From the NCBI RefSeq assembly GCF_030643825.1, contig NZ_CP101717.1:2170001-2234000 (forward strand): a stretch of DNA of 64,000 bases, written 5' to 3'. Position 1 is the first letter of the stretch; every line of letters starts with the position of its first letter. This document shows positions 1 through 64,000 of the stretch, piece by piece. The notes under the pieces are model-generated. The model did no database searches. It was given only the letters and a program-made list of their open reading frames with translations, and was not told the origin of the DNA. The position numbers and the translations under genes were made by a program. The stretch is from Salinispirillum sp. LH 10-3-1. Lineage in GTDB: Bacteria; Pseudomonadota; Gammaproteobacteria; Pseudomonadales; Natronospirillaceae.

Positions 1-215
1 CGCACCTTCTGCAGTAGCTCGATGCCCGTCATGCCTGGCATATTCCAGTCAGTGACCAGAAAATCAAAGTCGCCACTTTGTAACATTGGCCAGGCGGTAC
101 TTCCGTCATCGGCCTCATGCGTATTTGTAAACCCTAAATCCCGCAGCAGGTTTTTAACAATGCGACGCATCGTTGAAAAATCATCCACCACCAGAATTTT
201 CATGTTCTTATCCAA
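1..215 (-). CDS. cheY: Chemotaxis response regulator CheY (3' end outside window)
   Basis: Single-domain receiver that carries phosphate from CheA to the FliM/FliN switch and sets motor direction. The visible 71 residues contain the acidic pair in [10 protein letters not shown] and the phosphoacceptor region [13 protein letters not shown]; the conserved Thr and Lys positions lie beyond the window edge. I place the start at the TTG at 213-215 because GGAGG (221-225) lies 5 nt upstream of it; the in-frame ATG at 201-203 would be 17 nt from that site. The resulting N-terminus MDKNMKIL is the type I recall for pseudomonad-like CheY. It follows fliA after 90 bp, and a sigma-28-like -10 box lies in that gap. 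cheZ and cheA probably follow outside the window. Identity is certain, start fairly so. Confidence 0.95.
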
Positions 216-248
216 GGCTACCTCCAAAACACGCAAACCCGGTTAAGG

Positions 249-275
249 TTATCGGCGCAAATTAACTTTTTTTAA
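249..275 (-). promoter_or_regulatory. Probable FliA (sigma-28) promoter of cheY
   Basis: The minus strand carries a perfect GCCGATAA -10 box at 249-256. At the right distance upstream there is only an A-rich -35 (TTAAAAAA-like) rather than TAAAGTTT. The leader to the cheY start would be about 24 nt. It would give cheY and the genes after it late-class expression in addition to read-through from flhA. The weak -35 lowers confidence. Confidence 0.5.
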
Positions 276-305
276 TAAACACGCTTAATAATATACAGGT
301 ATACG

Positions 306-1058
306 TCACTCTTCACCTTCGCGCCAGTCTCTTAATCTGGCTCTGAGTCGATGAGTGGCCTGCGAATGAATCTGACTGACCCTTGATTCGCTGACTCCGA
401 GTACCGCACCGATCTCTTTTAAGTTGAGCTCTTCGTCATAGTATAAGGATAGTATGAGTTGCTCCCGTTCGGGTAGTGTTTTTATAGCATCCACCATTGA
501 GGCGTGCATGCTCGATGATTCGTGACGGGATGAGGGGCCCTGCTCAACCGCCGAATGCCAACTCTGATCCGACTCTGCGGATGACGAACTTTCCATCAAT
601 TCTTCAAAACTGAATAAACGCGCGTTCTGGGTGTCTTTCAACAAGGAATAGAACTCATCGAGTGAAATGCCCATTTCAGCCGCAACTTCTTGATCCTGTG
701 CATCACGCGACTCGCGCATTTCTACAGTACGGATCGCATCCGATACACGTCGACTGTTGCGATGCACACTGCGCGGCACCCAATCACCTTTCCGCACCTC
801 GTCTAACATTGAACCACGAATCCGAATACCCGCATAGGTTTCAAAGGTAGCGCCCTTGGTACGGTCATAATTCTTGGCCGCTTCGATCAGACCGATCATG
901 CCAGCCTGAATGAGATCCTCTGCCAATACGGTGTCTGGTAGTCTAGCCATTAGATGATGCGCAATTCGCTTTACCAGCGTCGCATGCGCTGTTACCAGCT
1001 CATCCATCTGACTTTTTTTGTTTTGCGACTCATACATGTATGGAGGCACCTGTAACAT
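306..1058 (-). CDS. fliA: Flagellar sigma factor FliA (sigma-28)
   Basis: RNA polymerase sigma factor for late flagellar genes such as flagellin, fliD and flgM; held inactive by FlgM until hook completion. The 250-residue protein has region 2 (LVKRIAHHLMARLP ... DLIQAGMIGL ... FETYAGIRIRGSMLDE), region 3 around residues 90-135 and region 4 helix-turn-helix near the C-terminus (LNLKEIGAVLGVSESRVSQ). Length matches the family (about 240-250). The ATG at 1056-1058 starts 3 nt after the fleN stop, with a purine-rich GAGATAG upstream, so translation is probably coupled. Its recognition sequence occurs upstream of fliD, flgM and fliC in this same window. Confidence 0.97.
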   Translation of the reverse strand: MLQVPPYMYESQNKKSQMDELVTAHATLVKRIAHHLMARLPDTVLAEDLIQAGMIGLIEAAKNYDRTKGATFETYAGIRIRGSMLDEVRKGDWVPRSVHRNSRRVSDAIRTVEMRESRDAQDQEVAAEMGISLDEFYSLLKDTQNARLFSFEELMESSSSAESDQSWHSAVEQGPSSRHESSSMHASMVDAIKTLPEREQLILSLYYDEELNLKEIGAVLGVSESRVSQIHSQATHRLRARLRDWREGEE

Positions 1059-1061
1059 TCA

Positions 1062-1883
1062 CTATCTCACACTGCCGGTAATCAAACGCTCTACAAAGAA
1101 CTCCAAGTGTCCTTTGGGCGAGGTTGGCAATGGCCACCGTATCATTTGCTGTGCTAGTTGCTCGTAGGCGATTGAGGCCTTGGTATTTGGGTAGGCATCG
1201 ACCACTGACTTTTGCTTTTGCACCGCACGCCTTACATTATCATCAAAAGGTATCTCACCTGCGTACTGCAAAGCAACGTCTACAAAACGCTCTGTCACAC
1301 TGGTGAGCTTCTGGTACAACCGCATGCCCTCGTTTTTGGTTCTGACCATATTGGCCAAAATACGGAACCTATTCATATTGTAGTCGTGATTGATGACTTT
1401 AATCAGTGCATAGGCATCGGTAATGGAGGTTGGTTCGTCACATACCACCACCAAGACTTCTTGACAGGCCCTCACGAAGCTAACAACGGTCCGGGAAATG
1501 CCTGCAGCGGTATCGACAATCAGCACATCCATTTCATCTGCCAACGATGAGAAGGCGTGTATGATTCCGGCATGCTCTTGCTCGGCTAAATTGGCCATAT
1601 AGGGCGTGCCAGATGATGCAGGAATGACTTTAATGCCGCACGGGCCTTCAACCATGACGTCTTTGAGACCACAGCGGCCGTCGAGGACGTCCACCAGGTT
1701 TCGGGTAGCCCGCAAACCGAGCAATACGTCGATATTTGCCAACCCTAGGTCAGCATCCAATACCACCACGCGCTTGCCCAGTTTTGCCATAGCAACCGCT
1801 GCGTTGATGGACACATTACTTTTCCCAACGCCGCCTTTGCCTCCTGTAACGGCAATTACCTGAACGGGTTCCTGTTTCGCCAT
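1062..1883 (-). CDS. fleN: Flagellar number regulator FleN/FlhG (MinD-like ATPase)
   Basis: ParA/MinD-superfamily ATPase that limits flagellar number, in pseudomonads by antagonising the ATPase activity of FleQ, and acting with FlhF at the pole. The 273-residue protein has the deviant Walker A GGKGGVGKS near residues 14-22, a switch I aspartate in VVLDADLGLANID, and the Walker B-like LIVDTAAGIS. The C-terminus is the divergent tail usual for FlhG. It lies between flhF and fliA, the standard order. There is no separate promoter visible in the 64 bp upstream. Confidence 0.95.
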   Translation of the reverse strand: MAKQEPVQVIAVTGGKGGVGKSNVSINAAVAMAKLGKRVVVLDADLGLANIDVLLGLRATRNLVDVLDGRCGLKDVMVEGPCGIKVIPASSGTPYMANLAEQEHAGIIHAFSSLADEMDVLIVDTAAGISRTVVSFVRACQEVLVVVCDEPTSITDAYALIKVINHDYNMNRFRILANMVRTKNEGMRLYQKLTSVTERFVDVALQYAGEIPFDDNVRRAVQKQKSVVDAYPNTKASIAYEQLAQQMIRWPLPTSPKGHLEFFVERLITGSVR

Positions 1884-1947
1884 AGTGCGCCTGTTCCTGA
1901 CTGCTAGGGTTCAAACTGCTAGAGCTCCAGCAGCGTCTTTACGTAGA

Positions 1948-3426
1948 CTAACCGGTGAGGGCTACTTTGGCCCCCGAGAAATCTCGCTTTAAGCTGGCAT
2001 AACTCTCCTCGATCAGGCGTTTAACCTGACCAAAATGGAGATCCTGCGGCACTAAGGTGCCGTCACTCCAATACAACAGTGGTACTTTTTTGCGCAAACT
2101 GAGACTCAAGACAGGACCAATCTCTGCACTTTCATCCGATTTGGTCAGAATAATGCCGCGTGGTTTCAATACACTGAAACGCGTGTAGGCGTTCTGCAGA
2201 CTATGCACAGACAAGTTAGACGGCAATACCAAAATGGGTTTGATATGGCGTTCGAGTGCACTCTGACCCAACTGCGCCTGGTAAGCGCCCAAGCCGCGCT
2301 CAGAACCATTGGTATCAATTAGAATTAACTTTTTACTGCTGAGTTTAGCCAAGGACTCTTCAAGATTATCCGCCTGATCTTGCAAGATAATTTCGCAGCC
2401 AAGTATCCGTGCCAGAATTTTGACTGGCTCATGCGCGCCGATGCGGTATTGATCCAAGGAGATAATACCCAGCGCATCCGCACCGTGCTGCATCGCGAAA
2501 CGGGTTGCTATCTTCGATAGTGTCGTTGTTTTGCCAGCACCTGTTGGGCCGATTAAGGCGGCAATACCACCGCGCTTTACTAAACATTCAGCATTGTTTT
2601 CAGCCAAGCTGGCGATCTTTTCCAGCGCCAAGGTCCAGCTGTCATCCGCCAATTGGTCACCGTATTTTTCCACCATCGGCGTAATGCAGCGACTGTCAAA
2701 GCCACACAACATCAGCCGTTGCGCAAGAGGGCCGCCCGCCTCTCCAATATTCTGCCGCTCATGCACTTCCAGCCACTGACGCAATGCCGTCAATTCCTCG
2801 CGCATTGCAGACAACTCTTTCTGCTCAGCACTGGCGACCGGACGCACCGGTACCTGCGGAGCAGGCTTACGCGTCTGCTGGGCCGCAGGCTTTTCGACCG
2901 GTTTGGCAGCCCGAACCGGCTTCGCCACTGGCTTAACGGGCTCGTCTTTGACCGGCTCGTCATCAAAATCGTATTTGTTTTGTTCGGTGATCTGGTCACG
3001 CAGCTTTTGCCGCTTTTCTTCCAGCGGGTCTTTGTGCTTAGTCAACAACTGCATCAAAGCATCGCGGGTTAAACCCCCACCGCCTTCTTGCTCAGACATA
3101 CGAATAATGCTGTCTTGCATGGTTTCACGTGGTTTAGGCGCAGCGCCTGGCGCGCGCGGTGCTATCAGTTCACGCAGAGAGTCACGCGTCAAGGCGTTAG
3201 GTTGAGAGGGTGCGGGTACTGGGGCGGAAGGAACCTTAGGAGCAGCCTCAATCTGCGGCGCCACGATAGGATCGTCGCCTTCGTCTTCAGCCTTAACGGC
3301 AGCAAGTATCTCGATGCCTTCTGCCACCTTACGGTTAGACAGAATCATCGCCTCATCACCCAGTTCAGCGGCCACGAGCTTTAAACCCTCTGACATGTTC
3401 CGTGCAATGAATTTACGTACTTTCAT
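1948..3426 (-). CDS. flhF: Signal-recognition-type GTPase FlhF, polar flagellum placement
   Basis: SRP-family GTPase that recruits the first flagellar components to the cell pole. Residues 1-45 are the basic FlhF N-terminus (KVRKFIARNMSEGLKLV). A long proline/lysine/alanine-rich B domain follows (about 55-205). The NG GTPase domain begins around 210, with P-loop GPTGAGKTTTLSK and GTPase motifs LISLDQYRIGAHE-like and ILIDTNGSE. Canonical SRP GTPases have DTAGR at the last motif, and here it is DTNGS, as is common in FlhF. SD AGGAG lies 7-8 nt before the ATG at 3424-3426. It starts 10 nt after flhA. Confidence 0.95.
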   Translation of the reverse strand: MKVRKFIARNMSEGLKLVAAELGDEAMILSNRKVAEGIEILAAVKAEDEGDDPIVAPQIEAAPKVPSAPVPAPSQPNALTRDSLRELIAPRAPGAAPKPRETMQDSIIRMSEQEGGGGLTRDALMQLLTKHKDPLEEKRQKLRDQITEQNKYDFDDEPVKDEPVKPVAKPVRAAKPVEKPAAQQTRKPAPQVPVRPVASAEQKELSAMREELTALRQWLEVHERQNIGEAGGPLAQRLMLCGFDSRCITPMVEKYGDQLADDSWTLALEKIASLAENNAECLVKRGGIAALIGPTGAGKTTTLSKIATRFAMQHGADALGIISLDQYRIGAHEPVKILARILGCEIILQDQADNLEESLAKLSSKKLILIDTNGSERGLGAYQAQLGQSALERHIKPILVLPSNLSVHSLQNAYTRFSVLKPRGIILTKSDESAEIGPVLSLSLRKKVPLLYWSDGTLVPQDLHFGQVKRLIEESYASLKRDFSGAKVALTG

Positions 3427-3436
3427 GCTCTTGCTC

Positions 3437-5686
3437 CTAAGACTGTCCGACCGAGGCCACTACAGTAATTCTTTTATTTTCCGGTACTTCGTCGTACGCC
3501 AGCACATTCAGATTATCCACGGCAAACCGGAAGAAACGGGCCAGCATCATGCGCAAAGGCCCAGGCACCAGTAGTATCGCCGGCTTCCCTTCTGCCTCTA
3601 GTCGGCGCACCAACTCTCCGACCGATCCTTGCAGCTTCTCAGCCAAAGCTGGCTCAATCATTACGGCATCACCGCCGCCATTTTGTTGACCCTGCTGAAG
3701 GATCCTCTGCAACAACTGTTCCAAATCGCGATCCAACGTCATAACCGGCATTTCGGTTTCATTGCCGATGATGTTCTGCACTATCAACCGAGCCAAGGCG
3801 GTGCGAGCCGCTGCGGTCAATTGTGACGTATCCTGCGACCCAGCATTGGTCAATGCTTCGGCTATGGTGCGCATATCACGTATTGGCACCTGCTCCAGCA
3901 ACAGATTCTGCAGAACCTTCAACAAGGCACTGACACTGAGTGTATTCGGCACCAGTTCTTCTGCCAGTTTCGGCGAATTCTTCGTCAACTGATCCAACAG
4001 CTTCTGAACTTCCTCATGGCCCAGCAGTTCGTGAGCGTGCTTAAACAATATTTGGTTCAAATGAGTGGCTACAACAGTACTGGCATCAACCACAGTATAG
4101 CCTAGTGCCTGAGCTTGATCCTTCTGTGATGACTCTATCCACACTGCGTCCAACCCAAACGCCGGGTCTTTGGCCGCAATGCCCGCAATATCGCCGAACA
4201 CCTGTCCTGGATTGATCGCCATATCACGTTCCGGATGGATCTCCGCCTCGGCGATGGTGACCCCCATCAGTGTGAGTCGATAATGGTTCGGCAACAAATC
4301 CAAGTTGTCACGAATATGAATGGACGGCATCAAGAAACCGACATCCTGTGATAGTTTTTTGCGCACACCTTTAATGCGGCCCAGCAGTTGCCCACCTTGC
4401 GACTTATCGACCAGAGGAATCAGGCGATAGCCTACTTCCAAGCCCACCATGTCGACCGGTTGCACATCGTCCCAGCTGAGTTCTTTGGTGTCCTGCTCAA
4501 GGGTACCTTCTTTTGCGCTACCGCCACCGGGACGCGGTGCCACACCGTCTGGTGAGCTACCCGGCAAACCACCGCCTTTGCCGCCGCCCTTGCTGCCGCC
4601 ACCGCCACCAGGGCGCCCTGCCTCGTCAGCGAGGTCCTCAGCGTCTTCCTTGTTGCGCAAATAGGTCCACAAGGCAGCGACCGTCAGTACCAGTGCCAGC
4701 CCCAAAAATACCATGTGTGGCATACCAGGCACGAGACCCAGCACCCACAACAAGCCTGCGGCAACGGCCAGAATGCGCGGGGAGCCGAGCATTTGGTCGG
4801 TGATCTGACCACCCATTTCCTGACTGCTGGAGTTACGCGTTACCATGATCGCAGCTGCTGTGGACAGCAATAGCGATGGAATCTGAGCGACCAAACCATC
4901 ACCGATGGTCAGCAAGGCGTAGTTTTCAACCGCTGTACCAAAGTTCAAACCATGCTGCGCCATACCGATGGCAATACCACCGACGATATTGATGATCAAA
5001 ATCAGGATACCGGCGACGGCGTCACCGCGTACAAACTTCGATGCACCGTCCATAGAACCGTAGAAGTCAGCTTCCTGTGCAATCTCTGCCCGACGAGACT
5101 TAGCAGCATCCGCATCGATCAAGCCTGCGTTCAGATCAGCATCGATCGCCATCTGTTTACCGGGCATGGCATCCAAGGTAAAACGTGCACTTACTTCCGA
5201 TACGCGGCCCGCACCCTTGGTCACCACCACGAAGTTAATGATCATCAGGATCGCAAACACGACGAGACCGACCGCGTAGTTACCGCCGATCAGCACCTCA
5301 CCGAAGGCCTCAATCACCTTCCCTGCCGCGTCTCCACCTTCGTGCCCGTTAAGTAAAACGACCCGCGTCGAGGCAACGTTCAGCGCCAAACGCAGCAGTG
5401 TAGCCACCAGCAAGATGGACGGAAATACCGCAAAATCGAGCGGTCGCAACGCATAGATAGTAACCAGGAGCACAATGATGGACAGTGCGATGTTAAACGT
5501 GAAGAACAGGTCGAGAATGGGCGTCGGCATCGGCAACGTAACGAATGCCAATAACACCAGTAAGAATAAGGGGACACCCAGGTGCCCGGTGAGTACATTT
5601 TGTGCATTGACGCGCATACCACGTAGCAAGGTATTGCGGTCCATGTTCTTGAGTTGTCGCAGCGTACTGCTACCGGGCATTGCCAT
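3437..5686 (-). CDS. flhA: Flagellar export gate protein FlhA, with glycine-rich linker
   Basis: Large inner-membrane subunit of the flagellar type III export gate; the membrane part uses the proton motive force and the cytosolic ring docks chaperone-substrate complexes. About eight hydrophobic segments occupy residues 35-345. The conserved FHIPEP-family cytosolic loop runs through RVSEVSARFTLDAMPGKQMA to about residue 220. The C-terminal ring domain begins near 400. The linker between them (about 350-400) is unusual: residues 357-394 are almost entirely Gly, Ser, Pro and Lys. This helps explain the length of 749 against about 690-700 in relatives. SD AGGAA lies 8 nt before the ATG. It is first gene of the flhA-flhF-fleN-fliA-cheY unit, with a sigma-54 promoter at 5757-5772. 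Confidence 0.97.
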   Translation of the reverse strand: MAMPGSSTLRQLKNMDRNTLLRGMRVNAQNVLTGHLGVPLFLLVLLAFVTLPMPTPILDLFFTFNIALSIIVLLVTIYALRPLDFAVFPSILLVATLLRLALNVASTRVVLLNGHEGGDAAGKVIEAFGEVLIGGNYAVGLVVFAILMIINFVVVTKGAGRVSEVSARFTLDAMPGKQMAIDADLNAGLIDADAAKSRRAEIAQEADFYGSMDGASKFVRGDAVAGILILIINIVGGIAIGMAQHGLNFGTAVENYALLTIGDGLVAQIPSLLLSTAAAIMVTRNSSSQEMGGQITDQMLGSPRILAVAAGLLWVLGLVPGMPHMVFLGLALVLTVAALWTYLRNKEDAEDLADEAGRPGGGGGSKGGGKGGGLPGSSPDGVAPRPGGGSAKEGTLEQDTKELSWDDVQPVDMVGLEVGYRLIPLVDKSQGGQLLGRIKGVRKKLSQDVGFLMPSIHIRDNLDLLPNHYRLTLMGVTIAEAEIHPERDMAINPGQVFGDIAGIAAKDPAFGLDAVWIESSQKDQAQALGYTVVDASTVVATHLNQILFKHAHELLGHEEVQKLLDQLTKNSPKLAEELVPNTLSVSALLKVLQNLLLEQVPIRDMRTIAEALTNAGSQDTSQLTAAARTALARLIVQNIIGNETEMPVMTLDRDLEQLLQRILQQGQQNGGGDAVMIEPALAEKLQGSVGELVRRLEAEGKPAILLVPGPLRMMLARFFRFAVDNLNVLAYDEVPENKRITVVASVGQS

Positions 5687-5756
5687 TGATTTATTCCTAG
5701 AGGGCGTACCTAAACCGCCAAAACGATGACTCTTTACAGACTACTAATAGGAACTT

Positions 5757-5772
5757 TGCAAAAGCCTTGCCA
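5757..5772 (-). promoter_or_regulatory. Sigma-54 promoter of flhA operon
   Basis: The minus strand reads TGGCAAGGCTTTTGCA, matching TGGCACG-N4-TTGCW at all but one position and with the exact GG-N10-GC spacing. Transcription would start near 5746, giving a leader of about 60 nt. The remainder of the 386-bp gap between flhB and flhA (5687-6072) shows no gene I can support. Confidence 0.8.
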
Positions 5773-6072
5773 GAATGCGGCAAAAGGTTGCCGCTGAGTG
5801 AAGAAGGATAATCAGCGGATGACGAGCACTGGTTGAGGCAGGGGCGCAAGGTGTATGCCGCAAAGCGCGCATTCCCGGCCTGCCGTTGAGCGCTGGCGGC
5901 ATATCCCGAAAGCCGGTGCTGACTCACATAATTTTACCACGACGGCGGATGACAGGTAACTGCGTCCTCGGCAATTGCTCCTGCATTGCTCTACCTCCGG
6001 CATCCATGCCGTCGTGCGTTACCCGCATACCATCCATCCATGGATGTAACGCTGCGCCCTTAAGCCCTATCG

Positions 6073-7212
6073 TCAATCGTCGTGACGGAACTCAGGCGGC
6101 ACCTCCACCTTCGGTTTGCGCTCTGGCGGTGGCATCCGGCCTTTCTTCGCTTCGTTCATTTGGAAGACATAAGCCAGTACCTGCGCCACGGCCAGGTACA
6201 ACTCGGCCGGAATTTCATCACCCACTTTGGTGTGGTGATACAGGGCTCGTGCCAGCGGTGGCATCTCAATAATACTGATGCTGTTTTCGCGCGCGATCTC
6301 ACGAATCTTCATCGCAACTTCATCCACCCCCTTGGCCAGCATCAGCGGTGCTGGCATGCTGTTAGGGTCGTATTTGAGCGCGACCGAATAGTGCTCCGGG
6401 TTGGTGATGATAACGTCGGCCTGTGGCACATCGGACATCATGCGCCCTTCTGCCATCTGCCGTTGTAACTGGCGAATTTTTGCTTTGACCTCAGGTTTAC
6501 CTTCGGTGTTTTTGTATTCGTCTTTGACCTCCTGGAAGGTCATTTTTAATTTTTTCGTGTGCGAATAAATTTGGAAAGGGATATCGATGGCCGCGATGAT
6601 CGCGGTCGTCAACGCCATCAATAAGAAGCTCCAGCCCAGTATCGTTGCAGAATGAACGATCGCTTGGCGGGTTGGCTCCCGTGCAATGGCCCGCAAGGAA
6701 TCAACCTGACTCCATAAAATAAGCACTGCCATACTGGCCACCAATCCGACTTTGGCGTACCCCTTTAGCAGTTCAACCAAGGAGTTCAGCGAGAACATGC
6801 GCTTGATGCCTGCCAGTGGATTAATGCGCGAACCTTTCGGTGCCAGTGCTTTAGTGGTGAAGTTCCAGCCTCCCAACCCGAGTGGCCCGGCAAATGCCGC
6901 CAAAACCATAACGGCAAAGAAGGGCCAGACCACTAACCCCATGGCACTGAAAGAAGCACCAAGATGGCGAAACAGGTAGGCCGTGTCACCTTTGACCGCA
7001 ACATCAAAGGCAAAGTTAAAGGTCGCAATGTCTAACATTTGTCGGGCGACCATGGGGCCGAACATAATGAATGACATGGCCGCGGCCACGAGCACGACCG
7101 TCGTCGCCAACTCTTTCGAACGCGCCACCTGCCCGTCTTCGCGGGCCTTCTCAAGTTTTCGGGGTGTGGGTTCTTCTGTTTTTTCCTGACTGCTGTCCTG
7201 ACCTTCAGCCAC
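6073..7212 (-). CDS. flhB: Flagellar export gate/switch protein FlhB
   Basis: Export apparatus protein whose autocleaved cytosolic domain switches secretion from rod/hook to filament substrates. The N-terminus (DSSQEKTEEPTPRKLEKARE) is the classic FlhB opening. Four membrane segments lie between residues 35 and 215. The cytosolic domain contains the cleavage site at N271-P272-E273-H274, an NPEH variant of the usual NPTH. The cleavable Asn-Pro bond and the His are kept. Its start overlaps the fliR end by 8 bp, placing it last in the fliK-to-flhB run. Length 379 is normal. Confidence 0.97.
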   Translation of the reverse strand: MAEGQDSSQEKTEEPTPRKLEKAREDGQVARSKELATTVVLVAAAMSFIMFGPMVARQMLDIATFNFAFDVAVKGDTAYLFRHLGASFSAMGLVVWPFFAVMVLAAFAGPLGLGGWNFTTKALAPKGSRINPLAGIKRMFSLNSLVELLKGYAKVGLVASMAVLILWSQVDSLRAIAREPTRQAIVHSATILGWSFLLMALTTAIIAAIDIPFQIYSHTKKLKMTFQEVKDEYKNTEGKPEVKAKIRQLQRQMAEGRMMSDVPQADVIITNPEHYSVALKYDPNSMPAPLMLAKGVDEVAMKIREIARENSISIIEMPPLARALYHHTKVGDEIPAELYLAVAQVLAYVFQMNEAKKGRMPPPERKPKVEVPPEFRHDD

Positions 7213-7984
7213 CGGTCACCTCCAGTCTTCTCATGGCTGGCACAATATCCAACACCAGCTCGGTAAGCATGCTGAACACCCCGGTAAAGGATGCCCACAC
7301 AATGAATATGCCCATCAACATGGTGATGGGAAAACCCAACGCAAAAATATTTAACTGCGGTGCCGAGCGTGTCATTACCCCAAACGCTAGGTTCACAATC
7401 AGCAACGCCGTGACTGCCGGTAAAGCCATAACGAAGGCAGCAGCAAACATCCAGGTACCCATCATCACAATGTCCATCAAACTGCCTTGGGTCAGCCCTG
7501 CCGTGCCTATGGGCATGGTATAGAACGAGTCGATCAACACCTCCAGCACAACCAGATGACCGTCTACAGCGAGAAAGATCAAAGTCACCAAGACGATGTA
7601 CCACTGCGACAACACAGCAACCGTTACCCCGTTAGCGGGGTCCATCATTGAAGCAAAACCAAGACCCATTTGCATCGCGATCGCTTGCCCAGCAATGATA
7701 AATACCTGCCAAAGCATCAAAACCAAAAAACCGAGCGAGATACCAATCGCCATTTGCTGGAAAATCACAATGAAGTTGGTCACCGACACGGCCTCGATAT
7801 CCGGCATAGGTGGCAATACTGGCACCAACGCTATGGTACAGACCAAAGCCAGCGACAACCGAATACGCATCGATACGGTTTGCGCCCCAAAAATGGGGAC
7901 CACGGCAAAGAAACCTAGAAAACGAAACAACGGCCACAGATAATGAGTCACCCAACTCGAAATCTGCGCATCAGTGATCTCCAT
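7205..7984 (-). CDS. fliR: Flagellar export gate protein FliR
   Basis: Integral membrane component of the FliP5-FliQ4-FliR1 export gate in the centre of the basal body. The 259 residues are largely hydrophobic helices. There is a typical FliR opening (WVTHYLWPLFRFLGFFAVVPIFG) and a conserved region around GLGFASMMDPANG. It begins 10 bp after the fliQ stop and overlaps flhB at the other end. Length matches the family. Confidence 0.96.
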   Translation of the reverse strand: MEITDAQISSWVTHYLWPLFRFLGFFAVVPIFGAQTVSMRIRLSLALVCTIALVPVLPPMPDIEAVSVTNFIVIFQQMAIGISLGFLVLMLWQVFIIAGQAIAMQMGLGFASMMDPANGVTVAVLSQWYIVLVTLIFLAVDGHLVVLEVLIDSFYTMPIGTAGLTQGSLMDIVMMGTWMFAAAFVMALPAVTALLIVNLAFGVMTRSAPQLNIFALGFPITMLMGIFIVWASFTGVFSMLTELVLDIVPAMRRLEVTGG

Positions 7985-7994
7985 GCGCAGCGCC

Positions 7995-8264
7995 CTAAAT
8001 CATCAAGAACGGTAAGTCGAGATAGATACGTTCTGCGAAGTCCACCACTTTGGCGACCAGCCAAGGCCCGGTCATGATCAGCGTCAAAATAGTGACTAAT
8101 AAGCGCGGCAAAAACGACAACGTTTGCTCGTTGATCTGCGTCGCGGCCTGAAAGGTTGCAACCACCAAACCAACCAACAGTGAAGGAACAATCAGGACCG
8201 CCACACACAGAAAAACGATGAACAGTGCTTCGCGAAAAAGATCGCCAATGAACATGGCACTCAT
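7995..8264 (-). CDS. fliQ: Flagellar export gate protein FliQ
   Basis: Small export-gate subunit made of two membrane helices, here about residues 15-40 and 50-75, separated by the conserved AATQINEQTLSF stretch. At 89 residues it has the normal FliQ length. The ATG at 8262-8264 has GGGAG 7 nt upstream. It lies between fliP and fliR with 10-15 bp spacers. Confidence 0.96.
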   Translation of the reverse strand: MSAMFIGDLFREALFIVFLCVAVLIVPSLLVGLVVATFQAATQINEQTLSFLPRLLVTILTLIMTGPWLVAKVVDFAERIYLDLPFLMI

Positions 8265-8279
8265 AAACTTTCTCCCACC

Positions 8280-9080
8280 CTAAACACCAAAGCTCGCAGC
8301 CATGGAGCCCATGACCAGTGCCCAGCCGTCTACCAGCACGAACATCATGATTTTAAAGGGTAACGAAATGATCAAGGGTGATAGCATCATCATACCCATG
8401 GCCATCAAGACGCTGGCCACCACAAGGTCGATGATCAAAAAAGGAATAAACAACAAAAAGCCGATCTGAAACGCAGTTTTTAATTCGCTGGTCACGAACG
8501 CCGGTATCAGCACCGTCAAAGGAATGTCTTCACCTGTGCCGATCTCGTCGCCGGTCTGTTGCTGTGATAGGCGCGAAAACATGGCAAGGTCATTCTGGCG
8601 TGTTTGACTGAGCATAAACGCATGGATTGGACCTCGGGCCACTTCTAGCGCTTCCAGTGGCGTAATCTCTTCGGTGATATACGGCTGCACGGCACGCGTG
8701 TTGATGTCTTGCAGAATGGGGTACATGATGAAGAACGTCAGGAACAACGTCATGCCAATCAAGACTTGGTTGGATGGTGTTTGCTGCAGCCCCATGGCCT
8801 GCCGCAAGATCGCCAAAACCACAATGATGCGGGTGAAGGACGTCATCATGATGACCGCCGACGGTATAAACGCCAAGGCCGTCATGATGGCGAGAATCTG
8901 GATGGTAACGGTATATTGACCGTTCCCTGCGTTGTCCGTTGTATAGGTCAGCGCAGGAATGCCAACACCGCCCGAAGGCGCACCGCCTGCTATCATGGGT
9001 ATGAGAAGGAGAAACGCACCCAGTAGCCAGAAACTACTCCGCTGTAGAGTCCTTCTGTGTTTGTGAACCTTTACCACCAA
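8280..9080 (-). CDS. fliP: Flagellar export gate protein FliP
   Basis: Five copies form most of the export-gate channel. The protein has a signal-like first hydrophobic segment (about 15-32), then the signature [20 protein letters not shown] and a C-terminal pair of helices ending [10 protein letters not shown] accept the TTG at 9078-9080 because GGGAG lies 6 nt upstream. That start overlaps fliO by 47 bp, and a shorter start cannot be excluded since the extra residues are basic and precede the hydrophobic segment. The 266-residue length is normal with a short N-terminal extension. Confidence 0.94.
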
Positions 9081-9465
9081 TCAACGCTCCCAACTGCCGG
9101 GCAAATGGACTGCCCTCCGGGTGCGATTGAAGGTCAAGCGGCTCTGCTAACTCATGCAGTGTCGTAATCTGCTGAGGCGTGATACCTAATAACAACTGCT
9201 GCTGTCCGATACCCACGAGAACCAGTTTTTCTTTTGCACCCAGAGGCGTCACTGCCAGTACTTTAATTGCGCGGCCATTGACCGCGGTACCGCCATTAAT
9301 TCGACGCATAAACCAAGCGCATGCAAATATAATACCGATAACAAAGAGCAGACCAAGGATAACGGTCGTTATCTCACTCATGCCCACCGTGGGAACGGTG
9401 TCACTGCGCGGTGCAGCTGCTGCTGGCAACGCTAACAACAAGGTAGCTAACCACGTCATCTTCAT
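9034..9465 (-). CDS. fliO: Flagellar export assembly factor FliO
   Basis: Scaffold that helps FliP assemble in the membrane. The 143-residue protein has an N-terminal signal-like segment ([14 protein letters not shown]), a single membrane helix around residues 32-52 ([20 protein letters not shown]) and a cytosolic part with the family motif [17 protein letters not shown]. Its ATG overlaps the fliN stop by one base (TGATG), so translation is probably coupled. Confidence 0.93.
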
Positions 9466-9953
9466 CAGCGTAACCGCGTAATCCGTTCTTGCTGACTGAC
9501 GACGTCCGTTAAACGAATACCGAATTTCTCGTTCACCATGACCACCTCACCGTGGGCGATCAAAGTACCGTTTACCAGCACATCCAAGGGCTCCCCGGCC
9601 AAACGATCCAGCTCAATCACCGAGCCTTGGTTCAACTGCAACAGATTACGGATGGGGATATCTGTACGCCCCACTTCCATCGCTATGGAGACTGGAATGT
9701 CTAGAATGACATCCAGATCCGGCGATGACTGGCCTGGACCTTTCGATTCGTCCATCAACTCTTCAAGCGGTGCTCGTGCGGCACCTTCCTCTTCTGCATC
9801 ATCACTGGCAACGTCATCGCCGGACTCGCTCATGGCCGCAGCCCATTCGTCAGCCAAACCGTCATCAGAGCTTTCAGCGGCTACTTCGTTCGCCAACTGA
9901 TCCGCATCAATGCCTTCTTCATTGTCTTCTGGTGGCAAGTTTTCGTCAGCCAT
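9465..9953 (-). CDS. fliN: Flagellar switch protein FliN
   Basis: C-ring protein that binds CheY-P together with FliM and controls rotation sense. Residues 1-75 are very acidic and low complexity. The SpoA domain occupies about 80-160 (ILDIPVSIAMEVGRTDIPIRNLLQLNQGS ending in GIRLTDVVS). Length 162 suits the pseudomonad type, which has such an acidic N-terminal extension. It lies between fliM and fliO. Confidence 0.96.
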   Translation of the reverse strand: MADENLPPEDNEEGIDADQLANEVAAESSDDGLADEWAAAMSESGDDVASDDAEEEGAARAPLEELMDESKGPGQSSPDLDVILDIPVSIAMEVGRTDIPIRNLLQLNQGSVIELDRLAGEPLDVLVNGTLIAHGEVVMVNEKFGIRLTDVVSQQERITRLR

Positions 9954-10013
9954 GAGTGTTCTCCTCCAGTGCCCTTACGGACGTAATAACCCAGTAAGCA
10001 ATCCCAGGGACGC

Positions 10014-11108
10014 TTATCGGCGTCGCATTCGTTTTTGCTGCTCTTCTATTTTCTTTTGCTCTGCCGCTTCCTCCGCCTCTCGACGTGCTTGCTGCAGCGC
10101 TCGGCGATTGGCAAGAACCACCGAAGCGATATCTGTTTCTTCACGACGTTCACGCTCCAGAGGTCGTTTAATCTTCAACGCCAGCTGATCGCGCGACTGC
10201 CCCAATTGTGTCTCGAAAATAGGGACGCCATTGGCCGACATAATGGTCGACTCCGGCATTTCAATGGGGATAATGTCACCCGGTTTGATGTCCACCAGAT
10301 GCTTCAGGGAAATATCACGCTGCGCTACCCGTGCCGTGATGGTAATTTTGGCGTCCATGATGTCACGCTGCAAAGACTGTACCCAACGTTCATCAATCTC
10401 GTCCACATCACTTTGCACACCGGCGTCCAGTATCTCGCGCACCGGCTCGATCATCGAGTACGGCAGCGTCACATGAAGATCACCGCCACCGCCGTCCAGC
10501 TCGACATGGAAGGTGCTGACGACGACAACTTCACTCGGACTGACAATGTTAGCCATCGCAGGGTTTACTTCGGAGGAAACGTACTCGAAGTCGACACCCA
10601 TCACCGCGCCCCACGCCTCTTTCATATCAGAGAACACTTGAGAGAGCACCATCTGTACGACGCGAATCTCCGTCGGGGTAAATTCTCGACCTTCTATCTT
10701 GGCGTGACGGCCATCACCACCAAAGAAATTGTCTACCAGCTTGAAGACCAACTTGGCGTCCAAAATAAAGAGTGCAGTGCCACGCAGCGGCCTGACCTTT
10801 ACCAAGTTCAGGCTGGTCGGTACGTACAGAGTATGTATGTACTCACCGAACTTGAGAATCTGAATACCACCAGACGCCACGTCGGCACTGCGCCGCAAGA
10901 AATTAAACATGCTGATGCGCGTATAGCGCGCAAAGCGCTCATTGATCATTTCCAGCGTCGGCATACGCCCACGAACGATACGGTCCTGACTGGTTATGTC
11001 ATAGGGCCGCACACCATCGGGGTCAACCGCGCCGTCCTCTTCAACGGCACCGTCATCGATACCGTGTAAGAGCGCATCAATTTCGTCTTGTGACAGTAAG
11101 TCCTGCAT
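10014..11108 (-). CDS. fliM: Flagellar switch protein FliM
   Basis: Rotor switch protein linking CheY-P binding to FliG. The N-terminus MQDLLSQDEIDALLHG is the CheY-P-binding peptide. The middle CheC-like domain runs from about residue 45 to 230 (INERFARYTRISMFNFLRRSADV) and the C-terminal SpoA domain from about 250 to 325. An Arg/Glu/Gln-rich coiled tail of about 40 residues follows. Length 364 is slightly above the E. coli protein (334) because of that tail. It starts 10 bp after fliL. Confidence 0.97.
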   Translation of the reverse strand: MQDLLSQDEIDALLHGIDDGAVEEDGAVDPDGVRPYDITSQDRIVRGRMPTLEMINERFARYTRISMFNFLRRSADVASGGIQILKFGEYIHTLYVPTSLNLVKVRPLRGTALFILDAKLVFKLVDNFFGGDGRHAKIEGREFTPTEIRVVQMVLSQVFSDMKEAWGAVMGVDFEYVSSEVNPAMANIVSPSEVVVVSTFHVELDGGGGDLHVTLPYSMIEPVREILDAGVQSDVDEIDERWVQSLQRDIMDAKITITARVAQRDISLKHLVDIKPGDIIPIEMPESTIMSANGVPIFETQLGQSRDQLALKIKRPLERERREETDIASVVLANRRALQQARREAEEAAEQKKIEEQQKRMRRR

Positions 11109-11118
11109 AGTCGTGCCT

Positions 11119-11628
11119 TTACTGGATCACGTAATTGGTAAACAGCACCGACTCAATGCCAGGCTGTCCGGTCAGCGTTTCCATCACCCCTTGCACAGCC
11201 TCGGTGATACTCTGTACAAGTTCCTCTCGCCCGGCGTCCGTTTGTAAATCACTGAAGTCGCGTTCGCTGAGCGTCTGTATAATGTTGTTGCGCACCAAGG
11301 GCATGTGTTGTGTCAATACATCTAATGCACGTTGATCACGCGTTCTAATCGCAATGTCGGCTTTAAGAAAGCGTTGCCGACTGTTTACTTCGTATGTGAC
11401 GATAAATTCAGGCGAGAGTGCCATGTAGTGGGCTGGCCCTCGCACTGCTTCTATGCCCATCAATTCAGGGTCTACCGGCTGGTTGGTCCAGCCACGGGTT
11501 AAGAACAGCGTTAAACCGACCGAAAGACCAATTACCAGCAATAACCCTATAACCATTAACAGAATTTTGAGGAGCTTGCGCTTACCTGCGCCATCGTCTT
11601 CTGTCACATCATTGTTTTGTTCAGTCAT
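11119..11628 (-). CDS. fliL: Flagellar basal body protein FliL
   Basis: Membrane protein forming a ring around the stator and supporting torque. A cytosolic acidic start is followed by one membrane helix at about residues 20-42 (ILLMVIGLLLVIGLSVGLTL) and a periplasmic domain with the stomatin-like fold expected of FliL (YMALSPEFIVTYEV ... LRVDIAIRT-like strands). The 169 residues match the family. It lies between fliK and fliM. Confidence 0.95.
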   Translation of the reverse strand: MTEQNNDVTEDDGAGKRKLLKILLMVIGLLLVIGLSVGLTLFLTRGWTNQPVDPELMGIEAVRGPAHYMALSPEFIVTYEVNSRQRFLKADIAIRTRDQRALDVLTQHMPLVRNNIIQTLSERDFSDLQTDAGREELVQSITEAVQGVMETLTGQPGIESVLFTNYVIQ

Positions 11629-11663
11629 TATCGCCTCGTCAAAATAGTCGCTGAATCACTGCA

Positions 11664-13358
11664 TTATACATAATGATCCACTAATCCCACGCTTCGGCGT
11701 ACATTATCTGTGGCGACCAACGCTTCGCCTTCTTCATCCTGACCATTCGAGCCGCCGTCACCATTGCCCTCAGCACGCTCTCGATCCTGTTGGGACTGAT
11801 CCGACACATTTACGTCAACCTTAGCGAACCCTTGTTGCTCCAGCATTTCGCGCAAACGATGCGCATGCTGTTCCAGTAGGTCGCGCACCACCGGCTGATG
11901 GGTCACCACCTGCACCTGAACCTGTTCATTCGTGGTAGTAATACGAATATCTAACTTACCCAAGTCCGGTGGATCTAACCGAATGGTAGCCGTTTGAATA
12001 TCGCGGCTCACCATCATCACCAGGCGTTCCGTGAGCCTATGTGTCACCTCAGTGGCACTGTTGCGCACGGGTAGCTCGCGCTCCAGATGCTGCTTGATCA
12101 AGGCTTCTGTATCCTGGCGCGCAATGTTTTCGCGCACCACGGCTGCATCCATCGGCTGGCGTACCAAGGTTGCTTCATCGGTCACCAGATTATTGGTGTT
12201 ACCTGCCGTGGCCACATTGGCTGCCAAGTTACTGGCTGCGCTGCTGGTGCTGCTGCCCTGCGAAGATTCACTGCCTGGCTTGCGGGAGCCGGTTACGGTA
12301 TCAGTGTCCGCATCGGACTCCGCCTCAGCCGCTAATGCGGCTACTGTATTCAATATAGTTGGCGCTTGTTCAATATCATCCGCCCCAGCACCGCTCGCAC
12401 TCTCTTTAGTGTCGGCTGAGGTATCGGTAGACGGAAGCCCGCTCATTGTAGAATCCGCCGCAACGCTGGCTAAAGTTTCTTTAGAGTCCTCTGCATTGCC
12501 TACCAAGTTGGCAGCCCACTGCTTTAGCAGCGCTCTCTGATCGTCGGACAACACAGCTAACGCGCTACGGTCAACGGGTACAGGATCTGTCGTCGCGACT
12601 TCATCGTCCGTTGCACTGTCGAGCTCGAGCTCTTCGATAAAGGTCTGTAACGAGGCAAGCAATGCTGCTAACGCTCCATCTTCGGCATCGTCATACTGGA
12701 CTGCACTCGCATCAAGGTTTGCCTTACGCTCCATGTCAGCCAAAACAAGCTCACGCAGTCGTTCCAGACCACCATCACGCAATGCCGCTAAAACGCTTTC
12801 TGGCATATCTTCGACACCCGGAGATACTGCCTGCAATACCGCACGCAATGCTTCGGCTTCCTCATCGGTCAACGCCAATTCATTAAGATCGGATGGAACC
12901 GAATCTACGTCCGCATCTATTTCCTGCATGACTTCAATAGAAATGCTCACACCTTCTGGTAGGCTCGGCAATTCTTCCAGAGCGTAGGACTGCTCTCCCG
13001 ACACAGCAAGCCGTGTATTATCGGCATCAGGCGGCAAGAAATTTCCTGAAACAGGCAATATGCTTGAATGATTTGCAGGTAATTTGTTGCCGCTTTGTGC
13101 CGCTTGGCTTGCCCTTGCCTCTTGGCGTTCTAATGCGGATTGCTGCGTAGATTGATTTTGGTTGCGCACCTGGGCTTGCTCAGGCTTTACTCGGGCCGAG
13201 CGCGCTTGTGCCGTCTCATAATGGCGACTAAAGCCGCGATCTTCCCGCGCTGCAGGCTGCTGGTCAGCGCCCTGTGCGGCACTGGGTGCGCGCACGGCCG
13301 TGCGCGAAGCAGTGTCATTATTTGAATTGACAGAAATAATGTTATCCAGCATACCCAT
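11664..13358 (-). CDS. fliK: Hook-length control protein FliK
   Basis: Secreted molecular ruler that stops hook growth and triggers the FlhB specificity switch. The first ~430 residues are low complexity, rich in Ala, Ser, Asp, Glu and Gln, as expected of the ruler part. The C-terminal Flg_hook domain occupies about 440-530 (TIRLDPPDLGKLDIRI ... VRDLLEQHAHRLREMLEQQG). At 564 residues it is longer than Salmonella FliK (405), notable beside the giant hook protein at 51-56 kb because FliK length helps set hook length. A sigma-54 element lies 30 bp upstream. Confidence 0.93.
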   Translation of the reverse strand: MGMLDNIISVNSNNDTASRTAVRAPSAAQGADQQPAAREDRGFSRHYETAQARSARVKPEQAQVRNQNQSTQQSALERQEARASQAAQSGNKLPANHSSILPVSGNFLPPDADNTRLAVSGEQSYALEELPSLPEGVSISIEVMQEIDADVDSVPSDLNELALTDEEAEALRAVLQAVSPGVEDMPESVLAALRDGGLERLRELVLADMERKANLDASAVQYDDAEDGALAALLASLQTFIEELELDSATDDEVATTDPVPVDRSALAVLSDDQRALLKQWAANLVGNAEDSKETLASVAADSTMSGLPSTDTSADTKESASGAGADDIEQAPTILNTVAALAAEAESDADTDTVTGSRKPGSESSQGSSTSSAASNLAANVATAGNTNNLVTDEATLVRQPMDAAVVRENIARQDTEALIKQHLERELPVRNSATEVTHRLTERLVMMVSRDIQTATIRLDPPDLGKLDIRITTTNEQVQVQVVTHQPVVRDLLEQHAHRLREMLEQQGFAKVDVNVSDQSQQDRERAEGNGDGGSNGQDEEGEALVATDNVRRSVGLVDHYV

Positions 13359-13387
13359 TACCGCATCAGTGGTTTCAGAGTAATTAC

Positions 13388-13403
13388 AGCAAAAAGTAAG
13401 CCA
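13388..13403 (-). promoter_or_regulatory. Likely sigma-54 promoter of the fliK-flhB operon
   Basis: The minus strand reads TGGCTTACTTTTTGCT: TGGC at -24, TTGCT at -12, correct 10-bp spacing between GG and GC, but the A/C/G after GGC are not kept. It lies 30 bp from fliK, in the only gap of the region. Confidence 0.6.
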
Positions 13404-13466
13404 GAAAATAAATCAGGTAGGTTTGTAACGTTTTAAGCAGTCAAAAGTCAGCGACAAAGCACTTCA

Positions 13467-13808
13467 TCAATTAAGAAATCGTGTGGCCAATGCTTCAGCC
13501 ACGATACCTTTTTCCTCTTTTATTTGTGCAACTTGCTCGGCGACGCCAGCATCCTCCTGCACCTCCATTGCATGATGCTCCAGCGCTTTGCAGAGGTTCG
13601 CTAGTTTGATTGCCCCGATGTTCGACGAACTCCCCTTAAACGCATGCGCAGCACGCCGTAAGCGCTGCCAATCGCCGACCGCCTCGAGAATATCATTCAT
13701 ACGATCATCCGCATCACTGATGAAGGTTTCAATCAGCAATATAAAATCTTCTTCCATGATGTTCTGCAGCTCTGTCAGTGCACGAAGATCAAGGCTGTCA
13801 TTGCTCAT
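13467..13808 (-). CDS. Hpt-domain phosphotransfer protein
   Basis: Small all-helical phosphotransfer protein of 113 residues. The histidine is at position 55 within AHAFKGSSSNIGA, matching the Hpt signature HxxKGxSxxxGA. It overlaps the 3' end of the response-regulator/phosphatase gene by 11 bp, so the two are translationally coupled and it is a plausible phosphodonor or acceptor for that receiver. A histidine kinase partner is not encoded here. As I recall, the same STAS-regulator-Hpt trio occurs beside fliK in pseudomonads. Confidence 0.88.
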   Translation of the reverse strand: MSNDSLDLRALTELQNIMEEDFILLIETFISDADDRMNDILEAVGDWQRLRRAAHAFKGSSSNIGAIKLANLCKALEHHAMEVQEDAGVAEQVAQIKEEKGIVAEALATRFLN

Positions 13809-15504
13809 TACCTACCTCACCCAGTCGTCTGCGTGGCCACTCAAAATCGACTTCTACCTGATTGCCGCAACCAAAATACTCCACTCGCGTGCAGAGCTTG
13901 CGCAATAAGTTCAGTCCGCGACCACTGTAATTCAAATCCGTCCCTTCATCATACACACGCCCCGCGTGATTAAAACCATTACCGGAATCTTCTACTCGCA
14001 CTGTAATGCGACCACCGCGCCCCAAGGGTATTTGCCGCAACAATAGACGCACCTCGCCGTGCACCAATTGTTCCAAGCGCTCTTGACGCTCCTGATAATA
14101 ACGCCCGAAACCGGCTCCGGTCTTTTTCAACCCACTGTCGAGTTGCAGTACGCCGTGTTCCAGCGCGTTCGAATACAGCTCAGCAATCAGCGTGTACAGC
14201 TGACTGATATAGGGTTTTAAGCCTTCCGTTTCACTCAATACATGCATCACCAACGGCATTGGATTGTGATTTTTCAGGGTAATGGTTGAAAAAATAAAAC
14301 TGACTTCCCAATCCAGTGCCGGAGGAATCCGATCAGCAGCCTCTTCTAGATACTCCAAATCGGCCACCACAGGGTCAGACATCGTGACTTCGACGAGCGT
14401 AATATCGTCACTACGCTCACCAATACCAATAAAGCTGTCTACTGCGGTCAGCAAATCGGGATAAATGTCCTCCGGTCGTGCGGCGTCTTGAAACACCGCT
14501 CGCAAGCGATCTTCACCAAACATCGTCAAATCTTCGTTTTCAGCCTCAATGATGCCATCCGACCACAGAAACAAGCGATCCCCGTTCTGCATCGAGAACT
14601 CTTCGGTCAGCACCGTGAACTTCTTGCCGGTCGTTATGCCGAGAGGAATATTGCTCGAACCAAAGGGTAATATCTGCCCGGACGATGCGTAGTACAGGTA
14701 GCAGTCCGGCACCCCGCCCAGCCATAACCGAGCGGTCTTTTCCGCCATATCGATATGGACGGCAGCGCCACAACAAAAAATACCGGTAGGCAGTATTTTG
14801 CAGAGCTTGTTATTCATTTCCCGGATAATTTCTTCCAACTCGAAGCCCTTGGAAGTCATACCATAAAACGTGTCAGCAATGGGCATCGCCCCTATTGCTG
14901 CGGGTAAGCCATGCCCGGTAAAGTCACCCAAGAAAACGTGTAGCCCGCCATCGGGGCGATGTTGGGCCAATACGGTATCACCGTTGAACATGGCGATGGG
15001 CGACAAGGAATAACGGATATTGCTGGCGGCCAAACTGCCAGAATAGGTCACATTGTCGAACACATTCTTTGCAACCGTTTGCTCCAGCAGCAACTGCCGA
15101 TGATTATCACTCAGCGCAGCATGCATACTACGCATCCGCCCAAAAGCCTTGATTTTGGCTTTCAAGATAAGACTGTTGTAAGGCTTAGAGAGGAAGTCAT
15201 CACCGCCAGATTCAAGGCAGCGCGTAAGAGAATCAACGTCTTGTAGAGACGTTAAGAAGATAATCGGTACCAACTCTTCACCCGCCAGTTCACGAATAGC
15301 GCGGGCTGCCTCAAAGCCATCTTTTATCGGCATCAAGGCATCTAACAATACGATATCGTGCCGTCCGCGCTCATAAAGCTCCACCGCTTGTGCGCCATTA
15401 ACGGCCAGCGACACTGAGTGGCCTTCTCGGCTGATAATCCGTGAGAGAATCAGCCGATCCGTTTCGTTATCCTCGGCGATCAGTATCTTGAGGACATCTT
15501 TCAT
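13798..15504 (-). CDS. Response regulator fused to PP2C phosphatase and anti-sigma-type ATPase (HsbR-like)
   Basis: Three-domain partner-switching regulator. Residues 1-125 form a receiver (acidic pair in LIAEDNE, phosphoacceptor D55 in VLLDALMP). Residues about 170-375 form a SpoIIE/PP2C phosphatase (LGDFTGHGLPAA). The last ~130 residues form an RsbW-like ATPase (ELYSNALEHG, RVEDSGNGF). Receiver phosphorylation would decide whether it dephosphorylates or phosphorylates the STAS protein encoded 4 bp upstream. I choose the ATG at 15502-15504; an upstream in-frame TTG would overlap the STAS gene and has no ribosome site. The architecture matches P. aeruginosa HsbR, which works with HsbA on FlgM; the functional link is inference. 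Confidence 0.88.
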   Translation of the reverse strand: MKDVLKILIAEDNETDRLILSRIISREGHSVSLAVNGAQAVELYERGRHDIVLLDALMPIKDGFEAARAIRELAGEELVPIIFLTSLQDVDSLTRCLESGGDDFLSKPYNSLILKAKIKAFGRMRSMHAALSDNHRQLLLEQTVAKNVFDNVTYSGSLAASNIRYSLSPIAMFNGDTVLAQHRPDGGLHVFLGDFTGHGLPAAIGAMPIADTFYGMTSKGFELEEIIREMNNKLCKILPTGIFCCGAAVHIDMAEKTARLWLGGVPDCYLYYASSGQILPFGSSNIPLGITTGKKFTVLTEEFSMQNGDRLFLWSDGIIEAENEDLTMFGEDRLRAVFQDAARPEDIYPDLLTAVDSFIGIGERSDDITLVEVTMSDPVVADLEYLEEAADRIPPALDWEVSFIFSTITLKNHNPMPLVMHVLSETEGLKPYISQLYTLIAELYSNALEHGVLQLDSGLKKTGAGFGRYYQERQERLEQLVHGEVRLLLRQIPLGRGGRITVRVEDSGNGFNHAGRVYDEGTDLNYSGRGLNLLRKLCTRVEYFGCGNQVEVDFEWPRRRLGEVGNEQ

Positions 15505-15508
15505 ATTG

Positions 15509-15814
15509 CTATTCGAGCGTGAACAATTGACCAAAATTAGAAATGGTCAGAATTTTTTTAACATCGGGGTTACTGTTAACAATGCGGATATCGGCACTGT
15601 CCCCGCCCGCATGGTCACGCAATAACAACAACATACCCAGAGCGGAACTGTCGAGGTAAGTCGCATCGGTCATATCTATGACATAGTGTTTAACGTCCGC
15701 TGGCGCGGATTCGTAGAGCTTCCGGAACTCTTGATGCGAGCTGAAATCAAATCGCCCAGATACCTGAATGGTGAGCGTTGAGCGGTCTTCCGATGGTTGG
15801 GCTGTTACGGTCAT
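15509..15814 (-). CDS. STAS-domain anti-sigma factor antagonist (HsbA-like)
   Basis: Single STAS domain of 101 residues. The conserved loop DATYLDSSALGMLLLL places the phosphorylatable serine at S56 or S57. GAGGAA lies 8 nt before the ATG. It is followed after 4 bp by the phosphatase/kinase fusion. In P. aeruginosa the equivalent HsbA is phosphorylated on Ser56 and, when unphosphorylated, binds FlgM; whether that holds here is inferred from architecture only. It stands between fliJ and fliK, separated from fliJ by a REP hairpin, and no promoter is obvious. Confidence 0.88.
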   Translation of the reverse strand: MTVTAQPSEDRSTLTIQVSGRFDFSSHQEFRKLYESAPADVKHYVIDMTDATYLDSSALGMLLLLRDHAGGDSADIRIVNSNPDVKKILTISNFGQLFTLE

Positions 15815-15931
15815 GCCAGAAGTTCCTCAATAACAATCACTAAGAGTCTAGTGGGGAAAAATTCATTTGTCAGTAGAGTAAGTATTTATATCCAGAGATC
15901 ATCGGCAGGTGTGAACTACCGAATGCCGTCC

Positions 15932-15954
15932 GTCGGGCGGGTATTTATACCCGC
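15932..15954 (+). repeat. REP hairpin, class A
   Basis: Head GTCGG followed by the perfect palindrome GCGGGTATTTATACCCGC. One of a family scattered through the window (GTAGG head plus GCGGGTRT..AYACCCGC stem). It lies just beyond the fliJ stop. Confidence 0.85.
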
Positions 15955-15972
15955 AGACACTTCTAATCCTGT

Positions 15973-16422
15973 TCAAGACCGATTGTAGCGGCTTTGTTGT
16001 AACTGCTGTACCAATTCATCTAAATTTTTCTGCTCTTTTTTATCCGCCTCAAGCGTTTCCTGCATGACAACCTTTTCCACCATACCTTCCAGCGACTTGC
16101 GCTTCAGATACGCCTGTTGCCAAGCATCTTGTGCGCGCTGCACATCGACTTCCGCCAACTGAACCTGATACTCCTGCTTGGCAATAATACCCTTTAACTG
16201 CTCAATATAGTCCTGCAGACGACGCCACTGCATAATACTGACGGTCTGCTGCGCTTCACCCGTGACGGATTGATAATATTCTTCTTGGTAGGCCACCAGA
16301 TCGCGCAATTGGTTTTGCTGCTGTTCTAAGGTCACGCGCGCCATTTGGACATTCTGGCTTGCCTTTTCTTCTTGCTGGACGAACAGCTGCAAAACAACGC
16401 TTAAACGTTTAGAGCGTTTCAT
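15973..16422 (-). CDS. fliJ: Flagellar export chaperone/ATPase stalk protein FliJ
   Basis: Coiled-coil protein that fits in the FliI hexamer like the gamma subunit of F1-ATPase and contacts FlhA. The 149 residues are predicted almost wholly helical, rich in Gln, Glu and Lys with heptad-like spacing, beginning [21 protein letters not shown]. The ATG overlaps the fliI stop in an ATGA. Identification rests on size, composition and position as well as the N-terminal pattern. Confidence 0.9.
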
Positions 16423-17942
16423 GACGGTGCTTTCGGTACATTAACAGGCTTAATGCCTCCTTCTCGCCCACCCGGTGCTGACCCGCCACCGGCTTGCGCA
16501 GAGCCCGGCTGCACAGCGCCGCCTGACGGTGACATACGCCGCAAGGTACCGCCATCAGCAGTACCTGCGGCTGCGGGGCCATTGGCATTCTGCAGCAAGG
16601 CATTCAACAGCTGACCACTCTTTAGGTAATCAAATTTCTCACGCAGGCCTTGTTGCAAAAACTGACGCATCTGTGGCATTAGGTGAATGGCAGAATCCAG
16701 CTCTTTGTCTTGCCCTTTAGTATAGGCGCCAATGGTGATCAGATCCTGACTTTGCTGGTAACGCGAAAACAGCTGCTTGAAACGCTGGGCGGCCTTCAGA
16801 TGTCCTTCGCTAACGACCTGTGGCATTGCCCGGCTAATGGAAGCCTCGATATCGATGGCTGGATAATGACCCTGCTCAGCTAAGCGGCGCGACAGTACAA
16901 TGTGTCCATCGAGAATGGCGCGTGCGGAATCTGCCACCGGGTCTTGTTGGTCGTCGCCTTCCGTCAACACGGTATAAAATGCGGTAATTGAACCACCACC
17001 CTCCTCACCATTACCCGCCCGCTCGACCAAATGGGGCAAGCGCGCAAACACCGATGGCGGATACCCCTTGGTGGCTGGCGGCTCACCAATGGCCAGGGCG
17101 ATTTCACGTTGCGCTTGCGCGTACCGGGTCAAGGAGTCCATCAACAGCAGTACGTTCTTGCCTTGCCCGCGATAATATTCCGCTATGGCCGTGGTGTACT
17201 GCGCCGCGCGCAAGCGCAGCAACGGCGGGTCATCGGCAGGAGAGGCAACAACCACACTGCGTGCCAAGCCTTCCTCGCCGAGTATTTCATCGATAAATTC
17301 TTTTACTTCTCGTCCACGTTCACCAATCAACCCCACAATGATGATATCGGCATTGGTGAAACGGGTCATCATCCCGAGCAACACCGACTTACCGACACCC
17401 GAACCAGCGAACAGACCCAAGCGCTGCCCTCGTCCAACGGATAGCATGGCGTTTATGGCTTTGATACCAACATCAAGTGGCTCACGAATCGGCTGCCGAT
17501 GCATAGGATTGATGTATTCGCCGTTGAGCGGCTGGCGTGAACGACAATGCAGAGGGCCTTTACCGTCAATAGGCTCCCCAAAACCGTTAACAACCCGACT
17601 CAGCAATTCGTCACCGATGACCAGCTCCGATGCGCTGGCAATCGGCACCACCGTAGCGCCGGCCCGCAAGTGCCCCATGGCTTGCACAGGCATAAGAAAG
17701 GTTTTGTCTTCGGTAAAGCCGACCACTTCCGCTTCGACCGTTTGATGGGCGTCTTTAACCAGACAACGATCACCGACCGAAACGGACAACCCCGAGGCCT
17801 CCAACGTCAGCCCAACCAAGCGGGTCAGCTTACCCGCGACCGGTGGCTCGACGAAATCCGGCGTGCGCGCCAGAATTTGCTGTAGTTTCGTACCCAGTTT
17901 ACTGCTGCTCATTGCGCTCATCGTCACTGGGTTCATCTTCAC
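16419..17942 (-). CDS. fliI: Flagellum-specific ATPase FliI with C-terminal extension
   Basis: Hexameric ATPase that unloads export substrates from chaperones. Walker A is in [15 protein letters not shown] and Walker B in [17 protein letters not shown], followed by the family motif [17 protein letters not shown]. The catalytic core ends at [10 protein letters not shown] Gly/Ala/Pro/Ser-rich tail of about 54 residues (454-507) then brings the length to 507, against about 440-460 usually. The start is uncertain: GTG at 17942 and ATGs at 17936, 17921 and 17912 are all in frame within the overlap with fliH, and none has a strong ribosome site. The longest is given. Confidence 0.95.
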
Positions 17943-18915
17943 CGAGCTCAGAATCTGATTGCGGAGTGTCTGTTTGCGTCGAGGGCTCCGCTTCTACGTG
18001 AGTTGCGTCGCTATCCGCTAATGAGTCTTCGGAGCTTATTTGTGAAAAGGGTTCTACGTCGAGTGCATCATCAGGCGCTGCCGGTTCTGTCTCAACTTCT
18101 GGTTCAACTTCGGTCAACGCTTTAAAGCGTTCAGCGGTTAATGTCCGCAAGGGTTCGCTTAGCTCAGTACGATCGAGGTCTAACAAGGCCGCAATCTGCT
18201 GCTCATAGCGCGCCTGCAAGGTGTAATCCAACAGACTGTGCCGCGTTTTAATGACACAACCACCGGGTGACAGTGTTGCATCGGCATGTAGAGCGACGTG
18301 TTCCAGCCATGGGCGATCTATTTCAGTCAGGATGGCATAATCATCGGGATGCAAAGAAATATCCATCCGCTCATGCGCCACAGGCACGAGTTGAATGGCT
18401 TGATGTACGATCTGTTCAATTTGCTCTGGGGTATGCCGCAGAGACTCCACAACCAGACTTTGCGCAATGCGTAGAATAAGATCACGTACCACGGGGGTGA
18501 GTTCGTCTTCGAGAGCCGCCTCAGCGGTGTTTAGCTGATTCAGAATGGCACTGAAACGGTTAGCAAAATCGGCTTTGGCTTCGCCCAGCTCTTTTAATGC
18601 TTGAGCTTCGGCGGCCTCACGCCCTGCTTGCTCACCGGCCAGCTTGCCTGCCTCAAAGCCTTCTTGAAAGCCTTCTTCATGCCCTTGCTCAACACCAGCG
18701 GTATGTCCCAAGCTCACGCCTTCAGTAAAACCTTCTTCACGCGCCGCGTCACGAATCGCTTGAAGCTCGGCTGCAGAGGGCGGCAACAGCTCCTCTTCTT
18801 CCGGCTCCGCAGGCGTATCCTGTTCAGGTTCATTGACGACCTTGCCGTCTAAGCGCGGCAACTGCCACGTTTCTACGTGCAGTTTTTCACGCGTCGTGAA
18901 TGCCTTAGTGACCAA
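17899..18915 (-). CDS. fliH: Flagellar export ATPase regulator FliH with acidic tail
   Basis: Dimeric stator-like protein that binds FliI and tethers it to the C ring. A coiled region with GxxxG-type repeats lies around residues 60-115 ([25 protein letters not shown]), typical of FliH. The C-terminal FliI-binding domain runs to about residue 265. A further ~70 residues are almost entirely Glu, Asp, Ser, Pro and Thr, so the protein is 338 long against 235 in E. coli. The TTG at 18913-18915 is the start, with GGGAG 8 nt upstream. A class A REP hairpin stands between it and fliG. Confidence 0.92.
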
Positions 18916-18975
18916 GTCTTGTGCTCCCGAGGGGTGTTATCTAGTGTTTAAGAACCGTCTTCCGCACGAAACCTC

Positions 18976-18999
18976 GGCGGGTATAAATACCCGCCCTAC
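18976..18999 (-). repeat. REP hairpin, class A
   Basis: Palindrome GGCGGGTATAAATACCCGCC followed by CTAC, i.e. a GTAGG head on the minus strand. It lies between fliG and fliH inside the operon, where it could stabilise or attenuate the message. Confidence 0.88.
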
Positions 19000-19053
19000 G
19001 CCTACTATACCAGCGTGCGCGAACCATTCGGCCAGAGAGCTGGCCTCGAACGC

Positions 19054-20106
19054 CTACACCATGGAATCGCCACCACCGGCGCCACCCAACACAATATCTC
19101 CGGCGTCGGCCATGCGGCGAGCAATCGCCAGGATTTCTTTCTGTGCACCTTCCACATCGCTGACCCGCACAGGGCCCATAGCCTCAATATCATCACGCAG
19201 CAACTCGGCCGCGCGCTTCGACATGTTGGAGAAGAATTTTTCCATCAGCTGTGGCTCGGAACCACGCAAAGCCACCTTGAGCAGATCGGTATTGATCTCG
19301 CGCAGCAGCGCCTGAATACCTCGATCGTCCACATCGGCCAGATTCTCGAACACAAACATAAGGTCTTCGATTTCCTGGCCCAGATCTTCGTCGATCTCTT
19401 TGATGCCATCCATCAATTCGACTTCGATTGAGGATTCCAGGTAGTTCATGATCATCGCAGCCCGCTTCACGCCACCCAACGCTTGTTGCTGAGTACCCGC
19501 GCTTGAAGCGAACTGACGCTCCAGTATGTCGTTCAACTCGCGCAATGCAGCCGGCTGGACTGTATCCAATGCCGCCACACGCATCATAATGTCCAAGCGA
19601 ACCTTCTCGGAGAAATGAGACAGAATCTCAGCAGACTGATCGCTCTCCAAGTAAGCGATAACGATAGCCTGAATCTGTGGGTGTTCGTTACGAATGATGT
19701 CGGCGACCGAACGCGACTCCATCCATTTCAGCGTATCCAAGCCGGTGGTATTACCACCCAACAGGATGCGGTCGATCAGACCCGACGCCTTATCGGCACC
19801 TAATGCTTGCGTCAGCATGGCACGAATGTATTCATCAGAGCCCACACCCAAACTCGTACGGCCACTGACTTCATCCAAGAAAAGTTGAACCACACCTTCA
19901 ACCTGTTCTTGGGTCACGTTCGCCAACTGAGACATGGCTGTACCCACGCGCTGCACTTCTTTCGGGCCAAGGTTTTTCAGGACTTCTGCTGCATCCATTT
20001 CACCGAGCGACATCAACAGAATGGCTGCGCGATCGGTCATGCGTACCCCGTCCAGCGCTTTGCGCTTTGGATCAGCGGGCATTTGATTGCCTATATTCTC
20101 AGTCAT
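19054..20106 (-). CDS. fliG: Flagellar rotor protein FliG
   Basis: C-ring protein that contacts FliF, FliM and the stators and bears the torque-generating charges. FliG_N, M and C domains are all present (MTDRAAILLMSLGEMDAAEVLKNL; NEHPQIQAIVIAYLES; FENLADVDDRGIQALLREI). The charged helix typical of torque generation (ALRGSEPQLMEKFFSNMSKRAAELLRDD) is intact. Length 350 is within range. It overlaps fliF by 8 bp. Confidence 0.97.
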   Translation of the reverse strand: MTENIGNQMPADPKRKALDGVRMTDRAAILLMSLGEMDAAEVLKNLGPKEVQRVGTAMSQLANVTQEQVEGVVQLFLDEVSGRTSLGVGSDEYIRAMLTQALGADKASGLIDRILLGGNTTGLDTLKWMESRSVADIIRNEHPQIQAIVIAYLESDQSAEILSHFSEKVRLDIMMRVAALDTVQPAALRELNDILERQFASSAGTQQQALGGVKRAAMIMNYLESSIEVELMDGIKEIDEDLGQEIEDLMFVFENLADVDDRGIQALLREINTDLLKVALRGSEPQLMEKFFSNMSKRAAELLRDDIEAMGPVRVSDVEGAQKEILAIARRMADAGDIVLGGAGGGDSMV

Positions 20107-21850
20107 CGCTCATAATCCACTGTTTCATCACCAGAGAGACTCGACCTGGATCTTCTGCAATCAGGCCGCGCAATGCATCCAGTTGTTTCTCGAAGGTTTC
20201 AGACGGCCCAGGCAACAAGTACTCATCCGACATACTCAAGGTTACCTTGTCGTCAGCAATAGCCTCTTCGTCAATATCCAAGGCATCCAAAGCTGCATCA
20301 TCTTCCAGCTCTTCGCCACCTTGGTCCATAATGCTGCGCAGTGCGGGCTTGAACACACCGAAGATCAAGATCAGCACAAAGATACCGGCCAATACCATCT
20401 TCATGAAATCCCAGAACCAGGCTTCCATCCAGAACGGAATGTCTTCAACCAATTCCTCGGGTGCCATGAATGGCGTATTGATGACGTTCACACTGTCACC
20501 ACGCGCCGCGTCAAAGCCAACGGCGTCTTGCACCAAAATGCGCAAGCGGTTTAATTCATCTTGCGTCCACGCTTGACGAATCATTGTACCATCTGGGCCC
20601 GGCACTCGCATATCGTCAACCACTACGGCAACCGTAAGGCGACGTAAACGACCGACCTGATTTTGGGTGTAGCTCAAAGTTCGATCGACTTCAAAGTTAC
20701 GCGTTGCTTCGGCACGTGACGTCGTCGGCGGCTGATTAATGGGGTTACCGTTCTCATCGACCTGCTCAGGCACTTCGGCGTTGCCCGGAGGCTGGTTGGT
20801 TAAGGCGCCAGGAATACCACCCTGCAACTGACCAACCGTGGTTTCGTCAATGGTTTGCTCACTGCGCAAGGCAATAAGATCGGGGTTAAAGAGCTCTTCC
20901 GCTAATTCCACTCGGGTAAAGTCGACATCCGCAGACACCTCAGCTTTAAAGCCACGATGGCCGATAACCGGCTCAAGAATACCCTGTATACGTCGGGACA
21001 CGTTATCTTCAACGCGGCGCGAGAACTCGAACTGGCGCTCGGTTTCTTCTTCGGCATTGGTGCGTTCGAAATCGCTGAGCAAACGTCCACGCTGGTCAAC
21101 AATACTGACGTTCTCGGCGGACATTTCGGGAATACTGGTCGCCACGAGGTTGGTGATGGCCTTTACCTGATCACGCTCAAGCATCGCACCGGCGTACAGG
21201 TCTACAAAAACACTGGCGGTAGGCCGACGATTGTCGCGCACGAACACACTGCGCTCGGGAATCGCTAAATGCACCCGTGCCGTCCGTACCTGGTTTAAGG
21301 AGGCCACAGTACGCGCCAACTCGCCTTCCAATGCTCGGCGGAAACGCGCCGTTTCCATAAACTGACTGGTGCCAAGCCCGCTGTTTTCATTCAACAGCTC
21401 TAATCCCACCGTGCGATCAGTGCTCAAACCAGCTCGAGCCACTTCCAGACGCGCCTGATGCAGTTGGCTCTCTTTAACCAGAATGACCCCATTGCTGGGG
21501 TCCATAGTGAAATCAATGCGCGCTGCGCTCAGCACCTCGATGACTTCACGAATCTCGTAATTCTCGGATGACGTTATTAATGGCCGATAGTTTGTCCCCT
21601 GTGACCACAGTACCACCCCTAAACCAATGGCGATGGACGCCGCCAAGGCAACCATCATCCACAACTGACGCATCATGCTGAGGCGTTGAAAGCCTTCGAT
21701 CAGCGGGTGCACTTTCTTCGGAGGGGTTACGTCGAAGCCTCCGGTATCACTGACCGAAGAGGCATTTGCTTGCGCATCCAAACCACCGGTATTTTGCGAC
21801 GTGGTCGCGGGTGGTTGATTGCTCGCTGGCGCTGCAGGTACGTTTTCCAT
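20099..21850 (-). CDS. fliF: Flagellar MS-ring protein FliF
   Basis: Forms the membrane-supramembrane ring on which the basal body is built. Two membrane helices bracket the periplasmic part: about residues 60-80 (LWMMVALAASIAIGLGVVLW) and about 480-500 (MVLAGIFVLILIFGVF). The YscJ-like ring-building motifs lie between 80 and 260 (GVILVKESQLHQARLEVARAGL). The C-terminal FliG-binding tail ends in the usual short segment LIAEDPGRVSLVMKQWI. Length 583 is normal. Confidence 0.97.
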   Translation of the reverse strand: MENVPAAPASNQPPATTSQNTGGLDAQANASSVSDTGGFDVTPPKKVHPLIEGFQRLSMMRQLWMMVALAASIAIGLGVVLWSQGTNYRPLITSSENYEIREVIEVLSAARIDFTMDPSNGVILVKESQLHQARLEVARAGLSTDRTVGLELLNENSGLGTSQFMETARFRRALEGELARTVASLNQVRTARVHLAIPERSVFVRDNRRPTASVFVDLYAGAMLERDQVKAITNLVATSIPEMSAENVSIVDQRGRLLSDFERTNAEEETERQFEFSRRVEDNVSRRIQGILEPVIGHRGFKAEVSADVDFTRVELAEELFNPDLIALRSEQTIDETTVGQLQGGIPGALTNQPPGNAEVPEQVDENGNPINQPPTTSRAEATRNFEVDRTLSYTQNQVGRLRRLTVAVVVDDMRVPGPDGTMIRQAWTQDELNRLRILVQDAVGFDAARGDSVNVINTPFMAPEELVEDIPFWMEAWFWDFMKMVLAGIFVLILIFGVFKPALRSIMDQGGEELEDDAALDALDIDEEAIADDKVTLSMSDEYLLPGPSETFEKQLDALRGLIAEDPGRVSLVMKQWIMSDD

Positions 21851-21864
21851 GACAGGTTAGCCTC

Positions 21865-22293
21865 TTACACCGGCATATTCATGATTTCTTTGTAAGCTTC
21901 CAGGAGCTTATTGCGCACCTGGGTAGTTGCTTCAAAAGAAATGGATGCTTTGTTGGTGGCTATCATTACTTCTGGCAGATCCACCCCTGGTACCCCTTGT
22001 TCGTACGCCGTGCGCATGCGCGAAGCATGCTGCTGACTGGCGTTTACGGTGTCGATGGCGGCTTTGAACATTTCGCCGAAGCGCGGTGCGTCTCGCACCA
22101 TACCCACGTCATTAACCGAAGGCATACCGAACGCTTGATCACCCAGTGCCGTACCCTGAGTCAATCGGTTCAATTGCTGCGCCATTTGCGCCGGATTCTG
22201 AGCTTGCACAGGTTGATTATCGATCTGCATTTGCGATCGCATTTGCCGCATCTGGCTCAATACGTTCTGCACATCCATTCTGTTATTGATCAT
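21865..22293 (-). CDS. fliE: MS ring-rod junction protein FliE
   Basis: Adaptor between the FliF ring and the rod. The C-terminal half is conserved (FGEMFKAAIDTVNASQQHASRMRTAYEQG ... SISFEATTQVRNKLLEAYKEIMNMPV). The first ~45 residues, rich in Gln and Met, are an N-terminal extension compared with the ~104-residue E. coli protein. I choose the ATG at 22291-22293, preceded by GAGGTG with a 6-nt gap, over the GTG three codons upstream. First gene of fliEFGHIJ, with a sigma-54 element at 22391-22406. Confidence 0.94.
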   Translation of the reverse strand: MINNRMDVQNVLSQMRQMRSQMQIDNQPVQAQNPAQMAQQLNRLTQGTALGDQAFGMPSVNDVGMVRDAPRFGEMFKAAIDTVNASQQHASRMRTAYEQGVPGVDLPEVMIATNKASISFEATTQVRNKLLEAYKEIMNMPV

Positions 22294-22390
22294 GCTGCTC
22301 ACCTCTTCATTGACGTCTACGACCGAATGGTTTCTGGCTGCGTATGTAGACCGTCAAAAAACCGTTGTACGGGACTGATAGGAGGAGAGT

Positions 22391-22406
22391 TGCAACAATG
22401 AGGCCA
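22391..22406 (-). promoter_or_regulatory. Sigma-54 promoter of the fliEFGHIJ operon
   Basis: Minus strand TGGCCTCATTGTTGCA has TGGC at -24, a perfect TTGCA at -12 and correct spacing. Transcription would start near 22380, about 87 nt before fliE. The 460-bp gap to fleR holds only this element and REP repeats. Confidence 0.7.
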
Positions 22407-22426
22407 ACTTTTGCCGGTGTGTTGCC

Positions 22427-22450
22427 GTAGGGCGGGTATTTATACCCGCC
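22427..22450 (+). repeat. REP hairpin, class A
   Basis: GTAG head followed by GGCGGGTATTTATACCCGCC, a perfect palindrome. It starts a dense REP block between fleR and fliE. Confidence 0.9.
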
Positions 22451-22460
22451 GAATGTTCCC

Positions 22461-22611
22461 GCAGGAGGCCAGCCCTCTAGCCGGCTCATTGTCGTAGGAG
22501 GCCAGCCCTCTGGCCGAATATTCGCGCAGGGGGCTGCGCTCCTACGATTGGGGTCCGCGCAGGGGGCTGCGCTCCTACGATTGGGGTCCGCGCAGGGGGC
22601 TGCGCTCCTGC
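22461..22611. repeat. Cluster of five class B REP units
   Basis: Plus-strand units at 22461-22482 and 22494-22515 (GTAGGAG followed by a GGCCAG/CTGGCC hairpin) face three inverted units at 22524, 22557 and 22590 (GCGCAG/CTGCGC hairpin followed by CTCCTAC). The last three repeat in tandem with a 33-bp period, separated by an identical GATTGGGGTCC linker. The second and third units form a BIME around a GAATATTC centre. Confidence 0.9.
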
Positions 22612-22709
22612 AGTTGGATCCGCGCAAAGAGCTGAGCCAGTGCGGGTTGTAAAGAGAGGTAAGAATGTAAGGCGGGGCTTTTATGTAAAAGGCATACCCG
22701 CCGAGCTTT

Positions 22710-22733
22710 GGCAGGTATGGATACCTGCCCTAC
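22710..22733 (-). repeat. REP hairpin, class A variant
   Basis: GGCAGGTAT and ATACCTGCC arms with a 2-nt loop, then CTAC, i.e. a GTAGG head on the minus strand. It is 22 bp beyond the fleR stop. A degenerate copy precedes it at about 22670-22702. Confidence 0.8.
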
Positions 22734-22754
22734 CAGAGAGATCAAAACAAACCT

Positions 22755-24134
22755 TTATACCGCGGCTTTGCCGTTTTCCACTTCAACGCCCATTTCACGC
22801 AGGCGTGCCATCTTGTAACGCAGCGTGCGCGGGCTGATACCGAGGTCTTCCGCCGCTTGCTTCTTACGGCCACCGGCGGCGCGCAAAGCGTCAATAATCA
22901 ATTGATGCTCATGTTTCTTTACCCCGGCATTCAACGCATTAGTGGAAGCATCTAACGCCGATTCCGGCACCGCAGCACGGGTATCGCGATCGATCAAGTG
23001 CTCTCCGGCCAAACCAAGATCAAATTCTGAGATGAACTGACCGCTTTGCAATATCAACGCGCGCTGAATGGCGTTGTCCATTTCACGAATATTGCCTGGC
23101 CAGCTATGGGCAAGAATGGCACGACGGGCTGATTCATCCAGTTGAACCAGTGGCTTCTGCATTTTCTCGGCATGCAGGCGGATCAAACGCTCGGCCATCG
23201 GCAGAATATCCGCAGGACGCTCACGCAGCGGACGCCATGCAATAGGAAACACGCTTAGACGGTAGTATAAATCTTCCCGAAAATCGCCATTGGCAACCGC
23301 CTGTTTCAGATCGCGGTTGGTGGTTGCTAGCACCCGCACATCCAATTGAATGGTCTTACGACCACCGATGCGCTCCACTTCACGCTCTTGCAGCACACGC
23401 AGCAGTTTAGCCTGCAGGCCCAAGTCCATCTCCGAGATTTCGTCGAGCAAAATAGTGCCGCCGTTGGCCTGCTCAAATTTACCTGGCATGCTTTGAATAG
23501 CGCCAGTGAAAGCACCCTTCTCATGACCAAACAAGGTCGCTTCCAGCATGTTTTCCGGAATGGCGGCGCAGTTAATGGCTACAAAGGCCTCACCGGCACG
23601 CTTGGAATGCGCGTGAATGTAACGCGCCAACACTTCTTTACCAGTCCCGCTTTCACCGGAAATAAGAATTGTTGAATCGGTTGGCGCTACCTTACGCGCC
23701 AACTCCATAATGTGGGTCGAGCTTGGGTCAACGGCGACCGGATTACCATCGGACGATGCCGTTGCTTTACCACCCACGTGCTGACCGAGAATATTCAATA
23801 ACTGCTGCGGCTTAAATGGTTTCACCAGATAATCGACAGCGCCGTTTTGCATGGCTTCTACCGCATGGGCCACTTCCCCATAGGCCGTCATCAGCAGAAC
23901 GGGAATGTGCGGATACTCCTTACGTAACACCGCCAACAGTTCGTAACCCGACATACCCGGCATGCGTACGTCACTCACCACCATATTGACAGCATGCCGT
24001 GACAGTAACTGCAGCGCAGACTCGGCAGCGTCAGCCACCAGCACCTGGTAGTCATGAATTTCCAGCGTGTCTTGCAACGCATCGCGCAGGTTCTGATCGT
24101 CTTCAACAACCAATATGGTCGGTTTTAGGCTCAT
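22755..24134 (-). CDS. fleR: Sigma-54-dependent flagellar response regulator FleR/FlrC
   Basis: NtrC-type activator of middle flagellar promoters. Receiver at residues 1-120 (acidic pair VEDDQ, phosphoacceptor in [12 protein letters not shown]), AAA+ domain from about 145 to 380 (Walker A GESGTGKE, sigma-54 contact GAFTGA, Walker [11 protein letters not shown]) and a C-terminal Fis-type helix-turn-helix ([19 protein letters not shown]). I take the ATG at 24132-24134, which has GGAGG 7 nt upstream and overlaps the fleS stop as ATGA, giving 459 residues. Likely targets are the sigma-54 promoters listed here. Confidence 0.95.
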
Positions 24135-25348
24135 GATGATGCCTCCGTAAGTGTTTGGAAGGGCAGGCACACGCGTGCATAGGTGCCGCCTTTGACGTTG
24201 AACAAAGAAAAATTGCCGTGATGGGCGCGCATAACGGCCTGTACGACGGGTAAACCCAAACCAGTGCCATTGGCCTTGGTGGTTACGAACGGCTCGCCCA
24301 GTTGACGCAGCACCTCTTGAGGGACGCCTGGGCCATGGTCGTGAAAATCAAAAGTAATCAGATTTTCTGCAACATAGACGCGTAAGTCGATCGATGCATT
24401 TTGCCCCACCGCTTCGATCGCATTATTAACCAGATTACCGAACGCACTGATCAGTGTGTCTCGGTTGCAAATAATCTGTGCGTCTGGTGCTTCATTAAGC
24501 ACATTAAGTTGTGAGCCGCTGCGCTCCAACGCTGCAGCACAGGACTCGCGCAGTGCTTGCAATAATTCACCGCTGAGTTGGCGGTCGACCAGCTTGGTGT
24601 CGCCTTTAGCAAAAATCAGCATGTCGCGCACTTGCTGTTCAAGGTGCTCCAGGCGCGACTGAATTTTCTCCGCGAAGCGTTGTCGTTGCGGTTCGGTGAT
24701 TCCCGGCTTACGAAGGTTTTCCGTATAGAGCATAGCGGCAGATAGCGGGGTACGGATTTGATGCGCCATACTGGCCACCATACGACCCATGCCAGCAAGG
24801 CGCTGATGCCGCGAGACCTCTGCCTGCAAGGTCCGCGTGGCGGTCATATCGTTTAATACCACCAACTGACCAAAGCCTTCCAAGGCGCAGGTATCCAAGC
24901 TGACCAAACGGCCATTATGCAAGGAAATCTCATGCCCATCGTGTTCTTGCGGGCGGAAAGCAATCTGAATAACACTGGACCACACCATTCCCGTTAATTC
25001 GGGCAATTGGTCGTGCACCAACATCTGTTCGGCAGCAGGGTTAGCGCGTTGAATGCGCCCAGAACGATCTATGACGATGACGCCCGTTGGCAAAATGCGC
25101 AACAGCCCTTCCAGCTGGTCAGCGAGACGCTCTTTTTCGCGCAATTCTTCCATTCGCTGGGCGCTGAGTGCGCTGATTTCACCATTTAGAACAGCTACGC
25201 GGCGTTCAAATTCTTCCGACGACGCACTCATTTCCTCCGTCATCCGCCGAAAAACCTGCAGGATTTCGTCCACGTCATGCAGGCCAGAGCCCACGGCAGG
25301 CGCGGCTTTAGGCTCAATGGGCTTGGTGATGGCGGTGTTGTGCGTCAT
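24131..25348 (-). CDS. fleS: Flagellar sensor histidine kinase FleS/FlrB
   Basis: Cytosolic histidine kinase paired with FleR. A coiled segment (about 20-70) leads to a PAS domain (about 70-180). The dimerisation/phosphoacceptor helix contains MAHQIRTPLSAAM. The ATPase domain has the N box FGNLVNNAIEA and glycine boxes HDHGPGVP and GTGLGLPVV. No membrane segments are visible, in line with FlrB/FleS. The ATG at 25346-25348 is preferred to a TTG three codons earlier; neither has a good ribosome site. A sigma-54 promoter lies 42 bp upstream. Confidence 0.93.
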   Translation of the reverse strand: MTHNTAITKPIEPKAAPAVGSGLHDVDEILQVFRRMTEEMSASSEEFERRVAVLNGEISALSAQRMEELREKERLADQLEGLLRILPTGVIVIDRSGRIQRANPAAEQMLVHDQLPELTGMVWSSVIQIAFRPQEHDGHEISLHNGRLVSLDTCALEGFGQLVVLNDMTATRTLQAEVSRHQRLAGMGRMVASMAHQIRTPLSAAMLYTENLRKPGITEPQRQRFAEKIQSRLEHLEQQVRDMLIFAKGDTKLVDRQLSGELLQALRESCAAALERSGSQLNVLNEAPDAQIICNRDTLISAFGNLVNNAIEAVGQNASIDLRVYVAENLITFDFHDHGPGVPQEVLRQLGEPFVTTKANGTGLGLPVVQAVMRAHHGNFSLFNVKGGTYARVCLPFQTLTEASS

Positions 25349-25389
25349 AACTGCCAATAATCTGTCTTTAATACGTTATTGGTAGTTAA

Positions 25390-25405
25390 AGCAAGGGGCG
25401 TGCCG
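25390..25405 (-). promoter_or_regulatory. Sigma-54 promoter of fleSR
   Basis: Minus strand CGGCACGCCCCTTGCT matches TGGCACG-N4-TTGCW except for the first base, with exact spacing. The leader to fleS would be about 30 nt. This fits FleQ-dependent expression of fleSR. Confidence 0.85.
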
Positions 25406-25462
25406 ATTAGGCGATAATGCAGATTTCAAGCCGAGACGGCGGATGGCAGAGGGTATATCGGC

Positions 25463-25497
25463 GGCGGCTTTTTCATTAAGAGGATACACCGCCCTAC
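25463..25497 (-). repeat. Degenerate REP element
   Basis: GGCGGCGG and CCGCCCTAC flank a spacer with little pairing between fleQ and fleS. The GTAGG head is kept but the stem is interrupted. Confidence 0.4.
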
Positions 25498-25515
25498 CGA
25501 ACACCCGCCGAGAGT

Positions 25516-26979
25516 TTAAACCTCTTCTTTGTTCATCAAGCCATACTTGCGCATCTTCTCGACCAGGGTCGTGCGGCGCAATTGCAGGCGCTCGGCAGCG
25601 CGAGCCACAACATTGTCGCAGTCTTCCAGAGCTTGCAGAATGAGATCCTGCTCCAGATCAGTAAGGTATTCTTTCAGATTTAAACCGTTCACTGGCAGCA
25701 GAGCTTTGGTTTCCAGCGCACTCGTCCGTGTGGCCGTAACAGGCGCAGCGGGCGCCCGTACCGGGATCTCAACCGGGTCACCGTCCTCAACATGTCGATA
25801 CTTCATCGGCAGCTCTTGAATACCGATCACACTGAACGGATGCATGATCACCAAGCGCTCGACCAGATTCGCCAGTTCACGCACATTACCGGGCCAGTCG
25901 TGCCGTGTCAGCGACATAATGGCCGCCGAGTTAAACTGCAATGACCCGCGCTTCTCTGCCTCGATCCGGCGAATCAATTCATTGATCAACAGGGGAATAT
26001 CTTCCGAGCGCTCGCGCAGCGACGGCATCTCAATGGGGAACACGTTCAAACGGTAATAGAGGTCTTCGCGAAAGCTACCCTCGGCAATCATTTGCTCCAG
26101 GTTGCGGTGCGTCGCAGCCACAATGCGTACATCGGTCTTGTACGTCTTGCTCCCACCCACGCGCTCATAGGTGTGCTCTTGCAATACGCGCAACAGCTTC
26201 ACCTGCATTGCTAAAGGCATGTCGCCTATTTCGTCCAAAAACAGCGTACCGCCCTCTGCCAATTCAAAACGGCCAGGACGCGACGTAATGGCACCAGTAA
26301 AGGCACCTTTCTCGTGGCCGAACAACTCACTTTCAAGCAACTCGGGAGGAATAGCGCCACAGTTGACGGGCACGAATGGTTGCTTCTTGCGTTCGCTATG
26401 GTAGTGCAAATTGCGGGCAACTACTTCCTTACCCGTACCTGACTCACCCAGAATGAGTACCGTAACGTCTTTGTCCGCTACTTGCGCCATCAGCTCACGA
26501 ATACTCTGTACTTGGCGAGAGCTGCCCACCAAACTATGAAAAAGCTTGGTGTCACGCTGAACCTGACGATTGCGCCCCCATTCGTATTGCTCTCGGTACA
26601 TTTGGCAACGATGCAGCACATCGACAACCTTATTGTAGCTCGCCGGCCATTTGATCTGTGCCAATACTTGGGCGCGCGCCGGTTCAGCAATGGCGCTGAT
26701 GTCTAACGCATCGTTCAACACCACCACGGGAATGCCCGGGTTCCAATCAAACAGCGACTCGACCAACTCACTGACCGACTGCTCCACTGGACCAAGAATA
26801 ATGCCTACCAATGCGCCACTGTCGTCCGAACTCGCCAGTTTACGCTCCAACTCATCCCGCCAATGCTCTTGCATGGATAAATTGATGGTTTCTTCCTGTA
26901 GAAAAGAGAAAATGACTTCGATTTCCTGGCGCAAGGCCACGTCATCGGTCAGAACCAGGAATTTATTATCTCGCCACAT
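25516..26979 (-). CDS. fleQ: Flagellar master regulator FleQ/FlrA
   Basis: Enhancer-binding protein at the top of the flagellar cascade, c-di-GMP-responsive and controlled by FleN in pseudomonads. Residues 1-125 form a receiver-like domain in which the position of the phosphoacceptor reads VGIILGPVEQ, without aspartate, as expected of FleQ. The AAA+ domain (about 145-380) has [14 protein letters not shown] and GGTLFLDEIGDM. The C-terminus is a Fis-type helix-turn-helix (AAERLQLRRTTLVEKM). I start at the ATG at 26977-26979 (MWRDNKFLVLTDD) because relatives begin similarly; the upstream 12 codons are probably untranslated. FleQ-box-like palindromes lie about 190 bp upstream. Confidence 0.95.
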   Translation of the reverse strand: MWRDNKFLVLTDDVALRQEIEVIFSFLQEETINLSMQEHWRDELERKLASSDDSGALVGIILGPVEQSVSELVESLFDWNPGIPVVVLNDALDISAIAEPARAQVLAQIKWPASYNKVVDVLHRCQMYREQYEWGRNRQVQRDTKLFHSLVGSSRQVQSIRELMAQVADKDVTVLILGESGTGKEVVARNLHYHSERKKQPFVPVNCGAIPPELLESELFGHEKGAFTGAITSRPGRFELAEGGTLFLDEIGDMPLAMQVKLLRVLQEHTYERVGGSKTYKTDVRIVAATHRNLEQMIAEGSFREDLYYRLNVFPIEMPSLRERSEDIPLLINELIRRIEAEKRGSLQFNSAAIMSLTRHDWPGNVRELANLVERLVIMHPFSVIGIQELPMKYRHVEDGDPVEIPVRAPAAPVTATRTSALETKALLPVNGLNLKEYLTDLEQDLILQALEDCDNVVARAAERLQLRRTTLVEKMRKYGLMNKEEV

Positions 26980-27162
26980 GCTGCGCCTATCCTCTGGGCA
27001 TACGTTCGGTTGCAAACTGTCAATGTGATGCCGCTATTTCATGACTATCACGTCTGCTTTCCGTTCACTCCACCCTTACTGCAATTAGATTTGACAAACT
27101 ATTGGGCAATCGCCGTCATGGAATTGACTCTGTTGTTACTTTTTAGCACGTTTTCAGTAAGA

Positions 27163-27187
27163 GTCAAATATTTGTCAATATATTGTC
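27163..27187. promoter_or_regulatory. Two overlapping FleQ-box-like palindromes upstream of fleQ
   Basis: GTCAAATATTTGTC (27163-27176) and GTCAATATATTGTC (27174-27187) share their middle GTC. The FleQ consensus I recall is GTCAATAAATTGAC; the second copy matches at 12 of 14 positions. They lie in the AT-rich stretch about 185-210 bp upstream of fleQ, suggesting autoregulation. The rest of the 358-bp gap (26980-27337) holds REP repeats and no gene. Confidence 0.5.
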
Positions 27188-27207
27188 AGAAATGTGTAGG
27201 GGAATTT

Positions 27208-27336
27208 GTAGGAGGCCAGCCTCTTGACCGTCCCGTCTACGTAGGAGGCCAGCCCTCTGGCCGAATATTCGCGCAGAGGGCTGCGCTCCTACGGATATTG
27301 ATTCGGTGGGCCGGTAGGGTGGGTGTTCACACCCGC
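27208..27336. repeat. REP cluster: class B single, class B BIME and class A hairpin
   Basis: A plus-strand class B unit lies at 27208-27229. A full BIME lies at 27241-27292 (GTAGGAG hairpin, GAATATTC centre, inverted hairpin ending CTCCTAC). A class A unit with GTAGG head and GGGTGTTCACACCC stem lies at 27314-27336, its stem ending 1 nt from the fliT stop codon. Confidence 0.9.
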
Positions 27337-27337
27337 A

Positions 27338-27685
27338 TCATGTTTCAGACGATGAATCTTTGGGTGGGGCTTGGGTCGCAATATCCGACCGCTGCTGTAA
27401 CAGGTCTTTCTCCTGCTGTTTCAACGCTTCATTGGCTCCCTGGGCTTGCAACAACGCCTTCTGATAGAGTTCCAACAAACGCTGCAGCTTGCTGGCGACA
27501 TCAGGGCTGTGAAAGCCCTTCGCCATCGCTTGGTTGATGTTACCCGCAATACGATCTAGCTCCGTTGCCAAGCCGGCCAACGCAACCCAGTCGGCTCGAC
27601 CAATGGCGTCGAGGGCCTGCTCCTCGCAGGCCGTCAATTCAGTCATCAAGTCGTATTCAATTTGCAGTCGATCCGATGCTTTCAT
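27338..27685 (-). CDS. fliT: FliT-like flagellar chaperone
   Basis: Small helical protein of 115 residues (MKASDRLQIEYDLMTELTACEE...) directly after fliS and sharing an ATGA with it. Size, coiled character and position match FliT, the FliD export chaperone. Sequence conservation in FliT is low, so this rests mainly on position after fliS. The ATG at 27683-27685 is chosen for the overlap; the longer frame would read deep into fliS. Confidence 0.7.
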   Translation of the reverse strand: MKASDRLQIEYDLMTELTACEEQALDAIGRADWVALAGLATELDRIAGNINQAMAKGFHSPDVASKLQRLLELYQKALLQAQGANEALKQQEKDLLQQRSDIATQAPPKDSSSET

Positions 27686-28077
27686 CGCGCCAAAGCCAGA
27701 GCTTCCTGACGAATACCATCCCAAGCTGTTTTGATTTCCATCATCAAACCGATGACTTCATCAACAATTTTTTCATCGTTGCGCATATTGGCTTCAAACA
27801 AGCGGCGCGTCATGTAGTCATACAGACGCTCCAAATTCATCGACAACTCTCCGGCGTCCATATTCAAGCTTTCTTGTAGCCCGGAGATAATGTTAATCGC
27901 CGAGTTCAGCATCTTGTTGCGCTGCTCAATGTCGTTGCGCTGGATATGTCCCTTTGCCGCTGACATACGCGCCAAAGCACCGTCGATCAGAAGTTGAATC
28001 AACTTGTGCGGATCAGCATCCATGATGCTGGTTTCAGTCCCTACCGCTTGATACTGCCTAGCACCGCGTGCGTACAT
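27682..28077 (-). CDS. fliS: Flagellin export chaperone FliS
   Basis: Binds the disordered C-terminus of flagellin in the cytosol and prevents premature polymerisation. The 131-residue helical bundle begins MYARGARQYQAVGTETSIMDADPHKLIQLL-like, split here as the family motifs ARQYQ and PHKLIQLLIDGAL. It also has LNMDAGELSMNLERLYDYM. Length is normal. The upstream gap (28078-28465) has a 22-bp tandem repeat and a BIME; the fliS promoter is not obvious. Confidence 0.95.
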   Translation of the reverse strand: MYARGARQYQAVGTETSIMDADPHKLIQLLIDGALARMSAAKGHIQRNDIEQRNKMLNSAINIISGLQESLNMDAGELSMNLERLYDYMTRRLFEANMRNDEKIVDEVIGLMMEIKTAWDGIRQEALALAR

Positions 28078-28127
28078 ATTTGCGCCCTCGTATTTTTTGT
28101 CAACGGTTCATAGAGTGTGGCGACTTC

Positions 28128-28171
28128 TTGCGGCAAAACTTGAGTCTTTTTGCGGCAAAACTTAAGTCTTT
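28128..28171. repeat. Two tandem 22-bp repeats upstream of fliS
   Basis: TTGCGGCAAAACTTGAGTCT plus TT and a second copy differing by one base (G to A) follow each other exactly from 28128 to 28171, about 50-95 bp upstream of fliS. Tandem sites at this distance and with a two-helical-turn period look like an operator, but no known consensus was matched. Confidence 0.6.
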
Positions 28172-28210
28172 TCTTTGCTCATTGACCGTAAGCCACTCGA
28201 ATTATTATCC

Positions 28211-28262
28211 GTAGGAGCGCAGCCCTCTGCGCGAATATTCGGCCAGAGGGCTGGCCTCCTAC
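28211..28262. repeat. Class B BIME in the fliS-methyltransferase gap
   Basis: GTAGGAG head with GCGCAG/CTGCGC hairpin, GAATATTC centre, then GGCCAG/CTGGCC hairpin ending CTCCTAC. It is the reverse orientation of the BIME at 27241-27292. Confidence 0.92.
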
Positions 28263-28297
28263 ATATACACTCCTATCCGACACACAACACACCATGC

Positions 28298-28313
28298 TGG
28301 CACGCTCTTTGAA
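28298..28313 (+). promoter_or_regulatory. Possible sigma-54 promoter of the TPR-methyltransferase gene
   Basis: TGGCACGCTCTTTGAA on the plus strand has a perfect -24 block and correct spacing, but the -12 reads TTGAA rather than TTGCW. The leader would be about 140 nt. If real it places the methyltransferase in the flagellar regulon. Confidence 0.4.
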
Positions 28314-28465
28314 ATACCCTCTGTAGAGTTTAGACACAATCCCTGTCATTTCCAGCGCTAAGCCGCGGATTTACTGGGGTTGTCCGATCAAAGGCACTGC
28401 GTAACGGCAGTAAGAGTGGCAAGTGACTGCCGCTCGCTATGGCAAAAAGAAGCCGGAGACAAGAG

Positions 28466-30523
28466 ATGACACAGGCAAAACGACAGGTTAAGCCATCCGC
28501 CTTGCCGGAATACACCGATATCAAGGTACTCGAACGTCAGGCCGTTTGGCACCTGGACCAAGCGGGTAAACACGACATCGGATACGACGCCAGTAATGAG
28601 CATCTGGCGCAAGCCGCCTTATTGGCTGAAGCCTTGGCGCAATACCCGGAACACCGTGCTCTGGCCTACAACTTCAATGGCCGTATTGCGCTGGAGAAGG
28701 GGCAGTTTGATGATGCCGAACTGTTTCTCACCGAAGCAGCCAAGCTATCGCCCAAGGACCCTGGCATTGCCTTTAGCCGCGGTCATTTGGCGCTGCAACG
28801 CCACCGCCTGAGCGATGCCGCCGCCTTTTTCCGCGATGCTATAGACATCGACCCCAACGCCACCATTGCTGACCAGTCGTTAGCCTACGTCAAATACCGT
28901 AGCGGCATGTACGCCGAGGCCTTTGGGGATTACCGCAAGCTGGTACGAAAATACCCAAAAAACAGCGCTCTGACCTCTCGTCTTCTTGAATGCGCCAGCC
29001 AGATCAAAGCTGACTATTACGATGCCACCCTCGCCGCCGACATCATCAATCTTCTGCACACGGATAATCTTGACCACCAAGCGCTTGCACCACTGGCCGG
29101 TTCATTACTCATTCACCGGTACGAGTTGCACAACCCGAACGCCAGCATTGAGCTGCACCAACTGGTGCAAGATGAGCTGCTCATCGCGGCCCTGAACCGG
29201 CTATTGTTTGTCCATCCAGAACTGGATGACCTGTTGGCATCGCTGCGTCAAACCGTTTTGCATCATCACCTAAGCCTTGGCCATATTGATGCCGACCTTA
29301 AGCCGCTCCTGCTAGGCTTAGCGCAATACGGGTTACATAACGAGTTCTTGCTGTACCAAACCCCGGATGAAGCGCAAACGATCCAAGCACTGAAAGGTTA
29401 TCTAAAAGAAGAGCTGGGTGGTCAATGCAAACCCAAAGATTTGATCTTACCGGCGCTGTTGCTGTCGCTCTATGAGCCGCTGGCACAGAAGGGATTGGCT
29501 TGGCCCGTCAAAGCGCTGATGAAAGCTGCCGACAAGCAAGCTCAGGCTGTTTTCCACGCGCACTTGTTAGCTACCGCAGAAGAAGTCGTGCGGGCCAACG
29601 AACTCGAAGCCCTGACGGATATTCAAGGTGGGGTATCTCAAGATGTGCGTGCGCAATACGAAGATAACCCCTACCCACGCTGGACTCACCTGCCGCTGCA
29701 TACACCGGCGCATTACGCGCGTGCCGTGGCGAGCGAGATCCCTGCGTTCAATATCAACACCTTTCGTCACCGCAAGCCAACACGTGTACTGATAGCGGGT
29801 TCTGGTACGGGGCGGCACGCCATTCATATGGCGCGTCATTTTCATGACGTCGACGTCACGGCCGTCGACCTCAGCCGCCGCAGCCTTGCCTACGGGCAAG
29901 CCATGGCGGAGCGTTATGGCGTCGACAACATAGAATTCTACCAAGCGGATATACTAGCCCTCACCAAGGATTTGCTGCCCGAGCAAGAGCTTTTTGATGT
30001 CATTGAGTGCTCAGGCGTGCTGCACCACATGGGCAACCCGATGGCCGGCTGGGAAGCATTGACTGAACTACTGCGTCCACAGGGTCTGATGAAGGTTGGG
30101 TTATACAGTCGCCGTGCCCGAACCACCATCACCAGCTTGAGGCGGGTGATTGCTGATCAGGGCTTTGGCACCACGCCAGACGATATTCGCCGGTTCCGTC
30201 ACGCCCTATTACAACAAAAGAGTGAGGGCCCGGATTTGAAGACCATCACCACGTCGGTCGACTTTTACTCAATGAGTGGGGTTCGAGATTTGCTGTTTCA
30301 TGCGCAGGAGCACGTCTTCTCGCCGGAAGATCTTAGCCTGCTGATTCGACAGTTACCGCTGGAGTTTTTGGGCTTCGTGTTGCCGCCGTCGGTGCGACGC
30401 TCTTATCAACACTTCTTCCCGGACGATCAGTTGATGAACGACCTGAAGAACTGGGAACGCTTGGAAATTGACAACCCAAGACTGTTCGGCGGCATGTACC
30501 AGATGTATTTGCAGAAGCGGTAG
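28466..30523 (+). CDS. TPR-repeat class I SAM methyltransferase
   Basis: Large 685-residue protein. Residues about 30-170 form TPR-like helices (AYNFNGRIALEKGQFDDAELFLTEA). A middle helical region follows. The segment YEDNPYPRW (about 400) is recurrent in TPR-methyltransferases. Residues about 430-540 hold the SAM-binding fold (VLIAGSGTGRHAIHMA, then VTAVDLSRRSLAYG, then FDVIECSGVLHHM). The ATG at 28466 has GGAG 7 nt upstream; an earlier in-frame ATG does not. It is on the opposite strand to its neighbours fliS and fliD, and the stop codon TAG sits in the head of the REP at 30520. The substrate is unknown; modification of an axial protein is an untested possibility from context. Confidence 0.8.
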   Translation: MTQAKRQVKPSALPEYTDIKVLERQAVWHLDQAGKHDIGYDASNEHLAQAALLAEALAQYPEHRALAYNFNGRIALEKGQFDDAELFLTEAAKLSPKDPGIAFSRGHLALQRHRLSDAAAFFRDAIDIDPNATIADQSLAYVKYRSGMYAEAFGDYRKLVRKYPKNSALTSRLLECASQIKADYYDATLAADIINLLHTDNLDHQALAPLAGSLLIHRYELHNPNASIELHQLVQDELLIAALNRLLFVHPELDDLLASLRQTVLHHHLSLGHIDADLKPLLLGLAQYGLHNEFLLYQTPDEAQTIQALKGYLKEELGGQCKPKDLILPALLLSLYEPLAQKGLAWPVKALMKAADKQAQAVFHAHLLATAEEVVRANELEALTDIQGGVSQDVRAQYEDNPYPRWTHLPLHTPAHYARAVASEIPAFNINTFRHRKPTRVLIAGSGTGRHAIHMARHFHDVDVTAVDLSRRSLAYGQAMAERYGVDNIEFYQADILALTKDLLPEQELFDVIECSGVLHHMGNPMAGWEALTELLRPQGLMKVGLYSRRARTTITSLRRVIADQGFGTTPDDIRRFRHALLQQKSEGPDLKTITTSVDFYSMSGVRDLLFHAQEHVFSPEDLSLLIRQLPLEFLGFVLPPSVRRSYQHFFPDDQLMNDLKNWERLEIDNPRLFGGMYQMYLQKR

Positions 30524-30568
30524 GAGGCAAGCCCACTGGCCGATTCGCGCAGAGGGCTGCGCCCCTAC
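30520..30568. repeat. Class B BIME overlapping the methyltransferase stop codon
   Basis: GTAGGAG head and GGC..GCC hairpin, a short GATTC centre, then a GCGCAG/CTGCGC hairpin ending CCCCTAC. The TAG stop of the methyltransferase (30521-30523) is the TAG of the REP head. Confidence 0.88.
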
Positions 30569-30573
30569 GTGCT

Positions 30574-30625
30574 ACACCCGCCGTTGATTGGCGGGTATGC
30601 TCATACAGAAAAGCACCCGCCCTAC
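30574..30625 (-). repeat. Class A-like REP overlapping the fliD stop codon
   Basis: ACCCGCC...GGCGGGTATGC...GCACCCGCCCTAC forms a branched set of complementary arms. On the minus strand the GTAGGG head contains the fliD stop TAG (30622-30624). Confidence 0.75.
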
Positions 30626-33600
30626 TTCTTATTGGTCAGCATCGAATTCATGATGTCGAACTGCTGCTGCAAGAACGACTCAGTGCTGTTCAATCGGGAA
30701 ATGATCAAGTCATTAAACAAGAACTGTGACTTCAAACGCTGCTCCTGTGCGGCAATTCGAGTCTCCAGCCGAGCTTTCTCTTCATTGATCAAGTCCATTT
30801 CCTTATCCAAGCCTGCTAAACGCGTCTGTACCGTTCCACCAGACTTCAACAGGCCAGAAAACAGATTGCCCAGTTGCTCAAACACACCGCTCACATAGTT
30901 AACTGTACCGCGTGACCCTAACTGCCCACCCAACACACGAAGCTGAATACCAGCAGCAGGATCTTTAGAGCCCGAAGCGTCTTTGCCGTCCGTCGTCGCT
31001 GACGTAGGCGACAAGCCAGTCACCGCAGACAACGCAGGGTCCATTGAGTTGATACGCACCTTGGAGTTCACACCTGTCGATACCGAAAAAATACCGAAGG
31101 TATTGGTATTGGGATCGTACTGCACATCCACCGCCTTACCCGCCGATGCCAATGCACTGTCGTTATTAATAGCCCGCTTCATTTCATCTGCCAAAGCGCG
31201 GCCCGTGGCATAGGCGGTCTCGGTCAAATTAATTTCACCCGAGGCCACACCATCAATAGTGACGCGAATGGTATTGCTGGCTGAGTCCAAGCCCACCGCA
31301 CTGGAGAAATCAAAACCTGGCGAACCCAGAATGTACCCATTGGTCGCCGCCTGCGCGCCGCTGCCGGCGGTTAGCACCTGGCCGTTACCGGTCGCACGGA
31401 TACCATTGATGGTTCCCTGCACATCCTTACCCATGGCGACTTCGTTTTCTGAGCCGTCTGACAGGCTAAAGCCTAATTGACTGGTCGCCGGGTTAGACAC
31501 GAAAGCAAAGGATACGTTCGTGGAATTATCGAACGAAATGTTGAATCGGCCACGGCCTTGCTCGTCTTTTTCGTAGGTCACGGTCGATTGTGAATCAAAA
31601 CCCTGCACTGAACCCAACTCAAACCCGAATGCATCGCGGCCCAGTATATTCGGGCCTGCCGCGGCCAAACCTAACGAGGCAGCAGCGCCGGCATCGGCGG
31701 AGACGACTTCAAGAGACGCTAAAGCGCCAAAGGTGGCGTTGGTTTTCGCGCCGTTTTTAGAGCGTGTTTCAAAGACTATCTGGTCATTCTCGTCCAAGCG
31801 CGCGACCACATCGCCGGCGGTGAAGTTACCTCCGCCACCGGCGTTCGCCAACCCAATGTTCAGACGCTGCTGAATATACGCCAAGGTATCTTCAGCGGTT
31901 CCTGCACTGAGGTCTTCAGTGAGCGACACATCAATGTTGACGCCATCAACGCGGAACGTGAAGTTAGCTGGGTCGGCTGAAAAATCGATGCCCGTCGTGA
32001 TGGCATTGCCCGGCGTGGTCATATCACCACGACCGTCAGACAACATGGTCAACACTTCGGAGCTGCCCTTCGCTAGCGTTTCTAAAGCCAAACCACCCGC
32101 TGAATTGATGGCCTTGACATCACCCGCTGCCAATCCACCTGCCACTAGAGCATTATCAATCGCTGTTTGGACGCTGTCTAAGTTGTCGGTGCCGTTGGCA
32201 TCAACATCCACAGTGAACGACTGACCGTTGTATTCAAAGGTGAATCCGGCCGGCCGAGCATCAAAGTTAATAGCCGTTCCAATAGGCCGAGTACCAGGGG
32301 TGGTAATCGCGCCAACGGCAGCGCCCTCCACCGTTGGGTCAGAGTTAATGGCTGCTTGAATAGCGGCAGCCAAGGCTTCCGGTGTTTCATAGATACCCGC
32401 AGGTACGTCGATAATACCGGAGTTCACTTCAATGTAGCGGTTGTCGTAACTGAGCTGGAACTGCACGCCAGTGCCAATGCTTACACCAGAATTGGCATCA
32501 CCCTGCGCGCTCTCCAACCCCAGTACATCGTTGCTGCCCGTTACATTCACGTTGGCCAGCTCAATGGTCTGCGGTGCGGCGTCTATCGGAGAACTGAACA
32601 CTAAACGGTTCGATGAATTGAACTGTGCCGTCACCTGTCCGGCTAGCCCCGCGGCATTCAACTGCGCGTTGATGTACGACAGCATGTCGTTACGCGAGCG
32701 CTCTTCTACCACATTGCCATTGATGTCCAACACGTTCGACATATCTTGGTCGAGTGTAATATTGACGGGTGCACCGCCGTTCAGAATCAAGTCAAAAGAA
32801 ACCGTATTACTGGCAAAATTAAAGCTGTCTTTCTCGAACACCTCACGCGAACCAGGGATGGTGGAGGCTGAGAAAGCCAGGTCGTTCAGCGTATTGTAAA
32901 ATTGGCCACTCACACCGCCTTGACCAGGCAAGGTCAGACCTAAGGTGTTTGCAATATTGGCATCGGCACCCACCAAGGACACCTGCGAACTGCTACCAAA
33001 CCGACTGGACGTAATCTCAATGCTGCTGGTGGCTTCGTTAAAGCCCACTGTGACACTGCGCGAACGGCCTAATAACGTCGAATTGTTGTTGATGGAATTT
33101 TGAATCATCAACACCAGGTCGTCTATGTTGTCATAAGTACCTTGCGTCAAGTCTACAGTTGCCGTGGTCCCATCCACGTTAATACGGAAGGAATCGTTAG
33201 ACCCACCAATAATAACCGGATTCCCCGCCGTCGGCTCGGTGATCGGCCGCCCTTTCATTTTGGCCTGAGTCGCTAGCTGCGTAATCTCAACAGCGTATTC
33301 ACCTGGCTTGGTATCAGCGCTCTTGGCAATGTAATTGATCAAACCATCGTTTGCCACCGTACGGTTGGCAAACAAACCGGTTACTGAATCTATCGAATTC
33401 TGAAAAGCCTGCTCCAGTTTATCGACATTGAGTGCCAGCTTATAGTTGTCTGTCCTATCGGTGAATATTCCGATATCAGCCAATGAACGATACTGCGAAT
33501 TTTCTAGGCCCGATACAATCTGTGTTAACGCACTGCGCACCTGGTTTTGTACCGTACGTAAAGTGGAGTCGCCCAGCAACAAACCGCCCTGCGGATCATC

Positions 33601-34539
33601 TGGACTGAATTTGGTCACCTCAGAATAGACTTCACGATAGAAGTTATAGGCGTCGATGAACTCTTCAGTTTTTTCGACCACGCCCGAGGTATCGCGGCTG
33701 ATGTTCAAGTTAACCGTACTGCCGGCCGTTGCTGAATTCAGGTTGATGGTCACGCCGCGAATGACTTCGGTCAGCTGGTTAGACCGCGACGTGATCGCCA
33801 GACCGTTAACCGTCAATTCAGCATCGGCTGCTTTTTGCGTCATCAGCATGTTGTTGTTCGGATCATTTTGCGTTTCGTTGTACGCCAAGGCTTGCAAACC
33901 GGCATCACCGGCCACGGTGATCTCCATAGCATTGTCCAAACCCGCTTCCTTAGAGCTCAACAACAAGCGAAAACCGGTACCGTCGTTCACCAGCGAGGCT
34001 TGCACGCCCATGTTCGCAGCGTTGATGGCGTCACGAACGCCACCCAGTGTATTGTTGGTCGAATTAAGGTCCAGTGTGAATTCTCGCCCCGCACTGTTTT
34101 GCTCGAAGCCTTGAATGTTATTGCTGCCGTCGTAATCAAAGGTACCGAAACGAAACGTCAGCGTACCTGTACCGACGGTATCGGTAACAGAATTGTAGCG
34201 CGGTGATGCCACCGTGTGAGATTGCGCGATGGAGTCAACAGCGATCGAATAGTTACCCACCTCTGCAGTGGACGACGTGGTTGCGGTAACAGCACTGGCA
34301 TTGCTGGAGGTCGCCTTGGTTTGGCGAATATTGGTCGCGCTAGACAGAGCTCGTGCAGCCACTTCCAAACTGCTCAAGGCACTCTTAACTTCACCGTAAG
34401 CAGTGATCTGTGCTTCTACCTTGGCTGTTTTGAACTCTAAGCGCTTATCAGTAGCTTCCCGTTCCGCCGCAATGATCTGCTCCGCAAGATCTGCGGTCAG
34501 TAATCCCGAACCGATACCTAAAGACTGAATGCTCGCCAT
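30622..34539 (-). CDS. fliD: Giant filament cap protein FliD
   Basis: Cap at the filament tip that folds incoming flagellin. The N-terminal FliD domain (about 8-110) begins IQSLGIGSGLLTADLAEQII. Residues 240-400 are the first half of the FliD_C domain (LTVNGLAITSRSNQLTEVI ... ADIGIFTDRTDN). The second half (GTVNYVSGVFEQL ... EEKARLETRIAAQEQRLKSQF ... FDIMNSML) only resumes near residue 1210. The ~800 residues between them contain about six repeats of a beta-rich module with a central helix (near 450-525, 580-670, 692-743, 765-835, 860-950 and 1088-1175). Typical FliD has 450-700 residues; this has 1305. Perfect sigma-28 promoter upstream. Confidence 0.95.
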   Translation of the reverse strand: MASIQSLGIGSGLLTADLAEQIIAAEREATDKRLEFKTAKVEAQITAYGEVKSALSSLEVAARALSSATNIRQTKATSSNASAVTATTSSTAEVGNYSIAVDSIAQSHTVASPRYNSVTDTVGTGTLTFRFGTFDYDGSNNIQGFEQNSAGREFTLDLNSTNNTLGGVRDAINAANMGVQASLVNDGTGFRLLLSSKEAGLDNAMEITVAGDAGLQALAYNETQNDPNNNMLMTQKAADAELTVNGLAITSRSNQLTEVIRGVTINLNSATAGSTVNLNISRDTSGVVEKTEEFIDAYNFYREVYSEVTKFSPDDPQGGLLLGDSTLRTVQNQVRSALTQIVSGLENSQYRSLADIGIFTDRTDNYKLALNVDKLEQAFQNSIDSVTGLFANRTVANDGLINYIAKSADTKPGEYAVEITQLATQAKMKGRPITEPTAGNPVIIGGSNDSFRINVDGTTATVDLTQGTYDNIDDLVLMIQNSINNNSTLLGRSRSVTVGFNEATSSIEITSSRFGSSSQVSLVGADANIANTLGLTLPGQGGVSGQFYNTLNDLAFSASTIPGSREVFEKDSFNFASNTVSFDLILNGGAPVNITLDQDMSNVLDINGNVVEERSRNDMLSYINAQLNAAGLAGQVTAQFNSSNRLVFSSPIDAAPQTIELANVNVTGSNDVLGLESAQGDANSGVSIGTGVQFQLSYDNRYIEVNSGIIDVPAGIYETPEALAAAIQAAINSDPTVEGAAVGAITTPGTRPIGTAINFDARPAGFTFEYNGQSFTVDVDANGTDNLDSVQTAIDNALVAGGLAAGDVKAINSAGGLALETLAKGSSEVLTMLSDGRGDMTTPGNAITTGIDFSADPANFTFRVDGVNIDVSLTEDLSAGTAEDTLAYIQQRLNIGLANAGGGGNFTAGDVVARLDENDQIVFETRSKNGAKTNATFGALASLEVVSADAGAAASLGLAAAGPNILGRDAFGFELGSVQGFDSQSTVTYEKDEQGRGRFNISFDNSTNVSFAFVSNPATSQLGFSLSDGSENEVAMGKDVQGTINGIRATGNGQVLTAGSGAQAATNGYILGSPGFDFSSAVGLDSASNTIRVTIDGVASGEINLTETAYATGRALADEMKRAINNDSALASAGKAVDVQYDPNTNTFGIFSVSTGVNSKVRINSMDPALSAVTGLSPTSATTDGKDASGSKDPAAGIQLRVLGGQLGSRGTVNYVSGVFEQLGNLFSGLLKSGGTVQTRLAGLDKEMDLINEEKARLETRIAAQEQRLKSQFLFNDLIISRLNSTESFLQQQFDIMNSMLTNKK

Positions 34540-34598
34540 GATAAAACTCCGCTGCCGTTGTGTCAGGCGCTAACCGCTCGCCCTATGGATTCACCTTA

Positions 34599-34632
34599 AC
34601 GCCCTTTTTGGCTCCGCACAAACACAAAAAGG
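34599..34632. other. Hairpin in the fliD leader
   Basis: CCCTTTTTG and CAAAAAGGG arms of 9 bp enclose a 14-nt loop at roughly 34601-34632, between the sigma-28 promoter and the fliD start. There is no following T run on the minus strand, so a terminator is unlikely; a role in mRNA stability or translation is possible. Confidence 0.5.
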
Positions 34633-34641
34633 GTGTAAGGT

Positions 34642-34668
34642 TTATCGGCTCATCACCGTTAAACTTTA
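34642..34668 (-). promoter_or_regulatory. Perfect FliA (sigma-28) promoter of fliD
   Basis: The minus strand has TAAAGTTT, 11 nt, then GCCGATAA, an exact consensus match. Transcription would start near 34632, about 93 nt before fliD. The promoter is enclosed by 14-bp inverted arms (GGGTGTAAGGTTTA against TAAACTTTACACCC, one mismatch). Confidence 0.92.
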
Positions 34669-34707
34669 CACCCTATATTGTAAGCAATTGTATAACGCTT
34701 GGCCTAC

Positions 34708-35136
34708 TTACACCTGCGCTCTAAACAGTGTGAGTGGTTCTTCTTGGTTCAACTTCTGAGCCAGTGAAACCGCCTCCTCGCTGGGGATCTGCCGAATGAG
34801 CTCCTGTGTCGATGCATCATAAACACTGATGACCGTAATACCACTGGATTCATCTAAGCTGAAATTCAGCGAACGTTGTGTGTTCTGCACGTAGTCCTTC
34901 AACCGGGCTACGGCGTCGTTCACATCGTTGGCCGTCTGGACTTTGTCCTGAGCGACCTCTACTTTCTGTTCAGAACTTCTCAGGTCAGTCCCGCTGAGAC
35001 TCGCCATCGTGGCGGTGGAACTGGGCAGTGCTTTGCCCGTCTCGTTGGTTCTGGTCTGCTGTACAGCAGGTGAAGAGGCGGATTTGGCTGTGGTGGCCTT
35101 AAAGACCGCCAAGCTTGCTTCCATTGAATTTGCCAT
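34708..35136 (-). CDS. flaG: Flagellar protein FlaG
   Basis: Small protein that influences filament length and stability in polar flagellates. The last ~75 residues form the FlaG domain (AVARLKDYVQNTQRSLNFSLDESSGITVISVYDASTQELIRQIP, recognisable as VYDASTQELIRQIPSEE). The N-terminal half is Ser/Thr/Ala-rich. I use the ATG at 35134-35136 (MANSMEASLAVFK), with GAGG 9 nt upstream, rather than the longer frame. It lies between fliC and fliD as usual. Confidence 0.92.
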   Translation of the reverse strand: MANSMEASLAVFKATTAKSASSPAVQQTRTNETGKALPSSTATMASLSGTDLRSSEQKVEVAQDKVQTANDVNDAVARLKDYVQNTQRSLNFSLDESSGITVISVYDASTQELIRQIPSEEAVSLAQKLNQEEPLTLFRAQV

Positions 35137-35187
35137 ACGCAAATACCTCTTGTTTATCATTCACCGACTATCTTGGAACGTTAGTGA

Positions 35188-35215
35188 GATGGCCTAGGCG
35201 CTAGCCTAGGCCATC
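35188..35215. terminator. Perfect hairpin downstream of fliC
   Basis: 12-bp arms GATGGCCTAGGC and GCCTAGGCCATC with a GCTA loop, 8 bp after the fliC stop. There is no T run on the minus strand, so it may protect the 3' end or cause partial termination rather than being a classical terminator. Confidence 0.6.
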
Positions 35216-35222
35216 GACCCTA

Positions 35223-38153
35223 TTATCCCAACAGTGACAGTACCTGCTGTGGCCGCTGGTTAGCCTGCGCCAGGATGGAAATACCCGCCTGCTGCAGTAC
35301 CTGCGTCCGGCTCAGCTCCGCTGATTCAGATGCGAAGTCAGCGTCACGGATACGAGAGTTCGCAGCCGTCAGGTTTTCCTGAGTGATCTGCAGGTTACTG
35401 ATGGTAGACTCGAAGCGGTTTTGAATCGCACCGAGGTCAGCACGCGTACTGGTTACAGAGCGCAGTGCGTTATCTACCGCAGTAATGGCGGCCGTTGCAC
35501 CTTCGAAGGTTGAGATGTCGATGTCTTTCAAGAACTGACCATCTTCACCACCACCGAAAGTACCGACTTTCAAGCCAAGAGCCTCCAGCGCTGCAGTGCC
35601 GTTTGAGCCACCTTCCAGCGTGAACTTACCCGCACTTTCCAGAGTAACCGTACCGTATGTGGTTTCGTAGGTTACGCCTTCAGCAGAGATACGGCCGTCA
35701 ATAGAGTCGGTTCCGAATGCGGCTTCACCGATACCGTCACCTTCCAAGCCAAACACAGCACCCATGCTCTCGTCAGTACCCGACTGATTGTCGATTGCGA
35801 CGGAGATGTTGCGCCCATCCGCTGCTGTCAGTGTCAGGGACACACCGTTGTCAGTAGCAACCACACCGGTTTTACCAGCGTTCTGGTTAATCAGATTTAG
35901 CGCATCAGCACGAGCACGGTCAGAATCGATCGCACCACCACTGTCGGCCTGCAAGGTAACAATACCGATTTCAACACCATTAATGTAGATACCAGCCTGA
36001 TCACCCACCGCCAAGTTAGTAGCAGCAGGATCAAAACCATCTCCTGCGCCACCCACAACTTGAGTTGCGTTTACCGTCGCACTCACGCCTGTTTCACCGG
36101 AAACAGCGTTGATCGCGGCAGCAACGGCAATGGCTGACTGCTCTTTGATTGACGACCAGATTTTACCGCCATCAGATGCAGTGGTTGCACTGGCAGTGTC
36201 TGCAGCGGTGCGCGCAGACCCAATACCAACACCATTAATGACCAAATCACCATCTTTCAAGCCTGCAGGTGCAGTGTAGCTTGCAGAGGCGTTTGTATCA
36301 GATGCACTCAACAATAATGTTGTATCACCAGCCGCAAGGTCAGAAGACAGCGTAACGCTCATGTCTTTGCCATCAAGGTTTGCAAACGCCAACTCACCAG
36401 TAATGGTACCCGCCTGAGCATTTGTCAGAGCTTGACCACCGAATGTTGCCACAGCTGTGGTAGCCTGCTCAAACTCAACGGTGACTGCAGTAGCTGCGAA
36501 GTTTTTAACGGTTAGCTCAACGCCGTTTGGCACTCCGGCACCATCGACAGTAATCGATGCAGAAACTTGCAAAGAGTCACCAAAATCGGTGTCATTGATT
36601 GCCTGTGCCAGATCTTTATAGTCATCGCTCGGGACACTTACCGGAACACCTCCGATAGTCAGCGTATCACCAGCCTCCATGTCCGCAATTTGAAGGTTAC
36701 CGGTATATTCTTCCCAAGCTATCACGCCATTGCCAGCATTAGCCGTAATCTCGGAAGCCATGTAGGCTACAGCATTCTGCTCCGCCGTCGCGCCGGCAAA
36801 CGCCGTAGTAAGAACGTTCTGACCCGCTACGTTTACAGAAAAAGTATAGGTCTCGTCTTCATCAGCAAAGGTAGCAGTACCAACGTCATCAGCCACGGTA
36901 TTAAACAAGCTACCGCCAGCGTCTAATCGCCCAACAGTAAACACTTTATCCTGCACTTCGCTTACCGTGGTTGCAGTAGCGCGTGTAAAGGTTCCTGCAG
37001 TCAAACCAGCGTTTGCCAAGTCACCGCGACCAGTACCGTTACCACCAGTGATATTAATCTCCTTAACATCACCATTAGCAACCAAGGTATACCCACCGTA
37101 GTAAGTGTCTTCTGCCGCCAAACCGGTTGCCGCTACAGCAGCTGCATTTTGGGCAGCGATCTCATCTGCATCTGTGACAGGGTCAAGAGTTGAATCTGCA
37201 AAGTTAAAAGATATGTCAATATTACGACCATCCTCTGCAACCAGTTGTACACCATTTGCTGCCGAGCCGGTATCGACAGCACGAATACCTGTTTGCTCAG
37301 CAAAGGCGTTAATGGCCTGAACGACAGAGGCACGACTGGCGTTGGTATCGCTTGAGGTTGAGATCTCAATTTCGACACCGTTCAGCGAAATGGTTCCGCT
37401 GGTCGATGCTCCAGTCATTGCTGAACCTGCCGCCACGTTGTCATTTACAAACGCACGCACGCCGGTTTCATCAGACTTACGGTTAATAGCTTCAACTTTT
37501 GCAATGGCAGAAGCCGCAGCATTGGTGGTAGATGCAGTATCGTCACCCGCACGAGAGGCATCAATGCCTACACCGTTGATGGTCAAGTCGCCGTTAGCCA
37601 ACGCTTCGTCTGTACCGAATGCCGAAACACCCACTTGATCAGAAGCACCCAGTTTGGCTGCGGTCAACTCACCAATGGATACGCCTACTGTTTGACCAGC
37701 ATTTGCGCCCACTTGGAAAATACCGTTGAAGTTACCGTCAAACAGCGTACGACCGTTGAACGTGGTTTCTTCTGAAGTACGCGTGATTTCAGCGATCAGC
37801 TGGTTAACTTCCGATTGCAGAGCAACACGGTCGTCGTCAGAGTTCGTGCCGTTGGCAGACTGAACAGCCAATTCACGAATACGCTGCAAGGCGTCCGTCA
37901 TAGACTGCAAGGCACCTTCAGCGGTTTGCGCCAAAGAGATACCGTCGCCGGCGTTACGGATCGCTACGCCCAAACCTTTAGTTTGAGATTCGAAGCGGGT
38001 TGAGATGGCCAGGCCGGCTGCATCGTCTTTCGCACTGTTAATGCGCAGACCAGATGACAGGCGCTGCAAGGCGGTTTCGTTAGCAGACTGTGACGTGGTC
38101 AGGTTACGCTGAGCCGTCAATGACGCTAAGTTGGTATTGATAATCTGTGCCAT
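35223..38153 (-). CDS. fliC: Giant flagellin
   Basis: Filament subunit of 976 residues, about twice the usual 280-500. The D0/D1 N-terminus is conserved (residues 1-150; AQIINTNLASLTAQRNL, RLSSGLRINSAKDDAAGLAI, and the RIRELAVQSANG helix matching the TLR5-recognised region). The C-terminal D1/D0 occupies about 885-976 (SRIRDADFASESAELSRTQVL). The insert between holds two related blocks: 188-318 and 635-787 both open GDL(T/V)INGVGI and both contain a ...NGVEI... strand and a later ADGRNI-like strand, so they look like an internal duplication. GAGGAG precedes the ATG and a sigma-28 promoter lies 69-95 bp upstream. Confidence 0.97.
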   Translation of the reverse strand: MAQIINTNLASLTAQRNLTTSQSANETALQRLSSGLRINSAKDDAAGLAISTRFESQTKGLGVAIRNAGDGISLAQTAEGALQSMTDALQRIRELAVQSANGTNSDDDRVALQSEVNQLIAEITRTSEETTFNGRTLFDGNFNGIFQVGANAGQTVGVSIGELTAAKLGASDQVGVSAFGTDEALANGDLTINGVGIDASRAGDDTASTTNAAASAIAKVEAINRKSDETGVRAFVNDNVAAGSAMTGASTSGTISLNGVEIEISTSSDTNASRASVVQAINAFAEQTGIRAVDTGSAANGVQLVAEDGRNIDISFNFADSTLDPVTDADEIAAQNAAAVAATGLAAEDTYYGGYTLVANGDVKEINITGGNGTGRGDLANAGLTAGTFTRATATTVSEVQDKVFTVGRLDAGGSLFNTVADDVGTATFADEDETYTFSVNVAGQNVLTTAFAGATAEQNAVAYMASEITANAGNGVIAWEEYTGNLQIADMEAGDTLTIGGVPVSVPSDDYKDLAQAINDTDFGDSLQVSASITVDGAGVPNGVELTVKNFAATAVTVEFEQATTAVATFGGQALTNAQAGTITGELAFANLDGKDMSVTLSSDLAAGDTTLLLSASDTNASASYTAPAGLKDGDLVINGVGIGSARTAADTASATTASDGGKIWSSIKEQSAIAVAAAINAVSGETGVSATVNATQVVGGAGDGFDPAATNLAVGDQAGIYINGVEIGIVTLQADSGGAIDSDRARADALNLINQNAGKTGVVATDNGVSLTLTAADGRNISVAIDNQSGTDESMGAVFGLEGDGIGEAAFGTDSIDGRISAEGVTYETTYGTVTLESAGKFTLEGGSNGTAALEALGLKVGTFGGGEDGQFLKDIDISTFEGATAAITAVDNALRSVTSTRADLGAIQNRFESTISNLQITQENLTAANSRIRDADFASESAELSRTQVLQQAGISILAQANQRPQQVLSLLG

Positions 38154-38221
38154 GAGAGTCTCTCCTCAGTTACATGCCGACGACTCACCCGAACCGCCGT
38201 TGCACTTTATTCACAGTGGGG

Positions 38222-38248
38222 TTGGCGGCAGGGTTTTGCCGTTCTTTA
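38222..38248 (-). promoter_or_regulatory. FliA (sigma-28) promoter of flagellin gene
   Basis: Minus strand TAAAGAAC, 11 nt, GCCGCCAA. The TAAAG and GCCG cores and the spacing match consensus. The leader to fliC is about 60 nt. The rest of the 271-bp gap to the divergent gene at 38425 shows nothing further that I can support. Confidence 0.85.
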
Positions 38249-38424
38249 GGATTTTTTTCAAGAAAGCGGAAATTTTTTCGATGCGGCGCTGTTGGCGATA
38301 ACGAAGTATCGGCCATACCGACAAAACCTAAAGACCTACGCAGAAATTAGTCGTCGCATGGCAGACAAATCTTCGGAGAGCCGTTACAGTTAAGGCCATA
38401 GAGTTGTGAAGGTGTAGATAACTA

Positions 38425-38757
38425 ATGACCATGACCGCATTAGAACAACGCTGGCAGCGCGTCACGGAGCTTACGCAACGGCTGCGCCAGTTAACTGGAG
38501 AAACGCCGCCGATGCTGGAAGAAGCACAAAGAACCCTACAAGAGCGTGACGCGCTTCTGGGGGAGTTGTTGAGTGAGCCCTCACTGAGTGTCCTAGGAGA
38601 ATTGGAATTAACATGGCTGCAAACTCAGGTAGGAGCACTGCAGGAAGAAGACGCCGTGCTACGCAAAGCCTTGGGTGCGGAACAACGGCATTTGCAAGCG
38701 GAGTTACAGAAAGGGCAAGCCAAGGCAAAAGCGGTGAAGGCGTATCAACAGGGTTGA
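38425..38757 (+). CDS. Small helical protein, possible FliT/FlgN-like chaperone
   Basis: Protein of 110 residues, divergent from fliC. It is predicted all helical with repeated Leu/Gln/Glu heptads (LEEAQRTLQERDALLGELL; AEQRHLQAELQKGQAKAK) and no membrane segment. Its ending VKAYQQG resembles the C-terminus of some FliT-type proteins, but I cannot assign it firmly. AAGGTG lies 10 nt before the ATG. A gene already positioned as fliT follows fliS at 27.3 kb, so this may be a second chaperone or something unrelated. Codon use is like the neighbours. Confidence 0.6.
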   Translation: MTMTALEQRWQRVTELTQRLRQLTGETPPMLEEAQRTLQERDALLGELLSEPSLSVLGELELTWLQTQVGALQEEDAVLRKALGAEQRHLQAELQKGQAKAKAVKAYQQG

Positions 38758-38819
38758 AGGGCCAGTTACAACTAGACGTTGCCGTATGAGCGCGGCCCTC
38801 CTCGCGACGGGTTCAACAT

Positions 38820-38840
38820 GCGGGTGTAAACACCCGCCCT
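38820..38840 (-). repeat. Class A REP split by the IS element
   Basis: GCGGGTGTAAACACCCGCCCT is intact, but the AC that completes the head in other copies is missing at 38841, where the IS sequence begins. The missing AC is found on the other side of the IS at 40046-40047. Confidence 0.8.
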
Positions 38841-39029
38841 TGTATCTCTCCAGGTGAGGTGATTAGCTATCACTATAACCGTGAAGTGAGTGAGGACGTA
38901 CCTGCCCTGAGTGCAGTGACGACTGAAACGTAGATTGTCCCCTCACTTCGTTTATCTCTTAAACTGAATGGTATCCAAGCGCCTTTCCAGTGGAAAGTGA
39001 TGCTGTATGTACAAGGGGAGTGGAGCGAG
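38841..39029 (+). ncRNA. Candidate bridge-RNA region of the IS110 element
   Basis: The long left noncoding end is where IS110-group elements such as IS621 encode the bridge RNA that specifies target and donor. The region has no ORF. I did not resolve its fold or guide loops; the call is from element architecture only. Confidence 0.35.
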
Positions 39030-40010
39030 ATGGTTGCTTACGTTGGTATTGATGTCAGCAAAAGCAAAATTGACCTGTGCTGGTTGCGCGACGCAACGGG
39101 CAAAAAAGTAAAAACGAAAGTGTTTAAGAACAGTGACTTTCACCTGATCAGTCAGTGGCTAGCGAAGTCGATTGATATGAGCCCAGAGTCCGTTCATATC
39201 ACACTGGAAGCCACCGGTGTTTATCACGAAGGCCTCGTGTATCACCTGCATGAACAAGGCTATCGGGTGTTTGTAGCCAACCCCGGAAAGGCAAATCTGT
39301 TTGCCAAGTCTCATGGTATGACGCACAAGACCGATAAGTCTGATGCAAAACTGCTGGCAAAGTACGGTGCCAGTGAGCCTGCCAACTTACATCGCTGGGA
39401 GCCGGATCCGCCAGAAGTGCGAGAGCTGAAAGCTATTTCACGGCGGTTACATGCACTAGAAAAAGACCGTCAGCGTGAGACTAATCGACTGGAAAGCAGT
39501 CAGATATCCGGCGCATCACTGCGAGTGACTGACTCCATTCACGCGATGATCGGCAAATTGGATGACGAGATTGAGCGTCTGAAACAAGACATTGATGATC
39601 GGATTAAAAAAGACCCTGTGCTGGCAACGAATCACGAGCTACTGGGGAGCATCAAAGGTATTGGCGGCGTCATGCAGCGCGAACTGGTCTGCCTTTTTGC
39701 GCGCAAGCGCTTCTGTACGGCGAAACAAGTAGCGGCTTATCTCGGGCTGATCCCTCGACTGTGGGAGTCTGGAGTGCTCAAAGGCAAAACGACACTCAGT
39801 AAAACAGGCCCTTCCTACTTGCGTGCCAAGCTGTACATGGCGGCGGTGGCGGCAAGCCAGCACAACCCGGACATTAAGAAACAGAAAAATCGCCTGCTCG
39901 CACAAGGAAAGAGCAGGATGGCCGCCTTAGGAGCGGCCATGCGTAAGCTGGTTCAGATCTGCTTTGGCGTGATAAAGAACCAGCAACCCTATCAACCTCA
40001 GGCGGTTTAG
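39030..40010 (+). CDS. IS110-family transposase/recombinase
   Basis: DEDD-type recombinase of 326 residues. N-terminal RuvC-like domain: VGIDVSKSKIDL gives the first Asp, HITLEATGVY the Glu, and KTDKSDAKLLA the two later Asp. A coiled segment lies around 120-200. The C-terminal Transposase_20 domain includes GSIKGIGGVMQ, AAYLGLIPRLWESG and GKTTLSKTGPSYLRAKLY, whose serine is the likely nucleophile. I start at the ATG at 39030, which has GGAG 4 nt upstream, rather than the earlier ATG at 38997. It appears full length and intact. Confidence 0.93.
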   Translation: MVAYVGIDVSKSKIDLCWLRDATGKKVKTKVFKNSDFHLISQWLAKSIDMSPESVHITLEATGVYHEGLVYHLHEQGYRVFVANPGKANLFAKSHGMTHKTDKSDAKLLAKYGASEPANLHRWEPDPPEVRELKAISRRLHALEKDRQRETNRLESSQISGASLRVTDSIHAMIGKLDDEIERLKQDIDDRIKKDPVLATNHELLGSIKGIGGVMQRELVCLFARKRFCTAKQVAAYLGLIPRLWESGVLKGKTTLSKTGPSYLRAKLYMAAVAASQHNPDIKKQKNRLLAQGKSRMAALGAAMRKLVQICFGVIKNQQPYQPQAV

Positions 40011-40043
40011 TAACCGCTTGAGGTCGGTGCGGAGAGATGGTAT

Positions 40044-41297
40044 CTACCGGATAAAGTTAAAGAGTGAGAGACTCGATACTTTTACGTAGGTTTGCTGTGC
40101 CGCTTGCAGCGCTGTCGTCTCCATTTGCAAACGACTCACGGCTTCCGCCAGGTCGACATCCGCTAACTTAGAACGCACGTCTTTGGATACCAACTCCAGA
40201 TCCAAATGAATGTCTTTGGTGGTTTCCGCCGTGTTCAGTCGGGCACCGATCTTGGCGCGATAGATCGATATATTTTCAATGGCTGAGTCGATGTTATCCA
40301 ACGAGTCACCCACTAGATTTGAGACCGCTTGTGACTCGTCGAATGAATCTCCCAGCATCATCAAGCCATCGACCAGTTTTTCCAACGTGTAAAGAGGGCC
40401 TTGCTTGGTCGTGGTTTCAACCACAAAGTTGTCCCCCGCCACTGGCTTGCCGCTAATACTGATCAACATTCCGCCGAACTGAACCTGCTGTCCGGGTACA
40501 AATGCAACGTTTTTTTGCCCCTCTACAACGCTATTATCACTGCGTCGACGTATGGTGAAGTTAGCACCTGGCGGTTCAACGTCTAGCTCGTTATTAAAGG
40601 TGATGATAGCGTCATTAGGATAGAAATCCTGAAATTCTTCCTCATTGAATATCACTCCCTGAGATATGACGCCTGGCGGGTTGCCGCGGTTAAGTTCATT
40701 ACCATAGGTGTAAAAAGACGGCTTTTTAATAGGCACATCTAAGAAGATGTCTTTGCCGTTGTCACTGACGGGTACGCTGTTGGAGTTGGAAATTCTTACT
40801 AACCGCTGCCCTTCATCGCCTTGGTAGGTGTAACCACCGCCCGGGTTTTTTACAAAAGCTTGGGTTTGACCCGAAAAGCCAGAAAACAAAAATTCGCCAC
40901 TGGCGTCTTTGCTATTGATTTGCTGGAACAACTCATCCATGCGCAGTTTGATTTCTGCGGCATAAGCTTGTCGGTCGGTTTGGGTGGTCGTGCCATTACC
41001 AGCAGCGACGGCTAATTCGCGCACCCGCTGCATCACAACTTCCATACCCACCATGATGGATTCTTGGTATTCGAGCCGACCTTGTAAGGAGTCGATGTTT
41101 TTGACGTATTGAGCACCTAAGGCAAGCTCTTGGTTGAGCTGCAGGATACGGCTGTTGGCGACTGGGTCATCCGCAGGTGTAGCAACACGACGACCACTGC
41201 TGACCTGCTCGGAGGTTTTTGCCACCTGAGCTTGCGCACGCAGAATGTTGTTCAGCGATGCGGTGGATATTTGATAGCTGGATAAACGGTCAGCCAT
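40044..41297 (-). CDS. flgL: Hook-filament junction protein FlgL
   Basis: Second junction protein between hook and filament. The N-terminus (YQISTASLNNILRAQAQVAKTSEQVSSGRRV, with conserved SSGRRVATPADDP) and C-terminus (DLAEAVSRLQMETTALQAAQQTY) are flagellin-like. Length 417 is normal, in contrast with the other axial proteins here. The stop codon TAG is formed across the right end of the IS: its A and G pair with the CT at 40044-40045 and its T with the native flank. Confidence 0.95.
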   Translation of the reverse strand: MADRLSSYQISTASLNNILRAQAQVAKTSEQVSSGRRVATPADDPVANSRILQLNQELALGAQYVKNIDSLQGRLEYQESIMVGMEVVMQRVRELAVAAGNGTTTQTDRQAYAAEIKLRMDELFQQINSKDASGEFLFSGFSGQTQAFVKNPGGGYTYQGDEGQRLVRISNSNSVPVSDNGKDIFLDVPIKKPSFYTYGNELNRGNPPGVISQGVIFNEEEFQDFYPNDAIITFNNELDVEPPGANFTIRRRSDNSVVEGQKNVAFVPGQQVQFGGMLISISGKPVAGDNFVVETTTKQGPLYTLEKLVDGLMMLGDSFDESQAVSNLVGDSLDNIDSAIENISIYRAKIGARLNTAETTKDIHLDLELVSKDVRSKLADVDLAEAVSRLQMETTALQAAQQTYVKVSSLSLFNFIR

Positions 41298-41318
41298 GGT
41301 GTGTTCCTCAATAATTTC

Positions 41319-41403
41319 GGCCAGGGGGCTGGCTTCCTATGGCATTTTCGGCCAGAGGGCTGGCCTCCTACGATACTCTTCAGCCAGGGGGGCTGGCCCC
41401 CTA
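41319..41403 (-). repeat. Three class B REP units between flgK and flgL
   Basis: Units at 41319-41340, 41350-41371 and 41382-41403 each have a GGCCAG/CTGGCC-type hairpin followed by a CTCCTAC-like head, all in one orientation. They fill the 113-bp gap, which has no other feature. Confidence 0.88.
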
Positions 41404-41410
41404 CGGTCTT

Positions 41411-44400
41411 TTATCTAAAGGCGCCTAGCAGGGAGTTAAAGATTTCCTGTGCGACGCGTATCATTTGGGCGTTGGCATTGTATGCCTGCTCAAAGCGCAC
41501 AAGTCGTGCCGCTTCTTCGTCTAAATTCACGCCCGACACCTGTTGCCAAGCTGCCATCGTTTGGTCAAGCGAAACACGCGCGGTGTCGGTGTTGATCTGC
41601 GCTTGCCGCGTTGACAAACCGATTTGCTGAATCAGTTGCGAGTAGGCGTCGTTAAAATTCAACCCACCGTCTCGGCCGTTCAGCAATTTTGCGGTTTGCA
41701 AGTCGATCATCCGCTCCGAGTTCCGGTTATCGGCACTCGGATCTTTATTATAGCCAATTTCAAAGCGGTCACCGGCTACGGGCCGCCCGTCAATTTGGAA
41801 CTGATAACCCATATACGTAGGCTGCGCATTCGGCGAGCCCTGGAAAAGATTACCAAACGGCGGCTCAGTGGTCATGGTGATGCCATCGTCCATTACCACG
41901 TCGACTTGACCGCCCATGGTCATTTTTTGGCTACCCGTGCCGCCTTGCCCTTCCATTTTCATGACGACTTTGAAGCTGATATTACCACGCTCATCGATAG
42001 ACACATCGACTCGGCCTGGCGCGTCGGCGCCATTGAGCCACGGGTCGTTGCGCTTGATGCGCTCTTGACTGGCTAGCTCAGCCTCAATCTTTTGCGCAAT
42101 ACCGAGCAACATATCGTCGGCGTCTGCATAGTTATCGGTCAATTCTATGGAAGCTTTATCCCCATAGGGTGTCGTGAATTCGTAAAGGTAGGGGCCTCTG
42201 TCCGAGAAATCGAAGCCTCTTGACTGAGTTAACAAGCCTCGCGTGTCAGCCCCGACGGAGTCGAGGAAAACAGTTTGTCCGTTACTGACTTCAAAGCTGT
42301 CACCCCTTGCATTGGCAACGTCTTGAGGGCGATCACCCTTCATTTCAATGCGAATATCATCACCATCGACCGAAGTGATCTTGACCGAGAAACCATCACT
42401 TTTTGCGGTAATGCCTGCATCTTGCAGGGCAAAACTGTTGTTGATTCGGTTTGCAATGAAATCAGCAGTCAGAGGGGACGGTACCTCTTTTATAAATCCT
42501 TCAGAAAAAATCCCCTGAATATCACCCAGTTCCTCACCCGGCATGGTGATATCAACGCCATTGATGTACACCTCAAAAGGCACTGGTGGGTCATAGGGCG
42601 GCGTAGCGTCACGGAATTTACTCAATTCAACTTCAGTGAATGCCCGCGCGGTTACACCAGGTACTCCATTTAATTCAGACGCTACCTGCTTGGCGCTCGC
42701 GCCGCCGGGCGTGGAGAGACGCTCTAATAACTGAGGTTTCCCGTCAGGCCCAATGGTCTCGAACGTAATACGCTCAGGGTTAAAACCGTTGTTCGGCCAG
42801 ACATCTGGCTGATTAGCCGCCTGTGTAAACGGTACCTTGGGTAACCAGCCGGAATAGCTGGTGACCTGAGTTTCACCTGGATTATTGGAGAACATATCGT
42901 TGGCAATGCCTGGCGTGAACGGCAGGTTGCGCATGGGTGGCTGCAGTTGGCGCGGCCGCAGTGGATCGGTGTTATCCAGCAAGGTATATCGGTCCGCACT
43001 CTCAAACACCACCAAGATAGGCGGTGACAATTCGCCAGGCACTGCAAAGGCCTTAGTATCGGCGTCCAGCAACACTCCGTTATCGATGGAACCGGTGCCT
43101 TGGTTAGCCAAACTGCTGCCACCCGTAATAGGCATGGCAAAAGCCAATTCGGCAGGCAGAGTCAACTTGAGGTCAAAATCCTTCGCCGCGCCGCGCGTGG
43201 GCTGAAATACGTAGCGGTCGCCCTGCTGAAAGGTACCCGCGACCATCTTCACTTCAAGGCCATCAAAGGATACCGAGGCTGGCCGCTCACCGGAGATCAC
43301 GCCACTGCTGACCACTTCGCCGTCGGTTAATCGTACGACTTCATAGTTGGCGTCACGCGGGCCGGTAAAGCGCATTTCATAGTCACTGACCGAGAGCTGA
43401 CCAATGTCGCGAATATAGACTTCGACTACGCGATCGTTCGGCCGCGCATTGTTGGCGTTGTATTGTACCCGAGAACGCGCCAGTGCTTGGTCGTTGTAGT
43501 CGGTGAACATGTCAGAGCCAAAAGCCCCGAACAGGTTAATACCTAACGCTTGCTGTTCGTTGAACGAAGAGGCGACGCCGACGGCAACCCGACCTAAATA
43601 ATTCAGCGCTTCGTCCAGGTTCTCATTGCGGAACTTGAGTGTACCGCCCAGTTGACCACCATTGATGCTGTCGGTGATCACCAAGCGTTCTTTCTTACTC
43701 ACAAAAACGATGTCGCTGCGACTGGGGTCTTTAACGCCAGGCTGGGCTTCGAGCCGATTGGCTTCAAAACCAATGACCAAGGCCTGGCCTGAGCCGATGT
43801 AAACATCGTAGTTGCCGTCGGCCACGACCACATCAACTGCCACAATTTCCGATAGCTGACGAACCATTTCGTCTCGCTTGTCGAGCAGGTCGTTCGGTGG
43901 CGCTCTCCGAGAGTCCCCTTGAGCGTTTTGAATATCCTGGTTGAGCTGGGCAATGCCACTCGCCAGTGTATTTACTTCGCCGGAGTAGCTGCGCAACTGA
44001 TCATTGATCAACTTGTTCTGCTGGTCCATACGGTCGTAAATCAGATTAAAACGGTCTTGCAATACGCTAGCAGCCCCTATAAATGCTTCCCGCGCAGGAA
44101 TAAAGCCCGGGCTGTCGGAAGCGGTCTGCAACGCGGAGAAGAAGTCGGACAACACTGGGCCGATTCCGGTACGCTCGTCACCGAGTAACTTGTTGATCTG
44201 ATCAATGTTGTCACGATAGGTTTCATAGCCTTTGTACAGCTGCGTATCCGTGCGCATCTGCTCGGTCGTGAAGGCATCGTGCAGGCGTCGAATCGTGGTG
44301 ACATCCACACCAGAACCGATGTAGCCAACCCCCATGAACTGCGAGTTCGCGGAGTTCAGAATGACTTCCTGACGACTGTACCCAGGCGTGTTGGCATTGG

Positions 44401-44476
44401 AAATGTTGTTACCAATCACTTCCAACTGCTTCTGTGATGCGTTCAAGCCGGTCAGGGCTATGTTGAGCAGACTCAT
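41411..44476 (-). CDS. flgK: Enlarged hook-filament junction protein FlgK
   Basis: First junction protein. The N-terminus (LNIALTGLNASQKQLEVIGNNISNANTPGYSRQE) and C-terminus (SGVNLDEEAARLVRFEQAYNANAQMI) are the standard HAP1 ends. Length is 1021 residues against about 550-680. The extra mass lies between about 330 and 920 and contains at least one or two modules like those in FlgE and FliD (for example around 632-715: FEVYINGVDI, TADFIANRINNSF, GITAKSDGFSVKI; and around 760-845). It starts 3 bp after flgJ and is probably transcribed from the flgJ promoter. Confidence 0.95.
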   Translation of the reverse strand: MSLLNIALTGLNASQKQLEVIGNNISNANTPGYSRQEVILNSANSQFMGVGYIGSGVDVTTIRRLHDAFTTEQMRTDTQLYKGYETYRDNIDQINKLLGDERTGIGPVLSDFFSALQTASDSPGFIPAREAFIGAASVLQDRFNLIYDRMDQQNKLINDQLRSYSGEVNTLASGIAQLNQDIQNAQGDSRRAPPNDLLDKRDEMVRQLSEIVAVDVVVADGNYDVYIGSGQALVIGFEANRLEAQPGVKDPSRSDIVFVSKKERLVITDSINGGQLGGTLKFRNENLDEALNYLGRVAVGVASSFNEQQALGINLFGAFGSDMFTDYNDQALARSRVQYNANNARPNDRVVEVYIRDIGQLSVSDYEMRFTGPRDANYEVVRLTDGEVVSSGVISGERPASVSFDGLEVKMVAGTFQQGDRYVFQPTRGAAKDFDLKLTLPAELAFAMPITGGSSLANQGTGSIDNGVLLDADTKAFAVPGELSPPILVVFESADRYTLLDNTDPLRPRQLQPPMRNLPFTPGIANDMFSNNPGETQVTSYSGWLPKVPFTQAANQPDVWPNNGFNPERITFETIGPDGKPQLLERLSTPGGASAKQVASELNGVPGVTARAFTEVELSKFRDATPPYDPPVPFEVYINGVDITMPGEELGDIQGIFSEGFIKEVPSPLTADFIANRINNSFALQDAGITAKSDGFSVKITSVDGDDIRIEMKGDRPQDVANARGDSFEVSNGQTVFLDSVGADTRGLLTQSRGFDFSDRGPYLYEFTTPYGDKASIELTDNYADADDMLLGIAQKIEAELASQERIKRNDPWLNGADAPGRVDVSIDERGNISFKVVMKMEGQGGTGSQKMTMGGQVDVVMDDGITMTTEPPFGNLFQGSPNAQPTYMGYQFQIDGRPVAGDRFEIGYNKDPSADNRNSERMIDLQTAKLLNGRDGGLNFNDAYSQLIQQIGLSTRQAQINTDTARVSLDQTMAAWQQVSGVNLDEEAARLVRFEQAYNANAQMIRVAQEIFNSLLGAFR

Positions 44477-44479
44477 TGC

Positions 44480-45478
44480 TTACTCTCCCAGAGATGCCAC
44501 AGTGGTGTGGAACATGGACTCGATATAGGGACTGCTGGCGATGCGCTGTATTTTCTCAGCGTACAGTGGATCGGTCGCGTACCCAGCAGACTGCAAGGCT
44601 TCGGCGTAAGCAGCACCATCACTGGCTACTTCCAAAGCGCCTTGATAGCGCGGATTATTCGATAAAAATGCCTGATAATCGGCAAAGCTTTGGGCAAAGT
44701 CATCATAGGCACGGAATGCAGCTTGCACGTGCACGGGTCGACCCCCGAGGTACTCTTTGGTGGTGACTTCGGCACTGTCGCCCGACCAACGGTGATCAGC
44801 CTTGATGTTGAATAGGTTATGGCTGCTTTCGCCGTCACGTCGGCTGATGACATAACGCCCCCAACCGGTTTCCAATGCCGCCTGTGCAACGATATAACGC
44901 GGGTCGGCGTTGAGTTCTTCAGCCACCCGTTCAGCGTGCGGCCAAACAGCACTGACAAATTCTTCGGGGGAATTAAATTCTGTCACTTTGAAGTCATCGC
45001 TGCTGGGTGCCGAAGGCGGGTTGCCTACTGATAAGTCTTCAACGGCTTGGTCCAACACATCCATGGAGGGACGGCTTGGCAATATCGGCCGGCCATGGTG
45101 GTCAAGCGGCAAAACATCCGGCGAATTATTGCCGCCTTGAGCACGGCGTGCCTGTGTGCTTAATTGATCAAACAAGACATCGGCCAGCCCCATTCCACCC
45201 TGCTGTGACATGCTCAATGACATCTGTTCGTCGAGCATCTGCTCGTAGAATTCGGTCTCATGGGAGCTTAAGAAAGAGTCAGGATTCAGCGTACGCGTCG
45301 CTTCCCGCATGCTTTTCATGATCATTTGCGTGAACATGGCTTCAAACTGCTGCGCGACAACACGCAGTGCGCCTTCCTCATCGGATTCCGCTTGCCGCTT
45401 GATCGACTGTAAGCCTTGCAGGTCGTTGTAGACGAATGCATTGCCGGTCGCTGTATTACTGAAGGAATTCAGTGCCAT
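44480..45478 (-). CDS. flgJ: Rod-capping protein and peptidoglycan hydrolase FlgJ
   Basis: Caps the growing rod and opens the murein layer. The N-terminal rod-binding domain occupies about residues 30-120 (VAQQFEAMFTQMIMKSMREAT). The C-terminal glucosaminidase domain occupies about 165-330 and has the catalytic glutamate in AQAALETGWGRYV and the motif HNLFNIKADHRWSG. It is the two-domain beta/gamma-proteobacterial form at 332 residues. A sigma-54 promoter lies 38 bp upstream. Confidence 0.96.
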   Translation of the reverse strand: MALNSFSNTATGNAFVYNDLQGLQSIKRQAESDEEGALRVVAQQFEAMFTQMIMKSMREATRTLNPDSFLSSHETEFYEQMLDEQMSLSMSQQGGMGLADVLFDQLSTQARRAQGGNNSPDVLPLDHHGRPILPSRPSMDVLDQAVEDLSVGNPPSAPSSDDFKVTEFNSPEEFVSAVWPHAERVAEELNADPRYIVAQAALETGWGRYVISRRDGESSHNLFNIKADHRWSGDSAEVTTKEYLGGRPVHVQAAFRAYDDFAQSFADYQAFLSNNPRYQGALEVASDGAAYAEALQSAGYATDPLYAEKIQRIASSPYIESMFHTTVASLGE

Positions 45479-45515
45479 GGTAGAGCCTTGTAATTTGCCG
45501 TTCTACGGTTTGTAC

Positions 45516-45531
45516 AGCAATTGCTGTGCCA
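45516..45531 (-). promoter_or_regulatory. Sigma-54 promoter of flgJ-flgK
   Basis: Minus strand TGGCACAGCAATTGCT: TGGCAC at -24, TTGCT at -12, exact spacing. Transcription would start near 45505, leaving a 27-nt leader to flgJ. Confidence 0.82.
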
Positions 45532-45613
45532 GAGATGAATATACGGATGATAGCGGCGGGATTGGGGATAACTTGAAGGGTGAGAAATAATGCCAGCGGG
45601 ACGCCACACCGGC

Positions 45614-45711
45614 GTAGGGCGAGTATTCATACCCGCGAAAGGCCCCGCGCAGTCAGGCAGGTGTAAACACCTGCCCTAGAATCAACTTCGCGCAGAGGGC
45701 TGCGCTCCTAC
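45614..45711. repeat. Three REP units between flgI and flgJ
   Basis: Class A with plus head at 45614-45636 (GTAGGGCGAGTATTCATACCC), class A with minus head at 45656-45678 (GGCAGGTGTAAACACCTGCC then CTA) and class B with minus head at 45690-45711. They lie 15-110 bp beyond the flgI stop. Confidence 0.88.
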
Positions 45712-45726
45712 GCCACGGAAATGGAA

Positions 45727-46824
45727 TTAAATAACAATCAACTCGGCGTTCAAAGCCCCAGCCTGTTTCATGGCTTCTAAAATTGCCATTAAATCACTCG
45801 GCGAAGCCCCCACCTCGTTCACTGCTGCCACTACGTCTTCTAACGTAATGGTGGGGCCAAACAAGAACATGCGGTTTTCTTCTTCTTCAATAGCAATCTC
45901 TGTATCCGGCACTACGGCAGTCTCGCCATCAGTAAAGGGTTCAGGCTGCGCTACTTGCAAAGTATTATCAATGGTTACCGTCAGGTTGCCGTGCGTGATC
46001 GCCACTGGTGTAATCCGCACATGCTGCCCGATGACAATGGTACCAGTACGCGAGTTAACAATGACCTTGGCTCGCCCTTCGCCCTGTTGCACTTCGATGT
46101 TTTCAAGCACCGACAAGAAGGTTACGCGTTGGTTGGAATCACGCGGCGCGGTCACTCGTACGCTACCGGCATCCAGCGCATAAGCACTACCCGGCCCCAA
46201 CATATCGTTGATGGCTTCTGCCATCCGCATGGCGGTCGTAAAGTCCGCACGGTGCAGGTTAAACGTTAGAAAGTCACCTTCATTGAAACCACTACGCACT
46301 TCGCGTTCAACGATCGCGCCGCTGGGAATGCGTCCTGCACTGGGGACATTGACCGTGATACTGGAACCATCGGCACCCTGAGCACCAAAACCACCGACTA
46401 ACAAATTACCTTGAGCAACCGCATAAACATTTCCATCAGCACCCTTCAGAGGTGCCAGCAGCAAACTGCCACCGCGCAACGATCCGGCATTACCCAAGGA
46501 CGACACAGTGACATCAATGGCTTGCCCTGGACGCGCAAACGCTGGCAGCGTGGCATGAATGGATACGGCGGCGACGTTACGCAGACGCGGGTCCACACCT
46601 TCTGGAATGGTGATACCAAACTGAGCCATCATATTGCTGAAGGTTTGGTTGGTGAACGGGGCTCGGTCACCGGTGCCGTCCAACCCCACGACGAGACCAT
46701 AACCCACTAATTGGTTATCACGTACACCTGCCACGGACGCAATGTCCTTGATACGGTCAGCCATTGCCGGTGCGGCAGCGACGACAGCCAGTAAAGAAGT
46801 CAGTATCAGTGCGGAAACACGCAT
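45727..46824 (-). CDS. flgI: Flagellar P-ring protein FlgI
   Basis: Periplasmic protein forming the bushing in the peptidoglycan. A signal peptide occupies residues 1-22 ([20 protein letters not shown]), followed directly by the mature start [31 protein letters not shown]. The conserved ending is [18 protein letters not shown]. Length 365 is normal. It is separated from flgH by an insertion carrying mntA-hepT and an exported protein, and a sigma-54-like element lies 46-61 bp upstream. Confidence 0.97.
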
Positions 46825-46869
46825 ATCGTCACCTGTTTTTTGACGCGGATAGGGATTCTAGTTAACAGA

Positions 46870-46885
46870 TGCAATATGCATGCCG
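46870..46885 (-). promoter_or_regulatory. Possible sigma-54 promoter of flgI
   Basis: Minus strand CGGCATGCATATTGCA keeps GGCA and G at -24, a perfect TTGCA at -12 and correct spacing, with two mismatches. It overlaps a degenerate REP-like stretch, which lowers confidence. It would supply flgI, which is cut off from flgFGH by the insert. Confidence 0.5.
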
Positions 46886-46917
46886 TAGTGGGCATTTATG
46901 CCTGATGCTACCTAGCA

Positions 46918-46940
46918 CGACGGGTGTAAACGCCCGCTCT
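46918..46940 (-). repeat. Class A REP, left flank of the mntA-hepT insert
   Basis: ACGGGTGTAAACGCCCG stem followed by CTCT instead of CTAC, so the head is degenerate. It pairs in position with the REP at 48568-48591 on the other side of the insert. Confidence 0.65.
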
Positions 46941-46964
46941 GGGCCTTAGGCCGACAACGGACCT

Positions 46965-46994
46965 TTTACTGTGCTGCAATTAAGGGTATATACT
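46965..46994 (+). promoter_or_regulatory. Possible sigma-70 promoter of mntA-hepT
   Basis: TTTACT and TATACT separated by 18 nt on the plus strand. Transcription would begin near 47001, almost at the ATG at 47005, so the message could be leaderless or the start could be the second ATG at 47026. Confidence 0.4.
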
Positions 46995-47004
46995 GAGTCA
47001 AAAC

Positions 47005-47430
47005 ATGTTGAAAGATAGCAAGGCCATGCAGAACCCTCACCTTGAACGCCTGAAAAGCATTCTGACGCTACCGGATACACTCGACTTTCTGGTACTTGTT
47101 GGCAGCCGGGCACTCGATACAGCGCAGCAAACCAGCGACTGGGATATCGCTTTTCAGTTTTCACCTGAAGCGGGTACGATACATTCAAACCCTATGTGTT
47201 ATCTGGCGATGGTTGAAGCGCTTCGAGAAGACCTGGCAATTGCTTTGGCAGTGGACGACAGCTCGATTGACCTGATCGATGCTGCCAATTCCAATCTGGC
47301 CATGAAAGCCGTGATTGCCGAGGAAGGGTTGGTGATTACCGGAGACGAGAAATTGCCCTGGTATCATTTTCTAACGCGAACCTGGCGCGAACTGGAAGAC
47401 TGGTATTGGGAGCAAGAACATGCGGCTTGA
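47005..47430 (+). CDS. mntA: MntA-type antitoxin nucleotidyltransferase
   Basis: Minimal nucleotidyltransferase of the type VII HepT/MntA toxin-antitoxin systems, in which MntA neutralises HepT by transferring AMP to a tyrosine. The 141 residues hold the family signature GSx10DxD exactly: VGSRALDTAQQTSDWDIAF. The third acidic residue is probably in SSIDLIDA. It overlaps hepT by 11 bp on the same strand. The start is uncertain (ATG 47005 or 47026; neither has a clear ribosome site). Orientation opposes the surrounding flagellar genes. Confidence 0.88.
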   Translation: MLKDSKAMQNPHLERLKSILTLPDTLDFLVLVGSRALDTAQQTSDWDIAFQFSPEAGTIHSNPMCYLAMVEALREDLAIALAVDDSSIDLIDAANSNLAMKAVIAEEGLVITGDEKLPWYHFLTRTWRELEDWYWEQEHAA

Positions 47431-47836
47431 TGTTTATCTGGCAGAGACGCATCTTATTGCAGAGCAACAAGGAAGTATTCTTGATGATACAGCAGAGCGT
47501 TTAAGGCAGGGAGCCACCCTGACACCACTGGAACAGAATGGTGTGTTACATGCACTGCAGGTATTGGTGGAAAATTCTATTGGCAAGGCAAAAAATACGC
47601 TTAAAAGCTATGGCAAGCCAGTGCCTGTTTCCGCTTATGATGCCATCAAAGAAGTAGGCAAGCTCGAACAATGGGATGCTCAACAATTGGAGCGTTGGCG
47701 AAGTATCATTGGTTTGCGCAATAAAATCGTTCACGAGTACATGAACATCGACATGGACACTATTCAGGTGCTGGTGCGGGAAAGGCACTATAATCCAATC
47801 ATTACTTACCTTCTGAGCCCTATTGTTAAAAAGTAA
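47420..47836 (+). CDS. hepT: HEPN-domain toxin HepT
   Basis: HEPN-family RNase toxin (DUF86 type) of 138 residues, all helical. The catalytic and regulatory motif RX4HXY is present as RNKIVHEY near residues 95-105; its Tyr is the residue AMPylated by MntA in the characterised Shewanella pair. It overlaps mntA by 11 bp, so the two are translationally coupled. There is no truncation. Its presence inside the flgH-flgI junction suggests acquisition with the neighbouring exported-protein gene. Confidence 0.88.
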   Translation: MRLDVYLAETHLIAEQQGSILDDTAERLRQGATLTPLEQNGVLHALQVLVENSIGKAKNTLKSYGKPVPVSAYDAIKEVGKLEQWDAQQLERWRSIIGLRNKIVHEYMNIDMDTIQVLVRERHYNPIITYLLSPIVKK

Positions 47837-47892
47837 TAATAGGTTACGGTTATTCTGTCCACCAAAGCGCTAGAGCAACGGTGACTTCATCA

Positions 47893-48498
47893 TTACTCAG
47901 GACTGAAGCGTCGCCAGGTTTTCCATGCCTCTTCATTTGAGGATATGGAGCCAATGGCTTCTCCGCAGATGGCGCGTGTTTCACGCGGATTTTGTGTGGC
48001 GATAAAACGCAAACAATCTTCCGAAACAGCCCCATGGTCTTCGTACATTAACATGCCGCCGCTGTGCCACCCCATTGGTGTGGCAACCGATTCCGGATTG
48101 TGCGCGGTGCCGCGCCCGTAGGTTTGTTGCCATAAAGGCTGTATTGCAAGATCTTCATCCAGCAACACTTCAGTGCGCAACACTGCCATGCTTTGCGGCC
48201 CACCAAACTCAAAGGCTTCAACCATAAGGAATTGCCCATCGTCGCTCAGACTCCAACGCCCGAGCCGATAGAACTCAGACATCCAGACGGTTCTGCGTTC
48301 ACCGCCGGAATCAACCCACCAAAGCTGACCGTTTAACGCTTCGATAGCACAGAGGCGTTCACCTAAACCGACGGATACACAGCGGACTGGGGTCTGGACC
48401 ACCTCTCCGTTATTGGCCCAAACGGACGTTGTGAACAAAGCCAGAATCCCAGACAGCACAAAAGCCCTGAAAAGGGCTGGCGTGGTCACTATTTTCAT
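47893..48498 (-). CDS. Exported protein of unknown function
   Basis: 201 residues with a signal peptide (about 1-28, cleavage after SVWA). The mature part has paired cysteines (C38 in VRCVS and C46 in LCAIE), several Trp/Tyr-rich strands (LWWVDSGGERRTVWM) and two more cysteines near the C-terminus (EDCLRF, AICGEA). I do not recognise a family. AGAGG lies 5 nt before the ATG. It is between hepT and flgH, within the REP-flanked insert, and faces the same way as the flagellar genes. Confidence 0.75.
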   Translation of the reverse strand: MKIVTTPALFRAFVLSGILALFTTSVWANNGEVVQTPVRCVSVGLGERLCAIEALNGQLWWVDSGGERRTVWMSEFYRLGRWSLSDDGQFLMVEAFEFGGPQSMAVLRTEVLLDEDLAIQPLWQQTYGRGTAHNPESVATPMGWHSGGMLMYEDHGAVSEDCLRFIATQNPRETRAICGEAIGSISSNEEAWKTWRRFSPE

Positions 48499-48567
48499 GA
48501 CGTCCTCTTGTTACTGCCTAGCTAGGCGATGGTTGCAGTGGATGGCCTTCTATGCAGTGGTTTTAGC

Positions 48568-48591
48568 GGCGGGTGTAAACACCCGCCCTAC
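48568..48591 (-). repeat. Class A REP, right flank of the insert
   Basis: GGCGGGTGTAAACACCCGCC followed by CTAC, a perfect copy with a minus-strand GTAGG head, 16 bp beyond the flgH stop. Confidence 0.92.
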
Positions 48592-48606
48592 GGATATTGC
48601 TAACCG

Positions 48607-49299
48607 TTAAAAGGGAAACCAACCACTGTTCAGGGCGCGCGTCAACCAGCCTTGCCGCGTAGAATCCGCAAGCTCACCGGTACCGCTGTAGGCAATACGG
48701 GCATCGGCGAGTTTACTGGACGCCACGGTATTGTCCAAATTGATGTCTTCCGGACGAATCAAACCGGTAACACGCAGGTATTCTTGTCCGCGCGTCAGGG
48801 TAATCCATTTTTCACCCTGAATGCGCAATACACCATTGGGGTACACTTCGGCCACCGTCACACTGATCGCGCCTTCCAGGCGGTTACTTTGGTTTGCTTG
48901 ACCGCTACCGGAAAAGCTACGACTGCCGTTGACGTTGGCAGACAGTGCATTATTGAGCACTCGCAACTCATTGCCGCCAATCACTGGCGCACGCAAATCG
49001 GCGTCAGACGACTTACTGGAATTCGCTGCATTGGACTTCTGCGATACTGTGCGCTCATTCAGAATAACGGTGATGACATCGCCAACCCGATGGGCGTTCT
49101 TATCACCGTACAACTGCACGCCGTATGCCTGCGCAAAGATCGACCCATTGGCGGGCGGCGGCGTCATCATATTTTGTACCGGCACAGGCGCCCACGCTGG
49201 CTCATCCGGCCGTTCATCGAACTTGATTTCGCCCGTCGACGTACAGCCAACGACCGTCAGTACGACAAAAGGCAGCAATAAAATACGCTTAATTTTCAT
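48607..49299 (-). CDS. flgH: Flagellar L-ring lipoprotein FlgH
   Basis: Outer-membrane ring lipoprotein through which the rod passes. The signal sequence ends in the lipobox VVGC (Cys near residue 19). Family motifs include GSIFAQAYGVQLYGDKNAHRVGDVITV-like segments (NGSIFAQAY, VGDVITVILNERTVS) and IRPEDINLDNTVASSKLADARI. I use the ATG at 49297-49299, with GGAGG 8 nt upstream, so the length is 230. Standard neighbour of flgG; its usual partner flgI lies beyond the insert. Confidence 0.97.
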   Translation of the reverse strand: MKIKRILLLPFVVLTVVGCTSTGEIKFDERPDEPAWAPVPVQNMMTPPPANGSIFAQAYGVQLYGDKNAHRVGDVITVILNERTVSQKSNAANSSKSSDADLRAPVIGGNELRVLNNALSANVNGSRSFSGSGQANQSNRLEGAISVTVAEVYPNGVLRIQGEKWITLTRGQEYLRVTGLIRPEDINLDNTVASSKLADARIAYSGTGELADSTRQGWLTRALNSGWFPF

Positions 49300-49323
49300 G
49301 GGTTTACCCTCCATTCACAGACC

Positions 49324-50109
49324 TTACAAGTTCTGCGTTATCGTACCGAGCATCTGGTCGGCCGTTGAGACCACCTTTGAGTTCATTTCGTAGGCCCGCT
49401 GTGTGGAAATCATGTTCACCATTTCTTCCACGATCTTCACGTTGGATGTTTCCAACGCCCCTTGAATGATGGCACCAAAGCCATCGAATGCAGGCACACC
49501 CTGCTGCGGCGCACCGGAAGCAGCGGTTTCTAGAAACAGGTTGCTACCAATGGCTTGCAGACCGGCAGGGTTAATAAAATCAACCACTTCAATCTGGCCA
49601 ATTTCCACCGGCAAGTTGTCGCCTGCGAACACCGCGGTGACGATGCCGTCGCTACCGATGGTGAGGGTTTTGGTTTGTTCAGGAACCACTAAGCCTGGCT
49701 CTAGTAGCGCACCGGAAGCCGTTACGATTTCACCGTCCGCATTGATGTGGAAGGTACCGTCGCGCGTGTAACTGACGTTGCCGTCGGGCATCAGAATCTG
49801 GAAGAACCCACGGCCGTTAATGGCCAAATCCAGTGGGTTCTCGGTGACTTCTAAGTCACCTTGGCTGAATTCTTTCTGGGTGCCCACGATGCGCACACCG
49901 CTACCCAGTTGAAGCCCCGAAGGCAGCTGATCGTTTTGGTTTTCCTGCGCGCCTGGCTGGCGCTGGATCTGATAAATCAGATCTTGGAAAACAGCACGAT
50001 CCTTTTTAAAACCTGTGGTACTGACGTTCGACAGGTTATTGGAAATGGTGGACAGGTTAATGTCCTGCGCTTCCAAACCGGTCTTACTGACCCAAAGTGC
50101 TTTCATCAT
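49324..50109 (-). CDS. flgG: Distal rod protein FlgG
   Basis: Main distal-rod subunit. N-terminal rod signature ALWVSKTGLEAQDINLSTISNNLSNVSTTGFK, which begins the D0 helix; C-terminal helix VKIVEEMVNMISTQRAYEMNSKVVSTADQML. Length 261 is standard, so the rod, unlike the hook, is not enlarged. Two adjacent ATGs (50109, 50106) are possible starts. It follows flgF after 15 bp. Confidence 0.97.
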   Translation of the reverse strand: MMKALWVSKTGLEAQDINLSTISNNLSNVSTTGFKKDRAVFQDLIYQIQRQPGAQENQNDQLPSGLQLGSGVRIVGTQKEFSQGDLEVTENPLDLAINGRGFFQILMPDGNVSYTRDGTFHINADGEIVTASGALLEPGLVVPEQTKTLTIGSDGIVTAVFAGDNLPVEIGQIEVVDFINPAGLQAIGSNLFLETAASGAPQQGVPAFDGFGAIIQGALETSNVKIVEEMVNMISTQRAYEMNSKVVSTADQMLGTITQNL

Positions 50110-50124
50110 GATGCAGGCCCTCTA

Positions 50125-50868
50125 TCAGCTCATCTGGAGCAGACGTTGTGATGCTTCGGAGGCCTGCTCGGCGCTCTTCATCATCTTAATTTGCATTTCA
50201 TACTGACGACTCAGCGACAGAATGTTTACGAGTTCGTTGACCGCTTTGACGTTCGACCCTTCAAGAAAGCCTGAACGCACCTGCACCAGCGGATCAGCAC
50301 CTAATACGGCGTCACCTTCACGCGGCCGGAACAGACCATCGGTGCCTTTGGCCATATTCTGTAAGTCAGGGTTCACTAACTTCAACGCATCAACCTGTGC
50401 CAGCTCTTGTGGGCCGTCACCGGGCGCACGAATGGTAATGACGCCGTCATTACCGATATTGATTTGCTGGAATGGCGGCAGTACCAAAGGGCCACCTTCG
50501 CCGACCACTTGTAGGCCATCGCCATTGAAGACCTGCCCAGCGGCATCCACGATCAAGTCACCACGGCGGGTATACGCCTCTTCGCCGTTCTGATCGATCA
50601 CTGCAAGGAAACCATCACCCGCTATTGCTACATCCATGTCACGACTGGTGCTCATCAGCGGGCCGTCGTTAAAGTCGGTTGCTGGGCGCTCGGACATGCT
50701 GTACGCACGCGACGGATAATGCTCGCCGAATACTGGCATGGCGCGCGCTTGCTCCCAGTCGGCCCGAAAGCCTGTGGTACTGGCGTTCGCCAAGTTATTG
50801 GAATGCGCCGCCTGCGCCAGCATGTTCTGCTTGGCACCGCTCATAGCAATGTATATGGCACGATCCAT
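50125..50868 (-). CDS. flgF: Proximal rod protein FlgF
   Basis: Rod subunit of normal length (247). N-terminus DRAIYIAMSGAKQNMLAQAAHSNNLANASTTGFR and C-terminal helix LEGSNVKAVNELVNILSLSRQYEMQIKMMKSAEQ are the rod/hook family ends. GAGGGG precedes the ATG. It is first gene of the flgFGH unit, with a sigma-54 promoter 42 bp upstream and a terminator for flgE just beyond that. Confidence 0.97.
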   Translation of the reverse strand: MDRAIYIAMSGAKQNMLAQAAHSNNLANASTTGFRADWEQARAMPVFGEHYPSRAYSMSERPATDFNDGPLMSTSRDMDVAIAGDGFLAVIDQNGEEAYTRRGDLIVDAAGQVFNGDGLQVVGEGGPLVLPPFQQINIGNDGVITIRAPGDGPQELAQVDALKLVNPDLQNMAKGTDGLFRPREGDAVLGADPLVQVRSGFLEGSNVKAVNELVNILSLSRQYEMQIKMMKSAEQASEASQRLLQMS

Positions 50869-50909
50869 GGGTTTAACCCCTCAAAATGATTAGTGTCTCA
50901 CTAGGGATA

Positions 50910-50925
50910 TGCGATTAGCGTGCCA
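50910..50925 (-). promoter_or_regulatory. Sigma-54 promoter of flgFGH
   Basis: Minus strand TGGCACGCTAATCGCA: perfect TGGCACG at -24, TCGCA at -12, exact spacing. The leader to flgF would be about 30 nt. Confidence 0.8.
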
Positions 50926-50932
50926 ACAAAAG

Positions 50933-50966
50933 AAAACCGCCACAGGGTGCGGCCCTGGGCGGTTTT
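50933..50966 (-). terminator. Intrinsic terminator after flgE
   Basis: AAAACCGCC pairs with GGCGGTTTT, and CAGGG with CCCTG inside it. On the minus strand the stem is followed by TTTTCTTTTG. It ends the flgBCDE transcript. A second hairpin (10-bp arms GCCGCTGTTC/GAACAGCGGC at 50975-51004) precedes it. Confidence 0.85.
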
Positions 50967-51094
50967 AGGGGGGTGCCGCTGTTCCTTTGAGGACGAACAG
51001 CGGCAAGAGCGGCAACGATTGATCAAGTGAAGCGGCAGCGCCTTACCTATCTTTCATTGCCCAGCGGAGCGGTAATCACGAATCAACTGTTTGT

Positions 51095-51132
51095 GGCGGG
51101 TGCGCTCTTACGATATCAAGCTCCCGCCCTAC
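51095..51132 (-). repeat. Class A REP with extended loop after flgE
   Basis: GGCGGG...CCCGCC arms with a longer interrupted stem, then CTAC, i.e. a minus-strand GTAGG head 7 bp from the flgE stop codon. Confidence 0.65.
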
Positions 51133-51138
51133 AGCTCA

Positions 51139-54100
51139 TTAACGCAGGTTAATGATGGTCTGCGTTATCGCACTGGCTGTTTCAATGGTCTTCGCACTGG
51201 CCTGGAAGTTCCGCTGTGCGATGATCAAATGAACCAGTTGTTCAGACAGATCCACGTTCGAGTCTTCCAAAGCGCTCGAGCGAATCTTACCCAGAGTACC
51301 CGTGCCCGGGACACCGATGGTTGCATCACCCGACTCAAAGGACTCCGTCCATTCAGTGAAACCAATCGGACTCAAACCCTCTGGGTTACGGAAGGAGGCA
51401 ACTGCTACTTGACCAATGACCTGTGATTGACCGTTGGTATAGCGCGCAGCGATTTCACCCTGATCGTTGATCTCCAAGTCTTTCAGCTGACCCGATGCGT
51501 AACCGTCTTGCGAGAAATTCTCGCGTGAGAATGGTCCACCAAACTGCGTTACACGCTCAAAATTGATCTCGAAGTTCGAGCTTACGTTCGGCACAGGAAT
51601 CGGCAGTTGGCCGCCTTGTGCTTGTGGACGTGGGCCGTAGCCACCCGTTGCACCGCCTTCGTCGTTACGTGGCAACCAGTTAGAGATCAACCATGACCCA
51701 CTGGCTTCTTTGTTCAACGTACCGTCGGCGTTGAAGAACATTTTGAACTGTGCCTGCGTGGGCACTTGGTTCTCAGGGAACGGCAAGCTCAAGTCTGGGT
51801 CACCGATATCGCGACCATCAATCTGGGCATACACGGTCCAACTGTTCAAGTCGAACGGGCGGTTTGGATCATCTTGATCCTTTACGAAGAACATCTGCAA
51901 GACGTGCTGATTACCCAGTGAATCATAAATGGTCAACGACGAGGTCTCGTTGTACGTCTCAGGGTTCTTAGGATCAAAAGCATTGATCACAAAGTCTTCG
52001 AAGTCGTCGGCGACCAAGCCGTTAAACAAACCGGTGACCCGAGGGTCTGGCTGACGCATGCTGTAGTCTTTGTTCAAGATGATCTCAACCGTACCACCCA
52101 CCAGGGCAGTGGTTTCGCCATCTGGCACAGCACCCAAGGTAATTGGGGCAGTGCCTTCTTCACCCAGCAAGGTTAGGCGGTCTGCTACACGCGGCGACTC
52201 AATCTGTACCGTAATATCTTGCCCTGTACCTGATGTCAGAATGAGGTCACCGCTATCGCCGTCCAAGCTAGCGGTAATGCCCGACAAGGACGTTTGCTGG
52301 TACTGGTTGATCTCTTCAACCATCGCCAAGAAGTTGTTCGAGGTGATGACTTGACCGTTGATGAAGACATTCATGTCCCCGGCGTTCGAATAATCCGAAC
52401 TTAGGAAACGCAGTTGCGTGCTGGCGGTCGCGTTGACGCCCGGTAATGCAGACAGCTGAGTCGCTGTTTGCGAAGCCGTTTGTTTCTCATCAATGGTTAC
52501 GATGCGCTCTTCGCCATCGGGATCCGTAAGGATAAACGATTGTTCAGGGTAACCATTGTTCACCTTAGGCTGCCCCAGCTCCAGATAGTCACTGTTTAGG
52601 CGATCAATCTGCAACATGGCATTGAGTTCTTCTACCGTAATATCCTCACCAATGGCCTGCACATTAGAAATAGATATCTGTGAAGGCTCACCAGCACGTG
52701 TCGCAACCAATTGGAGTTGCTTGGTGCCATCTGGGTTTAAGGTCACCTGCGCCTTCACGCCGATGTAATCGGCCTCCGGCACATCGGCCAGTTCGCGATT
52801 GATGGCTTGGGCTAACTGCTCAATACTACGGATATTCTCATCAATCGAGATTTCTACCGAGCCGGAACGATTATCTGGGTCTGGCAGTGGCACTGCTAGA
52901 TTGATGCGGAACGAATTCCGACGATCAACCGGATCGATTGCGGCAGTCGTGGTTTGTGACGAGTGGCCGATGGCCGCCAAGGAGCCAGTATTACCTGGTA
53001 CATTGGTCACGTTCAGCGAGTTAGGGAAACCGCCCAAGGCTGTCAAGGCAAACACAATACGGCCATTGACTTGAGAGGCTTCGACTTTACCAGCTAACTG
53101 TCCTACGGCGTTAATCTGCGCATTGATTGAGGCGACCACTTCATCTGCGTTCGTATACTCACCTGCAGGGATAACAATGGTGCCAACACCAGGGTTTTCA
53201 CCGCCAACACTCACGCGCAACTGGTTGTTCGCGGGGGTATCGCTGGTACCTGGTGTAGAGGTAGGCAGGGGCACACTGTTCGACGTCAGACCCAGCGTAT
53301 CGGCGTTGAATCCTACAGCTGTACTACCATTATCTACGACAGTAATGGGATTCGAATTGTTCGCCGTATTAGCAAACAGCAAATTAGTACCGTCCAAACC
53401 TGCGGTTACGTTACCGCTTAGCGTGGGGTTAGCGAACAACGCATTGTTGACGGCATTCGCCAAGTCTGCCCGTGAGGCAAAACCAGTACCCGGCACAGGA
53501 ATAGAGATAGTGCTGTCAATACTGCCCGTCAGTACACGAATATCCAACGTGCGACCGAGAACGCCACCTTGGTCACCAATAGAGGTGGATGGCAGAGACA
53601 AGGAACCACGTAGGGTACTGACCGTTCCAGACTCAAAGTTATTGAAAGTCAACTGAGTGGTATTATTGCCCTGCACCTGCACTGGTGTGCCTGGGATTGT
53701 CGTCAGGTCAATGCTACCGCCACCCGCAAACAAATCACTACCGGCAATAGGTGCAGTCACTAAGGGTGCATTTGGACCGACATCTTCAGTGTCGATGCCC
53801 AATAAACCCGTCAAGGTGCCTACGTTGTCCGTGATACGTACAATGGACGTACCATCAGAAGCAAACGGACCGTCCGTTGTGACCTGCAAATAACCTGGGC
53901 GATCCGGGTCTTCTTGCACACGCACACGACCAGCAAGCGTAGAATCATTATTCACCGCTGCCTGGAATGACTCGATCAGGTCACTCATGCTGCGAATTTG
54001 TCCACCGATGGGGAAGGGTTCCAACGTTATAGTGGTGGAAATACCATCATTAATGTTTGGACCCTGCAACGTAATATCAAGTGTCTGAGGTGATGCAGGA

Positions 54101-55881
54101 GGCAACTGACTGAATACCGAAGGCGCTGCAGATGCGCCGTCCCCAGTGCGCAAGAAGAGGTCTTCTGCGATGTTGCTACCACCAATGTCATTCACCGAAA
54201 GCACACGGGTACCTGAGGTCGATACAAACTGCACAACGTTATCCGGTAACTGCTCGGGATCCGCCTGCACAATAATCCGACCACCCAAGATGGAATTATC
54301 GTCGATAGACGTTTGGAAAGCATCCAGCATGGCACCAAAGGTCGCAAAGTTGGCGCTACCGGGAAACGGTGCAATTGAAACTGCTAGGGGTGCGCCACCG
54401 TTCAACAACGGATCTTGAATCTGTATTTGAATAGTATCAGTAGGTGACGGTACGTTCTGGAATACACGCTCTGATACCGCACCACCGGTCAAACCAAGTT
54501 GGGTTCCCGATGTTCCCGGCCCTACATCTTGAATATTAGTGATACGAATATCTGGGTCTGTAGAAATCAACTCAATGCCATTTCCGTTAGGAGTCAGCTG
54601 AAACTCCAGACCTGCGGGTAGTGGTCCACTCAACGTGACAGAGCCTACACCGTTATTCAAATCATTGATCAGCGTTGCTTGGTCCGTGTACTGAGTACCA
54701 GCCGCAAACGTCGCTGTAATTGTTGTCGGCACACCAGAATCTTGGAAGTTTATCTCAATGTCCTGGGCATTTGGCAGAGGTTCAAACAGTAGCTCAGGGC
54801 CTGACGCCGCACCGCCTACACCACCATAACCAATGGCATCGATTAAGTTACCGGTTCCGCCTACGATCCCCTGAAATTCAGTACCATTAGTCGAGAAGAA
54901 GCGAAGTTGATCTGGCAGTGTATCCAAATGCACAAATACCCTACCCGCAGTAATCGGGTTTGAATTCAATGCCGTTTCAATCAGGGTACGCGCTTGCGCA
55001 GGCGTCGTTGGCTGCGCGGTCAATGGCCCCAAGGTAACGACCGTTGGCACAGCTGATCCAGGCAGTTGAATAGACAGGTCTATCGTGTCACTGGCACCCA
55101 CTAACGGTGCCAACGGATCAGCCATAGCAGCATCAGGATTTAAGCTATAGAACTGCGGAGTACTGATTCCCGTAGAATAAATGCCCACCGGCTCTACCGC
55201 ATCACCCGCCGTATAGATATCCGCCAAGTTCAAGCTACCGGTCACCGACGACGCCGTTCCCGCCGTAGTCGGTACACCCACGGTACTGAGTACGGTTTGC
55301 GTTGCTACGGGTGAACCCACCTGAACCTGACCAATCGCCAGGCCATTGGTACGCGTAATACTGCCCAACTGCGCCAAAATAGGCGCCCCTGCAGGTACGT
55401 TTACACCCGCATTCACTTTATTCGTGCCGCGCGGCGGTTGACTGGCAGTATCAATACGCAAGTCTTGCAGAATACCATCCACAATACCGCTGGCGCTGGC
55501 ACCAAAACCCTGTAAGCGGGCATTTTGATTCGATGTGATATAACCGTTTTTATCGACACCGAATATACCGGAGCGCGTATAAGTTACTTCACCGTTTGGA
55601 TATTGCGTAACAAAGAAACCACTTCCGTCGATGGCCATATCCAGCACACTGCCGGTTTGGGTAATATTACCCTGCGTCATCTTCTGGCCAATATTAGCGA
55701 TATTCACCCCGCCGCCGACCGGGTTGCGGCCCGTGCCCAGCATGCTGGACGTATAGGCATCGCCAAACTCGGTACGGCTGGCTTTAAAACCGGTCGTCGA
55801 GGCATTCGCAATGTTATTACCAGTGACCTTGAGGTCTTTATTCGCTGCGGCCAAGCCGCTCAAGCCTGTGCTGAAACTCAT
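51139..55881 (-). CDS. flgE: Giant flagellar hook protein FlgE
   Basis: Hook subunit of 1580 residues; the family is usually about 400-450, with larger ones below 1000. Ends are standard: SFSTGLSGLAAANKDLKVT and NIANASTTGFK at the N-terminus; SSALEDSNVDLSEQLVHLII near residue 1535 at the C-terminus. FlgE_D2-like sequence (SSLTIYDSLGNQHVLQMFFV) lies around 1314-1420. Between about 260 and 1245 are seven or eight modules of 80-100 residues (near 264, 370, 480, 598, 776, 885, 988, 1112), each with paired strands, a helix, a G(R/K)V strand and an L.F.S-like strand. The frame is uninterrupted over 4.7 kb, so it is not a pseudogene. GAGG lies 8 nt before the ATG. Confidence 0.96.
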   Translation of the reverse strand: MSFSTGLSGLAAANKDLKVTGNNIANASTTGFKASRTEFGDAYTSSMLGTGRNPVGGGVNIANIGQKMTQGNITQTGSVLDMAIDGSGFFVTQYPNGEVTYTRSGIFGVDKNGYITSNQNARLQGFGASASGIVDGILQDLRIDTASQPPRGTNKVNAGVNVPAGAPILAQLGSITRTNGLAIGQVQVGSPVATQTVLSTVGVPTTAGTASSVTGSLNLADIYTAGDAVEPVGIYSTGISTPQFYSLNPDAAMADPLAPLVGASDTIDLSIQLPGSAVPTVVTLGPLTAQPTTPAQARTLIETALNSNPITAGRVFVHLDTLPDQLRFFSTNGTEFQGIVGGTGNLIDAIGYGGVGGAASGPELLFEPLPNAQDIEINFQDSGVPTTITATFAAGTQYTDQATLINDLNNGVGSVTLSGPLPAGLEFQLTPNGNGIELISTDPDIRITNIQDVGPGTSGTQLGLTGGAVSERVFQNVPSPTDTIQIQIQDPLLNGGAPLAVSIAPFPGSANFATFGAMLDAFQTSIDDNSILGGRIIVQADPEQLPDNVVQFVSTSGTRVLSVNDIGGSNIAEDLFLRTGDGASAAPSVFSQLPPASPQTLDITLQGPNINDGISTTITLEPFPIGGQIRSMSDLIESFQAAVNNDSTLAGRVRVQEDPDRPGYLQVTTDGPFASDGTSIVRITDNVGTLTGLLGIDTEDVGPNAPLVTAPIAGSDLFAGGGSIDLTTIPGTPVQVQGNNTTQLTFNNFESGTVSTLRGSLSLPSTSIGDQGGVLGRTLDIRVLTGSIDSTISIPVPGTGFASRADLANAVNNALFANPTLSGNVTAGLDGTNLLFANTANNSNPITVVDNGSTAVGFNADTLGLTSNSVPLPTSTPGTSDTPANNQLRVSVGGENPGVGTIVIPAGEYTNADEVVASINAQINAVGQLAGKVEASQVNGRIVFALTALGGFPNSLNVTNVPGNTGSLAAIGHSSQTTTAAIDPVDRRNSFRINLAVPLPDPDNRSGSVEISIDENIRSIEQLAQAINRELADVPEADYIGVKAQVTLNPDGTKQLQLVATRAGEPSQISISNVQAIGEDITVEELNAMLQIDRLNSDYLELGQPKVNNGYPEQSFILTDPDGEERIVTIDEKQTASQTATQLSALPGVNATASTQLRFLSSDYSNAGDMNVFINGQVITSNNFLAMVEEINQYQQTSLSGITASLDGDSGDLILTSGTGQDITVQIESPRVADRLTLLGEEGTAPITLGAVPDGETTALVGGTVEIILNKDYSMRQPDPRVTGLFNGLVADDFEDFVINAFDPKNPETYNETSSLTIYDSLGNQHVLQMFFVKDQDDPNRPFDLNSWTVYAQIDGRDIGDPDLSLPFPENQVPTQAQFKMFFNADGTLNKEASGSWLISNWLPRNDEGGATGGYGPRPQAQGGQLPIPVPNVSSNFEINFERVTQFGGPFSRENFSQDGYASGQLKDLEINDQGEIAARYTNGQSQVIGQVAVASFRNPEGLSPIGFTEWTESFESGDATIGVPGTGTLGKIRSSALEDSNVDLSEQLVHLIIAQRNFQASAKTIETASAITQTIINLR

Positions 55882-56004
55882 CGGTATATCCTCTTATGCA
55901 ACCCGGTTAGGGATTCTTTTCTGTGGGCTGAAGACAAAGCTTCGCCGTTAGCAGAAAAATAGATTTTTCCACTTAATTAATAACTACTTGATGCTTTTTA
56001 TGAA

Positions 56005-56036
56005 TCGGTATTAAGCCAACACGGGCTTAATACCGA
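56005..56036. terminator. Perfect hairpin between flgD and flgE
   Basis: TCGGTATTAAGCC and GGCTTAATACCGA (13-bp arms, 6-nt loop) 15 bp beyond the flgD stop. No T run follows on the minus strand, so partial termination or mRNA processing between flgD and the giant flgE is more likely than full termination. Confidence 0.6.
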
Positions 56037-56051
56037 CCAATTTTATCTACG

Positions 56052-56804
56052 TTAAAATACGTGATTAATACGCGTTACTTTATCCAGCGTCGTATCTTTT
56101 CCGTTCTCAAGATTCAGTTTTACGGTGTTATCCGCCAATATGGAAACACTGTCGACTCGCGAACTCATGGACACCGCTTGCGCCATATTCTGTCCGGCTA
56201 CGTTGCCCATAATGCGGAAGCGGTAATTTCCTTCCGGATGCGGAAAAGGATTGCCGTCTTCGTCAGTCTCAAATTTGTCGTAGTCTATGTCGGCCCACTT
56301 GCCATTCACTTCCAGATCCAAGCCGTTCCATTTGAACGCCAGCTCACCGGATGGCTGTGGCCCCAAGGCAACAGATTCAATCACCTGGCCGAACTCGTCT
56401 TCAATCTGCAAGACTAAGTTGTCGGCACCGGGCGTAATATTGGCCGTGCCAAATACCAAGTCGCCGTAGCGCAATGCACTTTCTTGCTGGCCGTCAACCG
56501 TCACCGCACCACCGACCAAGCTTGACGCTTGCAGTGCTTGGCTCGACTTCATGGCCGTGGCCAGCTTATCAAAGCCACCGCTCATATTGGTGATACCTTC
56601 AACCGTTGAGAATTGCGCCAATTGCGCAATGAACTCGCCGTTTTCTTTCGGCTCCAACGGGTTTTGGTTGGTCAACTGGGCGATCATCAACTCCAGGAAC
56701 TGATCCTTACCCAACTCGCCACGGTCCGCTTTAGGCGGTGCCTTCTTGTCAATGCTGTACTGGTCGAGTGGATTACTCGCGCCAACTTGATTGATGTTAG
56801 ACAT
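56052..56804 (-). CDS. flgD: Hook assembly scaffold FlgD
   Basis: Hook cap that is discarded when the hook is finished. The N-terminal FlgD domain has LGKDQFLELMIAQLTNQNPLEPKENGEFIAQLAQFS; the C-terminal Fn3/tudor-like part spans about 110-240. Length 250 is ordinary, although it must cap a hook made of subunits over three times normal size. It is followed by a hairpin and flgE. Confidence 0.96.
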   Translation of the reverse strand: MSNINQVGASNPLDQYSIDKKAPPKADRGELGKDQFLELMIAQLTNQNPLEPKENGEFIAQLAQFSTVEGITNMSGGFDKLATAMKSSQALQASSLVGGAVTVDGQQESALRYGDLVFGTANITPGADNLVLQIEDEFGQVIESVALGPQPSGELAFKWNGLDLEVNGKWADIDYDKFETDEDGNPFPHPEGNYRFRIMGNVAGQNMAQAVSMSSRVDSVSILADNTVKLNLENGKDTTLDKVTRINHVF

Positions 56805-56819
56805 GATGCATTACCTGTT

Positions 56820-57260
56820 TTAACGACCCATTGTCAGGGTTTTCTGGACCAGTGTTTTGGCGGTGTTGAATACTTCAACATTCACCTGGAAAGTACGCGA
56901 TGCCGAGATCATGTCGGCCATTTCTTCGACCACATTGACGTTCGGGTAATACACATAACCTTCTGGATCCGCCATAGGGTGAGTAGGATCATAACGAATT
57001 TCAAGCGGCCCGTCTTTTTCTACAATGGCGGCCACATTCACACCATTACCGACATCACGATTGGCCGTCAGATAACGGAAATCCGGGTGATTCATCTGCT
57101 TCGGTATCACCTCAAACACGGGCTTACGGGCACGATAGGTTTCGTCGATGCTGGAACTCACGCTCTGCGCGTTAGCCAGGTTACTGGCCGTGGTGTTCAA
57201 GCGCACCGACTGGGCGGTCATACCGGATCCAGCGATGTTGATCGTATTGGTAAATGACAT
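56820..57260 (-). CDS. flgC: Proximal rod protein FlgC
   Basis: Rod subunit with family N-terminus INIAGSGMTAQSVRLNTTASNLANAQSV and C-terminal VVEEMADMISASRTFQVNVEVFNTAKTL. Length 146 is normal. It lies between flgB and flgD with short spacers. Confidence 0.97.
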   Translation of the reverse strand: MSFTNTINIAGSGMTAQSVRLNTTASNLANAQSVSSSIDETYRARKPVFEVIPKQMNHPDFRYLTANRDVGNGVNVAAIVEKDGPLEIRYDPTHPMADPEGYVYYPNVNVVEEMADMISASRTFQVNVEVFNTAKTLVQKTLTMGR

Positions 57261-57289
57261 GGTGCTATTCTCCTAACGCCCAGCGTTCA

Positions 57290-57688
57290 TTATTCGCCTC
57301 TCAGGGCGCTACGCAGCCCCAAGAAACGGCCATTCAGGAATTCGAAGCTGGCGTTGTACGACATTGCGTTCTTAGTGAACTCAGCGTGTTCAACGTTGTC
57401 ATCAACGGTGTTACCGTCAATGGCTGGCTGATAAGGACTACGATACAACAGTTCAAAATCAACCGATCCGCGTCCAGCAATGTGGCGATTATTGGTACGC
57501 TTCACTGCCAGGCTGGCATTCTTGTCCACTTCGCCACGGAGCACGGCCTCAAAATCAATGTCACGGGCTTTGAACCCGGGGGTATCCGCATTGGCCAGGT
57601 TATTCGCCAACACTTCAGTACGCTCAGCGCGAACCAACAATGCTTTCTGGTGAATACCCAACGAATTTTGAAAACCTAACGCTGACAT
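57290..57688 (-). CDS. flgB: Proximal rod protein FlgB
   Basis: Rod subunit of 132 residues. N-terminal helix HQKALLVRAERTEVLANNLANADTPGFKARD matches the rod family; the C-terminal helix AEFTKNAMSYNASFEFLNG is in place. GAGGAG precedes the ATG. It is first gene of flgBCDE, with a sigma-54 promoter 33 bp upstream. Confidence 0.97.
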   Translation of the reverse strand: MSALGFQNSLGIHQKALLVRAERTEVLANNLANADTPGFKARDIDFEAVLRGEVDKNASLAVKRTNNRHIAGRGSVDFELLYRSPYQPAIDGNTVDDNVEHAEFTKNAMSYNASFEFLNGRFLGLRSALRGE

Positions 57689-57720
57689 GATAGTGCTCCT
57701 CTTGTGTGCACGTTTTACAA

Positions 57721-57736
57721 TACAACTTGCGTGCCA
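57721..57736 (-). promoter_or_regulatory. Sigma-54 promoter of flgBCDE
   Basis: Minus strand TGGCACGCAAGTTGTA: perfect TGGCACG at -24, correct spacing, but TTGTA in place of TTGCA at -12. The leader is about 22 nt. It starts 9 bp after the cheR terminator. Confidence 0.72.
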
Positions 57737-57744
57737 GAAATGAA

Positions 57745-57767
57745 AAACCCGCCTAATCAGCGGGTTT
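57745..57767 (-). terminator. Intrinsic terminator after cheR
   Basis: AAACCCGC pairs with GCGGGTTT around a 7-nt loop, and on the minus strand is followed by a T-rich TTTTTCATTTC. It separates cheV-cheR from flgB. Confidence 0.85.
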
Positions 57768-57826
57768 GGTGGCTTCTAAGGGCGCTTCACTGCAGCCAAA
57801 AGCGACAAGAATTGCCGCTTTTTCCG

Positions 57827-58651
57827 CTACTTTTTCCGGTAGATGATGCCAGGGCGGCAATGCACCATTTCATAAAGATCGTTCAAGCCATTGACGGCTT
57901 CAGATGCACCGACGATCAAATACCCGCCGGGCCGCAACGACTGGTGCATTTTCTTCAAAATCTGGGTCTTAAGATCACCGGTAAAATAAATCAAAACATT
58001 ACGACAAAAGATGATATGAAACTGCCCCAGCAATGAGTAGCTTTCCAGCAAGTTCAGAATTTTGAACTCCACTCGTGACGCAATCACCGGCTTGATGCGC
58101 CAGCGCCCATCGGTGGTTTGATCAAAGTACTGCTTTAGTTGCGCTGTATCCAGTCCACGTCCGAGGGCCAGCATGGCATATTCACCCGCTTTTGCGTCAC
58201 TGAGTGCTCGCGTGCTGATGTCAGTTGCGATGATTTTCTCACCTTGAAACGAGCCTGGTCGAGTACGCTTAAACTCTTCCATAATCATGGAGATTGAGTA
58301 CGGCTCTTGCCCGGTCGAGCATGCCGCCGACCAAATACGCAGCGGCTGCTTCACCTTTTCTTGCGTGTATTCCGGCAGCAACTTGTTGCGCAAGATATCG
58401 AATGGATGCATGTCCCTGAACCACAAGGTTTCATTCGTGGTCATAGCATCCACCACCTGGGCACGCAAGCTGCCACGCATATCTCGTTCCACCAACTTCA
58501 GGAGATCCGCGAGGGTCTCTGAGTTCGTGTCTTTAAGAATGTTGCGTAACCGGCTAGACACCAAATACTGCTTGTTAGGACCCAGTGCAATTCCGGAATG
58601 CTTTTCCAGAAACTGGCTGAACTCCTCATAACCTCTGCTAACAGCCGACAT
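57827..58651 (-). CDS. cheR: Chemotaxis methyltransferase CheR
   Basis: Methylates glutamates of chemoreceptors using SAM. The N-terminal helical domain (1-75) precedes the catalytic domain, with TTNETLWFRD, the SAM-binding WSAACSTGQEPYSISM, ATDIS, and the late motif FCRNVLIYF. Length 274 is normal. It is 19 bp after cheV, ahead of flgB, as in pseudomonads. Confidence 0.97.
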   Translation of the reverse strand: MSAVSRGYEEFSQFLEKHSGIALGPNKQYLVSSRLRNILKDTNSETLADLLKLVERDMRGSLRAQVVDAMTTNETLWFRDMHPFDILRNKLLPEYTQEKVKQPLRIWSAACSTGQEPYSISMIMEEFKRTRPGSFQGEKIIATDISTRALSDAKAGEYAMLALGRGLDTAQLKQYFDQTTDGRWRIKPVIASRVEFKILNLLESYSLLGQFHIIFCRNVLIYFTGDLKTQILKKMHQSLRPGGYLIVGASEAVNGLNDLYEMVHCRPGIIYRKK

Positions 58652-58670
58652 ATGGCTGGGTACTCCCTAG

Positions 58671-59621
58671 TTATTCTTCGAGTGCCGGTACGGTACCACC
58701 ACGGGCCATAATCTGATCGATCACCTTCTGAGCCAGCTCATCCGGGTGGAACTTAGCTTGGAAATCATTGGCACCTACTTTCTGCACCATGGCTTTATTG
58801 AACACACCACTCAGCGAAGTATGCAGAATAATGTGCATGTCCTTCAATTCCGGTTGATTTCTTATGTTGGCGGTCAGAGTGTAGCCGTCCATTTCTGGCA
58901 TTTCGATGTCGGAAATGATCATGGCAAACTCTTCCACCGGATTCTTACCGTCCGCAATCATTTGCACCAGATAGTCCCACGCCTCTTTACCGTCTTCAAG
59001 GATAACTGTCTCAATGCCAATTTGTTCAACACAGCGGCTGATCTGCTTACGCGCAATGCGCGAATCATCGACGATCAGTACCTTGTTGTTCACCGCTGCA
59101 CTGCGTGCATCGTCGGTAATCAGGCCTTCTCGGATGGTTTCATCGACTGGCGACACTTCCGCTAGAATCTTTTCGACATCGATGATTTCTACCATCTGAT
59201 CGTCGAGTTTGGTGACTGCCGTCAGATAGTGATCATGGCCAGTGCCCTTGGGGGGTGGCAGAATGTCCTCCCAATTCATGTTAACAATGCGATCAACCGA
59301 GTCCACCAAAAAGCCCTGCACACGGTTGTTGTATTCTGTGATGATCACAAAGGCATCATCAATGTTTTCCAGCGGCCGCTTTCCGGTCGCCAATCCGAGA
59401 TCTAAAATAGGGGTTGTGCCGCCTCGTATATGGGCAACGCCACGCACCACAGACTTGCTCTTTGGCATACTGGTGAGGCGCGGGCACTGCAGTACCTCTT
59501 TGACCTTAAAGACGTTGATCCCATACAGCTGTTTACCGTTGAGACGAAACAGCAAAAGCTCAAGCCTGTTTTGGCCTACAAGTTGCGTTCTCTTGTTGAC
59601 ACTATCCAATACTCCGGCCAT
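58671..59621 (-). CDS. cheV: Chemotaxis coupling protein CheV
   Basis: CheW-like domain (about 15-160) fused to a receiver (about 180-305; phosphoacceptor in AMIISDIEMPEMDG). Couples receptors to CheA and may buffer phosphate. I choose the ATG at 59619-59621, with GGAG 7 nt upstream; the resulting N-terminus MAGVLDSVNKRTQLVGQNRLEL is typical. Divergent from flgA across a 104-bp gap. Confidence 0.95.
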   Translation of the reverse strand: MAGVLDSVNKRTQLVGQNRLELLLFRLNGKQLYGINVFKVKEVLQCPRLTSMPKSKSVVRGVAHIRGGTTPILDLGLATGKRPLENIDDAFVIITEYNNRVQGFLVDSVDRIVNMNWEDILPPPKGTGHDHYLTAVTKLDDQMVEIIDVEKILAEVSPVDETIREGLITDDARSAAVNNKVLIVDDSRIARKQISRCVEQIGIETVILEDGKEAWDYLVQMIADGKNPVEEFAMIISDIEMPEMDGYTLTANIRNQPELKDMHIILHTSLSGVFNKAMVQKVGANDFQAKFHPDELAQKVIDQIMARGGTVPALEE

Positions 59622-59646
59622 TTTCACACTCCAGAATCACATTGAC

Positions 59647-59662
59647 TGGCATAATAATTGAA
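59647..59662 (+). promoter_or_regulatory. Possible sigma-54 promoter of flgA
   Basis: TGGCATAATAATTGAA keeps TGGCA and TTG with the right spacing but lacks the C at -12. The leader would be about 53 nt. Confidence 0.35.
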
Positions 59663-59725
59663 TGACGTTAACTCATACGACATTCACTGACGGTTATCTG
59701 TCATTGTAGACCAATAGGCACCCGA

Positions 59726-60481
59726 ATGGCGCGCTTCTCAAAGGCCCTAGTACGACGTTACTGTGCACTCCAAAGCCTGTCAGGCATCTTATTCTGCCTG
59801 CTGCTTTTGCCCTTGCCTGCTACAGCGCTGGATAGAGACCAGCTCACCGCAGAGTTAAGTGAGCACATCCGTAAAGCTATTCTAGACCATTATAGCGGCG
59901 CTACAGCAGAAAAAATTAATATTGACCTCACTCTACCGAACGCGGTCAGCTTACTTGAAGAATGCTCGGCACCTCTTCATGTTACAGCAAGTCGGAATCA
60001 ATGGATTGGTAATGTTCGCTTGCGGGTTGCTTGCGAGGCTGAGCAAAACTGGACAACACATGTGGTTGCCAGTGTTGGCATGCGCCTTCCGGTCGTGGTG
60101 TTAAGTCGGTCACTTCCGCGTAATTCAGTTCTCACTGAGACCGACATTACCCTGCAAGAGCTAAACATTGCCGATCAACATCAAGGTTTTTATCTCGATG
60201 CCGATGCAGTCATCGGTTCTGCACTCGCGCGCGATCTTGGACTCGGCTATGTCTTGCACAGCCGTGTACTGAACGCACCCAAGTTAGTTTCACGCGGGGA
60301 TGCAGTGACCATCAGAGCCACCGGCGGTGGAATTTCAGTATCGATGGCCGGTACAGCACTGACGGACGGCGTCGAAGGGCGTCAAATTTCTGTCAGAAAC
60401 AACAACTCTGGTAAAGTGGTGCGCGCTTGGGTTATAGGCCGGGGGCTGGTTGAAGTACCTTTTACCCCGCGCGGCGAGTAG
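59726..60481 (+). CDS. flgA: P-ring assembly chaperone FlgA
   Basis: Periplasmic protein needed for FlgI ring assembly. Signal peptide about 1-35 (LSGILFCLLLLPLPATA). The C-terminal SAF-like domain has VVVLSRSLPRNSVLTETDI and ends with VRNNNSGKVVRAWVIGRGLVEV, both typical. Length 251 is normal. It begins the plus-strand unit flgA-flgM-flgN. Confidence 0.94.
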   Translation: MARFSKALVRRYCALQSLSGILFCLLLLPLPATALDRDQLTAELSEHIRKAILDHYSGATAEKINIDLTLPNAVSLLEECSAPLHVTASRNQWIGNVRLRVACEAEQNWTTHVVASVGMRLPVVVLSRSLPRNSVLTETDITLQELNIADQHQGFYLDADAVIGSALARDLGLGYVLHSRVLNAPKLVSRGDAVTIRATGGGISVSMAGTALTDGVEGRQISVRNNNSGKVVRAWVIGRGLVEVPFTPRGE

Positions 60482-60526
60482 AATGGCATTAACGCCAAAA
60501 AAAATTCATTATTTTTAGATTTGCAC

Positions 60527-60553
60527 TAAAGTTTGCTTAAGCCTTGCCGCTAA
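60527..60553 (+). promoter_or_regulatory. FliA (sigma-28) promoter of flgM
   Basis: TAAAGTTT, 11 nt, GCCGCTAA: one mismatch from consensus. Transcription would start near 60563, 27 nt before flgM. It forms the usual feedback loop in which FliA drives its own inhibitor. Confidence 0.92.
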
Positions 60554-60589
60554 AGCACCTAGCGGAACTGTAACTTTGAGGGTTTTATC

Positions 60590-60901
60590 ATGGCAATTAA
60601 TTTCAACAACGGCATTGGTCCCGGTCAAAACGGAACCAATGGCGCCAAAAGCAAAGACAACGTCACTCCACTCACGCGGGATGTTGCCAGCAATAGCCAG
60701 AATGCTTCCAATAAGGAAGATTCGGTGAAACTGAGCAGTCAGGTACAATCCTTGCAGAGTCTGGAAGCGCAGATCAAAAAAATGCCGGATGTGGACCAAG
60801 AGCGTGTTGACACAATCAAGTCAGCAATCGCCAATGGCGAATACACCATTAACTATGAGCGCCTGGCAGCAGCCATCCAGAAATTTGAGGGAAGCCTCTA
60901 A
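60590..60901 (+). CDS. flgM: Anti-sigma-28 factor FlgM
   Basis: Small unfolded protein that binds FliA and is exported after hook completion. 103 residues, N-terminal half rich in Asn, Gly and Lys; conserved C-terminal part VDQERVDTIKSAIANGEYTINYERLAAAI. GAGGG precedes the ATG. If the STAS protein at 15.5 kb behaves like HsbA, FlgM would be its partner. Confidence 0.95.
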   Translation: MAINFNNGIGPGQNGTNGAKSKDNVTPLTRDVASNSQNASNKEDSVKLSSQVQSLQSLEAQIKKMPDVDQERVDTIKSAIANGEYTINYERLAAAIQKFEGSL

Positions 60902-60954
60902 TTCCATTGATGTGAAGGCCGTTGCAGTCAGGCTCTTAGCGGGAGAGTTCTATC

Positions 60955-61413
60955 ATGCAATGGTCAGATGAATACGAAAAAGCTCTAGAACAACACCTCA
61001 GTGAGTTACTTTCGCTAGGGCGGCAAATGCTTGCCGCCCTCATGGAAGAATACGACGCACTTTACCAGCGCGAACCCCCTTCAACCGAAGTCATCGCTCA
61101 AAAGGCCACACTGGCGCAAAAACTTGCTACAACGCAAGACGCCTATGTAGCTCACATCAAAGAATTGGGTGACACTGATTTGCGAGCAGCTCTAGAAGCA
61201 CAAGCGCCTCGCTTGATTCCACTGCTTGATGATACCAAGAGTATGCTGCAGCAATGCGACCGCCATAACCAAATCAATGGCCGCTTATTGACTCGCACGC
61301 ACTTGAAGAATCAATTGTTCGGTCGATTACTGAAAAGCCACTTGCCAGAGCCGACCTACTCGCGCGGCGGACAGATGACAGAAAACTCCGGAGCAACGCT
61401 GGGCAAGGCATGA
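60955..61413 (+). CDS. flgN: FlgK/FlgL export chaperone FlgN
   Basis: Helical chaperone of 152 residues after flgM. The C-terminal motif NQINGRLLTRTHLKNQ and the late TYSRGGQ are characteristic of FlgN. GGGAG lies 9 nt before the ATG. It must here chaperone an unusually large FlgK (1021 aa). Confidence 0.88.
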   Translation: MQWSDEYEKALEQHLSELLSLGRQMLAALMEEYDALYQREPPSTEVIAQKATLAQKLATTQDAYVAHIKELGDTDLRAALEAQAPRLIPLLDDTKSMLQQCDRHNQINGRLLTRTHLKNQLFGRLLKSHLPEPTYSRGGQMTENSGATLGKA

Positions 61414-61487
61414 TTTCGCTGACTTGACTGGGTAAGCTCCTTTGAGCGAAAGTCTAATATTCTCTGGCATTTGAGGCGAACAGCGGC

Positions 61488-62972
61488 ATGTATATAGAAC
61501 CACTCGCACTCTTCATTATTGCAGAAGTTCTGCTCGCCGTGATCATCGTTTCCGGCTTTCTATTCTATAAGAGCCGACTCCTACGTGTCATGATTGCCAT
61601 CTTGACCCATTTGAGAAAAGAGCGCGCTCGCCGGGAAATGGAACGCCGAGCGGAATTGGCACGCTTGCGCCAAGAAAACAAAGCGTTAGCCGCCGATGTG
61701 GTCCGCATTCGTGAGGACAGCGGCAAGTCCTACGGTGATCTGGTACAGGACCGTTTGAGTGAGCTGGATGATGCCCCTGACGGTGAAGATAATGAAACCG
61801 AAGAGGCGGATGAAGAAGCAGCGACTGACGATAGCAACATCAGCGATCTCCGCCGCGCTTTTTTGGAATACGAAGCAGCTCTTGCGTCCCCCTACCCCAA
61901 CCCCAAAGATACAGAAGAAGCGTTTATCAAGCGCATCGAGAAGTTGATTGGCAAACGACAAAACCTAATACCGGTAGACTCTGAGCTGGGCCAGCTGCAA
62001 GAGCAAGTTGAACTGCATAAGAAACGCATTCATGCCCTCGAGCGCTATGAATCAATGCATACGCAGGCTTTAGAGGAGCTTGAAGCCGCTAAAGCACAGG
62101 TTGCCGAGTTGCGTAGCATTACCATAGACCCCAGTGCACCTGGGTACGAGCCTGCGACCTCTGGCGAACATGCCGAAGAAATCTATCGCCTCAAGTGTGA
62201 GCGCTTTGATTTGTTGGAAAGTATCAACGATATGCGCCTTAAGCTACAGAAGGCCATTGCCGACGACAATTCCATAGAAGTCGTGGAGATCATGGAGCAG
62301 CAAATCAAACATCAGACGCAGTATATGAAAGAGTCTGACATGGCCATCACACTGCTGGAAAAAGAGCTAGAAGCATCGAACAAATCCGTTGCTGAGTTGA
62401 AAGAAAAGCTTGCGAGCATGAAGCCAGCGGCTGGAGTGGACCCAGCGACCGTTCAAGAGTTTCAAAAGCTCAATACCGAAGGACTAGACAAACTCAACGA
62501 CTTTGCCAACGACCAGAAGAACAACATCAGCGCCATGCGTGAGAACCTTCTGCAATTCAAAGCCGCTCAACAAGAAGAAGAACGTGCAGAGTTAATGGTC
62601 CGTCAAGAGCAGCAGATCCAATCGATGGAGTCGACACTCAAAGAGTCAGAAACCTGCGTGATGATTCTGGAAAATGAGCTAAACGACGCCAACAACAAGA
62701 TTGAACAACTGCAGGTCGCAGCACAGCAGGCCAGTGAGAACACAGAGGCGAACCGCCACGCCAACGAAATGGAAAACCTGTTACGCAAGTTTGTAACGGA
62801 CAGCGAAGACATGGTTGCCTGCATTGGCGGGCTGGAAAATGAGAATATTGAACTGCGTACCCGCCTGATGGACATGGGTGTTGAAGAAGATGCCCTACCC
62901 AAGCACGCCCTGCCGCCCGAAGCACTGAAGGTCAGCAAGCCGGTAACAGTAACCGACGAGAAGGCAGAGTAG
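61488..62972 (+). CDS. Membrane-anchored coiled-coil protein of unknown function
   Basis: 494 residues. One membrane helix near the N-terminus (about 5-28, LALFIIAEVLLAVIIVSGFLF) precedes a basic stretch (KSRLL ... LRKERARREMERRAELARL), so most of the protein is probably cytosolic. From about 45 onward it is acidic and mainly coiled coil, with an acidic low-complexity segment near 95-120 (EDNETEEADEEAATDD). The tail contains DSEDMVACIGGLENENIELRTRL-like sequence. It follows flgN by 74 bp and may be co-transcribed. I do not recognise a family; a scaffold or polar-localisation role is only a guess. It converges on the ABC transporter gene. Confidence 0.8.
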   Translation: MYIEPLALFIIAEVLLAVIIVSGFLFYKSRLLRVMIAILTHLRKERARREMERRAELARLRQENKALAADVVRIREDSGKSYGDLVQDRLSELDDAPDGEDNETEEADEEAATDDSNISDLRRAFLEYEAALASPYPNPKDTEEAFIKRIEKLIGKRQNLIPVDSELGQLQEQVELHKKRIHALERYESMHTQALEELEAAKAQVAELRSITIDPSAPGYEPATSGEHAEEIYRLKCERFDLLESINDMRLKLQKAIADDNSIEVVEIMEQQIKHQTQYMKESDMAITLLEKELEASNKSVAELKEKLASMKPAAGVDPATVQEFQKLNTEGLDKLNDFANDQKNNISAMRENLLQFKAAQQEEERAELMVRQEQQIQSMESTLKESETCVMILENELNDANNKIEQLQVAAQQASENTEANRHANEMENLLRKFVTDSEDMVACIGGLENENIELRTRLMDMGVEEDALPKHALPPEALKVSKPVTVTDEKAE

Positions 62973-62983
62973 CTCGGCGTTTT

Positions 62984-64000
62984 CTATCGCTTCTCACGCA
63001 GTTGTAGAGCCCACAACTGCGCGTATCGACCGCCCTGCTTCAGCAACGCCTCATGCCGCCCCTGCTCAACCACTGCGCCATTGTCCAACACAACAATGTT
63101 GTCAGCGTCGGTCACCGTCGACAAGCGGTGGGCAATCACCACGGATGTATGCCCAGACGCAATTTCCCGCATGGCATCCAAAATAGCCCCTTCTGAATTG
63201 GAATCGAGCGCCGATGTGGCTTCGTCGAAGATCAAGATAGGCGATTGCTTCAACAATACGCGGGCAATGGCGATACGTTGCTTTTCACCGCCCGACACCT
63301 TTAAACCGCGCTCACCGACAACGGTCTTATCGCCATTGGGCAAGGCTTTAATAAAGCCATCCAAATGTGCCATGGTGATCGCCCGATCAATGGCCTCCTC
63401 TGAAGCCTCTGGATTGCCATACGCAACGTTTTCACGAATGGTGGCGTTAAACAGTACGGTATCTTGCGGCACGATAGCAATTTGCTGCCGCAAGCTGCGC
63501 AACGTCACTTGCGCGATGTTCTGACCATCGATGTAGATCGCTCCAGAACTCAAATCGTAGAAACGGTAAAGCAAACGGGCAATGGTGCTTTTGCCGGCAC
63601 CCGACGCCCCCACAATAGCCACCTTGCTACCGGCGCTCACGGTCAGCGTGAAGTCTTTGAGGATCTTGCGCTCTGGGTGGTAGCCGAAACTGGCCTGACG
63701 AAACTCAATTTCTCCGCGCGTTAACTGTAGCTCCTTTGCAGTCGGGTGATCGGCAATCACCGGCTTTCTGGCCAACAAGCCCAGCATGTTTTCAAGATCG
63801 GTTAGCGCACGGCGGATTTCACGATAGACAAAACCCAGAAAGTTCAGTGGAATAAACAGCTGAATCATGTAGGCATTGATCATAGCGAGATCACCCAGCG
63901 TCATTTCACCTCCGATCACACCCTGCGCGGCCATAATCATCATGGCCGTAATGGCCATGGCTATGATCAGTGCCTGGCCTGAGTTCAACGCCAACAAAGA
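62984..64000 (-). CDS. ATM1/HMT1-type ABC exporter, C-terminal part (continues past window)
   Basis: Fused permease-ATPase exporter. The visible 339 residues include the last membrane helices (ALIIAMAITAMMIMAAQGVI and the conserved MINAYMIQLFIPLNFLGFVYREIR) and the complete ATPase: Walker A GASGAGKST, signature VSGGEKQRIAIARVLL, Walker B ILIFDEATSALD, H-loop VIAHRLST. The PLNFLGFVYREIRRAL stretch is typical of ATM1/HMT1 exporters, which move glutathione-linked compounds or metals. It is not flagellar; it marks the right border of the flagellar cluster. Confidence 0.9.
   Translation of the reverse strand, partial: SLLALNSGQALIIAMAITAMMIMAAQGVIGGEMTLGDLAMINAYMIQLFIPLNFLGFVYREIRRALTDLENMLGLLARKPVIADHPTAKELQLTRGEIEFRQASFGYHPERKILKDFTLTVSAGSKVAIVGASGAGKSTIARLLYRFYDLSSGAIYIDGQNIAQVTLRSLRQQIAIVPQDTVLFNATIRENVAYGNPEASEEAIDRAITMAHLDGFIKALPNGDKTVVGERGLKVSGGEKQRIAIARVLLKQSPILIFDEATSALDSNSEGAILDAMREIASGHTSVVIAHRLSTVTDADNIVVLDNGAVVEQGRHEALLKQGGRYAQLWALQLREKR

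Follow-up and report, generated by a model that had tools for sequence, protein, structure and literature searches.

A 1580-residue flagellar hook protein with a modular outer insert in Salinispirillum sp. LH 10-3-1 and its giant relatives

In a 2016 paper, the 865-residue FlgE of Campylobacter jejuni was called one of the longest hook proteins, with large domains placed in the middle of D2 (PMC5069557). A further paper gives a hook of 280 A for C. jejuni, whose FlgE carries two extra domains, versus 180 A for Salmonella, and reports that C. jejuni without D3/D4 was very poorly motile, with stubs on more than 90% of cells and many broken flagella (PMC5097172). Added outer domains can therefore reinforce a hook. 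For the filament, giant flagellins give a thickness of at least 30 nm in related bacteria according to a 2018 paper, which asks whether other flagellar components are correspondingly large and names FlgE once, for a control alignment (PMC6248924).

The window analysed here, a stretch of 64,000 nucleotides (positions 2,170,001 to 2,234,000 of contig NZ_CP101717.1), comes from Salinispirillum sp. LH 10-3-1, whose genome is one contig of 3.47 Mb. A giant flgE lies in its flg cluster, between flgD (56052-56804) and flgF (50125-50868), and is laid out as follows.

51139 to 55881, minus strand: flgE, giant hook protein of 1580 aa (Pfam, NF004238, selection)
55390 to 55881, minus strand: FlgE residues 1-164, N-terminal D0/D1, probably with the first D2 strand (Pfam Flg_bb_rod and FlgE/F/G D1)
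51985 to 55389, minus strand: FlgE residues 165-1299, outer insert (lengths and alignment against relatives, model)
51499 to 51984, minus strand: FlgE residues 1300-1461, D2 (Pfam FlgE_D2, 1e-29)
51142 to 51498, minus strand: FlgE residues 1462-1580, C-terminal D1/D0 (Pfam Flg_bbr_C)

An earlier note on this DNA had described a FlgE frame open over 4.7 kb with correct D0/D1 ends, and this was confirmed: the gene runs on the minus strand from ATG to stop with 0 internal stops, and Pfam recognised both ends of the 1580-aa product (164 kDa, pI 4.1, Cys-free). The domain order was Flg_bb_rod (residues 5-33), FlgE/F/G D1 (83-140), FlgE_D2 (1301-1461) and Flg_bbr_C (1535-1579), all above cut-off. 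The NCBIfam FlgE model NF004238 scored 457 bits against a cut-off of 400, and the other FlgE equivalog models each stayed below their own cut-off on this protein. A search of the organism's own genome found one full-length FlgE and four further, partial matches with frames of 251, 265, 265 and 1022 aa. Judged from its sequence, the 1580-aa FlgE is a true hook subunit. It combines an ordinary D0/D1/D2 core of about 445 residues with an insert of about 1135 residues (165-1299); the extra residues claimed by the note were thus real, and their number, which it put at about 1000, was too low. At almost four times the Salmonella length (1580 versus about 402 residues), the protein is conserved, which suggests that it is still in use.

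Across four close pairs the insert gave dN/dS values of 0.030, 0.060, 0.125 and 0.061, which are rough because insert dS exceeded 1.5 in two pairs. The core gave 0.013-0.055 in three pairs, dS being saturated in the fourth. These ratios indicate purifying selection on the insert. That the giant frame is an artefact of assembly, frame or annotation, the possibility of mis-assembly having been raised in the note, is exceedingly improbable, with nothing found in its favour: the genome is a single contig with one open frame, complete homologues occur in 18 other family genomes, and the insert, with dN/dS of 0.03-0.125, shows purifying selection.

Matches to the 1580-aa protein were found in 20 of the 21 other genomes of the family (f1), and 18 of the 21 encode a complete giant FlgE of 1213-1587 aa. 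The giant FlgE of G012 lies in two contig pieces, the insert of G008 is located in a different protein, and G002 gave no match. When the f1 proteins were cut at residues 185-1299, the insert measured 747 to 1121 residues and the core 461-467 aa, with 480 aa in G007 because its start was not trimmed. Named members with a giant FlgE were Natronospirillum, Saccharospirillum, Reinekea, Salinibius and a Gynuella MAG, and homologous FlgE proteins of about 1200 aa were found in Thalassolituus, Oceanobacter and a Bacterioplanes MAG.

FlgE_D2 was present in 177 of the 244 genomes of the order sample. The FlgE open frames of the 140 listed order genomes had a median of 557 aa (quartiles 441 and 676); 20 genomes had a FlgE of at least 900 aa and 19 one of at least 1150 aa, these 19 being divided among f1 (9/9), f217 (8/8), f218 (1/2) and f9 (one). 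With the D2 domain alone, frames of at least 1215 aa were found in all nine FlgE-bearing f1 genomes and all eight f217 genomes of this sample. Judged from size, f217 is probably the Thalassolituus-type group. In the class sample 196 of 369 genomes matched, the largest other frame among the matches listed being 865 aa, and in the phylum sample 297 of 398 matched, with 667 aa as the largest other frame among the matches listed. Across the f1 family and a related group, bacteria of marine or salt-loving kind, FlgE as a rule measures 1200-1590 aa. The note had placed the size far outside the usual range, and the order median bears this out. It had also regarded a FlgE of this size as unusual, which was correct in that the hits listed from the open-licence literature, covered by titles and abstract openings, included no account of such large hook proteins; within f1, however, 1213-1587 aa is routine. 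A survey of lengths, which it had proposed for Oceanospirillales genomes, showed in the order mostly 400-700 aa outside the giant groups, but giants throughout f1 and f217 rather than a singleton. A 990-aa frame with two FlgE_D2 matches (G442:C129:8838-10451) was also observed, in a genome with ten FlgE_D2 matches.

A scan of named genomes with the whole protein gave no match, and one with the insert alignment gave 34 loci. FlgE frames were obtained from 29 of these (two of them fragments), plus one more; L095 was lipoprotein-like, and L108, L115 and L126 were left out of the measurement. In a tree of FlgE cores, from which L034 was excluded because its D2 start could not be located and in which L087 was badly trimmed (1131 residues kept), 29 giants formed one clade (support 100/95) that included the Thalassolituus/Oceanobacter-type proteins, and the window sequence adjoined Natronospirillum (support 100/99). 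Because the insert-based scan supplied the giants, this tree could lack near relatives in which the insert has been lost. The 1194-aa FlgE of G029 is related (40% over 783 positions), and the tree gave it no firm place. The 1162-aa FlgE of G034 (L087:7774-11265) fell outside the giant clade and has its extra part elsewhere in the protein, with no convincing BLAST match between this part and the insert (best E 0.03). It was not counted as kin of the giant clade and represents independent FlgE gigantism.

The insert was modelled with AlphaFold2 (FlgE residues 165-1312, from 30 sequences), which gave a mean pLDDT of 78.1 and a pTM of 0.42, with no lattice. In our own reading of the strand and helix list of the model, a beta-beta-alpha-beta-beta-beta unit recurs about eight to nine times. 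The structure prediction proposed in the note thus revealed repeated modules, close to the seven or eight of 80-100 residues that it had described though slightly more numerous. The following units were assigned from the model and from profiles, A2 being a 30-row alignment.

54814 to 55098, minus strand: M1 (residues 262-356), in A2 only in the window, L093, L094 and the lipoprotein L095
54460 to 54813, minus strand: M2 (357-474), in A2 only in the window, L093, L094 and the lipoprotein L095
54112 to 54444, minus strand: M3 (480-590), in A2 in the window, L093, L094, L095, L098 and L103
53773 to 54093, minus strand: M4 (597-703), in 28 of the 30 A2 rows
53566 to 53772, minus strand: linker region B (704-772), beta-rich
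53296 to 53565, minus strand: M5 (773-862), matching FliD 578-667 at 92%
52930 to 53232, minus strand: M6 (884-984), matching FliD 1087-1133 at 96%
52588 to 52920, minus strand: M7 (988-1098), kin to M6 at 89%
52387 to 52560, minus strand: M8 (1108-1165), matching FlgK 571-619 at 96.5%
52168 to 52392, minus strand: M9 (1164-1238), matching FlgK 628-722 at 93%, with weak Flagellin_IN (E 0.1)

Module profiles were built from rows spanning at least 70% of each module, and the FlgK, FliD and FliC alignments included a few rows from outside the family. Within M1-M6 each of the 15 pairs matched, at 62-99%. M7 matched M6 (89%) and M5 (44%), the other FlgE modules staying below 20%; neither M8 and M9 against the other FlgE modules nor region B against every module gave a profile match of at least 20%. 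Among 260 column-shuffled controls, 0 reached 20% probability. In single-sequence comparison M1-M3 (76%) and M3-M4 (96%) alone stood out, and BLASTP of FlgE against itself found no internal repeats. The profile matches indicate that M1-M6 are mutually homologous, with M7 joined through M6, and duplication therefore produced at least these modules. They also show sequence kinship of some FlgE modules with modules of FliD or FlgK. The M8-M9 matches to FlgK run in the same order, M9 matched family flagellin (FliC) only weakly (40%), and a match between M4 and FliD was absent when rows covering at least 70% of the module were used. Of 30 inserts, 16 matched Pfam Flagellin_IN (PF07196) at E up to 1, with a best value of 2.3e-7; the window insert scored 14.4 bits, under the cut-off of 22.7, and no family attained its cut-off within it. 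Enzyme or adhesin domains in the window insert were set aside, the matches being sub-threshold only.

The modules are unevenly distributed among relatives. Several FlgE proteins of the order, 575-694 aa long, matched the C-terminal part of the window protein, starting at about residue 1103-1151 and running through to its end, which corresponds to M8-M9 plus D2, and the match of the 629-aa FlgE of G039 started at 1287 only. The giant rows add M4-M7, and M4-M9 are common to nearly all rows of the giant clade. M1-M2 were held by the window, Natronospirillum, the Gynuella MAG and the lipoprotein-like protein, and M1-M3 together by the window genome, Natronospirillum and the Gynuella MAG. A separate expansion of about 260 residues was seen at another position in the g2 (Reinekea-type) genomes and G004 (alignment A1).

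Foldseek returned six matches to the insert model at E up to 0.001, all to flagellin or FliD, the best of which (6iwy) superposed badly (rmsd 36 A). By VIA-align, the D2/D3 domains of Pseudomonas aeruginosa FliC (8erm_A) aligned with Z 14.7 over 179 residues at 2.8 A and the FliD D2-D3 domains with Z about 9, the top Z across chains being 15.5. The model indicates that the insert modules are of the Flagellin_IN/flagellin-D2 kind, with the fold of the outer domains of flagellin and FliD. C. jejuni FlgE (5jxl) gave Z 4.0 with an rmsd of 47 A, no common fold emerging; neither the C. jejuni D3/D4 domains nor those of FlgK are prominent among the fold matches, where absence is uninformative. Phage tail-sheath chains gave Z 11-13, and residues ~750-883 of P0001 in the model resemble a domain of contractile phage tail sheaths at these values. 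The likeness to tail sheaths was taken as shared fold and not as origin. A phage origin was set aside: tblastn against phages gave six records, unannotated, with query coverage of 16-26% in the five listed.

The note had placed the insert before a D2-like region, and most of D2 does follow it. In a full-length model of L107, a 1214-aa relative (mean pLDDT 63.8, D0/D1 not resolved), however, solved FlgE D2 domains aligned from residue ~149 and then again at ~919-1160. The first strand of D2 thus appears to precede the insert, a split read from where the alignments end and from residues modelled with low to moderate pLDDT, and the insert would therefore interrupt D2. The model suggests that the insertion site is the one described for C. 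jejuni and that the kind of domain is different.

The window also encodes further flagellar components.

41411 to 44476, minus strand: flgK, enlarged hook-filament junction protein, 1021 aa
35223 to 38153, minus strand: fliC, enlarged flagellin, 976 aa, Flagellin_IN present
30622 to 34539, minus strand: fliD, enlarged filament cap protein, 1305 aa
40044 to 41297, minus strand: flgL, 417 aa, without giant insert
56052 to 56804, minus strand: flgD, hook cap, 250 aa, without giant insert

The note had expected effects on FlgD and FliK function; FlgD (250 aa) carries no giant insert, and the best FliK frames measured 356-763 aa in the family and 582 aa in the window genome. The lineage has enlarged flagellins, and the note had mentioned giant flagellins of marine gammaproteobacteria: a flagellin frame of 748-1248 aa was found in 18 of the 22 family genomes, with six above 1000 aa. 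In the drafts G008, G012 and G014 the flagellin-N frames were short or FlgL-like only, and G002 had none. Two short or additional frames were observed in the same genome outside the window, each with similar frames in other family genomes: a second Flg_hook-domain frame of 631 aa (G000:C1:2019799-2020023, plus strand) and a short flagellin-N frame of 268 aa (G000:C1:2836547-2836921, minus strand).

Lengths were compared across genomes as open frames, hence as upper bounds, with one listed row per genome and the largest listed flagellin. G525 (contig edge), second rows (e.g., the 990-aa frame of G442) and rows beyond those listed, the FlgE of G034 among them, were dropped from the tables, and the 790-aa flagellin of G009 probably runs into a contig end. 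FlgE length correlated with that of FlgK (rho 0.904, 126 genomes; 0.908 over 34 family means; 0.88 without the f1 family), FliD (0.737, 119 genomes; 0.65 over 33 family means) and flagellin (0.612, 98 genomes; 0.59 over 27 family means). These correlations ignore phylogeny, and the genome values overstate independent events because many giants share one origin. In all 19 listed genomes with a FlgE of at least 1150 aa FlgK measured 995-1031 aa; FliD was 951-1355 aa in the 17 with a listed value, and flagellin 736-1295 aa in 17. G014 gave no FliD_N match. The match in size is loose, FlgK staying near 1000 aa while FlgE spans 1194-1593 and flagellin 736-1295 aa. Two genomes with a FlgE of about 820 aa had a FlgK above 1070 aa, G514 had FlgE 949, FlgK 1004 and FliD 574 aa, and G034 had FlgE 1162, FlgK 1152 and flagellin 852 aa but a FliD of ordinary frame (454 aa). 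Genomes with a giant FlgE also have an enlarged FlgK and, mostly, an enlarged FliD and flagellin, a pattern that suggests a joint scaling-up of much of the outer flagellum. The 2018 question, answered by gene length, thus receives a largely positive reply, affirmative for hook and junction and for the most part affirmative for the cap.

A module block was also found in a protein of another kind. In the MAG ALOHA_DT_135 (G008), a 1484-aa ORF that carries FG-GAP repeats and whose start, by eye, resembles that of a lipoprotein (L071:11317-15768, L095, L130) was 41% identical to FlgE 198-1290 over 1116 alignment positions, in one block, and therefore the block can exist away from the hook. In the sequence covered on its flanks, inspection by eye revealed no further flagellar gene; FlgE_D2 was not found in the MAG, whose flgG contig ends just past flgG. 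To arise by chance joining, the ORF would have to be in frame at two junctions; present in one MAG, it is an unconfirmed candidate.

Among the neighbours of the flagellar genes in the window, a type VII toxin-antitoxin-like pair lies at 47005-47836 inside the flg cluster but on its opposite (plus) strand, between flgI (45727-46824, minus strand) and flgH (48607-49314, minus strand). Its MntA-type antitoxin scored 50.6 bits (below the cut-off of 60) and its HepT-type toxin 62 bits (above the cut-off of 60). The same gap holds a 201-aa ORF (47893-48498, minus strand) for which neither Pfam nor NCBIfam gave a match at E up to 0.01. Beside fliD, a 694-aa protein with TPR and methyltransferase parts is encoded at 28439-30523 (plus strand) and is possibly, as a guess, a flagellar modification enzyme.

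We favour, at a probability of about 0.58, the reading that the giant FlgE forms a thick, reinforced hook for a thick filament, and that hook, junction, filament and cap grew in concert, in part by drawing on a shared set of modules. The modules would stack outside D2 as extra outer layers round a standard 11-protofilament hook, and the added contacts between subunits would make the joint stiffer and stronger, and thereby able to drive a thick filament; the four segments would have grown as one mechanical and assembly unit. Hook thickness and stiffness are here inferred. A two-point area-per-residue extrapolation from the 180-A Salmonella and 280-A C. jejuni hooks gave a width of about 357-378 A (36-38 nm) for 1580 residues and about 312-331 A for 1209 residues. 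DSM 24913, a giant-flagellin strain of PMC6248924, encodes a 1209-aa FlgE (L109). The reinforcement in C. jejuni and the filaments of at least 30 nm in related bacteria are the reasons for which the giant hook may be read as the joint of a thick flagellum.

Three other accounts were weighed. The insert might mainly be a surface coat or adhesive array that binds surfaces, particles or cells or shields the hook from phage and grazers, mechanics being secondary. Its acidic, Cys-free and modular composition, its differences between genera and the presence of the module block in the lipoprotein-like FG-GAP protein of a related MAG would suit such a role, but no family attains its cut-off in the window insert, and FlgE size tracks FlgK, FliD and flagellin rather than varying alone; we regard this account as unlikely. 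Somewhat less likely still is simple heritage from one enlarged ancestor, in which FlgE, FlgK, FliD and flagellin grew separately and covary through shared ancestry. The single clade of 29 giants, the pairing of a giant FlgE with an ordinary FliD in G034 and the fact that flagellin covaries least speak for it, whereas the FlgE-FlgK correlation persists without the f1 family (0.88), over 34 family means (0.91) and at intermediate sizes. Neutral or ratchet-like growth, by easy module duplication tolerated outside the hook without benefit, would explain why close genera differ in module number and why two separate expansions occurred at two positions; it is hard to square with an insert dN/dS of 0.03-0.125, with a giant FlgE in 9/9 f1 and 8/8 f217 genomes of the order sample, or with an export cost of about four times more residues per hook subunit, and appears quite improbable.

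Within the preferred reading of a reinforced hook, a wider proposal is put forward only tentatively, namely that the outer flagellum is built from an exchangeable module pool, whose families spread by duplication and transfer between hook, junction, cap and perhaps flagellin, and from which a block can leave the flagellum, as in the lipoprotein-like protein of ALOHA_DT_135. If so, the outer layers of successive segments would go on matching, and the widths of hook, junction and cap would co-evolve by shared parts instead of by separate adaptation. The lengths of about 400, 650, 1210, 1310, 1470 and 1580 aa form a series of hook sizes in nature, suited to studying how far a universal joint tolerates added layers and how an export gate deals with 164-kDa subunits, and cultured strains have been identified for measuring hook width, stiffness and export, among them Thalassolituus maritimus DSM 24913 (FlgE 1209 aa), Saccharospirillum impatiens DSM 12546 (1214 aa), Reinekea blandensis MED297 (1472 aa) and Natronospirillum operosum (1573 aa).

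With the solved FlgE proteins of P. aeruginosa and Salmonella (9wx3, 6k9q), the giants share D2, which in the 1214-aa relative aligned at Z 9.1 over 139 residues (3.9 A) and Z 7.7 over 112 residues (3.0 A), respectively; the Salmonella protein, of about 402 residues, is without such an insert. Parts of the insert have the fold of P. aeruginosa FliC D2/D3 and of FliD D2-D3 (8erm, 8sug, 5h5v, 5xlk; Z about 9 to 15), and M5 and M6 are kin in sequence to FliD modules of the f1 family, but those chains belong to filament or cap proteins of ordinary size and not to hook proteins. The FlgE of C. jejuni (865 aa, D3 and D4) is likewise a hook protein with large extra outer domains; its hook is wider and stronger (PMC5097172), and its extra part amounts to about 386 residues compared with about 1135 in the giant FlgE. 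The giant flagellins of Bermanella and Oleibacter (PMC6248924) come from a related lineage and offer a parallel in their internal module duplication, enlarged outer region and thick polar flagellum, but they build the filament, whereas the giant FlgE belongs to the hook.
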